Assembly (NCBI GenBank): GCA_964036195.1
Contig: OZ038453.1
Location: forward strand, 19,009,206-19,073,205
Direction: 5' to 3'
Length of the DNA: 64,000 nt
Source: Sphaerolaimus hirsutus
Lineage: Eukaryota; Nematoda; Chromadorea; Monhysterida; Sphaerolaimidae
This document shows positions 1 to 64,000 of this stretch, one piece after another; position 1 is the stretch's first letter, and every line of letters starts with the position of its first letter. The notes beneath the pieces were generated by a model. It saw only the letters and a program-made list of their open reading frames with translations. It ran no database searches and had not been told where the DNA came from. The translations under genes were made by a program, and so were the position numbers.

Positions 1-164
1 AATGCCATCCTAGATTTGCCAGCAAAGTACCTCGGGAATTTATAATCAACAACTGGTCCTGGCCTTCTTCTTTTAAGAATTTCATCAAAGTACCAGTCAA
101 TACGATAATTTAATGGCTTGATTCCATTAAAATGTCCTTGTGTGCCCATTTCCTTTTCACTCAT
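1..164 (-). CDS. M1 aminopeptidase, first coding exon (partial, second paralogue)
   Basis: This exon is read on the minus strand from an ATG at 164 and runs off the left edge. It is almost identical to the first coding exon of the aminopeptidase gene at 63180-63347: same ATG, same GIKPLNYRIDWYF and VVDYKFPRYFAGKSRM stretches. M1 peptidases begin with a beta-sandwich domain whose first strand follows a 'P.hY.l' pattern, which 'IKPLNYRI' fits. The zinc site and the rest of the gene would lie left of the window. Nothing in the visible part is broken. It is the neighbour of the complete gene in a 63-kb direct repeat, so it is either a tandem paralogue or a duplicated exon. Confidence 0.6.
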   Translation of the reverse strand, partial: MSEKEMGTQGHFNGIKPLNYRIDWYFDEILKRRRPGPVVDYKFPRYFAGKSRMA

Positions 165-817
165 TGGCGCTGTACTGCAGATCACAGAAAAACAGTAAAT
201 AATCATTTATGTTACGTATTTGAATTGTGTGAACTTGGTATGGGTAGTAAATATTGGTTTGTTGAGCTGCCTGGAAGAACTTTTGATCGGTGTGAACATC
301 ATCAGATAATTGTCTTTATCAAATTGGGTGAAATACATCCATATTCACGGTGTTCCAGTGTGGTTGATATCGCATGACACTTCAAAATTGCTTGAAAAGT
401 ACAATGGCGACAAGATTAATGCTTCTCACATTTCGAACTGCTCAATTGATTTCAAGAATTAAATATGAAGTACCGTATTTGCTTCAATAATTCCCCCTTG
501 AATGATTCCCCCCACCCTCGAATAACCCCCCCCCCCCCGTGAGACACGTGAGGAAAAAATAATTCCCCCCACGGGTGAACTAAAAGTACTGCACATCTTT
601 AATAACCAATCGATGAAGCCAGAACAAGCAAAAAAGCTGTGTCTGGTTTGATTCACCAAATGGAAATGCAGTACATCCCGTGTGCAGCAATGCAATGGAA
701 TGTGCACATTGTACACAATGAATGTTGGCTTGTGACTGTCAATAATTGCCTATGGAGACAGACCATCAAAAATGGGCTACTTTTCAATGGATCTAGCAAT
801 TGCCTGTTGTCCCAATT
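1..817. repeat. left copy of a 63,183-bp-offset direct repeat
   Basis: Positions 1-817 match 63184-64000 in the same orientation, with scattered substitutions (for example tacctcggg against taccttggg) and differing poly-C run lengths. The match covers the aminopeptidase exon, its upstream flank and the start of a MITE-like element. Both edges of the match are cut by the window, so its true length is unknown. Confidence 0.9.
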
Positions 818-1239
818 TAAATACATCTAAATATTTATGGTGTATATGAATGTCATAAGCTAATGTCAATTAGAGGAATGTGGCTCAATTACAACTGCTC
901 AACACATACCATATATACCCAAATAATTCCCCCGCCTTGAATAATTCCCCCTCTCGAATAAATCCTCCCTTTTAGATGAGTGAGGAAAAAATAATTCCCC
1001 CCTAAAATAATAACCCCCCCCCCCTTTAGGCATATGATAAAGTTTTTGCAACCAATTTGAACAAAAATTACATGTAAATAAATTATATTTCATGAAATCA
1101 GTTCATAGAAACATACATAAATAATATTGGACAAAATAATAATTCCCACCTTAAATAATTCCCCCTTGAATAGTTCCCCCTCAAAAAAGTTTTGACCAAA
1201 TAAAAATTCCCAAGGGGATTATTCGAGTATATACCGTAC
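471..1239. mobile_element. MITE-like element with C-rich arms
   Basis: The left end reads TACCGTATTTGCTTCAATAA followed by runs of CCCCC. The right end, read in reverse complement, is TACGGTATATACTCGAATAA followed by CCCC, giving an imperfect terminal inverted repeat with a TA at each edge. The interior is many short variants of 'aataattcccccc' and codes for nothing. A second copy starts at 63653 in the other arm of the long direct repeat, so the insertion predates that duplication. Confidence 0.5.
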
Positions 1240-2188
1240 ACCAAAATATATATTCATGACCTTTCTGAACTGCTTGAATGATTGAACTGTGGGAAATTTT
1301 TGTGGGAATTTTCAGGTATTGAGAGTGGGTCCAGTCCAGGTATTGCTGTTGGGTATCGGATTTTTGTTCGGGTACTAGATTTGGTTTCAGGTATTTGGTT
1401 TTGGTTCTGAAAATGTGTGGATAATGGGTCTCAGTTGTGTCCGGTCAGGTTGGGTCAGGTTCCAAGAATACCTAAATACATGTGACAACTGCTTGTTCCC
1501 ATAACAAATTTACCATATTTCTCCATGTAAACTGCCTGTGTGTTTTACAAAATCAGGGCTATTTTGGCAACCTCTTTTAAAACTTGACTTGACTTAAAAA
1601 TGCCTTGACTTTAATTCTTTGGGATGCAAGGTAAATTTTTGTAAAAACGATGGAAACATATTTGCATATTTACATGTATTTAGATATTTTTGTTCCCAGC
1701 ATGCAGCCAATTCAATGCACACTGTGGAATTTTTTGAAGCCAGGTGTAGTGACCCAGGGGACTACAAAGCTGTGTTAGGCCCCGGGCATTGGAGCAGTTT
1801 ATATGAAGAAATACAGTACTTGTCACATTGTGAGTTTTTTGTCAACCAGCTTACCACTTATAACTTTACTTCTTTCTTACTGAATATCCTTTGTAAGTTG
1901 CCAACTAATTTCAGTAGAACCTTGTAAAGGAATGGCTGGCAATTGATGAAGCTAAATGAAGTATGTAAACAGGCAGATCACACACAAGTTCCTACTCACA
2001 GCAAAAACAGTGGTGATTATCCATTGAGATCTGTGGTAAGTGTCTTCACTCTTCATGCACTCTGAAACACACTTAGCAAATTTCCAAGCACTTCAAGTGT
2101 AAAGAATTAAGTAATGGAATTCTTGTGACATGCATGCCTTTGGTGATCAGGTGTGATCAGGCTCTGAAGTGTGATCATACCCGGTGCT
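1240..2188. other. non-coding stretch with degenerate repeat
   Basis: Positions 1310-1460 hold a degenerate 'ggtattggttt'-type short-motif array like the interiors of the hAT-like elements, but I found no paired ends. The 102-codon plus-strand frame at 1619-1927 has no recognisable domain. I see nothing else in this stretch. Confidence 0.4.
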
Positions 2189-2467
2189 TCAGACCACTTT
2201 AGTACACTTCAAAGGCACTTTATTTGCTGTGACTTCTACAACCAACTTGAAGCCGGCATCTAGCACATCGACTGTGGCACCGGGGCACCATTTCTGTCCA
2301 GCTGCATTCACATCTTCCTGGCAATTGGGCAGCTGATACTCCGCTGCAGCCGGGTCCTTGGACCATCTGTCCTCGTTGTATACTTTGTCTGATCCCCCAT
2401 CACTGCACTGTGCTGCCAAAGTTAATCTGGATGACGTTTTTTGCTTCGAATATATGTCATTTTGCAA
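2189..2467 (-). CDS. possible exon, cysteine-containing protein
   Basis: An open frame of 92 codons encodes a fairly polar sequence with four cysteines and ends in a valine-rich strand (KLVVEVTANKVPLKCTKVV). I do not recognise it. It looks more protein-like than other frames nearby because of balanced composition, but no partner exon is evident. It could be an exon of a host gene or a gene relic. Confidence 0.25.
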   Translation of the reverse strand: MQNDIYSKQKTSSRLTLAAQCSDGGSDKVYNEDRWSKDPAAAEYQLPNCQEDVNAAGQKWCPGATVDVLDAGFKLVVEVTANKVPLKCTKVV

Positions 2468-2562
2468 TTATATTCAAACCATTTTTATGAAACACACCTG
2501 CTGCCAATCAGATAGACAGTGAGAAATATTGTGATAGACAACCATGCAAATTCAGTGAAAAC

Positions 2563-4912
2563 CAGAGTTGGAGAAACGTATTTACGTTTACCCAAAATAC
2601 CCGGTTATTCGGGTATTTATATTTACGCTTACGTTTTCCAAAAATACCATTACGTTTTGTTACGTTTTCCTGACCGAAATACCCGGGTACTTGGGAAAAC
2701 GTAAAAATTCCGATATTAAGTAGTTTCTTAGTGGCCGTGCCCTCGGACGGAACTGCATATTTCCATGAATTCTCTACCGATTATGATGCTTGAGCACTTA
2801 AAATGATCAGAATGATGTGGCGATCGCTTTAGTGCATCGATTAGAATGATTACAAACAATACCTCACATTGTTTACTGACTGGAGTCAATGTCACACATA
2901 AAAATGTAACTGTATTTTGTCATAACTGACAACAAATTATGAACAAAATAGTGAAAGAAATGTAATTTTTATGATGAAAAAATTCAACACGATTTTAGGT
3001 TCCATCTTCATATAGGTATGGCAGATGTAATAGTATTTATATTTTATGGGACATTTTTCCAAAATAGGCTAAACAAACAGTTTTAAAAAGTTGCAATGCA
3101 CTGAAACGGTGCTGTAGAGCGTCCATTTAGCCATGATGGGCTTTTGAAATTAGGTAAAAGAATCCATTTGGGATATGGAAACATTTGAGCAAGTTATTTA
3201 TCAGATTGAATGATAAAAAGGTGTAACTTTTGCTCATTTTTGATGTTTATATCACCATTGTTTGTGTTAGATTATGATTTGTTATAGTTGTCTGACTCGA
3301 TGTAGTTCATTATGGTGAGCATGTAGTGCTAAACATAAAAAGATTGTATGGAAATCAGCAACTGACCCATACAGTGACATAAAATGTGGCGGTGACGCAG
3401 TGATTGTCACCGCCTGCTTTTTGGATGTCACCGCCACAAAATGGGATGTCTTCGCGGTGACAATCATCGCCACATTTATTAATCAATTGAAATATGATCC
3501 AGGGCACGTTCTTGGCACACTCGATTGTAAATAAATAAAAGTGTAAAAGAATGTAGCATCCCAGGGCGCTATTTGCGCTCATTAGCATTTGGCGTGCATA
3601 AAAAAAATCCACTGGCTGGCGGCGGCTCTTTGCACGCAGCAGATGCAGAACAAATTCAAAAAAATTCAAATAGCTTTGTGTACCCAAAAACATGGAAAGT
3701 GAGCATTACATGGGAAAGCATTTTCACTACGTTCTTGTGATTTTGTTTTCTACCTTGTTACCTATATAGCAGTATTTATTTTTGAGACTAAAATTTTGTG
3801 CTTCAGTTTGCTAGATTTTTCAACAACCGTCATTGCTGCCTTTAGTTTAGGACCTTTTTCTATCATATTTCATTTGTTGATAAATATGTACCGTAAATGC
3901 TCTAATAATACAACAGGTCTCTAATAATACGACATCTCCAATAGTGTGACAGGTTTGGGCACGTTGTGTGAAAATAATCCGACACTCTCCAATAATGCGA
4001 CACTGTTCAATAGTGCGACACCTGAGAAAAAAAAGAAAAAGCGACGTAACGATGTCGCAATCTGCGGAAGCCGCGGATTCGGCGCTTTTGGACAAAGCGG
4101 CGGCTGGCGGCAGTTCACAAGGGTCGGCGGATAGTTCGCAAGGGTCGGCGGACAGTTCGCAAAGGCGCCAGCCGCGTCACAACCGCCACTATTCACTGGC
4201 AGAGAAGTTGTTGATTTGACGAAAACAATAATGCGACACTCTCTAATAATGCGACATCTCCAATAGTACGACACCTAAAAATGTGCTGAAAAAAATAGTA
4301 CGACTGTCGTATTATTAGAGCATTTACGGTATCTAGTTAATGTGCCTAACAGCCTATTTTCAGCTATTTTTAGTACTATATGTTGTTATATACCTATTTT
4401 GAGCTATTTTTCACCTATGTTATAGACTTTTCTCCCTTTTCTTCCTTCTACGCCTTGCCAACCCTCAAAAAAAATTCTTAGCTGTCTATCCCTCTGGTGG
4501 AACGATTTGCTATCTATCCAACCCCATGGAGGGTCAAAATCTAGGATACCCCTGCCCTGGGGCACTGCGTATTACACCAGGTTTACTTGGTCCTTGGTCA
4601 TACGAATCACTGCATATTATAAGCAATATATGCGTATCGGTGTCACTGCCACAAAATTGCCTGTCACTCATTGTCACTGCCAGAAATTTGGACCATTTTA
4701 TGTCTATGGACCCATATAAAGCTGAAAATAATGGTATTTTCCAAAGCAAAATGACAAGTACTACATGTATAAAAAATTTTATGTTTACGTTTTTTTATGT
4801 ATTCCTTGGTATTTTAAAAATACCTTACGTTTTTGTATTTATACTTTTGATTTTGAAAAGGTATTTACGTTTACGTTTTCCAAAAATACCAGTATTTGTA
4901 CAACTCCGCCAG
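2563..4912. mobile_element. hAT-like non-autonomous element, CAGAGTTG family
   Basis: The left end CAGAGTTG is preceded by GTGAAAAC (2555-2562). The right end, CAACTC plus a few extra bases, is followed by GTGAAAAC (4913-4920), an 8-bp target-site duplication of the hAT type. Both ends carry arrays of 'tttacgttttcc..aaaatacc' in the same strand sense. The right terminus departs from the expected CAACTCTG by a small insertion, so this edge is less secure than in the two sibling copies. A TA-flanked MITE (3889-4331) is nested inside. No transposase frame is present. Confidence 0.5.
3889..4331. mobile_element. TA-flanked MITE
   Basis: Terminal inverted repeats TACCGTAAATGCTCTAATAA and its complement bound the element, with TA at both edges as in Tc1/mariner-type insertions. 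Inside are many degenerate 'ctctaataatgcgaca' units and a short GC-rich core. The open frames across it (for example 3946-4134) are repeat translations. Confidence 0.75.
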
Positions 4913-4996
4913 GTGAAAACCGCCATCACAGTTATACCTGCATGCAAAGACTAGGTATACTCCGGTTACTTTACACCCTGCACGCGTGGTTCCCGC

Positions 4997-5805
4997 CAGA
5001 GTTGTTAAAAGGTACGTACGTTTACTCGAAAAATACGCGTACGCGAGTACGCGGTAAATACGTTTACATACACTTTTTTAAAAAGTAACGTACTCACATG
5101 TACGCGTACATTTTTGAGGCATACGCGTAAAGAAAATGTACTTCTGTGAATTCAATTTGGCGCATATTTATAAGGTGACTACGCTGCAATTTACTATATT
5201 TCCTCGAAATACCCCTGGGAGTGATTGTTTTATAGTGGAAATTTTGAGGGGAGTTAAACAAGGGCGGGTATTTCGAGGGTTTTTTTTGCCAGAATTTTTC
5301 AGAACTCTCAGCACTAATTTGTTCTTTGTAACATACACTGAGGTAGAAAAATGCAACAACAAGCTCCATGTATAAGAGTATTTTTATTGACTTACATATA
5401 TATGTATGTAAATATAGATGGTATATATATACTCCGTTCTAACGTGACTTGGTCATTGTTTAAACATGTGTTCTGCATTTCACAGAACACAAGCTGAAGG
5501 TTTTAATATTTACGTTCCATTTACGTTCAATTTGGGGGGGGGGACTTTCGACAGGGGGTCAATTATTTAATTCGTAGGACCATTTTGAGGGTTGTATTTC
5601 AAAAACGTACCCAGTTCTACATATACTATGAAGAAAAGTGCTCGCTTTTGCATTTTAATGGGAAAAAAATTTTGTACTCACATTTACGCGTGCGTACGAA
5701 TAAAAAATAAGTATTTTACGTTTTCGATACTTTGTGGTGAGTAAAAAATAAATACTTTACGTTTACATATACTTTTAAAAAAGTTCAGTAATTCTAACAA
5801 CTCTG
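4997..5805. mobile_element. hAT-like non-autonomous element, CAGAGTTG family
   Basis: Terminal inverted repeats CAGAGTTGTTA / TAACAACTCTG are flanked by a perfect 8-bp duplication GTTCCCGC (4989-4996 and 5806-5813). Subterminal regions are built from 'tacgtttac' and 'tacgcgta' variants. A decayed copy of the 'cctcgaaatacccc' MITE lies inside (about 5190-5600). There is no transposase. Confidence 0.85.
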
Positions 5806-6776
5806 GTTCCCGCTGGAAGTGTGCCAACGATGGTTAACGCGTGCGAGTTTCATAAAAAGATGACAACATTGTTGCTCTAATGTTATTCATTAACAGATTC
5901 ACATCGATAATTGTTCCATCTTTTTATGGAAATCGCATGATTTAACATTCACTGGCACGCTTCCAACAGGAGACATAAATCAGTGCGAGGGCAGACTATC
6001 ATGTACGCCGAGTATAGGTAATCGTAATGGTCAACACTCAAGTTTCCACATTACTTAAACACAGTGACACACTAGTGACTTGCCGAAGCCACCACTCCGA
6101 AATTTGCCACTTGTGAAAACTGAACATACCTATACAGCATTAAATAGTGGAAAACTGGAACCTGGAACTGGAACTGAAAAGTGGAACAAATAAATCTTCT
6201 AAACTGAATGCTATGACCAATGAAATTTTTTTGTGTCTATTGTGTATCATGCAAGCTGTCTTTTCCTGTTCAATAGGAAATTGCTTTATGACAAAGCCAT
6301 TGTGACTTGAATCTATATAAATCACTGGAAGGTGATTCCACATGCCCAATAGCGAAGTGGCATAAAATAATTATGAGAAATATGAAGTATTGAATGAATT
6401 GTATGTGTATTGTGCAATCTTTTTCTTTTCAATACGAAATAGCACCTGTGTCAGATAGGGTTGGGAATTTCAAAATTTTCGGTTCCGGGTCTCGATTCTC
6501 GGTTCCAAAAGATTTCGGTTCGGGTATATCGGTTCTCGGTTCCTGAAAATTTTCGGTTCCGGTTCTCGGTTCGGTTCTTAAACTCGGTTCCGGTTCGGTA
6601 CTTTCGGTTCTAAAATGATCAAAATTTCGGTTCCGGGTAATAAAATAACCGGATATCGGGTAATAATAGGCTGAACAACAGAAAAACAATATACCCAAGT
6701 TTACATGTGTAAGTACATTGGTTGGATATTTCATACTACAGGAGCATATCACAGCTTATTATTTCATCGTAGAATG

Positions 6777-7565
6777 CAGAGTTGTGAAAGTGTATTTACA
6801 CTTACCCGAAATACCCGGGTAAATGGGTATTTATATTTACACTTACACTTACACTTTCATAAAATACCCATACACTTTTTTTACACTTTCCTGAGCAAAA
6901 TACCCGGGTACAGAAAGTGTATTTTTTTCTTTCAGATGGCCCTGTTTTATGCTTTTGAGAAAGCATAAAATAGGGTCATGTACAAAAAATAACTGCACAG
7001 TGCACACATGCAGTTATGCATTGAATGTAGAAAATATGGCAAATGTACAAACTGGCGTTTGATCTCCAACCTTTGATCAGTACTCATGGTATTCTACAGT
7101 TTCATCATACTTTTGTAAAAAGGACAAGATCAATGGAAATTCACCAGTTGGACACAAAGTCAACTGGCTTTTGCATTGACATTTGCTGCATGTCCAATCT
7201 TGCATTAAAGCAGTGTGTATCGCATTGCTTAATCAGTAAATATCAACACTGAAAAAGTGCCATTATTAGTGAACTTCATACCACTACAGTATTTGCTACA
7301 GTCTGAAATGTTTCATAAAAGGCAGTAAAATGTGAAATGATGCATAAAAATGACAAATATATTGATCTAAAGGTGAAAACAATGGTGTATTCTAATGCTC
7401 AACAGTGAGAGCTCTTTCTAAAAAAAATTTACACTTACACTTTTTTACACCTTCCTAGGTATTTTTAAAATACCTTACACTTTTGGTATCCATACTCGAA
7501 ATTTGGAAAGTGTATTTACACTTAAACTTACACTTTCCAAAAATACCGGTATTTTAACAACTCTG
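6777..7565. mobile_element. hAT-like non-autonomous element, CAGAGTTG family (nested)
   Basis: Terminal repeats CAGAGTTG / CAACTCTG are flanked by a perfect 8-bp duplication GTAGAATG (6769-6776 and 7566-7573). The subterminal array is 'ttacactt' where sibling copies have 'ttacgttt', a systematic motif change across the whole copy. A further CAGAGTTG half-end begins near 7592 without a visible partner. Confidence 0.85.
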
Positions 7566-7910
7566 GTAGAATGCAGAAATCAGAGTTGTTATAAAAATAC
7601 TGGTATTTAAAAAAGTGTAAAAGCAAACATATGTTTTCTGTACTCGTGTACTTTCAAAAAGTACATGATTAAATGAGTACTGGTATTTTTTCTGGAGGAA
7701 ACGTAAATGTATTTATGTAGTACGCGAGTGAGTACGCGTATTATTTTGAGCACAAACATAAATAACGTTTGCCAACTACGGTTAAAACTGCCACAAAACC
7801 AATGAAAACTACTACCAGTGATAATGTGTATACTGCAGTGACATTACACCTTACAATAAAATCTACCATATCCCATCTGAATAAACAAACATACATAAAT
7901 ATTTTCATTG

Positions 7911-8275
7911 TACCGTATTTCCTCGAAATACCCCCCGGGGGGTGATTGTTTCATAGTGGTCCCGAGAGGGGGGGGGGGTTAAACGAGGGGGGTATTTTGA
8001 GGGGGGGGTTATTATTTCACAAGAAAATTTTTGAAAACCAAGTACGAAATTGTCGTCTGAAACGTACGCAGACGTCGAAAAATGCAACAAAAACCGCCAT
8101 TTATAAGGTTCTGTAGACTAATATTAGTATGTAGATGGTATGTACACTGTTCTAACGTGACACCGACATTGTTTTAACGTGTGTTCTGCAGTACACTGAA
8201 CACAAACTACAGTTATTGTCATGTACGTTCCCTTTACACTCAATTTGGGGGGGGGTATTTCGAGGAAATACGGTA
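7911..8275. mobile_element. TA-flanked MITE, 'cctcgaaatacccc' family
   Basis: Inverted ends TACCGTATTTCCTCGAAAT and its complement, each followed by a G/C run, with TA at each edge. Decayed members lie near 5190-5290, 22250-22275, 27290-27500, 50990-51075 and 62070-62402, so this is a dispersed family. It is inserted within the 6456-8497 element. Confidence 0.75.
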
Positions 8276-8631
8276 TTTATCAAAGCAATTCAGCTGCTGT
8301 TTAAAGGCTTAGATGTAGGTGTTGAAAAAACGCTGTTTAAAAACTTTAAGATTCCTAGAAAATTTTAGTTCTTTCGTCTTTTTACTTCGGTTCCGGTTCG
8401 GTTCTCAAGCTCGGTTCCGGTTCTCGGTTCTCGGTTCCAAAATAGTGCTCGGTTCTCGGTTCGGTTCGGTTCGGGTCGGTTCGGTTCCCCAACCCTAGTG
8501 TCAGACCAGGGTCATGTCTCATGAGTTCTTAGTAGTGACATTAAAGGCATCAGGAAATTGCACCACTCTGCACTGGCACATCAGCCATTCCTTATAAGGG
8601 ACACCTGGCAACTCAGGTTCCAGGCCCTTTG

Positions 8632-8718
8632 AGCACAAGGCACCTCAGGCACAAGGCACCTCAGACACAAGGCACCTCAGGCACAAGTCACCTCGGGCAC
8701 AAGGCATCTTGGGCACAG
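8632..8718. repeat. 16-bp minisatellite beside palindrome
   Basis: About five degenerate copies of 'gcacaaggcacctcag' end directly at the palindrome that follows. A related array (ggcaccaggcacc) lies next to the second palindrome at 43273-43312, in the mirrored position, which suggests the array is part of the same element. Confidence 0.75.
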
Positions 8719-8722
8719 TAGT

Positions 8723-8911
8723 GGTAGTGGGGATGATTTTTTGTCATGGCAGATAAATTGTCATGGCATGTACATTACAAGTACGAATTTCGCTCCCGGC
8801 CCCGAGGACATTGAGCCTCGCTCAATGTCCTCGGCCCTTTGCAAAATTCGTACTTGTAATGTACATGCCATGACAATTTATCTGCCATGACAAAAAATCA
8901 TCCCCACTACC
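8723..8911. mobile_element. near-perfect palindromic element, copy 1
   Basis: The arms start GGTAGTGGGGATGATTTTTT and pair along almost their whole length. The centre is GAGGACATTGAGCCTCGC plus its complement. The outer ~42 bp and the central ~30 bp match the copy at 43085-43272, but the ~25 bp of stem between them is a different sequence that is still self-complementary. There is no coding capacity and no clear target duplication. Confidence 0.85.
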
Positions 8912-9605
8912 CCAAAAATTACTTTTTGTCTAAATTTTCTGTTTTTTAGTCCCTCGGTAGAAACGCAACTCAATTTATGCGCGCAGCGGGTGTGTAAAGT
9001 TGTGAAGCGGGTGAACCCGTAATGTTCATGTTTCGGTCAGTTTCGACCACACTCAAAAATACCATGCGTTGGATTTGTACAGATGTACAAGTATTTATTA
9101 TACCCCAGAAGGGAACGCAAGGCAACAAAACAGCCTCGGCTCTGAAGGCCACCCTTCTGTAGCCGGGGGTATCTTTTAGAGGGGGTTTTCATTTGAAAAC
9201 CCCTGCTTCTTGAAATGCTCAATGTATGGCGTCAAAATTATTAACTTATTTATGGCTCGGAATTACAGGAGGCCTGCACGCGGCCCGTGCTGCACACTAT
9301 TAATATAGTGACTAACTTCCTGTACCTTTTGCTACTTTTTTATTGCTACAGAAAAAACAGAAAATGTGAAACTTTTTTACGGTCAAATTATTTCAAAGGC
9401 GGACATTTAGATACCCTTAGATAGCACAATCTTTATAATAAAATCATAGTATCTATGTACTTTACTTTTTTGTTTATGAACCTCCTTTGTTAAAGTTTAG
9501 CGTTCACACCTTTCACTTGATGATTTGAACAAGGAAAAATAGGCTTTTTCTTCACGTTTACCAAAGTTATAAATAAGAATACTAATGGCAGGTCTTATAA
9601 ATTTT
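8912..9605. other. no gene seen
   Basis: Short open frames on the minus strand (8970-9222) show no domain. The sequence is AT-rich and leads into the first gene of the 9.6-12.5 kb cluster. No terminal repeat matching the right side of the Polinton module was found here. Confidence 0.4.
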
Positions 9606-10229
9606 ATGCAGAATCAGATTCACGGTATATTTTGAACTTATCTTACATATTCTCATTTGTTTTCATGTTGAATTGTTTTTAGGTGAAGTAAGGCCCGTAA
9701 ATGGAATTTTAAATGGAGCAACTTTTTTTGAATGGCAATATCGAGGAAACTGGTTTGAGCACATGATTACGTTGAATGTGACCCTTTTGCCTGGCAATAT
9801 GGTTCCTCTAGGTGCATTTGCACAAGTTACGTTGAGACCGGTGAGAATACGTTCTTTTGAGAGATTTTTATTGTTTTGAGTTTGAATTTGTGATATTTTC
9901 AGGGTGATGGTCACTGTTTAATGTTGGAAATAAGACCTGTTTCGCCAGTTTTCTCATTTACAACAACTGTAACAGACTGTGTCCATTTTGGAAATTTGAG
10001 AGCTGGAGAACCAACATCATTCAATGTCGGCAAAATTCTGGATAGACATGTTCTTTTGGGACTTTCGAATGTGAATCCAAATGGCAGAATGTTGCATTTT
10101 GGGACAGGCGCTTTCTTACGTGATAATTCGATCATTATCCCTATAAAATTAAGAATGGTTGGCTCATATGCTGAAAGACTAGAGGTAACTTTGGCTAAGA
10201 CCAAACCAGAACGCCGTTTTACTTTCTAA
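9606..10229 (+). CDS. small paralogue A (167 aa, unknown function)
   Basis: Three exons, 9606-9624, 9683-9840 and 9903-10229, join in frame (504 nt) with GT-AG introns of 58 and 62 bp. The start is the ATG at 9606; the tiny first exon ends in phase 1 and restores the frame of exon 2. The protein is rich in predicted beta strands and has no signal peptide or membrane segment. It shares with genes B, C and D a pattern of aromatic-rich strand, 'V.L.aLP/LLP', a phase-0 intron, then 'G......l.p'. I do not recognise the fold; a small beta-sandwich or capsid-decoration-like protein is possible but unproven. It is the first of three tandem plus-strand genes. Confidence 0.7.
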
Positions 10230-10372
10230 TTACGGCTTACGGTCAAAAATATTGCGTTCCGTTCCCACGGTACATAGGTGTGATAAGCTTTGTTTACCTT
10301 TCTGAGTTGCATTTTTGTTTTGTGCCGGTTTTCACACTGTTTTACTTGGCGAAAGTGCAGCTCTCATTAAAC

Positions 10373-10975
10373 ATGACAGAAACAACTTCAAAGACGTCTA
10401 AAAGGACGCTATTTAATACTGAGACGGGGGGGTGGAATTTTTTTGGAAAAATAAATGGCGAATATGTTCACATTTATCTTCAAGCATTGCCCCCAATCGG
10501 TGAAAAAAGATTAGTTGGGACAATTTCCATGGTACGTGGTTACACATTTTTCGTTTTAAATTGCATTTTTAACTTATTTCTATCAATTTTTTGGGATTTG
10601 ACATTTTTTATATAGGATGACGCTGGAAGATGCAGTGTTTATGTCAGTCTAAACCCGGATACTTTCACAGTGGTCAAATGTCAGACTTTGGATTTTATTT
10701 GTCATTTGTCACATGAATGCCCATTTGCCTTTGGGTTGGGCTCAATTCAAAACACCAATATAATTATGATGGTTCGGTCGATGAGGGAGGAAAAATTGCT
10801 TACATTGAGGGGTCGAACATCAGTTTACAGGGATATCACAAACAAATTGCTAATTAATTTGGATTTTGAGGAAAAGGAAAAAAATGAATTGACAGTTTAC
10901 GACATTTCCCCAGTTTCAACGGAAGTTGTTTCTGTGCTAGCTAATGTGATTGACTCTGTGGTGGAAAATGTATAA
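10373..10975 (+). CDS. small paralogue B (172 aa, unknown function)
   Basis: Two exons, 10373-10531 and 10616-10975 (519 nt), are separated by an 84-bp intron in phase 0. The ATG at 10373 is preferred, although the frame is open upstream to 10280. After a short basic, threonine-rich N-terminus the protein has 'GGWNFFGKINGEYVHIYLQA', then 'LPPIG.KRLVGTISM' just before the intron, the same layout as paralogues A, C and D. No transmembrane segment lies within the chosen start. Function unknown. It lies 143 bp downstream of A in the same orientation. Confidence 0.72.
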
Positions 10976-11112
10976 TCGAACATTTATGGTTACCTATTCT
11001 AGGTTTTGCTGATTTTATCAGGGCGGTTTGTGTGTTCGTTGTTTTAGGTTCATTTACAAGTTATTATAGGGTTAATCGGATTTTACCCATTACTGAAGAA
11101 AAAGTTCTAAAA

Positions 11113-12538
11113 ATGTCAACCTTGTGTCGACAGTATGCGCCCGGGTTTAAACGCTTGGCGCATTACCAGTTTGCCGAAAATGGGGAGTGGAGACACCAGG
11201 GTGTTGTTCAAGGCTTTCCAGTGACCATAACTCTAAAAGCATTGCCTATATATCCGAATGCTGACCCAAATCAACGATTCCACGGAACTCTAATTACTGT
11301 AAGTTATTTATAAACGTTTTACGGAAAGTTTGAGGAATGTGAAGGATTTTTTATATTTTCGAGGTTTCATTTTGACATTTTTCGTGGAACCCCGAATAAA
11401 GTGTTGAATGTATAATTGAAAAAGTTCGCAGGGTAGAAATGGGATAGTAATGTTAGGCATTTATGACAATATGGGGGAGCATCCAGGTTGCAATCCCTGA
11501 CTCTGGAAAGTAAAAGCATGTGCTAAGATTAATGATATAAAAGCTCCATAAGAAAATAGAACCACCCCCTTTGGCGTCAACTCCAAAGGAAAATAACGCC
11601 AAAGCAACATACACTCAGGCCGCTTACCCCCCAGGTCAAAGGAAAATAGCGCCATGGACCTATATTGCTTTGGAGGTGTGGGGCCAAGCGACCCTGAGTC
11701 TATTTTGCTTTGGTGCTATTTTGCTTTGGAGCTGGTCCCAAGTGTCTTCTCTCTATTTTGCTCCGGCGCTGGAGCCAAGCGCCGTGATGGTATGTTGTTT
11801 TGGCACTATATTGCTTTGGAGCTGGCGCCATTTGCTCTGGGGCTATTTTGCTTTGGAGCTGACCCCAAGTCCCTTCTCACTATTTTTTGCTCCGGCGCTG
11901 GAGCCAAGCGCCGTGATGGTATGTTGTTTTGCCACTATTTTGCTTTGGAGGTGGCGCCATTTGCTCTGGCGCTATTTTGCTTTGGAGCTGGCGCCAAGCG
12001 CCGTTACACGTTTTTGCTCTGGGGGTATTTTGCTTTGGATCTGGCGCTAAGCGACTTGGCTTGGCTTTATTTTGCTCTGGGGCTATTTTTGCTTTGGAGC
12101 TGCCGCTAAGCGGCGTGAGACTATTTTGCTCTTCGCCGTGACAGCTGTGACGTAACACTATTTTCCAAGCGCCGGGGTGCTTTTACACGCTTTTCATTAA
12201 TCTTCACACAGATTTAAATGCTTTTACGGAGTCTGGGAGTGCTCCTAGATCGAGTTCAACCAACTGATCTAACAGTTTATGGAGAAATGAACCCAAAGGT
12301 TCCATGTTGCTATTGTATAGCTGATATTGGAGGTTCAAAAATAATATTTTGTATCAGTGTAAATGGAAATGCCAGGGTGAAAATTAAGGCAGTCACTGAG
12401 AAAAATCCAAGTGGAATGATAACCCATTCATTTACATTGAAAAATCTCATAGAGACAAACGTTGCTTACTCGGCGTTAAGTGGTGATGCAAGTGAGACAT
12501 TTTTAGAGCCTGAAGCCAGTACTTCAGGTAATAAGTGA
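11113..12538 (+). CDS. small paralogue C (176 aa) with fold-back intron
   Basis: Three exons, 11113-11298, 11432-11486 and about 12249-12538, sum to 531 nt. The first intron (phase 0) sits where paralogues A, B and D also have an intron, after 'RFHGTLIT' and before 'GRNGIVMLGIYD'. The second intron is 762 bp and is a fold-back element. The acceptor at 12248 restores the frame, but a second acceptor 33 bp downstream (after CTAACAG) is also in frame, so the junction is uncertain by 11 codons. No signal peptide or membrane segment. Function unknown. Confidence 0.65.
11487..12248. repeat. fold-back element forming an intron of gene C
   Basis: The left arm (gtaaaagcat...aagattaatg region, 11487-11560) pairs with the right arm (12180-12248). 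The interior is a tandem array of 'ttttgctttggagctggcgc' units. The arms carry the 'CACTCCCAGACTC..GTAAAA' motif also found at the hairpins at 24902 and 47192. Long frames across 11571-12158 are translations of the array, not genes. Confidence 0.7.
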
Positions 12539-12767
12539 TTATTCGGGCTTTTTTTCATTTTTCTACCATAAATGCTTGATTATCTCCCCCTCAGACAATT
12601 TATTTTTCTCTGCAAAAATGCTTATGTTGGGGAAGTTTTCAAGTATTTAGGGTAATTTCATAGGGGTGAGAAAAAAACTTTATCAATTACTAGAAAAATA
12701 TTTTATTTTTTGGTTTATTCTGTGATTAAACACAGTTTATAATTACATCACTATAAGAAATAAAAAA
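12539..12767. terminator. convergent 3' region between C and D
   Basis: This 229-bp gap separates two convergent genes. It is A/T-rich and contains poly(A)-signal-like sequences such as AATAAA-type and ATTTTATT runs on both strands. No other feature is seen. Confidence 0.3.
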
Positions 12768-13295
12768 TCACCCAGTTAATTTCACAATAATTTGTATATT
12801 CTCATTTTCTACGACATGATGCAGAATAGAAAGTGAAATTTTTTCATTAGAGCAATTAGTAATGCGATATGCAACTTCCAAATTATCAATTGTTCCAATT
12901 TTTTGGGCAAACCCATGCATTGAGTCCATATGTAATACCTTATGCTCTGAGTTTCCAGTTACATTGGTTGGTTTTGATGGGTAGATATTTGCCAATATAA
13001 TACCATACTGATTGCTGTTCTGAAAAGTTGGGAATGTAAAAATACAAAAGATGTTATAAGGAGATATCTACACACCTTACCGAATCAAATTCAACCTCGG
13101 GCTGTGCTTTAGTCAATTTTGCAGTTACTGTCCCTTCGGCCATAAATAGAATACGGAACAGAATTGAATAAAATCCTAGGGGCCCTTTGTATGTCGTGTT
13201 TGTAGAATTTGAGAGGATGTTGTCTAGAATATAACATGAAATGTGATTTTGTAAAAGAAAAAGAAAAAAAGAAAACATAACATACTTTTTGACAT
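12768..13295 (-). CDS. small paralogue D (134 aa, unknown function)
   Basis: Three minus-strand exons, 13286-13295, 13081-13223 and 12768-13019 (405 nt), with introns of 62 and 61 bp. The 10-nt first exon (ATGTCAAAAA) ends in phase 1, as does the tiny first exon of paralogue A. The intron after 'PEVEFDS' is phase 0 and lies at the position shared with A, B and C, followed by 'YGIILANIYP', which aligns with 'GIVMLGIYD' of C. The protein is shorter than its paralogues at the C-terminus. It is convergent with C and in line with the downstream minus-strand gene. Confidence 0.65.
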
Positions 13296-13557
13296 TTTTC
13301 CACATCCGTTTTTTAGCTAACACGATCAAACACGATTTCTTATTCACAACTGTTTTGTATTCACACCTTTTCTGACGCCGTATTTACACCTTTTTATAGC
13401 CCTTGATAAGAGGGGAAAAGAAATAGGGGACAAAAATATAAGGTAATGAGGTGAAATTTTCTGGGTGGCTTTCCTATTACGCTTATTTAATTTATTACCT
13501 TAGAAATTTGGAATTTATTTGAATGTATCTCACCTGGAGAGCAGTTTCCAGTTTATT

Positions 13558-16500
13558 TTAGTACCACTGGCGATTTATTCCTTCCTCTTCACTGATTGCG
13601 TCAATATCTAGCTTCCCCAAAATTAATTTTGTGTTCCGTAAATTTTCTGGTGGTACACGAGCATTTTCCATTTCTCCACAAGACAAGCATCGTAAAGTTA
13701 AAATATGAGCTCGTTGATCTAAACACTGACCATTGCATCTGAGTTTAAAATCAATTTGACAAATTTAATAAATTCATTCATATTTATACCAGTCTATTCA
13801 GCTAAAAGTGATGAAAACTGAAAAGGTGGTTTTCTATGTTGAACTAAAATTACCTTATGTAAAATATTTTCCCATTTGATGCTGGGTACATAATTTGTAG
13901 TTTTTGTTTTTGCACTGCACTGCGACAGTGCTCTTCAGATGAGAGACAATTCACACTATTTTGAATTGTAGTGTGTAAATGTATGAAGCGTCCATCTGGA
14001 ATTCGATCTGTAATAAGGTGGTTTCGCATTTATTTTTTAATGATAGGGGGAAGATGATTTTACTATAAATAAAAAGAGAATAGAACCTGTCATCACAGAT
14101 TTATTTTCTAGCTCTTCTGTTTTTTCCTCAATTCCTTGTTTATCGCAGGCAATACGTATCCTGCTTTTTAAACATCCACCATCTGTTTCTGTGTGACTGA
14201 CAATATGCATAGGCGGCATTTTGTCCTTTCTCAGCCAAAAAAATATAGTAACAGATCTTTAGGGCAATACCAGACAATCTAAAAATGTAAAGTAAGGTCG
14301 CAATCATGATGGGTTTTTAGCGCTTGGCGTTGGCGCTAGAGGTAATGCAAAAAAGTATATTTAAGCGCCACAGGAACAATGTGACAAACTGTTAAAGTAT
14401 CATGGCCGCTTTTTGCATTGGCGCTCACGAAAATGGTAAGGGCAAAGTTGTTGGCATTATTTTTGTAAATGACGCCAGGCATCATTCTTGCCACAGAAAA
14501 ATTGGACACCATCCCCCTCTATTTTCTATGAATATAGGAAGAAAATACTTACCCTCAGGATTTTTCTGTGCCAAGAATGATGCCTGGCGTCATTTACAAA
14601 AATAACGCCAACAACTTTGCCCTTACCATTTTCGTGAGCGCCAATGCAAAAAGCGGCCATGATACTTTAACAGTTTGTCACATTGTTCCTGTGGCGCTAA
14701 AATATACTTTTTTGCATTACCTCTAGCGCCAACGCCAAGCGCTAAAAACCCATCATGATTGCGACCTTACTTTACATTTTTAGATTGTCTGTGGTTACCA
14801 CCTGGCAGCAGTGTGTCCCATTCACTCCAATACCGCCCAATTCGTTGTAATGATCATGGGCCATAAGCGGATTAAATGTATCCGGTTGATACACAGCTTC
14901 AGTCATTTCCCCATTTCTATTTTCATAAGTTCTTCCATAATTTGGTCGATTGTCATAGACTGTAGAAAAAGATTTTTATTTTGAATGCCGACTATATTTT
15001 ACAGGGGTTTCTAGTGGGGCATGGCCCTAAATACTTAGGACATTGTAAAATTTGGACTTGAACGTGTGCATTCCATGGCAATTTTTACTTTGTTTATTTT
15101 TTTACAAACCTGGTGGTGGTCTTCTCTGGAAAAATGGTTCATTTGTTGGAGCTGCAAAGTTTGGTTCTACCTGTAATGCTGGGTATGACGTAGATATATG
15201 CACTCGTCGGGCAATTTTGATGTTTCTTTCCCAAATCTCAAGCATTTCTGAAATTTTTATGCATTTATATTATAAAAAAATGGATGAAAACTCCACTTAT
15301 TATACATATAAGAATGAGAATAAGAATAATATGCCCAATAATCAAAAGAATATAACCTGGCGGGTTTATAGCTGGTGCAATCACTGGAACAATTGATCTT
15401 ATTTCTGGGGCAAAATCAATTTCGTTGGCTCTGTATATTGGATACCAGGGCGCAGACTCATTTTCTGAAACAATCGTCTTTTTCGGTTGACTTTCAGTGA
15501 TTTCATCAACATCCATTCGATTTGTGTTGTTTTCTTTGTTCAATATTTCTGAGTTCTGGGGGTTATCAGAATCTCCCACGGTTGTGTAGAACAAATCTGG
15601 GTTGTCATTTTCAGTTTCCAGCCATTCTCTGTCGAGGGTGGAATGATTAGTTTCATGAAGCAGAAGATCTTTTTGTGGGGTATATTGATTCTCCATTGAT
15701 TGATCTTGGTATTGTGCCTGATAGAGAGGGGAAATCTAAAATGGCTGAAATAGAAAATCAAACAAATATCCTCTATTTACTCAAATAATGGTATTTTCAT
15801 ACCCAAAAATACATCAAAAATAAGTACCGGGATTTATTTGAGTATTTAGAGTATTTTGAAGATAAATTTACAGTGTAAATTTCGTCGCTAAGTATTTTCC
15901 AGTTGACTAATTCATCGCCTTCAGAATCACTGGCTTTTCGGTTTTCTTGTGGCTGAGTGGATGAATTATTTTGTCTTGGAGGCATTGGTATCTTTCGATG
16001 GGGGGTTTCTGCATTTGTTAGTTGAATAGATATATAGATATATATTTAATGAGTATCCACGTTACTAACTACCTTTTTTTAGTTTCATTAGTACATTTTC
16101 CCGTGCAATTTCATCATCCTTGGATAGATTAGGACGCCTTTGAAAAGGCGCATCTTCATTTGACAATTCATCATCACTTGACTGCGCCCCATTTCTCCAT
16201 TTCCCGCTCCATACTTTGCCACCACCATCAATTCGTTTGGGTAATTCATGTGGAAATGCATTTTGAGTGAAAACTGGAGTTGTTGGTGGTGGTGGTAGCA
16301 GGCCAATTGCAGGATACCAGTGCGGATTCTAAAAAATTAAAAGTATTTATACTTATAATGTCCTCTCAAAATACGACTTTAAACTACACAAAAATAGACT
16401 TCATGGTGACAAATTACACCCTAAATTTATCCAGTTTCACGTTAAGGTGGGAGCCCAAGCGCAAAAAACCCCCATGATGCTTTTCATGGGGCAGTTCCAA

Positions 16501-17251
16501 GCAAGATTTACACAGCATACAAGCCAATCATGCTTTTTTGGCCCTGACCGTGAAACCAAGTGTTTTATTCGATTTCAAAAAATACGCCACTATTTTAAGG
16601 TAAATTTACCTGAGATGGGGTATGCAGCCCAGGTTCATCAGGTTGGATGCTGGTAGATTGGGCCTATGTTCAAAATGTGTGTGTCTGTCTGATGAAATAC
16701 TTATCAGGAATTCTAAAATTTATTTCCAACCTCCATTTCTTCCTGATTCTGACTTTGGTCGGCATTAATGAATTCCTGAGCGTTAATTGCTTCCCCAACA
16801 TATTCCATCCCCAAAAAAACCCGTTCTTCAGATGATAATTCTAATCCTTTTTCGGTTTTATCAATCAATTCAAGTGAAACGGTAGCTATGTTGTAAGTCT
16901 TCAATGCTTTTTCGGCTTTTTGTTCAGCTTTTTTTGCACTTTTGGAATTTTTTTTCTGAAAGTATTTATTTCTTTGATAGTTTCTGAAAGATCTTCTCTT
17001 TATTTTATCAAAATGAGATTTCAACTCTTTCAGTGCTGAAAAAAAAATTTAATTGAGCAATATAAAAATATATATTGATGGAATAAAATAAAATTACATT
17101 TTCCTTGGCTGTCTTGATTTTCCATCTCTTCAGGAGTCCTGAGTAGTGGTGGGTTCCTTGAATAATTGAGTTTTTGTGAAAAATGACAAAAATAAGAAAT
17201 AATAGGCTTCAGAACCAACTCTTGCCGAATCTGTTCCGTTGGTATAGCCAT
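13558..17251 (-). CDS. ten-exon gene, proline-rich 669-aa protein of unknown function
   Basis: Minus-strand exons: 17098-17251, 16731-17035, 16073-16328, 15863-16008, 15357-15735, 15110-15247, 14802-14959, 14087-14225, 13854-14007, 13558-13738. They sum to 2,010 nt and every junction keeps the frame. The ATG at 17251 opens the first exon. The N-terminal third has a basic, coiled-coil-like stretch (KKNSKSAKKAEQKAEKALK). The middle is disordered and rich in Pro, Asn, Ser and acidic residues (GLLPPPPTTP, FFQRRPPP). The C-terminal part is cysteine-containing, with a C-x3-C...C-x2-C arrangement (CNGQC...CLSC) that could bind zinc. If the 15249-15356 intron is retained, the frame ends in a strongly hydrophobic tail. 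The intron at 14226-14801 is a fold-back element. I recognise no family; a structural or scaffold role is only a guess. Confidence 0.7.
14226..14801. repeat. fold-back element forming an intron
   Basis: The arms from about 14272 and 14793 inward pair over roughly 250 bp each, starting cagacaatctaaaaatgtaa and including 'gcgctaga' and 'gcgccaatgcaaaaagcg' stretches. Donor CAG/gtggta lies just outside the paired arm and acceptor gaaag/GAC 45 bp beyond the other arm. Removing the whole 576 bp keeps the reading frame. Element edges and splice sites are therefore close but not identical. Confidence 0.75.
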
Positions 17252-18510
17252 TTTTCTTTTCCACTTTAAAGTGTTTGAAAAATAGCTGAGGTATTACCGC
17301 TTTATATAGAACCCCCGGGTCTGTGTATTGTTTTTCAGTGTCACTCAGTGACATGAGAATGAGGCCCCAATAATTCAAATTCATTTTTTGGTCAGACATA
17401 ACTTTCTCAGACATCTCAGACATGACTTTAAACAATTTAAGCAGTCTGTATCATGGAGTGTCACTTGACACTTAGGATATTTCAGAACAAACATGCAGAT
17501 TTGATAATAAAGTGGCTGGTTTATTGGCTGTTGTTTGAGGGAGTAAATATTTTGGCTGATTTTGTACCGCGGAGTACCAGTTGACAGTTCTCATATGTTT
17601 AACTTGGAGTGTTTTGATAAGAATTTAAGCTCTTTTTCATGAATTTCTGAAGAGTGATTTTTTACTTGAGTGACAGTAAATCTTGGCTGTAAGCATGTAC
17701 CATGGAGTACCATTTCACAGGTGCTAAATTTTTGACTTTGCGTGAAATATTTACTTTTCTGCATGTGTATTTGCTTTTAAATAGATGACAGCTGTTCTAA
17801 GGATGGAAAAATAGCGAACGTGTCACTAAGCTGTTCTTAACATCAAAAGGAAAGCGATAAGTGCCAGAAGACCCATGGCACTATGGGGGGTGCGGGGGTT
17901 GACGTCATAGCCAAAAATAGGGTCATTTCTCTGTACCGTCTGGCAACAATCTCCCTTGGCGCGCTCTCGCGCCAACCATGGCACTATGGGGGGTGGGGGC
18001 TTGACGCCATAGTCAAAAATAGGGGCATTTCTCTGTACCGTGTCGCGACAATCTCCCTTGGCGCGCTCTCGCGCCAATGCATGCGCCAATGCAAAAAGCG
18101 TTTCGCATCAGCCCCCCAAGGGCGATTGTCGCGACACGGTACAGAGAAATGACCCTATTTTTGGCTATGGCGTCAAGCCCCCTCACCCCCATAGTGCCAT
18201 GAGTCTTCTGGCACTTATCGCTTTCCTTTTGATGTTCAGAACAGCGAGACTTTACATCTTTCCGCCATTATTTCGTATAATTTTACATCACAGACTTCCC
18301 ACTTGAGTTCGTTTTTATTTATCTTTACTTAAAAAAGTATCTGTTTACAGAACAGTGGTGTCAAACATAGAAAACAAGTACTGATTATATCAAGACTATA
18401 ACAAAAAAGTTGTGAGACAGTGTGTACTATTTGCTCAAACTTGGTTAAAAAGACTAGTCTGCAATTGAATTTATGCTCAGTTATGAAACAAATCCAAACT
18501 TTTTGTTCTA
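17252..18510. repeat. intergenic region with fold-back element
   Basis: Between the divergent genes at 17251 and 18511 lies a fold-back repeat. Its left arm is 17833-17871 onward (aacatcaaaaggaaagcgat) and its right arm ends at 18241. The left side holds two direct units (17873-17970 and 17975-18075) of 'ggcactatgggggg...cgcgctctcgcgcc', while the right holds one, so the hairpin is asymmetric. Frames inside are repeat translations. The rest probably carries promoters of both genes, but I see no clear motif. Confidence 0.65.
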
Positions 18511-19132
18511 ATGGCAACTGGGAAAAATATGATCAGAATGTCACCAAATCTTGGTGAAACAGAAAATTTGCTTAATCAATATGTTTTATATGGAAATGAT
18601 ATTGTAATTCCAAAACCAGGGTTCCAGAATCCATATCAAATAGTGGCACCATTCATATGGTAAACTGTTAATCAATTATAATATTGAAGGCTTTTTTTAA
18701 ATACTGTTTTAAAAAAATAAAAAAATTTTAGGCGAACACCCAACTTTCGCGAACTCCAGAGAGCAAAAATTGCCCTGGATACTTTAAGGTTGATTTTTTT
18801 CAAATTTTCAATTTTTTAAATAAATATTTTTGTTTTCAGTCAAATTGTGGATCAATTTGCTGCTAGCAGCAACCCAATCACTGAAATAAGAGATACCAAT
18901 ACTGGTGGAATAGTCTATGAATTGTTCGGCTTTCAAAAGGCTAAAGCTATACCCACGGTTTTTCAAATAAAATATTTTTAAATGTGAAAATCGGAAAACA
19001 TATTTTTATTTCCAGGTGAACTCATTAACGGGCACATATGTTTTGAATCCGTATACTTTGAGAGATGTTGATCGTATTGCATTGGCTTATTGTCCAGAAT
19101 TATTTAAGGAATACACCGATGACGTATCTTAA
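18511..19132 (+). CDS. unknown 146-aa protein
   Basis: Four exons, 18511-18659, 18732-18788, 18840-18957 and 19016-19132 (441 nt), with introns of 72, 51 and 58 bp and every junction in frame. The ATG at 18511 is the first in the frame. The protein has no signal peptide or membrane segment and contains 'LLNQYVLYGNDIVIPKPGF' and a C-terminal acidic tail. I recognise no domain. It is the first gene of a plus-strand run that continues with secretory-pathway proteins; the next ATG is 177 bp downstream. Confidence 0.7.
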
Positions 19133-19309
19133 TTTTTGTGAAATATTTGATTTCTTATTTTTATGCATTTTTCTTATCTTTCGAAAAATATCCCAACTCG
19201 GTACTTTTGGAACACCTTATGTTTCTAAATGGCATTTTTCGGCAGTTTTGGTTAAAACACACATTATATTAGTATCACATTATTATAAATCCATAAAAAC
19301 AGAAGCAAA

Positions 19310-21345
19310 ATGAAGGGTTACATTTTCTTGCTTGTTGCTTTTTGTTATGTTGTTGAAACATGCCGGCGAAAAATTTCATGCGAGAAAATTGGCGAATTTT
19401 GTTGTCTTGAGGCGCATGATGAAACTGAGGGTTACTGTGATGAAAATGAATTGGTTTGGCCTGATAATTCTTCATTTTCAAGTTCTCATCTACTACAGAT
19501 TGATTTTTCTGGTTAGCAGATCTTAAAAATGTTTGAGGTGTTAGTATTTACAAGTGATAATTAATTTCTATTAAAGGTTGCACAAAACTGAACTGCTCTG
19601 GCATTGAAACTGCTTTTCCAAGTTTGAGGACAGTTGTTTATGAACGCCCTGGTGTTCATTTCCATACCCTGTAAAAGGACATGTAAAAAAGGCAAAAAAG
19701 ACATGTAAGGTGTAGAAGACATACAAAATGTACATGCCCCAGGTATCATTCCCCCCACAGAAAAATTGGGGCGCTGGCGCCAATGCAAAAACCGCTTGCA
19801 AAAATCTGCATGCGCTAGGGATCATTCCTCCCACAGAAAAATTGGGGCACTGGGGCCAATGCAAAAAAACATGCTTGCAAAAAATGTAGATGCGCCAGGT
19901 AGCATTCCCACCACAGGAACTTAGAAGCACCTTCAACCATTTTTTCTGTGCTAGGAATGATACCTGGCGCATGCAGATTTTCCAAGCAGTTTTTGCATTG
20001 GCGCCAGCGCCCCAATTTTTCTGTGGCGGGAATGATACCTGCCGCATGGAGATTTTTGCAAGCTGTTTTCCATTGGCGCAAGCGCCCCAATTTTTCTGTG
20101 GCAGGAATGATACCTGCCGCATCCAGATTTTTGCAAGCGGTTTTTTGCATTGGCGTCAATATCTGGCCCCAGCGCCCCAATTTTTCTGTGGCGGGAATGA
20201 TACCGACCGCATGCACATTTTTGCAACCCGTTTTTTGGATTGGGCCAAGCGCCCCAATTTTTTTTGTGGGAGGAATGATAACTGGGGCATGCATATTTTT
20301 GCAAGCGGTTTTGTACTGGCGTCAGTGTCCCAATTTTTCTGTGGTAGGAATGATACCTGGCGCATCTGACGCATGCACATTTTTTGCATGTTTTCTACAC
20401 TTTACATATGTTTTCCCAGTTTTCCATGTTGTTTTCCAGTGTCTGGTAGTGTTCCAGGGTGCCATTGTTTGGACCCGTGCCAGCATGAATTGGATATTCA
20501 AGGCGCTGTTTTTTGCAGTCGGTTTTTATCTTTTAAAACTTAAATGAAGTTCCTTCAAAAGTGGTGTGTGTTATTGCATTATCTGGTTTACTCAATCTAC
20601 TCTCTCAAAAACTACCTCTCAAATCTCCCCCGTTATATGAGCCTTGTAGGTAATCACTGTGTATTCCAACCCAATCCATGCAATGCAGGTACTACAACAT
20701 CCGTGACACCTACCAATGTGATGCCATCAACATTGCCATCGACTTCGGATGGGAAATCGGCACTTGTGATTACCCTTGGCGTTATGGGCGTTTTGAGTGT
20801 GGTCGTCAGTCTAATTTTCGGAGTTTTGATGTTGAAAAAGTTGGTTTTCAGGTCTCTATTTTTGTTGAAATTTCAGGGGTGAAAGTTGCTATTTTGAGTA
20901 AGTATCATACTAAGTGACATAAATTAGTTTCCCACTGATTTTTGTGAAATCGTGAAATGAACAACTATGAAAACTAGCATAACCTATCTGAATACCCATC
21001 CAAAAGTATACGATTTTGGTGCCCTTCGAGTATATTATATTTTTCACCTAGTCATCTGTATTTTGGGAAAATTTACTTCTCATAGCATTTTTCGAAAATG
21101 TTTCACAGACAACACACAAAAAGTCGCATTTAAAAGACCTGAAATAAGTTTGTAATATATAAATGAGAATTTTGCATCATTGTTGTGTCTTTCATTTCAG
21201 ATATAATGTTAGAGGTGTTCGCTTGTGTTGCCAAAATACCCCACAGGAAATGGAAAGTATTGCAAATATGGCATTTGAGTCTGAAATGCACGATCCTGCT
21301 GTTGATGAAAATTGTTTGCTGTTTTATATTTGGTCGCATTTTTGA
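19310..21345 (+). CDS. putative type I membrane protein, cysteine-rich ectodomain
   Basis: The ATG at 19310 starts a signal peptide (MKGYIFLLVAFCYVVETC). Exons 19310-19511 and 19577-19670 encode a cysteine-rich segment with N-glycosylation sites. A fold-back intron follows, then an exon near 20444 with a CHCLDPCQHE-type cysteine cluster. The frame at about 20640-20850 encodes 'NHCVFQPNPCNAG', a Thr/Ser-rich stalk and a single hydrophobic helix (ALVITLGVMGVLSVVVSLIF) followed by KK. The last exon, 21201-21345, joins in frame and encodes a cytoplasmic tail. The link between 20444-20540 and 20640 is not resolved, so this could be two genes. The architecture resembles cell-surface or viral envelope proteins, but no family is recognised. 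Confidence 0.5.
19671..20443. repeat. fold-back element forming an intron
   Basis: The left side (19671-19910) and right side (19940-20440) carry inverted copies of a ~60-bp unit ('gcgccccaatttttctgtgg', 'gatacctggcgcatgcaga'), about two on the left and six on the right. Donor CCCT/gtaaaagg and acceptor ttttcccag/T flank it, and the reading frame is kept. The arm ends (gccctggtgttcatttcc and the complement of cactaccagacactggaa) extend into the exons on both sides. Confidence 0.7.
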
Positions 21346-21597
21346 CATTCCACTTTAGAATGCCAGTATGCAGCATTTTTAACGCAGGAGGAGACAAACC
21401 TCTTGGTTGGCTACTTCGGCGTTTGATTGATTTGAATGTGATTTTACCCAGTTTTGAAAACCAACTGTTCTTTTTCTGTTCCAATTGTTTTCTTACCCCT
21501 AGTTTTAACGTTTGTCACTTACGTATCAATTTCTTGATTTTTGAGTTCTGGAAACACTCGTTTTTTTATTTTTAAATCGCGATTTGGGCTCTTCAGA

Positions 21598-23274
21598 ATG
21601 AAAGTTTGGAGCGTGTTAATTTTTGCCCTGTGGATGGTATCTGGTGATGAAACGAATGATTGCGCCGTTTTTTGGAGCGACAGTCACCGCGGAGCGTTAG
21701 CTCTTTAATTTTTCTGACGTTTGATCCCGCTGTGTCTTTGTTTCCGTGTTATGATAAATGCCATTTTTGAATTTTGCATTTTTGATCCTTTGCCAAGAAA
21801 ATATTGCGCATTGTATTTAAGACATAAAAAAAGCAAGTATTTGAAAAAACAGATGTGAATTCATGTAATTACGCCGGAATCTAACTTTAATGAAATCTCT
21901 ATGCTTTCTGGTAAATGTTTATCCTCACACAATTAAATGAACTAGGATTTTATTCGATTTACCGCAAAAATAACTCAATAGATAGTTCGAAATTCATCAA
22001 CGCAGGATCGCATATTGTCACAGTCTGCCCACAGACTTCAGCAATTTGAAACGCAACCTCGTCTACGTGAAAATTGAGCTCGATGGCTGTGTTCCGGGGT
22101 CGATCGGGGATATTTTTCTTGATAGAATTGTCTCCATAAATCCAAGGTTGACTGAAGAAAGTATCGACTTAGAAATTTGCAGTCCGTTGGAAGGGTCCGG
22201 CACGAGTTCAAGACCAGTTAGCTTGTGGTTTTAGTATCTATTCAATGTTCCCTATTTCCTCGAATTACCCCCCCATGATCCTAGCATCCTTGGTGAAGCG
22301 CGACCATTTATAAGTTTTACGGTCGTTTTTAGCATTTATAAGTCTTGGTGAAGTCTCTCCTGATAGTTCCCGACGCTTCAGCAAGGATGCTAGCATCATG
22401 AACATCTAGGTGAAGCGTGTAGAAGATGCTTCACCAAGATGTTCATGATGCTAGCATCCTTGCTGAAGCGCGGTCATTTATAAGTTTTACGGTCATTTTT
22501 AGCATTTATAAGTCTTGGTGAAGTGTCTCCTGACAGTTCCCGACGCTTCACCAAGGATGCTAGCATCATGAACATCTTGGTGAAGCATCTTCTTCACCCT
22601 TCACCTAGATTCAACGCGCTCTTCATGCACAACCAAAATGCGGAAAAGACTTCACACCCACCCTAGCTCATCCACACACTTCTCCCATCCAGACATTTCC
22701 GCATTCCGCATTTTGGTTGTCCATGAAGCGCGCGTTGAATCTAGGTGAAGCGTGTAGAAGATGCTTCACCAAGATTTTCATGATGCTAGCATCCTTGGTG
22801 AAGTGCGGGAAGTGTCTGGCGTGAAGATGCGCTGCGACCTTCACTGCGCACTCACACGGTCATTTCTGTTGTAGATATAGATTCGCTTTTGATTTTCCAT
22901 TGTTTATTCTATTTTTTATTCAGGTTTTTCAACCAACCGTTGGAATGGGTTTGACTGTGGGAAATTCGGCAATCCGAGACGCAACCGCCAAACCAAAATT
23001 AACGACCCAAACTGAAGTCCAGGTAATAAAAGTTTACTCAATAGTAACTGATTTACCTAGAGAATTGGACCCTGAAGGGGAAATGGTGGGTGGATACCTG
23101 TGAATAGCTCATTAAAAATTCTCAAAATCCCATGTTTTTAATTTTATGCTGTTATTTTTGCAGTATATTCCAAGTGTCAGACACGTTGAATATTGTCAAA
23201 GTATCCACTACCAAGACCGTGAATGTCAAGTCTATTATTCACAAAATCCGATTTATCAAGAGTTACCAGATTGA
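21598..23274 (+). CDS. small secreted or surface protein of unknown function
   Basis: A possible first exon at 21598 encodes a signal-like N-terminus (MKVWSVLIFALWMVSG). Exons 22006-22216, 22924-23022 and 23164-23274 join in frame (phases 0 and 0) and encode a cysteine-containing segment (YVKIELDGCVPGSIGDIFLD) and a C-terminus with 'SQNPIYQELPD', which contains an NPxY-like motif. The junction from the signal exon to 22006 does not fit by phase as I read it, so an exon may be missing. No transmembrane helix is visible between the ectodomain and the NPxY end. A large fold-back element fills the intron 22217-22923. AATAAA follows the stop. Confidence 0.45.
22266..22808. repeat. fold-back element within an intron
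   Basis: Arms built of 'gatcctagcatccttggtga' and 'cttcaccaaggatgctagca' repeat several times in both orientations. An inner hairpin at 22610-22740 is formed by 'aaccaaaatgcgg' and its complement. The element lies wholly inside the intron between 22216 and 22924 and encodes nothing. Confidence 0.75.
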
Positions 23275-23361
23275 AAAATAAATAGAAAAATATTATTTTC
23301 ATCTCAATATTTACTCGAATTAGTTCTCATGAAAACTTTTTGCTCGTAAGTACTGATCTGA

Positions 23362-23740
23362 AACCCCCATAGTGCTAGGAGCTGGCACTAAGCCTAACAT
23401 AAAATTCATGGGGTCTTCGAAGTCCGAAATAGTGCTTGACACATCACCACTTAGTTGGCGCACTGCCAGCAGTGATTGTTTAGGTGTTGTTTTGGGTGGG
23501 TCATTCCCCCATACAAAATAGCGCTTTATCACAAGGGCTTGAGCCTTGACATCGGGACTAGCCTCAATGCAAAACATTCTGGCGTTTTAGCGCATGGTGA
23601 CACATTTGTTCCACTATCACCAAAACAACTGTTGGGCCCAATCCAAAAAATCTCATAAGATTTTAGGATGCTACTTTTTGATCGGTATGCGGTAATCCCC
23701 CATGAATTTTATGTTAGGACTAGCGCCAGGGGCTGGCGCG
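23362..23740. repeat. fold-back element, intergenic
   Basis: Arms 'cctaacataaaattcatggg' and its complement pair across about 375 bp, with 'gcgccag' and 'gcgcca' motifs as in the other fold-backs. It lies between the genes ending at 23274 and starting near 23878. Confidence 0.65.
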
Positions 23741-23877
23741 ATGCCGCTTTCACTAAGAACACTAGAATCTATGAGATAAATTTATATTGAGATAAATGTA
23801 TATTTTTGAATTTATTTTTCGAAAAAGGTATGTTATGGCAAAAGAAAAGTTTTATGATTACATTACTTCTCTTCTAG

Positions 23878-26800
23878 CGCTCCAGCCCGGAACCAATTAG
23901 CACGACTGTTACTACCCCCATAATAGCTAACAATCAAAACAATGCGATTGGTGAAGTGACTGATTTCAACATGTGCCAAATGGAAAAATTAAATTTAAAT
24001 TCAACTCTAAATAGGCAGCTGCTCCATGTTTTGGAAGTAACACATAATTTAGAAAACTGTTATAGGGATCTGAACGCATCCAGAAAAGGTCATTTTTCAG
24101 TATATTTGTTATTTTTTTGATTTTTTATTGTTTTCTGGAATAATATTTCTTGTTGTTTACAGACTTGACTTTGTCAACTCATTTATTAACCCAATTTGAA
24201 AGGAATATGAACAAAATTGACACAAAATTAAATTTGACCGCTGCTAATTTGACTAATTGCTTAACCCACCAATTTCATTTAAACACTAATATTTCAAACA
24301 TGCACCCCAAGTATTTATCGGCTATACGTCAGAATGGTGAATTGAATGAATCGCTCAAACGGTGCTGGCAAACTTCCAAAGAACATCAAAAAGGTTCAAC
24401 CCTATGAATATTTTTGCTGAGATAATATTTTTAGGCGCATATTTCTATATTTTTTCAGCCGTTACCAACTCAACCCTATTGCTAAATCAATGCAATTTAG
24501 AATCAAAACAATGCCAGAATCAGACAAAAGCGATCAGCGGAAATTTGTCTAAGTGCATAGAGTTACAGAATGAGCTCAGATTGAATGTTGTAGCTTCTGA
24601 TGAAATGGAAAAAGGTAAAAATTTGTATTCAAAATCAGTATAGGCATTATTATTCGGTTAAACACATTTTCAGATTTGAGCGAAGTAAAGTCTTTATTGG
24701 AGAGTTGCCAAAATGCTTCTCTTCAAAAAGCCACAGCTTTGGAAAAAAGTCAAATCAGTTTGGGAAATTGCCAGCTCGAAAAAGATCATTTTTTGGCAAA
24801 TCTATCCCAATTCTATCCACAGTATAAGGAATTATTGTTAAATGTGACACAGCACAAATTCAATTTGACCCAATGTAGACAGGGGGCACTCCCAACTCCC
24901 TGTAAACTGTAAAGTAAAGTGTCAAATGTAATGTCAAGTGTAAAGTAAAGTGCCAATTCTTATGTAAAGTTCAGTAATAAAATCTCTTCTTTCTTATTTT
25001 GATTGGCACTTTACTTTACACTTGACATTACATTTGACACTTTACTTTACAGTTTATAGGGGGTTGGGATTGCCAGCAGGAAAACATTGCGCTGAAGCTG
25101 GCGGGAAACACTAAACATGCTGACTATACGGCTGCACTCAATATTCAAAAAATGTCTGCCAATAGCTGTGCTTCAGAGAAAAAAATTATCCGAAATCAAT
25201 TGGATAATTGCCTAATGAATTCAACTACTGCACTGGAAAATTCTCAAATCACTTTGGAAAAATGCCAGCTCGAAAGAGATCATTCTTTGGCCAATCTATC
25301 CCATTTCTATCCGCACTATCAGCAATTATTGTTAAACATGACAGAGCACAAATTCAATTTGACCCAATGTAGACAGGGGGCACTCCCAACTCCCTGTAAA
25401 CTGTAAAGTAAAGTGTCAAATGTAATGTCAAGTGTAAAGTAAAGTGCCAATTCTTATGTAAAGTTCAGTAATAAAATCTCTTCTTTCTTATTTTGATTGG
25501 CACTTTACTTTACACTTGACATTACATTTGACACTTTACTTTACAGTTTATAGGGGGTTGGGATTGCCAGCAGGAAAACATTGCGCTGAAGCTGGCGGGA
25601 AACACTAAACATGCTGACTATACAGCTGCACTCAATATTCAAAAAATGTCTGCCAATAGCTGTGCTTCAGAGAAAAAAATTATCCGAAATCAATTGGATA
25701 ATTGCCTAATGAATTTAACTACTGCACTGGAAAATTCTCAAATCACTTTGGAAAAATGCCAGCTCGAAAGAGATCATTCTTTGGCCAATCTATCCCATTT
25801 CTATCCGCACTATCAGCAATTATTGTTAAACATGACAGAGCACAAATTCAATCTGAGTCAATGTAGACAGGGGGCAATCCCAACTCCTTGTAAAATGTAA
25901 AGTAAAAGTCTCAAGTATAAAATCAATGCAAAGTAAAAATGTCAATTGTCATGCAAAGTTCAGTAATAAAATCTTCTTTTTTATTTTGATAGGCATTTTA
26001 CTTTGTATTTGACTTTTACATTTGACACTTTACTTTACAGTTTACAGGGAATTGGGATTGTCACTAGGAAAATATTGCGCTTAAAGTGGTGGGAGAAACT
26101 AAATATGGTGACTATACAGCTGCCCTAAATATTCAAAAATTGGCTGTCAATAGCTGCGCTTCTGAGAAAAAAATGATTCGAAATCAATTGGATAATTGCC
26201 TAATGAATTTAACTAGTGCAATGGAGAATTTTGTGAAGCATGAAAAACTGAATAGATCCAACTATTTACAATGGGAAAATGAAAGTGATTATTATGTCAC
26301 TAATTTGATCAAGTTAGAAGAAAGTTTGTCAGCGTGCCAGAGCGACTTATTCATGAGCCGAGTTGAAAATCAGAATCTCACTTACATGTATGATGTCATG
26401 GAGCAGCAGTATGAAAATTTATCTGGTGTCACTTCCGTAAAACGAGAAGTAAAATGACAAAGTTGAAGTAAACGCGCAGAGGGTATGTGACATGGAAATA
26501 ATTTATATGGAAATAAATTGACAAAAATGACTTGACAATAATTTCTCTTTGCTTTTGTCAATTTATTTCCCATGTCACCTAGCCTCTGCGCGTTTACTTC
26601 AACTTTACCATTTTACTTCTCGTTTTCTGGAAGTGCCCCCCTGATCGATTCTTATGCGTAGCCGAGCAGAAAGATTTTTATCTAAATGCTTCCAACTTTT
26701 TTGAGTTGCAGTGGCTTACGCTTAACACCTCTTGTATTCTGGGTGAAAATTTTAGTTGTCCGGTGTGTACCTTATTTTCAGTATCTCATATAAAAATGGA

Positions 26801-28655
26801 GAATTTTTAACCATCAGAAATATTGAACAAAATCATTTTTATATGAGTGAAAAATTCTGTTTATTTCAGTTACATTATTATTTTTAACAACACTAATAAT
26901 TTCAGCTCCCTCATGCACAATACTGGATTGGACCGTTGAAAATCGAAATGAAGTGGGAACAATTGCCAGGTAAAAACTGTTAAAACTAGTAAAAAAAGTA
27001 AAAAGTTAAAGAAATCTGAATTTTTTCAATTTCAGACTTGCTTGTGCAGATTATTGGCTCATTTTGGCTATTTACAACTCTGGTTTTAACTCCAATTGCC
27101 AAATTAATCGATCAGAAAATGCAAGAAACATCATTAAATGACACAAGACTTCAGCACTCCATACACAACTTTACAGAGATAAACTTGAGCAATATGGTTG
27201 CTTATGGAATAGTAAGTTTATTTTTGTAATTTTAGTAAGAAATATTACCCTTTGGTGTTTTATTTGATGATTTAAAAAATATAACATAATTTCTTGAATT
27301 ACCCCCGGCGGTTTTATTTTACAGCGTGAAAATTTTGAGGGGACAGTATGAAAAAAAAGGAATAATATCTATATATGTTTTATAACTTTTAGAAGCATAT
27401 TTAAGGTTATGGATTTCCCGAACCACAAATTCTAAGTGCCTATTTTGAGGTGGTATTTCGAGGGGAGTATTTTGAAGGTGGTATTCAGAGGAATTAGAGT
27501 ATTTATTAATAAATCATTTTCTCAGTTCTGGGTACTGTCAAAAATGGTCAATTTCATTTTTCGAAAATGCGCAAAAAATTCAACTTCCAATGAATTGATG
27601 ATTTTGGAGACGACCCCGGTGGAAACTGTCCAGGTGTCCTTCATAAATCCTGAAAATACCATAAAAAGATTAGAATGTTGTTTTATAAAAGTTTGATCAC
27701 TCAATTCAAAAATTTCAGGGTGGTCTGAGGTCCGGTGTGGTTTTTTAACCCCCAGCGCCAAGCCCCCCAACGATGCCAGAGAAAAATGGCGCTAAGCACC
27801 AGAAGCGCCATTCTTTTTTGGTTTGGTCCTACTCCCCAGCCCCAACGCTACCTTAGCGGTATTTTTGTCTGCCATCTGGAAGAAAATCCTTGACAACGCC
27901 GCTTAGGGGTATTTTTGTCTGGGGTGAGGAACAAAATGGTTGTCCTTGATCCCTCGCACTAGCATCAAACCAAAAAAGAATGGCGCTTCTGGTGCTTAGC
28001 GCCATTTTTCTCTGGGATCGTTGGGGGGCTTGGCGCTGGGGGTTAAAAAACCACACCGGACCTCAGACCACCCTGAAACTTTTGAATTGAAGAACGATGG
28101 CTCAGCAGTATTTTTATCCGGCGTCAAAAGCATTAAGCTGAAACTTTTGGATTAAAGAACCCTAGCTTAGCTGTATTTATATCTAGCGTCAGAAACAAAA
28201 GGTTTGGCGTTGGTGGTTGAGACTAGCGCCAAAGGAAAATGATGCCTCTGGCGCTTAGCGCCATTTTCTCTGGCGTCATTGGGACTTTCGCGCTGGGATC
28301 GAGAAAAGCGCCAGGGCCTCAGGACACCCTGAAAATTGTGATTTGAATCATCAAACTTTTATTAAAGGGGATTCTCTTTTTACGGTATTTTTAGAATTTA
28401 TGAAGGACTTTAGACTGATGAATTGAGAGATGTTTTTTCGGTAACAGAGTTCTCAGAAGTTTCTTTAATCCACCCCACAACATCTCAAATCCCTATTGGG
28501 CCGGCGCAGTCTACTCCAGGTGAACTATGCTCTCTACTATTTTTGTAGATCTTCGGCGAAATACGAAATTCACTTTTATTCTTACAGATCCGTCCAAAAT
28601 CCTGAAAGATGATGTGGGGGCTAAAAGGAAAGTTTGGTTCGCATCTGAAAACTGA
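23878..28655 (+). CDS. large repeat-containing membrane glycoprotein
   Basis: Exons that join cleanly: 23878-24088, 24163-24393, 24459-24614, 24674-24901. Repeated exons follow at about 25053-25395, 25547-25889 and 26044-26436, then 26634-26780, 26906-26969, 27036-27211, 27526 onward, and late exons ending at 28655. The ectodomain is coiled-coil-like with many N-x-S/T sites and regularly spaced cysteines. After a cysteine-rich block comes a hydrophobic helix (IIGSFWLFTTLVLTPIA) and possibly a second (about 27200-27560), then a short tail. The 5' end and signal peptide were not found, and splicing between repeat units is ambiguous. It resembles a surface or attachment glycoprotein in general architecture only; no family is recognised. 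If it belongs to the adjacent Polinton it may be an envelope-type protein, but a host surface protein is equally possible. Confidence 0.5.
24674..26043 (+). repeat. tandem exon plus hairpin-intron units (494-bp period)
   Basis: Two units, 24902-25395 and 25396-25889, are nearly identical at a 494-bp period. Each consists of a 150-bp hairpin plus one exon encoding 'NQLDNCLMN' to 'HKFNLTQCRQGA'. The exon at 24674 is an older, diverged unit, and the one at 26044 is diverged and changes sequence after about 26220. The third hairpin (25890-26043) is also diverged. The near-identity of the intron hairpins indicates a recent duplication or gene conversion. Confidence 0.9.
24902..25052. repeat. hairpin intron copy 1 (copies at 25396-25546, 25890-26043)
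   Basis: The sequence starts gtaaactgtaaagtaaagtg and ends with the exact complement, cactttactttacagttta. The pairing extends into the flanking exons (ggcactcccaactcc against ggttgggattgcc). GT at the left stem end and AG at the right stem end are at or near the splice sites. By my count GTAAAC is phase 1 and the acceptor shared by all copies (before GAAAAC/T ATTGCG) is phase 0, so the exact junction needs transcript data. Confidence 0.8.
26437..26633. repeat. hairpin intron
   Basis: Donor CTTCC/gtaaaacgagaag and acceptor cgttttctggaag/TGC are themselves mostly complementary, and the ~80-bp arms (gtaaacgcgcagagg and complement) pair between them. Removing 197 bp joins two open frames in phase 0. 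A similar fold-back with a 'ccgcaaaatgagaagtg' end lies at 62938-63140. Confidence 0.75.
27717..28330. repeat. fold-back element within an intron
   Basis: The left end is CAGGGTGGTCTGAGGTCCGG. Its complement ends at 28074, and a second related end (CAGGACACCCTG) lies near 28330. Interior sequences are 'agcgccattttctctgg' types. It separates the membrane-proximal exons from the last exons of the glycoprotein gene. Confidence 0.65.
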
Positions 28656-28734
28656 AAGAATGATTTCCGAGAACTGTTTTAGGGTATTCTTTTATACCGC
28701 GCTATAGTGATTGATTTTGTGTGTGTTTTATTTT

Positions 28735-29372
28735 TTACACATATCATATCAGTTTAATTGAGATATTTTGAGTTGTACCACTGTGAAAGCGACACAAAGG
28801 GGAGTAACTGCTTGACTCAGACAACAGTTCTGGGGTGCAAAAAAGTAGACATGTAAATATTGATGTGAGCTATGTTTACGAGACCCACTTTTTACCTGTC
28901 TACAAATACCTGTGTATTATTTACAATTGTCTGTGTATTATTTTTGAAAGCTAGACAGTTATCAAATCAGATAGTAAACATGTAGTCACTAGCAATATTT
29001 GCATGTGTACTTTTGCAGAGTTTTTCATTCTTTAACATACTGGATGATGTGTGTGCTCTCTGTGCTGCTTTTTGAGTGGTACAACTCAAAAATAGTAAAC
29101 ACTTTTGTCTCTTAGTAAGTGGGTTAAAAAGTACACATGCAAATATTGCTAGTCTCTACATGTTTACTATCTGATTTGATAACTGTCTAGCTTTCAAAAA
29201 TAATACACAGACAATTGTAAATAATACACAGGTATTTGTAGACAGGTAAAAAGTGGGTCTCGTCAAGATAGCTCACATCAATATTTACATGTCTACTTTT
29301 TTGCACCCCAGAACTGTTGTCTGAGTCAAGCACTTAGTCCCCGTGTCGCAGTGGTACAACTCAAAATGTGTC
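28735..29372. repeat. large fold-back element, intergenic
   Basis: Arms of about 250 bp (28768-29015 and 29110-29365) are close complements, beginning near gagttgtaccactg / cagtggtacaactc. There is no coding frame. It lies between the glycoprotein gene and the first gene of the Polinton module, so it is a candidate boundary, although it does not resemble a Polinton terminal repeat. Confidence 0.75.
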
Positions 29373-29572
29373 AATCTAAATTAAACTTGTGTACTGTTTT
29401 CAAAAATATTCCGAATATTGTGGTGTTTACTATTTTTGATAAAATAAGTGTCTTATTAGCTTTGTGGGTTGAATATTTGATTTGGGGGTAGAGATAAAAA
29501 ATTTCTGAGTATAAAACCAAGCGATTTCTCTGGACACTTCATTCCACTTTTCAAAACTGGAAAACCTTCAAT

Positions 29573-30759
29573 ATGGAAGCTAACAAGAAAAGAAGTCGTA
29601 AAGTGAACCCACTAGTTTCTATTGAACAGCAAGAAGAAGTTCATGAAGAATACAAAACCGACTCCGATATGGATGAAGAAACAGAAGAAATGATTATAAA
29701 ACCCCGTAAAACATCCAGTAAAAAAGAAATACCCCCTAAACCTAAAAGAATGAAAGCAGCTGTATTTGATGGTTTGTCAAACTTTCCTTGTAGGTAGCTT
29801 TTGAATACGTCTCCAATGGCATTGACGCTTGAGCCATGGTCATGAAAATAGCCAGGATAGTTTCGGTGCTTCTCAAAGCCGTCCCAAGCCAGAAGCGCCA
29901 TGCCTGCAGGAGCTCTCAATGATATTTGGTGTGAAAAGCGTGAAAAGTCCCCCTGCGGCAGCTCCCAATGATATCTGATCTGAAGACCGTGAAAAGCGCC
30001 CGCATGCATGACACTTCTGGCGCATAGCGCCGCTGGGCTTCAGAAAAGTACCATGTTCCTAGTCCCAAGCGCCATCACTAGGCGTTTTGTTCTTGAATCT
30101 TTTTATCCATAAATCCATTATTTTGCAGATATGTCTGAGCACAGATCTGTAGAAAATGATGAGAAAACAGATACTGAACAAAAAGATATTGAATCTATAT
30201 ATGAAAAAGAGTTTGAAGAAAAGCAAAATAAACAAAAAGAAGCAATTTCGAATAACTTAATAGCATCTCAGCTATACTGGATATCGAAAAGTACAAAGTC
30301 TGAGGCATTTCGTATAATTTTTAAGGATTTTTTACCATACCTTCAAGCAAGTTACCATTTTAGCATAAAATAGATTGATCTGAGAAAATCTCGATGTTTC
30401 TTACAATTTTAGATTGGAAGTTTCGAGTATGATAGAATTACAACAACATTTCGCCCTTCAAGATCATCACCCTGGTCAAATCCAAATAGTCAATTCAAAT
30501 CAGTTGCAGAGGTAAACAAAAAGCTATTTCAATCATAATATAAAAATATTTTACTTTTAGAACTGATTTTTTACAGATACCAATAGGGGATAGCCTCATT
30601 TTTGATCTGTTCAAAGGCAAATTTGAGAAAGACTTTACAAGTGCACTAAAAGAAGCTCAAGAGAAGAAAACCGAATATGAATCTAAATTAATTGCACAAC
30701 AACAACGTTATCAACAGCGTTTTGGAGCCCAGAAATTTAATTTCAATTCTTATACATAA
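29573..30759 (+). CDS. charged 232-aa protein of unknown function
   Basis: Exons 29573-29771, 30129-30346, 30413-30511 and 30577-30759 sum to 699 nt in frame. The second intron begins GCAAGT and fits the frame only as a GC-AG intron. The first intron (357 bp) holds decayed 'gcgcca' fold-back sequence. The protein starts with a basic cluster (MEANKKRSRK), has an acidic patch and a second lysine-rich patch (KEIPPKPKRMK), both nuclear-localisation-like, and ends in a glutamine-rich helix. No domain is recognised. It is upstream of and co-oriented with the polymerase, so an accessory or DNA-binding role is possible. Confidence 0.65.
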
Positions 30760-31018
30760 ATCATTTTTAGTTTTGTGATTGAAAATACAAAAAAAGGATT
30801 TTTGTGATTTTAATGTTTTATTTAAATAGGTATATTTTTTGTAAAATTTTGTTTTGAATACCCTATTTTTACAAAGAATGAAAAATAATATGAACCCCAA
30901 CTGGACATCTATATATTTATGAGTTTTTGAATCTCAATTGGCGCATGTAGCCTATCCTACTGATGACTCATATTTAAGTATATTCTTGAAGAGTTTAGTT
31001 TCACAGGCAACTATAAAA

Positions 31019-31575
31019 ATGGTTTGTTATGTTTGTGAGGTTTGTGATGAAAAATTTCATGTTCTAAACATGATATTTCGTCACATGGAGAAAAATCACG
31101 ATACTAAAAAAAGTAATATCTGCTGTGACAAATCCAATCCTGAGATGTTCAAATATAAACCGGTCTGTTAAAAAAATTTTTTCATAGATAAAATTATATT
31201 GATTATCCCTTTTACAGTCTTTTTACAAAACAGTATCGAGTGTTCCATATTTGAATTTCAATTATCGCCTGTACCTACAGAAACCAAATGAACAGAAAGA
31301 AAACAAAAACTTGAAGAATGAAACACTGGTCATTCTTGAGGAATTATTGGAACGTACAAATGCACTAGAAAGAATGGTTATTTATTTAACTTTTTTATTT
31401 TATTAATATTTTTGCAATCTGAACATTTTCACAGACTGAGGCAATTTCTGTACAATTACAACAGATGGAGTTAAAATTATCTAGTATTTTAGAGTCTCAA
31501 AAAGTGGGTTACTTATTGAAAATAAAAATAATTTATAAATAATACTTATTATAGATATTTATAGATAATGCCTGA
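31019..31575 (+). CDS. C2H2 zinc-finger, coiled-coil protein (about 130 aa)
   Basis: Exons 31019-31162, 31218-31376, 31435-31503 and 31555-31575. The N-terminus has a classical C2H2 finger, C-x2-C-x12-H-x4-H (CEVC...H...H). The rest is helical with leucine-rich heptads (LVILEELLERTNALERM). With the last 51-bp intron removed the stop codon overlaps the polymerase start by 8 nt (ATGCCTGA, 31568-31575). Without that splice the frame stops at 31542. The frame is open upstream of 31019, so an earlier exon is possible. A DNA-binding or assembly role in the element is inferred only from position. Confidence 0.55.
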
Positions 31576-34500
31576 AAATTCCAATGAGCCATTACAACCC
31601 AAAAAACATGTACCTCAAAAAAGAATGAGAAAACGCTCACATGACAGTGGGGAGGATCTAAACGACAGTGATATTGAAAGTCAGTTTCCATACATATCTC
31701 CTAAAATAGAACATTCGGTTGGATATGGGCTTCCATCACCAAAACTTGCAAAAAGCCTAGCAGAGCGAGAAGTAGACTTATCTGAATTCAAGGGTCAAAA
31801 TTCATTTTTAAAGCAACTGTATGTCACCGAATACAAACCTCGTATAATATTATATAGAAATGGAACCCGAATTGAATATCGATTCCCAATATTTATGCGC
31901 AGCAACCTAAGAAAGCTCCTGCACAATGAATTGCAAGATTTCCTCCGTGAATTCCCTAAAATTTATAGAATAAAAGTACAATTAAGTTTTCTATTAATTG
32001 AAATTGATCACCCTGAAAATCATAGATATTTTAGACCAAGTTATAATACCCAAATTTTTGATGGAGTGATATCTGAAACTCTTTTTAACAACTTTAATAA
32101 GGAAATAGAACCTTTGATCGATGGTCAAGTAGAAACCTATTGTAGTTATATTAATGACATGTTCAGTTCTGGTATGACATATAAAAGTGTTCCATTTTCA
32201 GTCAGTTACATTGGTCTTGTTTTATAATTACTTTTTTCAGCGGCTACAATTTACAGTGGTGTGAAATCATTTTTACGTATCTTTGGACGAATGAACTTTC
32301 CAAAAGACTTGCAACTGGAGATTACAACAATACTTGCTATTGCATTTGCATGCAATGAAAAACTAGGGAAACAAAAATTTTTTTAATTATTATAATTCAT
32401 CCTCCCCAAAAAAATTCTCTAAAAAATACTTAGCATGGTGCGCAAAAAAATTTCACTGTGCACTGAAAGTGTATAACGGCGGATTCGAAGAAAAAACCTA
32501 CTTTGAGTCATCCGCCAGTACACTAGCAATACAGAAAAATGTATTCTTAGTCATTAGCAGAAACCCTTCCGAATGTCAATTAATTAATCGTTTTAATTTA
32601 TTTCGGTCAGTATTACAGTGTAAGAAATGCAACCAAATTTTTACTCATCAAAACTGTTATTATAAACATAATGCAATTTATTGTCCACTGTCTAAGTATA
32701 AATTAAAGAAATTGAAAAACAATCAAAAAATTGTTCAATTAAATGAAGATGGTGGGAAAAGAATTGTAGTCTATACTTTTGCTGAAGGGAGATGGAAAAT
32801 GAAAGCATCATTAATTGATAAGATACAAAATATCTTAGGAGTAAAATTTGGTTCCATAGAAAATGAAAATGTTGATATAAAAACAATTGACCCACTTTTA
32901 AAGGCAATTTTAAACCTAAATTATTTCTGTACATTTGATATTGAAACAACCACACCAGTTAGTAATTTACCACCAGACACTAAAAACATGCGTTTTTTAG
33001 GTAGACATATCCCATTGATAATCACAGTAGCCAGGGCTGATTCTGAAGAGGTAACAGGATTCTTTATACAGTCACATGATGAAATTCGAACTGTCCTAAG
33101 AGATTTTGTTTTACACTGTCTTGAAATATCTGAAAGTTTTATAATTCGAAAAACCCGCGCTTTATTACCAATTATTTCAAAAATTGATGAGCTAATACAA
33201 GGTACAAGAAATGGGTTTGAAAGACAAAAACTAATTTCATTGAAACACAAATTGCAAACTCATATTGATGTGATGCCAATTTTCGGGTATAATAGTGGAC
33301 GTTATGACCTAAAAATACTTTGCAATTCTGGCTTAATTGATGCACTTTTTCTGTATGATGTTGATTTTCAAGGGAAAAATGTTATGCCAACTACAATAAA
33401 AAAAATGGAGAGATATTTGATATTAAGAAGCCCCCATCTGCTTTTCACGGACTGTTTAAATTTTGAAGCCGGGTCTGCAAAATTATGCGATCTCCTAGAA
33501 CAAACTTTTCCAAATGATAAAAGTCTACGCAAGCTTCAGTTGCCATATCAGATTTTAAAGCATGGATATAGTTGTTTTAAAGCTAAAATACCCCGCTATG
33601 AAGCTTTTGAAGACGAAATGTGTTATACTAATTCTCTGAACATCGAATTTTCTGAATATCAAAGATGCCTCAATCAATACAAAATGTCAAGCAAAGAAGC
33701 TTTGAAACATCTCAAGTTAAAGGCTATACCTAAAACAGGACAAGAAAAATATAAAGAAATAATAGAATACTGGAAAAAGAACAATTTTAAAAACTTTGGT
33801 AAGTTGAGAATTATTTGAATATACCTATTCCGACATCTCCATTAAAAATTTGATTTTTAATATTTTCAGGTGAAATTTTGTGGGACTACTGTGTAGCCGA
33901 CGTTCGACCGCTCATTAAATTCTTACAGAAGAGAATAATTTCATATTATATGATTGGAAACCAATATCTACACAGTTTTATTAGTATCAGTTCATTTGCT
34001 TTCTATCTCAGTTTTAAACAAGTTATGCAACAACCGGAAGAATTATTTTATATACCTGGAGAAAACCTTTATAATCATATAAGAGATGCTATTTGTGGGG
34101 GAATGGTTCTCGTTGTGACTAAACATGTCGAACTTGGAGTTACAAAAATTAGAGAATATAAATATGGGAAAGAAGCAAAAACAGCCAAATTAATTTCTGC
34201 TTTTGATGCTAATAGTCAATATCCTAGTATGATGGTTCAAGATATGATGGTTGGACCTCCTATATATCGCTGTGCCACTGTGAGTTATAAAAATGTTAAA
34301 TTACCCCTTTGAAACATTTTAAAAATCAATCCCCGATTTTACAGGATGGCTTCAAAGCCGATTTTATAAAAAGGCGTAAATTAGAACCGCTTCGTTTTGT
34401 GGAGTACATAAGAGTGACTGAAAACGCCCTCTTTATGCATTCACTAGCTAACAAGGGAGAGATCAGCATAAATGTCAATGAAATAGGGGAAGTATACTAC

Positions 34501-36181
34501 CTTGATGGCTATGGGGTGAAAATAGAGAATGGTAGAAAAACACCTATTGTAGTAGAATACATGGAGGTGAAGACACTTCTTCTATTTCAGAACGTAATTT
34601 TCAATTTTCCATGATACAATAATATTTCTCTCTACAGTGCATGGGTTCTCATGGTTTTTGTTTCACTGACTCATGCGTGAATAAGAAGCACTGGCATGAA
34701 ACCAATCGAAAATTTATCAATGGCCTTACAATGGAAGAAAACAGGAAAAATACGATTATTAGAATTAAAAATTTGGAAAATATTTACGGAGCAAACTTCA
34801 AATGGATATGGGGGTGTGAATGGCTTGACAAAGAGCGGCATGACAACCTCGCAAAAAGTATAGTACAATACTATACAATTGGCCCCACTTTTGTACCTGG
34901 AAAAACTTATACTGAAAGAGAAATTCTTTCTGAAATTTTTGACAATCGGATAAATGGGTTTGTCGTAACATCAGCAGTAGTGAGAGTACGTTCAAGGGGA
35001 AAATTCCAGGACTACCCTCCAATTGTAAAAAGAGCTGAAATAACCTATGACATGCTCAGTCCAAAAATGAAGTTGTATGTCGAGAAGTACAAGCTAATGG
35101 AGGGTGCAAAAAAGAGAATTGTTAATGTAGCTGGATTTTTTGTACATTCCCGCCTTTTTACAACAGAAGAAATGCGTGAACTAGCAACAAAATATGACAC
35201 TAAATTTTACAAAGTGACAGAGATATTCCAATTTAAAATGAGTCCTGTTCTACAACCAATCATGGAACAACTCTATAACAAACGAAAAGAAGCCAAGGTA
35301 AACTAATTATATATATTACTAGGTTGTCACATGAAAAATATAAAATTCAACAAAAATGATAGGCAAGCGGTCAACCAAGTCTAAGTCTTACATGCAAAAC
35401 CTTAATGAACAGCATTTTTGGGAAGAGCTTACAGAAGAAAACGTCATACAAGAATGTGCAATTTGTTGATATTTCTACAGATGAAGGAACAAAAAGACTG
35501 AACAAAGTTATGTGCAGCCCGCATTTTGTTGATGAAAAACAAATTAGTCAACAAATTTGTGAAATTACAATGAGGAAAAGCAAAGTAACATTTGACTTAC
35601 CAATTTCATTAGCTTATTTTATTCTGTTGCACTCTAAACGCCAAACCCAAAATTTTGCATATGATTTTATAGCAAAATATATAGATGAAAGTGATTTTCA
35701 AATACTTATGTCCGATACAGATTCAATTTTTGTCTGCTTTGGAGAAAATGATATGGCTAAATGTGTCCCATCACACTTAAAAAGTAGCTTTGAAACTGCC
35801 AAAAATGAATTATTCACTGATGATTTAATGGGGTGGAAATCAGAAATTGAAGTATCAAATTTTGGCGCGTATTGTGCTCCTACTGAAAAGATTTATGGAG
35901 TTTATAAAATGAGCAGTGGTGGTAAATATTACCGCTCTAAATTTGCGACAAAAGGGATTTCTCTCACAAATATTGAAAATCATGAACTATTCAATTATGA
36001 ACATTTAAAGGGAATTGTGTTTGGAGATATAAAACCTCCACTAAGTCGTTCAACCACATTTCGAACAGTGAATTCGGGTATTGTCACAACAGAGATGACA
36101 AAACGAGCAATGACAGCAATTTCATTCAAAAGATACTTATTAGACGATGGTTATAATACTATTCCATTCCCAAATTTATAG
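31568..36181 (+). CDS. polB: protein-primed family B DNA polymerase (Polinton type)
   Basis: It replicates linear double-stranded DNA from a terminal protein. Blocks: 31568 to about 32200, 32241-32386, about 32390-33798, 33870-34279, 34345-34566, 34638-35297, 35363-36181. The last four introns (65-71 bp) are clear GT-AG and keep the frame. Visible motifs: a C2H2-like finger near 32630-32690, ExoI FDIETT (about 32935), ExoII YNSGRYD (about 33290), ExoIII YCVAD (about 33888), polymerase motif A FDANSQYPS (34202), motif B KTLMNSIFG (about 35390), motif C DTDS (35714) and the downstream KIYGVYK. Catalytic residues look intact. The N-terminal part is problematic: the frame changes within a T-run near 32386 and the junction near 32205-32240 leaves an unusually short intron. 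It may carry an indel, a sequencing error or unrecognised splicing. I leave it as found. Confidence 0.85.
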
Positions 36182-36219
36182 TCATTTTATTTTATTATGA
36201 AGATTTTATTTCATTATAA

Positions 36220-37103
36220 TCATTTATTGATTCTTTTAAAAAATGCTCGTACCGTGAAATTTGGAATATTCTTTGAGTTATTTATATTGAAATTGTGCAT
36301 GGCTAATAAATGTAAAAAAGAACCCAACCCTGGAATATCATTTATATCACTCTTAATTTTTCTAGTTTTTCTTTTTAAATTAAATATCAAACCTAATATC
36401 TTAACCAAATTTCCTCCTTTGCCAAAAACAGAAAAGTCACCATGGTCCTTTAATTCAAATCCTTTATCTAAATTATTTTCCAATATCTCAAATATCCTGT
36501 TGGCGGCATCTTTTGTTCCAGAATTATCCAAAAATGGCTTAAAAATGCTCATTAATTTAACTTTTTCCACCTCAATTTTGTTGTTTGATTTTATTTCACT
36601 TCCCTCATTTAAGTTGTCCTCATGTTTGTTTACTTCACCGTTGCTACTCAAATCTTTTCCATCCATGCTTTTTAATTGGGGTGGTGTAAATTGAGATTCT
36701 TTCGAATTTATGTCTGAAAAAAGCAAAACTATTTAAAGTCATTTTATATACCAAATCGACTGTGTGTCAGATAGCTCAGGTCGTAGCATCATGGTTACAA
36801 AAAATAATGCTTTATATGCTTTTGAAAGTTCAATTTCATCTGGTTTGTGGAGGAAAAAGGGTATTGAGGGGTATAATGAAAAAATTATATTGATTTTTAA
36901 TATATTCCTGACACCAATTTTTTGTTAGGCAACATACCAGGATCTGATTTTTTATCGGCGTTTTTATCCACACTACTGATTTTTGAAATATGATCATCAC
37001 GGATTTTATTTTCAAAAATTTTCAATCGAGCCAATAATTTTTGATATTCATCGGCTTTTATTAATACCAAACCATCAATTTCGTATTTATTTTTTTCAGG
37101 CAT
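36220..37103 (-). CDS. Polinton accessory protein (219 aa)
   Basis: Exons 36938-37103 and 36220-36713 (660 nt, phase 1 intron of 224 bp). The start at 37103 overlaps the ATPase stop by 8 nt (ATGCCTGA). The N-terminal part is helical with a lysine- and aspartate-rich linker; the C-terminal part has a hydrophobic helix-rich segment (LVKILGLIFNL) and ends basic. I do not recognise it. Its position next to the ATPase and protease suggests an accessory morphogenesis role, as for the PX/PY-type small genes of other Polintons, but this is inference. It converges on polB with a 38-bp gap. Confidence 0.6.
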
Positions 37104-37902
37104 ATTTTGGTTCAATTGAGAAAAAAATTGGGGGTTTTTCAACTGATGTTGATGTAATGCCAGCACGCACCTTATATTTCAAGTCTGTATGTGTATTTAT
37201 AGAACAAACAATGTACCCATACTCATAACGTGAAAATGCTAACTGAGAAATATTATGTAAGACCCCCCCTAAGCCACTAAAAAAGCGTTTCTGCAACTCA
37301 GTTAAAATACTAGTGCCCAATGTCGTACTAGACAAAAATAAATAAGTACAATTATCTATTATTGGCGTTAATGAATTTTTTACACTTCCACTTCCATTAG
37401 TACTTTGAAGAGTTAAAATACATGATAATGACTCATGGTGGCTAACGCGTTCAAAAATATCACGAATTGATGTATGAACATCTTTAGAAGATCTTAATAG
37501 GGATGCCATATCTTCAATCACACATAAAACATCATCCGACTCGCTACGAGTAACAGCCCAAGAATAGTCAGACAATTTCCAATCAACATCATATCCAATT
37601 TGAGAGGAAAAGTGTAGCGTTGAATTCTCAATAGCTTCCTTATATTTATCAACAGTTTGTTGATCCTGAGCAAATAATATAACTCCCAACAATTCCCTTC
37701 CAGGGCGAACGGTATTCCAGTTTTTGATATAATTCATAATAGTTGAAGATTTGCCACTGCTGCTGGATCCTAAAAATACCCCGGTAAAATATTTTTTACC
37801 GCGATTATACAAGCTCATTTCCTTTCGTAATGGCGAAACTTTCTCAGCTTCCATATCCTCAGAATCAAAAAAGTTCTTTATTTTTTTTAGTTCATTATCC
37901 AT
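37096..37902 (-). CDS. FtsK/HerA-type genome-packaging ATPase
   Basis: A single exon encodes 268 residues. Walker A is GSSSSGKSS at residues 45-53. A Walker B-like stretch (VLCVIEDMASLL) lies near residue 125. Polinton, adintovirus and virophage ATPases of this family pump DNA into the capsid. The length is typical of the family. The protease gene ends 1 nt before this start (TAA t ATG), and the next gene overlaps the stop by 8 nt, so the three are tightly packed. No frameshift seen. Confidence 0.9.
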   Translation of the reverse strand: MDNELKKIKNFFDSEDMEAEKVSPLRKEMSLYNRGKKYFTGVFLGSSSSGKSSTIMNYIKNWNTVRPGRELLGVILFAQDQQTVDKYKEAIENSTLHFSSQIGYDVDWKLSDYSWAVTRSESDDVLCVIEDMASLLRSSKDVHTSIRDIFERVSHHESLSCILTLQSTNGSGSVKNSLTPIIDNCTYLFLSSTTLGTSILTELQKRFFSGLGGVLHNISQLAFSRYEYGYIVCSINTHTDLKYKVRAGITSTSVEKPPIFFSIEPKYA

Positions 37903-37903
37903 A

Positions 37904-38356
37904 TTATCGAAAAGTTTTTTTAAACCAGTTATTCACAATTACTTCATTAGCATTCAAATCAGTTTTAAACTGACTCCTTATATAAGACCACTTTCGATTG
38001 CTGCTTAAATAGTGCCCAATGAAAAACAAACAAAACTTGGCACAGGATGAGCTAGAAGTGCGCTGAACTGGCGCAAGTAAGTATGTAACCTCCCCATACA
38101 TTTGAAAAAAATCCAGTAAAAAGGGTTTATCCAGAAAGTTAATTGCCAAACTATCAAAATAAAAAATATTATTTTCTTTCAATGTGTAATCAATTACTCC
38201 GACTGAAAAATGTTGTTTATCAAAAATAAAAAAGTAATTTGGTTGATTTAAATCCAAAACAATTTTTTTAGATATATCATATTGTGTAAATATCCCTCGA
38301 TAAAACTTAGCAAAATCAGAATTAGTCACTAAATTATGTAATTGTCGCGCCTCCAT
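37904..38356 (-). CDS. adenain-like cysteine protease (capsid maturation)
   Basis: A single exon encodes 150 residues. Catalytic candidates in the order of the adenovirus/Ulp1 protease family are His49 (KQHFSVGV), Asp68 (YFDSL), Gln98 (VQRT) and Cys105 (SSSCAKFC). In related viruses this enzyme cleaves capsid precursors at G-G or G-x-type sites. It lies between the major capsid protein and ATPase genes as in many Polintons. The length matches short family members. It looks intact. Confidence 0.88.
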   Translation of the reverse strand: MEARQLHNLVTNSDFAKFYRGIFTQYDISKKIVLDLNQPNYFFIFDKQHFSVGVIDYTLKENNIFYFDSLAINFLDKPFLLDFFQMYGEVTYLLAPVQRTSSSSCAKFCLFFIGHYLSSNRKWSYIRSQFKTDLNANEVIVNNWFKKTFR

Positions 38357-38560
38357 TTTTAACTTCCTTGACCCAAAAGACTTGATTGATGAACGTTCCT
38401 GTAAATTAAAAATAAATAAAAAGTTTTTAAATTTTTTTTTTAAATTTAATAAACTTTTTTAAATAAATTAACCGATGAATATCAACTGTCATTATTTGTT
38501 GCTGTATACATATACAGTACATATGGTAGGTTTTCTTGAGGGGGTCTTTCAATTCAATTT
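38357..38560. other. intergenic region between capsid and protease genes
   Basis: This AT-rich 204-bp spacer is the largest gap in the minus-strand module. It may hold the promoter of the protease-ATPase-accessory group; no specific motif is evident. Confidence 0.35.
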
Positions 38561-40252
38561 TCACTCTAGTATTTCCTGAAATGTTTTTACTTTAAAAAGA
38601 AAATAATTAATTAAAAAAATGAGAAAATATAAAGTAAAATGACCAGTGTCAGTTGGGACATTAGCACTTGCGTTATTTATACCATGAGCTTGAAAAATAT
38701 AGGGTAAAACAGTAGCGTTCATTCCAAAATCCTTAAATGAAATTATCGATGAGACATTGTTATTAAACGCTCCTTGTAGTTCTAGTAATTTTCCATACAT
38801 CTGCTGCAGAGTAACTGGGTCTCCCTCAATCTTTGGCATTATTGTCAAATATGGATTTGTCGGAACTCTGTCAGTAGCCTCAAATGAAGCCTGACTTGAA
38901 ATTATCCCTAGATTTGAATACTTATGAGGGTTTTTATTGTATTCCCCTCTATCACGATCTGACTCCACAAAAAAAATTGCTAAAGCATCTGGTCGAATAC
39001 CACTGACAACTTGTGTGTCAATTTGAGAAATCCCAGCACTGAATGAAATTGGACCGAATATCTTTAGGCCTAAAAATTTTTAATTAGAATGTTTTTAAAT
39101 TTTTTCATTTTTTCAAAAATTTAGAAACAAACCCTTATAGGAATAATTAACCACATTTGTTTCATTAAATTTTACAAATACAGCATCCGCTAATTCTGGT
39201 TGAAGACTGTAGCGCTCAATCAATAAATCGGACTCCAAAATTTTTATCTTTGGTTGAATCGATGTGTCACTAGTTTGAATGACCCTTCTATCATTAGCCC
39301 ATCTTATTTCTACACTAACTTTTAACCCTGGGACCAATAATTTTCTGCAGTTTTGAATAAAATTTTATTAATTAAATTTAAAAAGTTTTCCAAAAAGTTA
39401 TACCTTTGAAATGCCATAGGCCATAACAATCGTGAAATACATTCTGTAGGTTTTGAACCTTCCCCATTGAATGTTATAGAATGCCGGTATCCAAAACCAG
39501 GATTTAAATCATCTAAAAAAGTAAAGTATCAAATAAAAGTACTCCAAGGTAAAAAATTATTCCTATTAAACTGAGGTTACCATTTAAATCATAATTATCC
39601 CCATCAATATGGTACAATCCTGTTTCTTTTTGAAAATTCTGTAAATTTTCTTTTGAATGTCCAAATGTAGTTGCAAAATATCCTAATTGGGAATATGACC
39701 CATCATATCCACAAACTATTCTATCAGATACCTTCACTATCAAATCTGCTATTATTGATTGTGGGAAGGCATTTGCAATTGCAACTTTTTTACCTGAAAC
39801 GAAAAATTTTTTACTCTCTCAGATATTTAATTATCCTCTAAAAACAAAAATAGTACCTGTTGGTATTTTTGACCCCTCAGCACCCACTAATTGAAATTTC
39901 ATATAGAGTAACAGGTTTGGACTCGTGAACAAAGTGTGACTCTATGAAAATAAGAAAATGAATAAATAATTAAACATTCTTTCAACTAATTAATCTACTT
40001 ATTAAAATTTTTTAAATTACTAAAAACTAACAACTGGTATATCAAATGTGACAAATGTAGGTGTAACAACATTTGGTTTTATTGCATATTCAATTTTTTC
40101 ACTCACTTCATAAATTGTTGGTATTTCCGCAAATAGATCACAACTGGAATTAAAATATAAAACCTTAGTAACTAAAAATAAAATATATAATAAGTAAATT
40201 ACCGGCTGTCTAATAAATTCGGAGACTGTTTGGGAATAATTCTTGTATCCAT
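38561..40252 (-). CDS. major capsid protein (double jelly-roll, Polinton type)
   Basis: Seven minus-strand exons, 40203-40252, 40035-40143, 39857-39941, 39581-39793, 39404-39512, 39133-39344 and 38561-39069, sum to 1,287 nt (428 aa), all junctions in frame. The identification rests on genomic position, length and pattern: an N-terminus like other Polinton capsid proteins, repeated beta-strand-rich segments, and late motifs such as FGPISFSAG and a C-terminal Asn/Pro loop before the last strand. The ATG overlaps the stop of the upstream basic protein by one nucleotide (TAATG). The hydrophobic C-terminal end (LYFLIFLINYFLF) may be an unspliced intron. Confidence 0.75.
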
Positions 40253-40792
40253 TATTTTTTAGTTTTACGCTTTTTAATATCAGATGAAGTAGATGTATCA
40301 AGTTTATCAGAAAGATCACCAGCAGTGGAAAAACTTTCCTCAACTGTTTTAGATATGTTACTTTCTTCAGGCTTATATACTGCTTCATTTGCTGCTTTAC
40401 GTTTCCGAGGAGCTCTATTTGTTTTTTTATTTACATATGAATCACCACGAAAAGTAATCACATCTCTTGAGTCAACTTTCCCCGGTTTCATCTGCCCACT
40501 AATTAACCCACGCAGAGTGTGAACTCCCGAAACATTCTGGCCATAAATAGTATCTGCTGCATAATTTCTGTAAAAATATAAACAAATAGTATTTCCCATA
40601 TACTTTTTAATACTCATTAATAAAACTATTTATTTACCGAGCCTGTATCTTAGAAACCTCCATCCTTGAATCTTTATACCATGGAGCCACATGCAACCCA
40701 AAACGGTCTGCAGGTGATGCCATTAATCCTATTAAACCTGGTTGAGATGGTTCAAGAAATGCAGGGTTCAAAATATAATCTTGATCCGACAT
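40252..40792 (-). CDS. small basic Polinton protein (156 aa)
   Basis: Exons 40638-40792 and 40252-40567 (471 nt, one 70-bp intron). The N-terminal half has 'PGLIGLMASPADRFG', and the middle 'IYGQNVSGVHTLRGL' resembles adenovirus pX/pVI-like or core-protein segments of adintoviruses. The C-terminus is lysine/arginine-rich (NRAPRKRKAAN, KKRKTKK), suitable for DNA binding or nuclear import. It sits between the penton and major capsid genes. The function as a virion core protein is inferred. Confidence 0.6.
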
Positions 40793-40802
40793 AATTGTAA
40801 AT

Positions 40803-41768
40803 TTATTTTCTTGGAGTAAACTGTAGAATAAAATAACCAATTGGTGGTGTATTAAAAAGTGATTTACGACTGTCCAAAGTAACTGGTTGGTTTAATTCTG
40901 AAAAAAAATCAAAACTAATTGTATAAAGCGGGAATGCACTTGTAGCTAAATAACGTTCAGAATGAGGTAATATATAATCACGTGACTCAAAACCCATTAT
41001 TTTATCTATACTTAATAACTCAACTATACCCGGTTTATTTGTGGTATCTACTTTAGAAATTGACCCATGTGTCACTGTACCAGATTTACTTGAAACAATG
41101 CGTGGAACTATAGCTAACAATCGTTCATAAGAATTATGCACACGAATGTTTTCACAAATATTAGAGTGAATTTTTAACCAATGGTGTCCATAATCTATAT
41201 CAGGATTTGGTAAAGAAAAAACTTCATTATGCCCAACTTTAAACCCTTGCCAGTCAAAAAGAATTCTGTTTAAAAAACCTAATTTTTGAGCTAACACAGG
41301 ACTAAAAGCAAGACTAACTACTAAATTCCTCTGTAAAGGGCGCCTTTCTAATTCTGGTGCCCGCAAATAAAAATGTACGTTATCATTCACCCATTTAATA
41401 TCGAAATAACATGTAATTTTTGAACTTTCCACCCCTAACTGCCAATAAAATCGAGTAAATTCTGAAGATTGGAAAATTCCATTTACATTATTTTTAAAAT
41501 CATCCATAGAAAAAATGGCTGTACTAGGAAAACGAAATCGTTTTATCTCCTTAAAAGTAGTACCCTCAAAAAGTGCAGCAGTAATGTACGCATCTTTAGG
41601 ATTTAATAGTGAAAAATATGGAGAAAAATAGAAATGTTTTATAGCTACTTCCCATTGTTTGCTTGTATCCAAATGAAATGGCGGTGTTAAATCAAATTTA
41701 CAACTAGTTGAATCCTTATCCCATTTACATTGGGATAAATCAACAATAAGTTCATGCGTCTCACACAT
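40803..41768 (-). CDS. penton / minor capsid protein (single jelly-roll)
   Basis: A single exon encodes 321 residues. The early sequence 'FDLTPPFHLDTSKQWEVAI' matches the usual start of Polinton and virophage minor capsid proteins (an ordered loop, then WEVAL at the first strand). Beta-rich throughout, no membrane segment. In related viruses it forms capsid vertices. Its start overlaps the integrase stop by 8 nt (ATGTGTGA). It looks intact. Confidence 0.78.
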   Translation of the reverse strand: MCETHELIVDLSQCKWDKDSTSCKFDLTPPFHLDTSKQWEVAIKHFYFSPYFSLLNPKDAYITAALFEGTTFKEIKRFRFPSTAIFSMDDFKNNVNGIFQSSEFTRFYWQLGVESSKITCYFDIKWVNDNVHFYLRAPELERRPLQRNLVVSLAFSPVLAQKLGFLNRILFDWQGFKVGHNEVFSLPNPDIDYGHHWLKIHSNICENIRVHNSYERLLAIVPRIVSSKSGTVTHGSISKVDTTNKPGIVELLSIDKIMGFESRDYILPHSERYLATSAFPLYTISFDFFSELNQPVTLDSRKSLFNTPPIGYFILQFTPRK

Positions 41769-42957
41769 TTTGTCCTATGTCAGTTGCTAGAATCAATTTA
41801 TTCTCTTGAAAAGAACCCAATATATTTAATCCTGTTCTCACACTTTTTATTATATAACTATGAAAAGGTTCTGTGTCCAACACCTTAGTGACCACACACG
41901 GATCTCTCATATATCTTGACTCTCCAATTTTTCGAAACTTATTTGCTGCCAAGTTCTCTCGTATATAAACTTTATCCCCAATACTGAATTTTGGTGGATA
42001 ATAACTTTCTTTCAAATTCTGAGTATCTCTCAGACGTTTCGCAACAGCAAAATGTTCTTGCACAGCCAAATAATTATTCTGGGTCACCTACATTTAAATA
42101 TATATATATATATATATATAGATTAAAAATAATTCTAAACAATACTAGTATAATATCACCTCCTTTGGTGTAATAAATCCTAGTGAAGGCCTTTTTTCGT
42201 TGTTGTATGAGGAAACAACATTATTTATAGCCGAAAGCAAAGTAACGTTGTTATTTGTATTCAAATACATCGAAACGCGTAGGCGTATCAACCCAATCAT
42301 TTTTTCAGCCTAAAAATAAATACATAATAATAATCAAACAACCAAATCTGAAACATAGTAAAATAAATCTACCTGTACAGTTTTATGGTCAGAGTAAACA
42401 CTTGTAAAGCTATGTTTGAACCCTAACTTCTGAACTCCTTCATCAAAACCACCCAAAAATTCTTTCCCATTATCAGTTAATATAGTATACACAGGTGTTT
42501 GAAATTCTCTAATACCCTTTTCAAACGCATTGAAAACATTTTGCGCCAGTATAGCTTTCAATGGAAATACCTTTGTATAACCTGTCAGACATTCTACCAT
42601 AACCAGCATGTACTTAAACGGTGCACCTTTCAAAAATTTTGTTAAATACATTATATCGCATGCGACGGTCCCCACTGAAGCAAACAAATGCCTTGAGCTG
42701 ACACCGGGTTTGATTGGTTTCTCAGAGATAGGTTTATTGAGCAAATAACCCTTCTGTTTAATCAACCATTTCTGAATGTAAGGTAAAGTTATCTTATACC
42801 CATCATCGTTAACAACACGCCACAATTTCTTTGCACTTCCATATGCCCCTGGTAATCCAGCATTAGTCCAATAATGAGTCAAAATATCATCAGTTTCATT
42901 CTCCATCATAAGCAAATCAAATATAAATTCTTGTATTATTAAAGAATTCTGTGACAA
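41761..42957 (-). CDS. int: retroviral-type DDE integrase (Polinton)
   Basis: Exons 42373-42957, 42160-42309 and 41761-42087 (1,062 nt) with introns of 63 and 72 bp. It inserts the element into host DNA. Residues from the first codon of this block: Asp101 (VACDIMYL), Asp162 (LTDNGKEF) and Glu197 (first codons of exon 2), giving D-x60-D-x34-E. The N-terminal part has the Polinton pattern 'GLPGAYGSAKKLW'. The C-terminal exon has an SH3/chromo-like segment (FSIGDKVYIREN). The block opens after an acceptor-like TTTAG at 42958, so a short 5' exon may exist upstream or the start may be a non-ATG reading. The first intron falls just before the catalytic Glu. Confidence 0.9.
42088..42159 (-). repeat. 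(TA)n run inside an integrase intron
   Basis: About 12 TA dinucleotides at 42096-42120 lie within the 72-bp intron between integrase exons 2 and 3. The intron is bounded by GGAG/gtgata and aatgtag/GTG on the minus strand. Confidence 0.7.
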
Positions 42958-42960
42958 CTA

Positions 42961-43084
42961 AATAAATCAGAAATGGGGGTCATATAAGTATAAGTACAAA
43001 TACAAATACAAATACAAATAGAAATACAATCACAGATCAGATCCGTAAGTATCCGTATCAATACAGACATTGGTAATTTTTGAT
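42961..43084. other. right flank of the Polinton module
   Basis: A short (acaaat)n run at 42999-43025 is followed by non-coding DNA. No terminal inverted repeat matching 9.0-9.6 kb or 28.7-29.5 kb was found, so the element edge is not located. Confidence 0.4.
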
Positions 43085-43272
43085 GGTAGTGGGGATGATT
43101 TTTTGTCATGGCAGATAAATTGTCATGGATTACGATGAACAAATGCAAAATTTGCAAGGAACGAGGACATTGAGCCTCGCTCAATGTCCTCGAGCCTCCT
43201 AGCAAATTTTGCATTTGTTCATCGTAATCCATGACAATTTATCTGCCATGACAAAAAATCATCCCCACTACC
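43085..43272. mobile_element. near-perfect palindromic element, copy 2
   Basis: It shares the first ~42 bp (GGTAGTGGGGATGATTTTTT onward) and the centre (GAGGACATTGAGCCTCGC) with 8723-8911. The middle stem is different (attacgatgaacaaatgcaa and its complement instead of catgtacattacaagtacga and its complement). The minisatellite neighbour lies on the right (43273-43312), opposite to copy 1, so the two insertions are in opposite orientation. Confidence 0.85.
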
Positions 43273-43313
43273 ACTACTGGCACCAGGCACCAGGCACCTT
43301 GGGCACCAGGCAG

Positions 43314-43492
43314 TAGGGTTCAAACAGGTAAATACATGTTTCGGCAAAAAGTCGGGACTGGGGTGGTCCGGGTCCCGGCCCCAATCCCGACACCCCATTC
43401 CCAATACTGGTCCTGGTCCCAACAGTTGAAAAAAGCCAGTCCCAGTCCTGGTCCCGGTCCCGACCACCCAGTCCTGGGACCAGATTTAATTC
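43314..43492. mobile_element. truncated hAT-like element, cgggac array
   Basis: The left end TAGGGTTCAAACAGG matches the end of the element at 47246. The interior is degenerate (cgggac / gtcccg)n. There is no right end; the sequence stops at the fold-back beginning at 43499. Several GC-rich frames here are repeat translations. Confidence 0.55.
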
Positions 43493-43498
43493 TCGCGC

Positions 43499-43741
43499 AA
43501 TGCACCCTACCTGCACGTAATGCAACCGAAATCGGGCAGCCTCCCAACAAATTGTTTATGGTTGCCCTACACCCGAGTTGGACTTCCCGACATGCAATTG
43601 AATTGCGTTTTCACGAGTTGCGTGCGCTGAAAACGCAATTCAATTGCATGTCGGTAAGTCCAACTCGGGTGTAGGGCGACCGTAAACAATTTGTTGGGAG
43701 GCTACCCGATTTTGGGCGCATTACGTGCACGTAGGGTGCAT
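43499..43741. repeat. fold-back element
   Basis: Arms 'tgcaccctacctgcacgtaa' and complement 'ttacgtgcacgtagggtgca' pair over about 110 bp each, with centre gttttcacgagttgcgtgcgctgaaaac-like. The edge (aatgcaccctac) is also echoed at 44205-44285. No coding frame. Confidence 0.75.
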
Positions 43742-44947
43742 TAGTTATGGAAATGTTTGCAAAATAGAAAAAGAAAATGTTTTGTTTGGGACACAAGAAA
43801 AACATGTTTGTTTGAAAATGTTGTTTTAAAAAGAAAAACATGTTTGAAAATATGGCATCCGTATGTACTAAACGCAATTTTGTTAAAGTACTGTTGGCGT
43901 GATTCGTCGTTTGATCTGATGCGATGACTGCGTCCCGCCGCTGTCACCCAATTTTTACGTCTTGTGCTGATGGGGTATAAAACGCTTGTGCAGTGTGTTT
44001 CATCCCACATTAGAATGCTGTATTCCACTAATAGAGCGCCATCTTATTTTTTAATCAACAATTGTGTATTTATATTTCATTAATTCACAAATTTTTTCAT
44101 GCCCGGCACCCTTTTTCTGTAGGGTGGATTTCTTTTTCTTTTTTTCTTTGGTCGGCCGCGCTCCCGACAAAATGTGTGAATTGAATTGAAAAATTGATAG
44201 CCTGTCGGGAGCCTTACGTGCATAACTCTTTATGATTTGTATTAGGAATTGTCCTACGTGCATGTAGGCCGTCTCAGGTGTAGGGCATGACATTTTTTGG
44301 TTTCAATATATGTGATTTTGCCATTATAACAGTTTTATATATTGATGACATAAACACACCTGCCGCCAATCAGACAGGTTGTGAAAAGTATTGTAATGGA
44401 CAACCACACAAATTGAGTAAAAACCGCTATTCACATCTTACTTGCAAGCATTTCTCCTTATGGGCAAAATATAGACACAATGTTCTAGTAATCTGTTTTA
44501 TTAAAAACAATACTTACTGTGAACACAGATATTGTTGCCAGCTAAATAATTAAAATTTGGGAGTTCTGCTGAAAAAAATGACATCAAACTAAATTAAAAA
44601 CTATACATGTACACAAGTAATTACTATCAATATTTTTATCATATCAAAGAAGAAACAGCATGAAAACACCACGATTTTATGCAACCTGGATGAAAAACTG
44701 GATAGTAATAGGGCCATCTAGAAAAGTTTGATCATTTTGCATGAGGCTCCACTAAAACTACAGTACTTGAAATACTTTTTGTATTAATCAATTTGGGTGT
44801 TTTTAAACTGTTTTTTTTATACATAACATAAACTATCAACAAAAAAAATGTACAGGATGCAAAAGCATGGTCGTGAATGTTTTTACCGCTGTTTACAACT
44901 TGAATGCTAATGTATTGACATTTTACATAGATACTGTAGATGGCAAT
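43742..44947. other. no gene seen
   Basis: AT-rich DNA. Short open frames (43741-44028 minus, 44051-44293 minus, 44287-44553 plus) have no recognisable domain. The segment 44330-44410 resembles 2480-2545 (cacacctgc.gccaatcagat), a dispersed repeat. Confidence 0.4.
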
Positions 44948-46296
44948 TAGCATTCAAAAAATAACCCGTGATTTATATTTTCGAAAATCACAATAAATAT
45001 AAATAACCCGTGATTTATATATATTTATATTTTTTTCAAATTCTGAGTGATATATTTATAAATATTTTTTAAATTTGAAAAAAAATCACTGAGAAAATCA
45101 CTCATACTTGATCCATTGCGGTGCAATGATTGCGCTTTATGACTAAAACATGTAATCTGTGCAAGAGAAATTTGCAAGTGATTTTCTCCAGAAAATCAAT
45201 CTGTTCATGTAGAGCATTATTGGGTTAAAATTGTATTTGAAGCAGGTAAATATTGTGCCTACACACTTAAAATTGTATTTTCACCCTGACTTTTTTGAAA
45301 GCTGAAATGGCCAAAAATGGAGACACGTTTCCATCAAGTTTTCCACTACTGAATGCTATATATGTTCAGTTTTCACAAATGGCATGAATTTTGGTGGGGT
45401 GGTGTTGGCAAATCACTAGTTTGATCACAACTCAAATGATGACAAATGGTGACATCACCATCAATTAGTTTTCATTTTGTATGTGACAAAAATGTAAACT
45501 GTTTTAGTAACTTTTTATTTATGTCATCCTGCTACAAATTCTATGGTTATGGTTTAGGTATAAAGCATCTCTCTATCTTATAACATACTTTTCTGAAATA
45601 AAACATGACTTTGAATCAAAAAATACCAATTTGATGTGATCAAAATTAATCTACAGTGATTGAAAGCTCAGTTTACCATTTTTGAAAATTAACAATGCTT
45701 GGTGACATGCACCAATGTCAGCTGTTTTCAAATATGGGGAACAACTGTGGAAAACTGTCACCATGGTGTCACCAGTGCCACTAGTGTCATCGCAATGTTG
45801 CCAAAATGTAGTCATGTGCCCAAAAATGAGTTATCATAGCACATCACCATTGAAAAAGTGCTGAGCATGAGCACCTATTTAGTCAAATGTCCATTGCCAC
45901 AACCAGTTGAGTGCTAAATATTTGCAGTGCAAAATATTTGTGAAGTTTTCATTGAGGTTGATGAGGTTCCATTGTGGTTTTTCTGTCATATTTGCTTGAT
46001 GTTTTCACTTGTAAAATATTGTACAAATGAATACTGTTTGTGGAATGATAATCAATGGACTGTGTTATCCTAGAGTACATTTTTTGTGCTTGCAAAAGCC
46101 CAGAATATTGCTTGAAATTGAAATAAAGCGCAAGTGATTTTTTGAGATTTTTTTCAAGCTTAGAGTTATTTTTTCAGTAATTTAATTATATTTTCTGGAG
46201 ACCTAGAGTGATTTATATATATTTATATTTTTTCCAATATTGGAGTGATATATTTATATATATTTTCCAAAAAATCGGTGATTTTTTCGAATGCTA
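44948..46296. mobile_element. hAT-like element, TAGCATTC ends
   Basis: Ends TAGCATTC / GAATGCTA are flanked by the perfect 8-bp duplication ATGGCAAT (44940-44947 and 46297-46304). Subterminal regions are arrays of 'gtgatttatatatatttata'. No transposase frame. Confidence 0.85.
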
Positions 46297-46304
46297 ATGG
46301 CAAT

Positions 46305-47191
46305 AGTTGTTGCTTGTGTCTTTATGTTGGGGACACATGGTGTGTCAATTGTCATCATTGATTAGTTTTTATAACATTCCATTTTTTAACATTCCATTTT
46401 TCAATTATCCACAGATGCACATTGGAAGTTGCCCAAAATGAATGAAAAGTAAGCCAATGAATGCCATTTTGCAAAACTCAACATAATTTATTCATAAGTT
46501 TTCTTCATATTTTTGTATTTCATTGTGGAGAAAACTGTTGGAAATAGACATTGCTTAATATTGCAATTTCATCTATGCAAATACATTACACAGCAAATAC
46601 CATCAAATCGGTGCACATTTTGGGGTGAGAAATTTTTTTCCTGAATGAACCACACTTGATACAACTATGCATGTACTTTATAAAGTCGATTATGTATGTC
46701 AATTTCGTACACCACCTTTCCCTGGCCACTTGCTAAAGTTTTTTATGGTTGAGAATCATTGGGGGCTTGGAACAAAAATGTTGTCATGTGCGAGAAGTTG
46801 ACAAGTCCATTTCCCTTCACAAAACATTTCTGCACTGTCCAAATCTGGTTTTAACGTAACCCCATTTTTGACATATTTATATGTTGAGAGCAGGTGCTGG
46901 AAATTTAGCACTTAATTATCAACATTTGGAACTTGATTGATGGTAGGCATATGCAAGCTCCATTGAACGTATGGCGCAGTCACAAATTGGACATGCTGTG
47001 TGTGGACTTGTCGACTTTTAGAATTGGACACATCAATTATCACTTATTCAATCACATTATCATACGTTACCATAAGCACATCACTTCCATCTATTGTAAG
47101 CCCCAGCACCGCCTGCTCCACCATTTCAATCAGTGCCAGCCTCGTCCCCACCATTTGTGGCAGCTTCACCGGCGCCATTATCAGTCATCTG
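46305..47191. other. no gene recognised
   Basis: Two overlapping frames at 46933-47265 are open up to the fold-back arm at 47192, which carries a possible donor (CCCA/gtaaaatg). They may be an exon of an unidentified gene or chance frames. Nothing else is seen. Confidence 0.3.
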
Positions 47192-48115
47192 GGGGCACTC
47201 CCAGACCCAGTAAAATGCCCTGTCAAATGTCAAATGTAATGCACATAGGGTTCAAACGGGATTGACTTTTCGGGATCGGGATCGGGATCGGGATTCACTT
47301 TTTGAGATTTCGGGATCGGGATCGGGATCGGGATTGGGGTTTCGGGATCGGGATCGGGATTGCTTTTGTGAGATTACGGGATCGGGATCGGGATTGGCCG
47401 GGATTGGGGTCACGGGATCGGGATCGGGATTGGGATAGGCATTTTTCCGGGATCGGGATTGGGTTCTGGGGATAGAGATTTTGGCCATTTTTCTGGCATT
47501 CACAGTTGTTCATAAAGGTTTCAAAACACTGTTGGATGCCAGAAAAGTGGCATAAAATTGACGCTGGGGGTTTGCATCCAGTTTTTTGCCTGCAAAAACG
47601 TCATTATTTCACTTTTTATAATTTCCACTCATTTTTCCGGGATCGGGATCCCGGACTTGGGAGTTTCTCGGGATCGGGATCGGGATTTGAAAACTTTCGG
47701 GATCGGGATCGGGATTGGTATTTTTGAGATTTCGGGATCGGGATCGGGATCGGGATTGGGGTTTCGGGATCGGGATTGGGATCGGGACTGGTAAATCCCG
47801 GACTTTCACGGGATCCGGGATCGGGATCGGGATCCCGTTTGAACCCTAAATGCACAGTGTCAAAAGTCATGTAAAATGCCTTGTAAACTGGCACACGTTA
47901 TGGAAAATTTCAAAAATCCTGTGAAATAGCAATTGTCATGCAAAGTGTCGATCATGTCCTATCCTAGGCCCTGTAGAATGGCAAACTTGTTTGTTTTTAT
48001 TCATTTTTAAAACATGTGTCAAAAGTCAATGTAAAACATCTTGGAAAATTTGAAGATGACTTTGCATGACATTTGACATTTTACAGGGCATATTACTGGG
48101 TCTGGGAGTGGCACC
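47192..48115. repeat. fold-back element with hAT-like insertion
   Basis: The left arm, ggcactcccagacccagtaaaatgccctg (47192 onward), pairs with the right arm ending cagggcatattactgggtct...gagtggcacc (to 48115). The terminal 'GGCACTCCCA..' and internal GTAAAA / TTTTACAG are the same design as the hairpin introns at 24902 and 11487. The 47246-47848 hAT-like element is inserted in the left arm. Confidence 0.75.
47246..47848. mobile_element. hAT-like element filled with cgggat array
   Basis: Ends TAGGGTTCAAACGGG / CCCGTTTGAACCCTA are flanked by the perfect 8-bp duplication AATGCACA (47238-47245 and 47849-47856). Much of the 603 bp is (cgggat)n in one strand sense at both ends. Long frames over it on both strands are repeat translations. 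Confidence 0.9.
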
Positions 48116-50052
48116 TGCTCTGCCCTTACCACGGCCAGTGTACCATCATCTTTTTTCTCTAGTAGGAAGTTATTGCCGAGTAGTTTGCCTAGTTTGGAAT
48201 CATAGCAGTGATGGTTCCACGTGTATGCGCAGCCATCTATGTGTGGGTGGGGAATTTAGGGTATGTTGTGGTGAATCAAGGTTGGAGTAAAAACAAATAA
48301 ATAAAAAAATTGTTATATTTTCTCTTAGATTGAACAGTATAAATCTCCCAAATTTTTTGGAATGCTAATTACATTACACCTGGTCCAATCTTTAGAGACT
48401 TTATACATTGCTCAAAGCAGAGTAGAGAAGAAACATCAAAACCAAAAAAGTTTAAAACTGGTTTTAAGAAATGTTTCCAATGTGTGATTATTTTTTTCCA
48501 AAATGCGAGCTTTTACAAAGTTGTTCCAAGTACAGATCTTAGTAGTAAAGAACTTAGTTCAAAGTATGGAACTTAGAAGTACAGATCTTAGTTCAAAATA
48601 CAGAACTTAGTAGTACAGAACTTAGTTCAAAGTACAGTGAACACCCTATTATCCTGCTGAAGCACATCACATGTTTATTATATACTTGTTAGTGTCATTT
48701 TTCATTCATGTAATTTTTCACATTTATCAATCACTCACCACCCCACCTCCTTTCTGGATCACCGCCACTTTCCAACAGCTGTTCTTTGTTCATGAAACAG
48801 CAAGTGCACACTTTGTCAAGTACAACTTGTTGTGGTCGAGGCCTAAACCCTGCATGTTGCGTGGTTTTTATATCCACACTCTCAGCGAATAAATATCATT
48901 CCATTTGTAACTGGAGGTACGGAATCATACCCTAATGAATGTTGTGATTTGTGATGTGATGTCCTTCTCAGTGCTGTCAACTCACAGTGTCCACTGTCAC
49001 ACCAGAGTGATCCAGACAAAGACAAGAGCACTCTGGCAGAGGAGATACCAGTCATTTGCTTGCAGTGGCTGTGCCATGCATCAAGAAATGGGGAGTGAAA
49101 GTATGATGGTTTTGGTTAACCCATGACACATTATGATCCTATTTCTCACATCACTAATTACCTATCCCATTTCACAAGTGAGAAAAAGGGGAATATGTTG
49201 GGATTTGTGATAATTGTTCAGTGAACTACTTCCATATCTGATAGAATATAATTAGCTGTGTGATAGCAGCCATAGAGGGAACACAATAAAGTACAAACAA
49301 AAAACAACAACAATTTATCTGAAAACTAAAAATTGTACAATTTTGAACATGTTTTCTGAATGAAGCGCCAAGTATATTTTGAGTGTTTATTTCAAATTTG
49401 AATCAGTCTAATTCATGCCATATTACATTCTGTTGCACACATGGGCCTCAGAGTGATAGCAGTCTGTATTCATGGTGCTAATTAATTTTTTGAGCCTCAG
49501 CAATGCAGAGTCGAGCTCACCTGGTGCCAACAAGGGTGAGGAGTGAAGGCTTTTGGAGTGGGCTGTAGAGTTATGCTTCTGGCACCATCGCCATGCGACA
49601 CATTCCTCATGGAGTTCAAATGACTCCATTAAGTCAAAAAGAATGAGAACAGGTCAAAGGTACTGAACTGAATTGGCATACAAAAGTAGCCACTTATAAA
49701 GGTTGGCTGAAAAATTTTTATAGGATGAAGTTTAATGGTTTGGCACAATCACTCAAAACCTACTTAACTGTAGAAATGTGTGTGAATGAATAGAATGTAG
49801 TGTCATAACAGCTCAGACAGGATTTGTCAGCTTGAGGCCAAGTCTGCTAGTTGCATGCAAACAATGTGGCAAAAGTGCCCCAGGCTCCGGCTGCACCAGT
49901 GGCTGAGATGGCCAAACATTTTGGACTGCCCATGTTGACAGTTGACACCCATCCAAATGCTAACAGCTTGCCATGACACATTGTCGACAACCCGCACTAA
50001 TTTGGCAAAGCGCTGCAACAGCTGGATGAGTGGATGAGTTTGTTGACTGATA
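48116..50052. other. no gene recognised
   Basis: Several short frames (48671-48892, 48935-49126, 49423-49629 minus, 49827-50210 minus) have no recognisable domain. A short direct repeat 'tagtagtacag.acttagttcaaagtac' occupies 48535-48630. Nothing further seen. Confidence 0.4.
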
Positions 50053-50488
50053 CAAGGACGTAGCCAGGGGGGCGGGGGGGGGGCAGCCGCCCCCCCCCCC
50101 CTTCCCGGGTCAGACCAAAAAATATGCCAGAAATGGCACTTCCATAAAGCGATTTTGTTGGCAGTCCGGAAAAATTTTCCGCGCAAGCGCGCATTTTGAC
50201 GCCGCACCATATTTTTCCTTCATATTTATAGTTCAGGCCAAAACAATCACTCAAAATCTGTCCCCGTCACTGTATATGTAAATAAAATACATATGTGTAC
50301 AGCTGTATTTGGCGCCAATGCCAACACCAATAGTGCCATGGCGTGGCACCTACGAATGACGCTGGCGCCAAACGCCATTCATTTATCATTTACCACTGGG
50401 GTCAAATTTGGGGGGCGCCCCCCCCCCCCCGTTCACCGGGCTCCGTATACAATCCGCCCCCCGCTCAAAAATCCTGGCTACATCCCTG
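50053..50488. mobile_element. hAT-like element, CAGGGATGTAGCCAGG ends
   Basis: The left end CAAGGACGTAGCCAGG and right end CCTGGCTACATCCCTG are flanked by the perfect 8-bp duplication GACTGATA (50045-50052 and 50489-50496). Long G and C runs adjoin each end. A lone left end of the same family lies at 52415-52430. Confidence 0.8.
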
Positions 50489-53400
50489 GACTGATAAGTG
50501 AATGCAAAGACCACCTTGATGTGGTGAACAATGCTGTGAACAAGAGTGCTAATTTTTCTGGCAGAATCACTGACAGAATGCTTGAGAATCAGGTCAACAA
50601 GGTTGAATCTGATTCCATTATGGGAATGATGGTTATAAAACCCTTTGTTAGTCAAAGGCAAATTTGACTGCATCTGAGGGGGGTGGAATTTTGAGTGATA
50701 AGAAAATGGATTCTGATGATCCTGATGATTTGTTGGAAAAGTCAGATGGTGACATTTCAATGGGGTGTTTTGAGGGGGATCATGTTGAATTTGAGCTTAA
50801 ATTTGATTGAATGACACTGCTCTGATGTGTGCAGAAAACTCCCATCAGGTGTGCTGTATGTGATAAATGTGAGACAGACCAGATTGGCAGAGCAGTGAAT
50901 AAACTCTGGAAAACTTTGACTGTACTTCTTCATGAAATATATATGTAAACAAGAACATAACCAGGAGGACAGGGAGCATATAAGAACCCCCTCTTGAAAT
51001 ACCCACCCTCATTTAACCCGGCAAATTTTCCACTCTGAGAAAATAGACACCCTGGGGGGTAATTTGAGGAAATATGTAATATGAAAACACAGCTCTTGTC
51101 AAATACACACCTTTTGAGTGCTTTTCAATACATTTATATCCAAATGTGTGCTTAGTTTCCAGAAGCAAGTAAAAAGCATTATTGTAAAATTACATTCAAA
51201 ACTGGGCTCTTAAGTCTACTGAGAATGAGATGCATCAAGGCTCGCGGTGGCATTTTCGGAAGGCATTTTCGGGCATTAATCAATGTTTTGGCAGAGTGCC
51301 AAGAAGGAATGCAGGATGTGTAGAGCACCTAAACACCTTCTTGGACCTCTGATAACACTCCCCACCTCATAAAATACCACCCCCAAGTTCAGGCAAGCAT
51401 GTGAATCGTGGATGATACGGCCAACTTCGGGCTTCATACTCTTGGTGTTCTACTGACCTTGGCACAGTTCCAACAACAGTTTCTGGCCTAGGATGACATC
51501 CAGGAGGATTGGACTGGACTCAAATGGTTTCAACTAATCCGTATTTACTATATATTCTTGTTTGTAACATATTTGCACTTGTTTTCACACTTGTATTTTG
51601 CACTTGTTTATGCCTGTTATTCCCATATTTGACTTAAATGTTCCACCTTCAATTGCTGGGCGTGTTTCTGAGAGAAACTAAGTGATTTTTTATATTCTGA
51701 CTCGAAACAAGCCCTAGAACACCTGGCATAAACCTTACCAGTGATCAGTATTTGCTGTAAAATCTCGATATTTTCGATACAAGTCAATTCTTAGTAAAAA
51801 CAGTTTTCACTGTATCGAATTTGTTTGTAATCAGATTTTGATGCAATTAGTACCATTGTGATTGGAATCATGCGCTCCAACTGTTTATACAACTTTGGGG
51901 TGACTCTAAACAATTTAAATCTACACCGATGTTCATGTACATTTGTTGTAAATAGGTGTGGTATTTCACTAACTTGTGGCTTTTTAGCTTGTTCTAACTT
52001 GTGTTTTGTGAAATGTAACCTCAGTTGTGATATACATAACAAATGCACTGTGATAAACCTTGTTTCTAAATTAGAAAACTATGGTAAACCATGGTTTCGA
52101 AAACTCATAAACTGATGTTGTTTGACCTTCTCTTGTTTTCTTGTGTTGTTGCTTTTGTCTTAGAGGTTAGTAACACCAATGTTGCCGGTATTCATTGGGT
52201 TTGGTTACATGCTCCAGCTAGTGAGTTCTATTCAGTTTTGTGCTTCTCCCTTGTTTTTATGCTACTTTGTGCTTGTATGTTGTAGCTGGAGTCTGTTTCC
52301 TTGATATTCATGTTTTTGGCTCGTAGACAGGTCTATTTTCCTTTTCACGTTTAAGCTCTGCCTATATTGATAACATTGTGCAGTTTAGACCCTGTTTAGA
52401 CCCTCTGTTTACACCAGGGATGTATCCAGGATTTTCGAGCAGGGGGGGGGCTGCTTGTTTACGGGGAACATAAATTTTTTCCCTACATAGGGACGTAAAG
52501 GCGTTTTGCTGCTAGCGCCATACAAAGGCACCACACCATGGCATTATTGGCGTTGGCGCCAGCGCCAGGAACCAATTTATATGTATGTAAATATGCATAC
52601 ATATACAACGAAAGTCACAAAAATGTGTTCATTTCCAAAACTATTGGTTTACAGGGATTGATCCACTGAAAATACAATGGATGGGGAAGAAAATGGTTTA
52701 CACCCACAAGACCCAAAAGTGACCCATAAACCATACTGTGCTCATACAAAGGTAAACACTTATTTTTGTAACAGTTCAAACTAAAGGAACTCCAAACTGA
52801 TTGGTTGGCTCCACCCAAGTGAAAAATCAGTTTTGAGCTATAAAAGCAGAATCAGAACCCTCTTTCAGTCTCACTCACTCACTCAACTACTGAACTAATA
52901 ATTCATTCTCCAGTCTAATTAAGACTAGTATGAGCCAGCCTGGTTTATGTCAGGTCTTTGTCCACTGTATTTGTCAGAGCTAGGTGTTTAACATGCCCTT
53001 AGGTTTTAATCAACACTTAGCCTGAGCTGGGAGCTTGGGTCTTGTGGAGTGAGTAGCTCAGTCAATAGCTGCTTGCTCCCAGGCTCGTGTCTGCTATACC
53101 TGGGTGTGGCTGGTGTAGCCTTTAATCAGCACATATATTATGTTCTGTGTTTGGAAAGTTTGAAATTTGTGCATTGATTTTTGAATGTTTTAAAGTGTTT
53201 GGAAATTTTATCAAGTGTTCAAGTCTAATTTTACCCTTTTGATTGTGAATTTGTCAAATTGTGAAAACATTTCAGACCTTTTTATCTGAAGTTATTGTGC
53301 TCTCAGAGCTTATTGAATTTGTTAAATTGTGAAATTGTTTGTCAAAGTTTCCCATCCATTTTGAATTGTGCTTTTGAAGTTTTTTTGATTTTTGTCTATT

Positions 53401-53800
53401 GAATTTGTTTGTATAACCCATCAAACTTTCCATCCATTTGTCAGTTGTGATCCCAATTTGTTCTATTTGATCAAGAATAAAAAAATGGACTTTTTAACTT
53501 TTGCATAAAACTGTCAACCAATAAATCCTGAAACCTTCTCCTTAAACCTTAACTGACTGATTCAACAATTGTATCCTGAAATCTCCTCATTAACCCCAAG
53601 GTACAAATTTGATGTTTTGCTCTTGAAACTTCCTCATCAATATTAACTTGCAAACTTTCATTTGCTCAAGTTTCTTTGGTTCAATTATTTTCAAGTTTTT
53701 TGTGTCCAAGGTGAAACTCTTGGAACTTTTACATTCAATCAATCCTTTGGCTCATAGTAGAGTACTTCATAGTTGGCTGGATATTTAGTATCTTTATAAT
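50489..53800. other. no gene recognised
   Basis: This holds the tail of the frame 50293-50667, a relic of the 'cctcgaaatacccc' MITE (50990-51075), a poly-G run with a lone hAT-like end (52415-52450), and AT-rich DNA. I find no supported gene. Confidence 0.4.
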
Positions 53801-55188
53801 TTGACTTTCTTTCAATTCACTATGCAATGGATCTGGCCTCAATGTGCTTTAAGGTGGACAATGTGCTTTAAGGTGGACACTCCCAACCTCTTACCACTTG
53901 GCAAGGCCATGGTTGATTTAATGGTTTCTGAAAATGTGGCACCCGTTTCTGAAGGTTTTTGGGATATTGATGACTCAGTCTGATGCCAATGTTTTGTCTG
54001 GGGATTTTTCTGTGGGTTCTGGCATCATTCCAATTTATACAAGGGCCACTTATGCTGAAAACGTAGCTGGTGCCAAGGATTTTGTGGTTGAATATGTGCT
54101 GCCAAGTGGTGAGGTAGTTGGTGGTGCCTCTCACGAGTGGGCTGGTGGTGCTCCCAAGAATGGGTTTTGGAACATTTGCTCTTGCACCCCAGTTTTACTG
54201 AACCTGGAATTTTGGGTGAATCAGCCCCACCTGCGAAGCACATTGTGTCAAAGTCAAGTCAAGTCAAAGTCGCTCTGGTGGTTGGTGAAACAAAGGGGAA
54301 AACTCATGCCGCACACTATAAAATGCAAATTGCTGCAGTATGTGCACACTGCTGTGGTTGGTGGCAGTGGGTCTACAGGCCACTATTTGAGCAATATCTC
54401 TGTCTATTGTATGGGTGTCTGGAGGTCTGCCTAAGGCAACCGCAGTTAGTAGGTCCGAAGTTGCTGTGTGCAAGAAAGGCATGTGCAAAAGGGTTGCTCA
54501 AAAGTTGTTGGCGCAGAGTGGCATGGTTTGACAGAATGTCAGTGACCGAGTTGTCGGACTTGTGTGACAAACTGGTTCAGGAGTTGCCCTGCTTCGTGGT
54601 CCAAGCTGTGCCAAGTGCTCAAAAGTTGCACCGAGCCTTGTCACCAAAGTTTGTTGAGGAGAATTTTGGGAGTGGGATCAGTTTTGGTGGACTCCCCTGG
54701 ATAAGTTTGGTAGTGAAGCTGTCTGTGTGGGTGACAGTATTTTGTGCAAGGTTCCCCAGCATAAAGTTTCAAACAATGTTGATCCAAAGTCACCAAATGC
54801 TAGTGCAAAGTCCTCTCATGTTTCTGACAATCCAAAGCACTTAACCAAAGTTCAAAATGGTCCACTGTGTTGCTTATTTGGAACTAAGTCCAATGACAAA
54901 TATCGAGCTTATTCTGATTTGCGTCAATGTCAAAAGTCATCAGGTTTTTGCACTGGGAAAAGTGAATGTCAACAACTGGCATGTGGTCATGAGATGAATG
55001 AATGTTTTCAGCAAGTCCCACTAAGAGACAAGTTGAATCAAACTGGGGAATTTGGGTCAGTAATGTTTGAAAAGGGGAAGTGTGAGTCGGTGACTAGCGT
55101 AGCGAGGCAGGATGTTACATCCACATGTCAAGTCATTGTTATTGCAATCATATACTGTGGGTGGAGCCGCATTAGATCCATCTTATAA
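53801..55188 (+). pseudogene. possible decayed coding region
   Basis: Overlapping plus-strand frames in two phases (53934-54434, 54137-54844, 54727-55188) cover 1.3 kb with fewer stops than the surroundings, suggesting a frame-shifted gene or retroelement relic. I recognise no reverse transcriptase, protease or gag motif. Low confidence. Confidence 0.2.
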
Positions 55189-55249
55189 ATATGTAGTTCT
55201 AGCATAATGGTTTTTCAAATGTACAAGTATTGCATTGTGTTGTGCTATC

Positions 55250-58200
55250 AAGTTGGAAACACAGGTTGAATAAACCTACTAGAGACTTCACCCACTGCTG
55301 CTCCAAGTTCAATCATTTTTTTTCCAAATTCAATCCAGTCCTCTTTGGTTTCAGCATCATCTAAAGGTACCATATTATTTTTTATGCTGAAACACAGAGT
55401 TTGGAATATCTTCTGGAGGGTCCTCAGGTCTAATGAGCATTTGAATTCACCCATTTTCTTGTTGTAGTCTCCCCCATAACAGCTGTCCAAAATACCTCTG
55501 CAGAAAGTATATATTTATTTATATTTATTTTTACACTTATTGATACCATTACTTATTGATACCATTATGTAATATCAAGTATTTATCCCACCTGTAATTT
55601 TTAACATCATAAACACTCTCCACATAAGCTGTGCCATGCTGGTTGATTAAAAACCATCCAGGGTCTTCTGCTGGTTTTGGTTCAATATCTGATAGACTGT
55701 CAAAATTGTCTAAAAAGACTATGCCCTCATGACCCTGTTAAATTAGGGTTCAGATATGTATCTTGTATGTAGTTTCAAGTTAGTGATCACTATATGAATC
55801 ATGTGTAAAATTGTCCAAAAAGGATATACCCTCCTCTAATAGAATGGCAGGTAAAAAGGTTGACGAAAAAATAGAACGGCGCTCTTCTATTAGAAGAAAT
55901 ATTGTATGTAGTATTTATCCCACCTGTGATTTTTAACATCATAAACACTCTTCACATAAGCTGTGCCATGCTGGTTGATAAAAACCATACAGAGTTTTCT
56001 GCTGGCTTTGGCTCAATATCAGATAAACTTTCAAAATTGTCCAAAAAGACTATACCCTCCTGACCCCGTGTAAGTTAGATTTCTGACAAATAGTTGGGTT
56101 CAGATGTATTTTTTAAAGTATAGGTTAAATATTAGTAGTGATTCTCATCTGAATCTTGTGTAAAGCAGTAGCCAGGTTATCCAACATTAATCCTAATTGT
56201 GTCAAATTAGAAATGTCCACCCCAATCTGAAATCAGACAATTTTGGCTTCAATAAAGTCTTTAGTGCTGTGTAGGGTGTCAAATTTCCGTTTTCCGTTTT
56301 CCGTTTCCGTTTTCCGCAGGCAAATTTTTTCCGTTTTCCGTTCCGTTTTCCAGCTGCTGAAATTTTTTTTCCGTTTTCCATTCCGTTTTCCGGCAGCTTT
56401 TTTTCCCGTTTCCGTTTTTCCGGCTCATTTTCTGTTTTCCTGCTAAATTTTCAGTTTTTCCGCCTTTTTTCCTTTTTCCATGTCAATTTCCAGTTTTTCC
56501 ACCTTTTTTCCGTTTTCCGCCTCAATTTTCCATTTTTTCCGCCTCATTTTACTTTTTCTGGCTCAACTTTCTCTTTTCTGATCAGCCAAACTGGTAAAAA
56601 TTCATGCAGATTGTCAATGATGTAAATTTTTTTCTGTTTCCAGCAAAATTACTGCAAATTTTTTCCACTTCCAGCAAAATTTCAACAAATTTTATCCATT
56701 TTCTGGCAAAATTTCAGCAAGTTTTTTCATTTCCATGCAAATCTGATTTTTCCGTTTCCGTTTTTCCATTTCCGTTTCCGTTTTCCGCCAAGTGCAAATT
56801 TTTTTCCGTTTTCCATACCGTTTTCCGGCTGCTGAAAAAAATTTTCCGTTTCTGTTTCCGTTTTCCGTAAAAAAAATTTTTTGACACCCTAGTGCTGTGA
56901 CCCCAACTTGAGAGCTCAAGTCACTGCTCTTAATTTTGAGACCTCAGTCCAATTTGCACCCTGTGGCTCTACCAGGCTGGATACTTTGGAAGTAATATTC
57001 AAGTTCCAATTAAATTTTAAGCATATTTTCAAATTCAATTTGTAGCCCTGCACAATTATTTTTTACACTGCAAAATGGCACCCACAAAACTGACCTTGTC
57101 ATCTGTAAACTTGAGGGGAGCAATGAAGGGTGTGTCTGGTTCTGGCACCAGTGTCTTGTTCTGCATCTGGAACTGCTTCAGCTGTACCTGTCCCTCAGTG
57201 AGGTATGTTCCAACAATGGGATAACCAGGCTTAGTCATGAATGATTCCAGGGTCCTTGAAGCTAACTCTGAGCCTGTAGCCTGTGTGATATTGCTGGTTT
57301 GAGGATTAAAAAGCTGTGGATATGAATGTAATCTGAAACAAAAGGAGGATGTCTGATGATAGATTAGAATGGGCCATGGACCAGTTGGCACTGCAACCAC
57401 AAACCATGACTGCCAGTTATTGTATACTCTGGTTTTAAAACCCACCACATGCTCTACTAGACAGTAAAACCTGTGTCTTTCTAAGGTCAACCAGGTTGCA
57501 AAAAACATTGTGGGAGGCTGTGCTAATAACAAGATATATTGACTGAAGTGCTCAGACCAATGGTGTCCTTTATTTGTGGCGTTAATGTCTCAACTTACTA
57601 CAGAATTATATTGTGTCAATACTTTATTAGGTTCTCCATCTTCATATATAGGCTTCATATATGCCAGATGAGTTATTTTATCAGACTTTTGACTGGGCAG
57701 TTATTAAAAGGGGGAGTCATTTTTTGGTCAGAATCAATCCCATCAATAAAGGATGGGGAACTTATTTGAGAGGGAGGTTTTTCCTTCACTGAGCTAATAG
57801 GGGGAGTTGTTTCAGGGGAACACTATTTTCAGGTTTTATGGTTTATATTTAGGACTTGATAATTTTCAATGAAATTCTCACCTTTTCAAGCAATTCAAGC
57901 CAATCACTCAGGCCAGCACTGCTGTACTTGAATTTCTGTCCCAACAGTTGTGTGAATTTCACAATGCTCTCAACACCAAATGCTTCTCCTATCATATTGA
58001 AGTACTGTGAAAGCAGTAAGACAATAAACAGCAAATATTCGCAATAGGTGAAAGGAGTTTGTGATATGATGCGCTGTGTAGCAGTGCTAATGTATGTGGG
58101 GATAAATTTCTTATTCTTAATATTTGTGTCCTTGATCAGGGTTGGCAAAATCGCAGAAAAGAATAAAAATAAAATAAAAATAAAATGGAAAGTTGAAGAA

Positions 58201-61200
58201 TAAAATAAAATGAAATAAAATTTCAAAATAAAAATAAAGATTGTATAAAAATTTGAATTTTTGTAAAATTGTATAAAAAATTCATATTTTTTGTAAAATT
58301 GTATAAATATTCATTGTTTTTGTAAAATATTTATGGTGTCGCTTGAGTTTCTACCTGTTTTTTTTGTGGAACTGGGGGCAGTCCGAATCTTTGTAATGTG
58401 TCAAATGTCATGTAAAAGGTCATGCAAAGTGTCAATTGTCATGAGATATCTAAATAGAAGTGTCAATCTCCATCACAAATATAAATTAAAGTGCCAATTG
58501 TCAAGCAAATTGTATCCAAATCTGATGTTTTGTATCCAAATATTGTTGTTTTTGGATCAAAATCTTATATGAATAGTTGGATAGAAAAACATTAGATTTG
58601 GATACAAAACATCAGCCTTAGATACATAAAATTTGATTTGGATACACCATTTACACTTTGCATGACATTTGTCATGCCAATTGCCACTTTTCTTGACGTT
58701 TGACATGACACTCGACATTTTGCATGACAATTGACACTACTTTACATTTGTCATGAGAATTGACACTTTGCATGACATTTTACAAATGCGTGCAGCACTC
58801 TTTTGCAGCACAGTTCTTCTACTGAAAATGCAAACTATTGTTATCAATAATTGTAAATTTACACGCTATGTAGCTAACAATACATACTACATGCAACTTT
58901 TGCAAAGTTATGAAAATATTTGTCACAGGTTTTTCATGTATAGGTCTAATGATAACATTTTTTGGCCTTGCATGTATGATTCCGATTATTTTGTAAAATT
59001 AATGTAAAATTTTTGTAAAATGGTGTCATTTTATTTTATTAATGACCTTTGAGAATAAAATAAAATAAAGTGAAACAAGAATAAAATTAAAATAAAATAC
59101 AATTTTTATACAATTTGTATACAATTTGTATACAAAGTAATTTTAATAAAACCAACCCTGTCCTTGATGATGGTAAAAGTCTTCATAAGGTGAACTCTAT
59201 TTTCACATAGCTTATGTTACTTCATGAAGAACTTGGTGCAATCAACATTTAACACCTTTATGCATTATTAATTAAGTTACCACAGGAGGCCTTTTGAAGC
59301 ACTCGTCAGCAATCTGCTGTGTCATTTCATAAGGTCTAATTATTGTTTTTGAGAAGCCCTCTCTCCGAAAAGCTGCATCTGCTGCATGTCTCACTGCATT
59401 GTCAAGTGGCACCAAACCTTTTTCATCTGTTATTACCCATTCAAGGTACTGGGTTAATCCTTCCTGAATGACATCACTTTGTGTTCAAAAACTCAATGAT
59501 CACAGCCAAAAATGGGTATGTGATGCACTGTGAAGCATCATGAAGTGTATTTTTGCAACACTTTCCAACGCTTCACGATGCTGGTCAGCGCGTCCTGGTG
59601 CTTCACAAAATTTGTCATGAAGACACATCACATCATGAGTGTGCATCAACAATGCTGCACAGATGTTTGTGAAGTGTCTTAACTGTTTCAGCAATGGGAA
59701 GCGCACTTCATGTAATTTCAGGTGTCGTGAAGCTGGGTGAAGTGTGGGGAAGACACTTCACCAAAAATGTCATTAAGTGTGTGAAAGTGTGTGGAAGTGT
59801 CTTTACAGAGCTTCCACACACTTCACAAACCATTTTTGCTGTGGATGATGATTTAATCAATCAGCATGATTTAAGAAACAGTCTTGTGAGACAAACTTGT
59901 AAGCAGACTATATCCCAATGGTTCACAGTGAAGATATTGCCAATCCACTGGTGAATCACTTCATGTGTCAATGTGGTATGCCCCAGTGTTATTTCTGGAC
60001 GTCTGCCAAAACATGGAGATATACAACAATAAAAGGATGCCACAATACATTTCTATCACACTTCAAACCAACTTCATATCGCGCTGGTCCATTCCAATGA
60101 GACCCATATTCTCAATGCCCCAGTATGGGGTATCAGATAGAAAATAGTCAACTTTATCCAGCTCTGTGGGCATCTTGGTGATTTCTTCCATTCTCTTAAA
60201 TCTTTCTTGACTCTCTGTCAAAATCCAGCCAATGTTTGACAGATTCACACCATCAGTCTCATGGTAAACCATTCCAGTGGGAATTTCTCCTGGTTTTGTT
60301 TGAGCACCTTCTTCAAACCGGGCAACTGCCTTGTAGCTTGGATCATATATAGCAAATGATACAGTGTATCTGTGACCATAAAGCACTGTACTTGTGTACA
60401 TTCTAAACTTACTGAAAATGACCTTATGAGAACTATCCAGAAGATAAATTGGTGCAGCTGATCAGACTAACAGTGGCAATGGCATTGTTCTATGAAATCT
60501 GGTGATTTTCAATTCATTAAGAGTTGTTTGGACAACTTTCACTGGCATGTTGCCAAGTGCATTATATTGCTGTGGGTGTCTCAGTGAGATGTCAAATGTA
60601 GCCTTCAAGGCAGGATGATCAATCACAGGCACAACTAATCTTCCATATCTCATTTGGAACATAGTAGAAGCTGCCATGTGGCCTTCAACTGATTGCACAA
60701 AATAGACTCCTGCAAAAAATTTTTATGGTGTTTCTTGAGTGATGGCACAGATTTTCAGGATTAGAAAATTGAACAAAAATTAAAGACAAAGATAATTTCA
60801 GCACACAGTTTCAGTTAGCACACTGATTGTCTCCTTCCTACTCTCTTTGACCTAGCTATTTTTAACAGTAACAAACCTGCTTTGTATCCAAATCTTGTCG
60901 CATTAAATGATGTTTCCAATACATAGACCCAGTTTTTTTTCAATGCCTCACTTAAAACAATCTCAACAATATCATGTGACTTTTCACTTCCCAAGTGTTT
61001 TTCTGTGTCAAATGGGCCTGTATTCATAGCTGTGAAGCATGGCAGCTTTTCTGTATTGCCACAAAATGATCTCAGTCTAATTTTGTCTAAATGCATTTTT
61101 ATTGCTAATGGACTTCTATGAATAAAAATACTTGTGACATCATTTTGGAGGACCTGAGTATTTAGAGGGTACATAAATATATTCAATTGGAACTGCCCGG

Positions 61201-63347
61201 GTAACTAATTTTGCAAGTGGACACATGAGAAGAAAACTGGTGTTGGGAAAAACATTAAAAACACATTTTTTAAACAAATGATGAAGCCGGACTAATTTAA
61301 GAGCTCCAATAGGTCTGGTTCATTTGACGTGAAAAAATGCACATGAATATTAGTCACTTCACAATGAATTGGTTTCATCCAACTCACTGCAAATTGAAGG
61401 ATCAACTTTCACTATTTTTCAAACAATGAATTAATTTAGATGTGGTTGCAAATTCTGATCAAAATTATTTCTTTTTTGGATAGTTCCCCCTCAACAGGTT
61501 TTGTAAAATAAATGTTCAAACAAAAATAGCATCAAACTGGAGTATTAGCACTAGTGTATAAACACTGTAATTTGTTGTCAATAATCAGTTAAATGTTCCA
61601 AAATTTATCAAACCCCTGTTCTGAACAACGATGGGTAAGTTCTCCAAAAGAGTTTTTTCAAAAATGAATACCTGTGTTTTGAGTTTTTTTCCTCGAAAAA
61701 ACTTGAGTAACTCTGTTTTTATTTCTGTGTTTTTTGTAAAAACTCGAGTTTTTTGAGTTTTTTTTCTAAAAAACTCGAGTTTTTTTCCAAAAAATCGAGT
61801 TTTCCCCAAAAAGTTTCGATTTACAGCATTTCGATCTGGAAACAGTGGTTTTCTTATAAAATATTGGTTTTACACATGTTTTAACCACACATAACATTTG
61901 TGTATTTATTCAAGTGTCAAAAAAGTACATGAAAATGTCCACAATGAGGTCATCAACACCACAACACCAGCAACAAAATGCCCAGAAACGACAATTTACG
62001 CAGTACTCCAAAATTCTTCAATGGATGTGCACTGTATGGAAGACTACGGAATTGATTTGAACTACAACTACCATTTACCTAGAAATACCCCCATGGGGTC
62101 TATTATTTCATCAGAAAGTTTTGTAAGGATCATAGAAAACAGTAGGCATTTACGTACCCAAAACAGGTTATAATCACGTACAAACAGTATATATTTGAAA
62201 TAAACATGTAGATAGCTACACAACCTAGTACAGTCTATGTGTAGCTGCGATGCAAATTAGCAGTAATAAATACATCATGTACATTTGATACATGATGTAC
62301 ATCATCCCGGAGGGGGCTATTTCGAGGGTGGGGCTTATTATTTCACCAGTCCATTTTGAGGGGGGTTAATTCAAGGGGTGGTTAATTCGAGGTAATAAGG
62401 TATACTTGAATGTCAAAACTTAAATTGTCAAATCCACCATGAGATGTGCATACCATCTTGAATTTCTTTTTTGTACCATTATAAAATATGAATACATTAT
62501 GTACATATTTACATACTATACATGCTTATCTTATCTTGTTTAGTTTAACTGAATTAATGTGCAGTCAACCGCTTCGCTGAAAAAACCCACAAAAACTCAA
62601 AAAAAACTTCTGTGTTTCCGTGTTTCTGTGTTTCTGTGTTCTCCAAAAAAAACTCATTTGAGTTTTGAGTTTTTCAAAATTTTTGAGTTTCCGTGTTTCT
62701 GTGTAAAACAAAAACACAGAAACTCAATGAGTTTCTGTGTTCAATTTCTGTGTTTTTTCCATCGTTGGTTCTGAACACGTGTGTCAGCCGTCAGTGACTG
62801 GGGATTTTTGACTGGGGGTCTGCTTGTTTACATAGCCTGGCGAATGGGTTGGCTCACCCCCCTAAAATTTTACCTACACAGTGCTGGTGCCATTTATAGT
62901 CCTCTATGACTCCTTCACATGTGTAGAAAAAGTGCCGTCAGGTGCCAGTTCCGCAAAATGAGAAGTGATAAGTAAAATGGTAAAGGCGAAGTGAAACGGC
63001 AAGTTAATTGGCAAGTGAAATGGCAAAAGCGAAGTGAAATGACTTTTTATTTTCATTGTTTTACTTCGCTTTTGCCAATTCACTTGCCGTTTCACTTTAA
63101 CTTTGCCATTTCACTTCTCACTACTCATTTTGCGGAACTGGCCCCTGGAAAACTGTTTTGAATACCAATGTAAACCAACCTTGAATACCATCCTAGATTT
63201 GCCAGCAAAGTACCTTGGGAATTTATAATCAACAACTGGTCCTGGCCTTCTTCTTTTAAGAATTTCATCAAAGTACCAGTCAATACGATAATTTAATGGC
63301 TTGATTCCATTAAAATGTCCTTGTGTGCCCATTTCCTTTTCACTCAT
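55250..63347 (-). CDS. M1-family zinc aminopeptidase
   Basis: The enzyme removes N-terminal residues from peptides; family members are membrane-bound or cytosolic. Minus-strand exons, approximate: 63180-63347 (ATG at 63347), 60875-61154, 60468-60709, 60066-60404, 59909-59995, 59285-59467, 57885-58003, 57098-57335, 55593-55738, 55295-55500. Features in order: 'IKPLNYRI' N-terminal strand; 'TSIFIHRSPLAIK'; 'HPALKATFDIS'; 'YWGIENMGLI', where most relatives have GAMEN; zinc motif HEVIHQW (HExxH) near 59950 and the third ligand in QEGLTQYLEW near 59450; 'MTKPGYPIVGTYLTEGQVQL'; and 'GWFLINQHGTAYV', matching the strand before the C-terminal helical domain. The C-terminal helical domain is mostly not found and the last exons are uncertain. 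Introns hold three hAT-like elements and a fold-back. Confidence 0.75.
55918..56075 (-). pseudogene. duplicated aminopeptidase exon with frameshift
   Basis: This is a second copy of the exon at 55593-55738 (shared 'LSDIEPKPAE' and flanking intron sequence), but one base is missing in the run ttgataaaaacc (ttgattaaaaacc in the intact copy). The frame is lost in the middle of the segment. It looks like a tandem exon duplicate that has decayed. Confidence 0.7.
56272..56891. mobile_element. hAT-like element filled with ccgttt array
   Basis: Ends TAGGGTGTCAAA / TTTGACACCCTA are flanked by the perfect 8-bp duplication GTGCTGTG (56264-56271 and 56892-56899). Most of the 620 bp is degenerate (ccgttttccgttt)n. 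It is inserted in an intron of the aminopeptidase gene. Confidence 0.9.
58137..59160. mobile_element. hAT-like element with aataaa array
   Basis: Ends CAGGGTTGGC / CCAACCCTG are flanked by the perfect 8-bp duplication TCCTTGAT (58129-58136 and 59161-59168). Subterminal (aataaaat)n arrays lie at both ends. A fold-back with 'gtcaaatgtcatg' arms (about 58395-58790) is nested inside. It is inserted in an aminopeptidase intron. Confidence 0.88.
61626..62767. mobile_element. hAT-like element with gtttctgt/gagttt array
   Basis: Ends CAACGATGG / CCATCGTTG are flanked by the perfect 8-bp duplication GTTCTGAA (61618-61625 and 62768-62775). Subterminal regions are 'ctcgagttttttt' and 'gtgtttctgtgtttct' arrays. 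A relic of the 'cctcgaaatacccc' MITE (about 62070-62402) is nested inside. It lies in the first intron of the aminopeptidase gene. Confidence 0.85.
62938..63140. repeat. fold-back element
   Basis: Arms from 'ggtgccagttccgcaaaatg' pair with 'cattttgcggaactggcccc', with inner 'ggcaagtgaaatggcaaaag' units. It resembles the hairpin intron at 26437-26633 and lies about 40 bp inside the first aminopeptidase intron. Confidence 0.75.
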
Positions 63348-64000
63348 TGGCGCTGTCCTGCAGATCACAGAAAAACAGTAAATAATCATTTATGTTACGT
63401 ATTTGAATTGTGTGAACTTGGCATGGGTAGTAAATATTGGTTTGTTGAGCTGCCTGGAAGCACTTTTGATCGGTGTGAACATCATCAGACAATTGTCTTT
63501 TTCAAATTGGGTGAAAAACATCCATATTCACGGTGTTCCAGTGTGGTTGATATTGCATGACACTTCAAAATTGCTTGAAAAGTACAATGGCGACAAGATT
63601 CATGCTTCTCACATTTCGAAATGCTCAATTGATTTCAAGAATTTAATATGAAGTACCGCATTTGCTTGAAAAATTCCCCCTTGAATGATTCCCCCCACCC
63701 TCGAATACCCCCCCCCCCGCCCCGTGAGACGCGTGAGGAATAAATAATCCCCCCCCACGGGTGAACTAAAAATACTGCACATCTTTTATAACCAATCGAT
63801 GAAGCCAGAACAAGCAAAAAAGCTGTGTCTGGTTTGATTCACCAAATGGAAATGCAGTACATCCGGTGTGCAGCAATGCAATGGAATGTGCACATTGTAC
63901 ACAATGAATGTTGGCTTGTGACTGTCAATAATTGCCTATAGAGACAGACCATCAAAAATGGGCTACTTTTCAATGGATCTAGCAATTGCCTGTTGTCCCA
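63184..64000. repeat. right copy of the 63,183-bp-offset direct repeat
   Basis: Matches 1-817 (see that entry). It includes the start of the MITE-like element at 63653, which is cut by the window edge. Confidence 0.9.

Follow-up and report, generated by a model that had tools for sequence, protein, structure and literature searches.

The 64-kb window, the whole stretch of 64,000 nucleotides analysed here, holds hairpin-bearing insertions at five independent places within predicted genes, and the 47-48 kb region probably contains a sixth. The hairpins are genuine, and their ends are common to a single mobile family, CWG-GTGCCACTCCCAGACCCTGTAAAATG...CATTTTACAGGGTCTGGGAGTGCCCC-CWG. The copies are numbered below as candidate introners, each with its left triplet and the ends of the predicted intron where these apply.

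9682-12538, plus strand: genes A (9682-10229), B (10373-10975) and C (11113-12538), intron position and phase compared by eye.
11487-12248, plus strand: candidate introner 1, in gene C; CAG, then GTTGCAATCCC...GGGAGTGCTCCTAG; GT-AG, phase 1, 762 nt; only the ends pair.
14257-14801, minus strand: candidate introner 2; CAG, then GTGGTAACC...TTGCCCTAAAG; GT-AG, phase 0; arms 99% complementary.
19652-20457, plus strand: candidate introner 3; CTG, then GTGTTCATTTCC...TAGTGTTCCAG; GT-AG, phase 1; flanked by CTG at the left and CAG at the right.
24733-26230, plus strand: three 494-bp tandem units, each an exon plus a candidate introner.
24883-25079, plus strand: candidate introner 5a, an antisense copy; CAG, then GGGGCACTCCC...GATTGCCAGCAG; phase 0, GG-AG when cut at its ends.
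25377-25573, plus strand: candidate introner 5b, a duplicate of 5a through tandem copying of the 494-bp unit; also in frame with the inner GT-AG pair 25396-25553.
25871-26067, plus strand: candidate introner 5c, the third tandem copy, diverged, ending in CACTAG; frame open if cut at its ends.
26426-26643, plus strand: candidate introner 4; CTG, then GTGTCACTTCC...GTGCCCCCCTG; GT-TG, phase 1; identified by arms and frame.
47189-48114, minus strand: candidate introner 6 (likely); CAG, then GTGCCACTCCC...GTGCCCCCAG; GT-AG, phase 0; only the ends pair.

Genes A, B and C are probably paralogues with one common intron position and phase; as identity to gene A is just 15% (B) and 20% (C), this kinship is likely rather than proven. 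Among the three, only gene C carries a hairpin. When the elements were cut at their ends, the frame was open and continuing in all eight window copies, and each of them has 16-21 of its 25 initial bases paired with the opposite end. Of 73 inverted repeats, the 25 longest took in arms of the hairpins lying at 14.2, 19.7, 24.9, 25.4 and 26.4 kb. A separate hairpin scan gave 11 matches in the window and none in three shuffled sequences; it recovered the 47.2-kb copy and part of the 11.5-kb copy, and missed those at 14.2 and 26.4 kb.

The initial annotation had described at least seven introns here as long inverted repeats. In the copies at 11487 and 47192 about 10% of bases are cross-paired and only the ends pair, so these are not whole-length hairpins. 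Nor are the seven introns independent: 24902, 25396 and 25890 lie within the three 494-bp tandem copies and thus represent one triplicated insertion, which reduces the seven to five independent insertions. The fold-back at 47192-48115, which had been grouped with the others by its end design, fits best as an intron in a minus-strand frame. For candidate introner 2 two 3' ends fit, the acceptor first proposed at 14226 being likewise in frame.

The common end design seen in the window extends across the genome. The core motif gave 11,126 matches (5616 + 5510), compared with 58 (29 + 29) for the reversed control, although within the 64-kb window alone it is weak (19 matches at three mismatches or fewer, against a chance mean of 13.7). 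Genome-wide counts of 3' ends were 1987 with CAG and 1335 with CTG. Copies were sampled from contig C1, where 128 paired copies were drawn from 110 of 126 scanned loci. For sample 1 two near-duplicate loci (L008 and L019) were excluded; 6 of its 63 pairs had no single GT end, leaving 57 oriented copies, and removal of one duplicate junction left 56 for the exon test. Sample 2 consisted of 40 CTG-ending and 40 CAG-ending sites among the matches listed first, its CTG:CAG ratio thus being set by design; 8 of these 80 loci had no paired 5' end and were removed, leaving 72. Two apparent paralogous pairs with a common insertion (L067/L090 and L010/L011) were counted as separate copies.

Nearly all sample-1 copies (62/63) share internal sequence with another copy at an unrelated site. 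Like MITEs or fold-back elements they are short, with inverted ends or arms: 56 of the 57 oriented copies measure 113-475 bp, and in 59/62 sample-1 copies at least 12 of 25 end bases are complementary to the opposite end (median z -7.5). Base frequencies (n = 57) display the element ends within a C-CWG-G context, together with strong conservation of the inner motifs GTAAAATG and CATTTTACAG in both arms.

Left and right flanking triplets were identical in 84/128 paired copies. For the exon test, sample-1 boundaries were shifted to the closest CWG within 2-3 bases, which biases toward CWG; with boundaries unadjusted, triplets were identical in 32/63 pairs, and CWG was present at the left in 45/63 and at the right in 49/63. 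Sample 2, picked by its right triplet and blind to the left, had a left CWG in 63/72 and identical triplets in 51/72. A duplicated CWG triplet in the sequenced copies matches the target duplication described for the PIF/Harbinger-like NuwaI group in PMC4482050.

Open-frame length revealed no in-frame excess among the 57 oriented copies; since long frames arose by chance in this test, a codon-usage score was used instead. It was trained on sample-1 genes, with one locus left out at a time for sample 1 and the whole set applied to sample 2. In sample 1, 21/56 copies were exonic, compared with 133/1919 random CWG sites from the same loci (p = 2e-10). A coding score of at least 8 was reached by 28/128 copies in frame, and by 3 and 2 when the join was shifted by 1 or 2. 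Exonic copies also follow the orientation of the gene: sense to antisense was 18:3 in sample 1 and 23:2 in sample 2, or 41:5 pooled (p = 4e-8). Of the five antisense calls, three are weak and may be shadows of sense coding.

Removal of the elements restores conserved proteins. With four elements removed, BCKDHA aligned with 514 bits over four junctions and no gap at any of them; a one-residue gap lies about four residues past the third junction. Removal of the element and one CWG gave gap-free junctions in CNOT9 (238 bits) and ArgRS (115 bits). On C1 these genes lie at 8334994-8337685 (BCKDHA), 10595552-10596252 (CNOT9) and 8232777-8233477 (ArgRS). Pfam domains spanning a junction were Oscp1, 7tm_1, 7tm_2, Abhydro_lipase, Mak10, Aa_trans, Rcd1 and tRNA-synt_1d, of which the 7tm_2 and Mak10 matches only just exceed the cut-off. 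A BCKDHA paralogue on contig C2 is uninterrupted at all four element sites, and at one of them it reads CGC-CAG-ATG where C1 reads CGC-CAG-[element]-CAG-ATG, an insertion with CAG duplication. Genes A and B provide a weaker case of uninterrupted homologues, for candidate introner 1.

The hosts thus include ordinary conserved genes (BCKDHA, CNOT9, ArgRS, OSCP1, a lipase, a transporter and GPCRs), which leaves the proposed concentration in virus-like genes unsupported. A viral nature for the 9-27 kb genes was likewise not supported. Pfam gave no match above cut-off in ten window pieces, five of them from the 9-13 kb genes. The protein collection contained no relative of gene C, exon 60063-60461 or a polymerase piece, and among viral contigs neither of two queries nor an exact 23-mer from the terminus of the element had a match. 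Scanning the window with Rfam (gathering threshold) and for tRNAs likewise gave no matches.

CWG duplication, exon enrichment, gene orientation and gap-free restoration of proteins make the copies look like introners, as had been suggested, and the inverted-end family, its hairpins and the uninterrupted paralogue agree with this. The family is a short mobile element present at thousands of genomic sites, inserting into protein-coding exons and apparently removed as an intron. Very probably the copies are introners derived from short, non-autonomous PIF/Harbinger (PHIS, NuwaI-like) DNA transposons, in which the element supplies the donor and its duplicated target supplies the acceptor. A Harbinger-type transposase would place the element into a CWG triplet (context CCWGG) and duplicate that triplet. 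The element's opening GTGCC, immediately after the left CWG, would then serve as donor and the CWG copy bordering its other end (as CAG) as acceptor, while the complementary arms would fold the RNA and bring both ends together. Because end-to-end excision would restore the coding sequence exactly, sense insertions in exons could persist. We infer removal by RNA splicing, use of TG ends and the type of transposase from genomic sequence.

Under this model a CAG target would yield a GT-AG intron and a CTG target a GT-TG intron, the latter apparently tolerated in this genome. The usual AG 3' splice site, which does not strictly define an introner, was replaced by TG in 6/18 exonic sense copies of the unstratified sample 1 and in 17/41 overall, where sample 2 is stratified by right triplet; CNOT9 and ArgRS are among the TG-ending cases, and BCKDHA contains GT-AG and GT-TG copies within one gene. 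GT-AG splicing at element ends leaves the TG-ending copies and the antisense exonic copies (BCKDHA site b and window copy 5) unaccounted for. That exonic sense copies so often end in CTG implies GT-TG introns or a hairpin-assisted route.

A removal blind to the AG rule could also take place in DNA. Harbinger elements excise precisely, and ciliates eliminate internal eliminated sequences from their somatic nuclei; a programmed, footprint-free somatic excision by a Harbinger-type transposase would leave a single target triplet regardless of which dinucleotides form the ends (GT-AG, GT-TG or GG-AG). CTG/CTG to CAG/CAG stood at 17:13 in exonic sense copies and 24:25 elsewhere (p = 0.64), so that CTG ends have not been purged from exons, as such a process predicts. 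It does not predict the strong bias that places the GT end toward the 5' side of the gene, and excision independent of gene orientation is at odds with this 41:5 ratio. Copies with CTG at the left and CAG at the right also outnumber the reverse 15:4 when pooled (p = 0.019), an excess that is not significant in either sample (6:1, p = 0.125 in sample 1; 9/37 versus 3/35, p = 0.11 in sample 2). We consider DNA excision improbable.

Slightly less probable still is the original proposal that the inner arm motifs are the splice sites and that arm stubs stay in the mRNA. These motifs look closer to ordinary splice sites, and their conservation in both arms is high; inverted-repeat symmetry by itself would maintain this. 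In-frame inner GT-AG pairs occur at 26437-26633 (within candidate introner 4), 24902-25059 (5a) and 25396-25553 (5b); of the intervals first listed, 26437-26633 thus holds, and 24902-25052 causes a frameshift. Given the in-frame pairs in 5a and 5b, antisense copy 5 may well splice at inner sites, and rare antisense copies generally may use the GTAAA and TTTAYAG sites of their arms. In the third tandem copy, however, the pair equivalent to 24902-25059 runs into a stop, the consensus ends would leave a frameshifting 37-base stub, and that stub would lie within conserved motifs, for example GAL-VKTDEQE in CNOT9.

Least probable of all, plain transposon insertions into dead gene copies or older introns would accord with the second BCKDHA copy on C2 and with the 82/128 sampled copies not scored as exonic, but not with four-insertion BCKDHA exons whose frames are open and whose alignment covers 369 residues (one TGA is flagged, at an exon end where an odd intron starts), the high conservation of the CNOT9 and ArgRS fragments beside the insertions, or the frame and orientation signals.

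For introners spliced at the element ends, removal would often rely on CTG, a splice end foreign to most organisms. In the survey by Gozashti et al. (2022, PMC9860276), many introners have TIRs and TSDs, most genomes possessing them show gene enrichment, and in some cases the introner contributes one splice site and its duplicated target the partner site; within animals and land plants, only two groups had introners, and both were animal groups. The present family resembles these in its repeated intron-making elements, inverted ends, target duplication and split origin of splice sites, and differs in its CWG target, in arms often paired over most of the element and in the many TG 3' ends needed. 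NuwaI elements of the PHIS transposons, as described in PMC4482050, occur mostly in animals and share the 3-bp CWG target duplication; in contrast, the present copies are short and non-autonomous, and the likeness lies in the target triplet. In Amoebophrya, according to PMC7789003, hairpin inverted repeats likewise join exon borders, with short direct repeats at the borders and many non-canonical ends, whereas the splice motifs there are highly variable and no family-specific inverted-repeat motif was detected; the present copies, in their thousands, have one end motif in common and a GT donor. The Fritillaria borealis report (PMC13326754) describes very many non-GT-AG introns, most of them AG/AC or AG/AT and bordered by YAY triplets. 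As in the present introns, the triplets at their two borders are of one type; they were shown by cDNA, whereas the GT-AG and GT-TG introns with CWG are predicted from genomic sequence.

These observations bear on the long-standing question of how spliceosomal introns originate, since one high-copy element displays successive steps within a single genome: insertion, target duplication, an element-given donor, a target-given acceptor and perhaps also the tuning of CTG into CAG, as if reflected in those CTG-target copies that carry a left CTG and a right CAG. The coexistence of GT-AG and GT-TG copies in BCKDHA offers a direct test case for the limits of the 3' AG rule and for substitution by a hairpin. 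On balance we lean towards the view that in this animal-like genome introns were made massively by a Harbinger-type element, splicing takes CTG 3' ends on hairpin introns, and CTG insertions are tolerated in core genes (CNOT9, ArgRS) and may later become CAG. If true, Fritillaria would be joined by a further animal that departs from the AG rule, here with the splice site set by the target triplet of a transposon.

In the window, at C4:19009206–19073205, inverted-repeat scans and folding confirmed the hairpins listed by the initial annotation, although at 11487 and 47192 pairing was limited to the ends. Its count of seven separate introns did not hold: those at 24902, 25396 and 25890 lie within 494-bp tandem copies and were therefore counted as one insertion. 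This leaves five insertions in predicted genes of the window, which also have ordinary introns, and a likely sixth at 47.2–48.1 kb. End-to-end removal kept the frame open in 8/8 copies.

Probable introner copies in the window and the borders obtained by removal at their ends (left, GT-end side; right, far side)
11487–12248, + strand: introner 1, GT-AG
14257–14801, − strand: introner 2, GT-AG
19652–20457, + strand: introner 3, GT-AG, left triplet CTG and right triplet CAG
24883–25079, 25377–25573 and 25871–26067, + strand: introners 5a, 5b and 5c, antisense, GG-AG
26426–26643, + strand: introner 4, GT-TG
47189–48114, − strand: likely introner 6, GT-AG

The fold-back at 47 kb contains a long GGGATC/GGGATT repeat array (47259–47820). 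Introner 1 interrupts an exon that is unbroken in the neighbouring genes A and B, which are probably paralogues of its gene (15–20% identity).

When 348.5 Mb in 762 contigs were scanned for GGCACTCCCAGAC with at most one mismatch, 5616 forward and 5510 reverse matches were found, whereas the reversed pattern gave 29 in each direction. Of 48 loci around exact matches on contig C1 (sample 1), 46 were used, two near-duplicates being dropped, and yielded 63 paired elements, 57 with a single GT end. Base frequencies defined the end consensus as CWG (CAG or CTG) abutting GTGCCACTCCCAGACCCTGTAAAATGCC on one side and CWG abutting GGGGCACTCCCAGACCCTGTAAAATGCC on the other, with C preferred immediately outside the triplet at either end, indicating a CCWGG target. 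Length was 113–475 bp in 56 of the 57 oriented copies. RNA folding paired at least 12 of the first 25 bases with the far end in 59/62 copies (median z −7.5 versus resampled sequence); as modelled, the element RNA would fold end to end. Sample 2, 80 new loci selected by right triplet and blind to the left one, yielded 72 paired copies, the left triplet being CWG in 63 and identical to the right in 51. Pooling both samples, all of whose loci lie on C1, gave identical flanking triplets in 84 of 128 copies.

The elements sit in exons, oriented with the gene. A codon score, derived from a handful of element-bearing genes and applied leave-one-locus-out, called 21/56 distinct copies exonic; among CWG sites drawn at random from these loci the figure was 133/1919 (P=2e-10). 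Over the 128 copies, 41 exonic copies were sense and 5 antisense (P=4e-8), and 82 did not score as exonic; a coding score of at least 8 was reached by 28 with the join in frame, and by 3 and 2 with the join moved by one and by two. A cruder open-frame test gave no signal.

At locus L031, the BCKDHA gene (branched-chain keto acid dehydrogenase E1 alpha subunit) carries four elements within exons; taking out every element together with one triplet gave a protein that matched the human enzyme at 514 bits, gap-free at all four junctions, with a one-residue gap about four residues past the third. Its paralogue on contig C2 (L049), with GT-AG intron borders by eye, continues unbroken through each of the four sites; site b is CGC-CAG-ATG there, versus CGC-CAG-element-CAG-ATG in L031. 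Matches also spanned junctions for CNOT9 (238 bits), cytoplasmic ArgRS (115 bits) and the Pfam families Aa_trans, Oscp1, 7tm_1, 7tm_2, Abhydro_lipase and Mak10 (7tm_2 and Mak10 barely over cut-off); AA_permease fell slightly under it (24.3 versus 24.6 bits), and for a number of further joined frames Pfam gave no hit. Metazoan-type proteins elsewhere in the genome included GPCR and FAT4-like cadherin matches which, with the ordinary introns of the window genes, point to a probable animal source. Within the C2 paralogue, one ordinary GT-AG intron holds what is probably a diverged copy carrying the family's end motif (L049 reverse strand, ∼2098–3220). Separately, L031 BCKDHA (reverse strand) has an intron-like gap without an obvious GT-AG pair between NFSATLK and CPIIFF, which may be a non-canonical intron of another type; the C2 paralogue is unbroken there (FAATLKCPIVFF).

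In the proposed mechanism, the donor would be the GT immediately 3′ of the left triplet, and the right triplet copy would provide the acceptor where it is CAG; a CTG target would produce a GT-TG intron. Sliding the boundary through the repeat gave no GT-AG for CNOT9, ArgRS, the Aa_trans pair, OSCP1, BCKDHA sites a and d or antisense site b; BCKDHA site c is GT-AG. Among exonic sense copies, 11 of 18 in sample 1 ended in AG and 6 in TG, and 23 and 17 of all 41 (sample 2 being stratified by right triplet). Exact right-hand ends genome-wide were followed by CAG in 1987 cases and CTG in 1335. CTG/CTG depletion in exons was not seen (CTG/CTG:CAG/CAG 17:13 in exonic sense copies versus 24:25 in the rest, P=0.64). 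CTG-left/CAG-right copies exceeded the reverse by 15 to 4 (P=0.019 pooled, neither sample being significant alone), which suggests tuning to AG. In several hairpins, the initial annotation had instead placed splicing at inner GTAAA sites. For copies 4, 5a and 5b this may be right, since each has an in-frame inner GT-AG pair, but the consensus inner pair leaves 37 bases and a frameshift.

The same annotation called the host genes virus-like, a label left unsupported for those at 9–27 kb, as Pfam, viral-contig and protein-collection searches found no relatives. Beside them lies a Polinton/Maverick-like element whose polymerase region is broken into several open frames.

Polinton/Maverick-like element and its Pfam matches
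31565–42957: the element
33854–34312, + strand: viral-type family B DNA polymerase (PF03175)
42334–42957, − strand: integrase core (PF00665)

Further long inverted repeats (17830–18245, 22274–22816, 27701–28090, 28753–29380, 43499–43742 and 62939–63147) did not closely match the end motif of the introners, and the window therefore seems to harbour several fold-back families. Another hairpin family has two ∼84% identical copies (8716–8922 and 43073–43279). A direct repeat (1–814 and 63184–64000; 97% identity, 63.2 kb apart) extends past both window ends, seemingly with the same short coding-like exon in each copy.

Introners (PMC9860276), hairpin introners (PMC7789003) and CWG-duplicating Harbinger relatives (PMC4482050) are already known, non-canonical introns are described in Fritillaria borealis (PMC13326754), and introners occur in mirusviruses (PMC12768974). 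No title or abstract opening among the matches listed, with subscription literature mostly outside the scope, described CWG introners with CTG acceptors.
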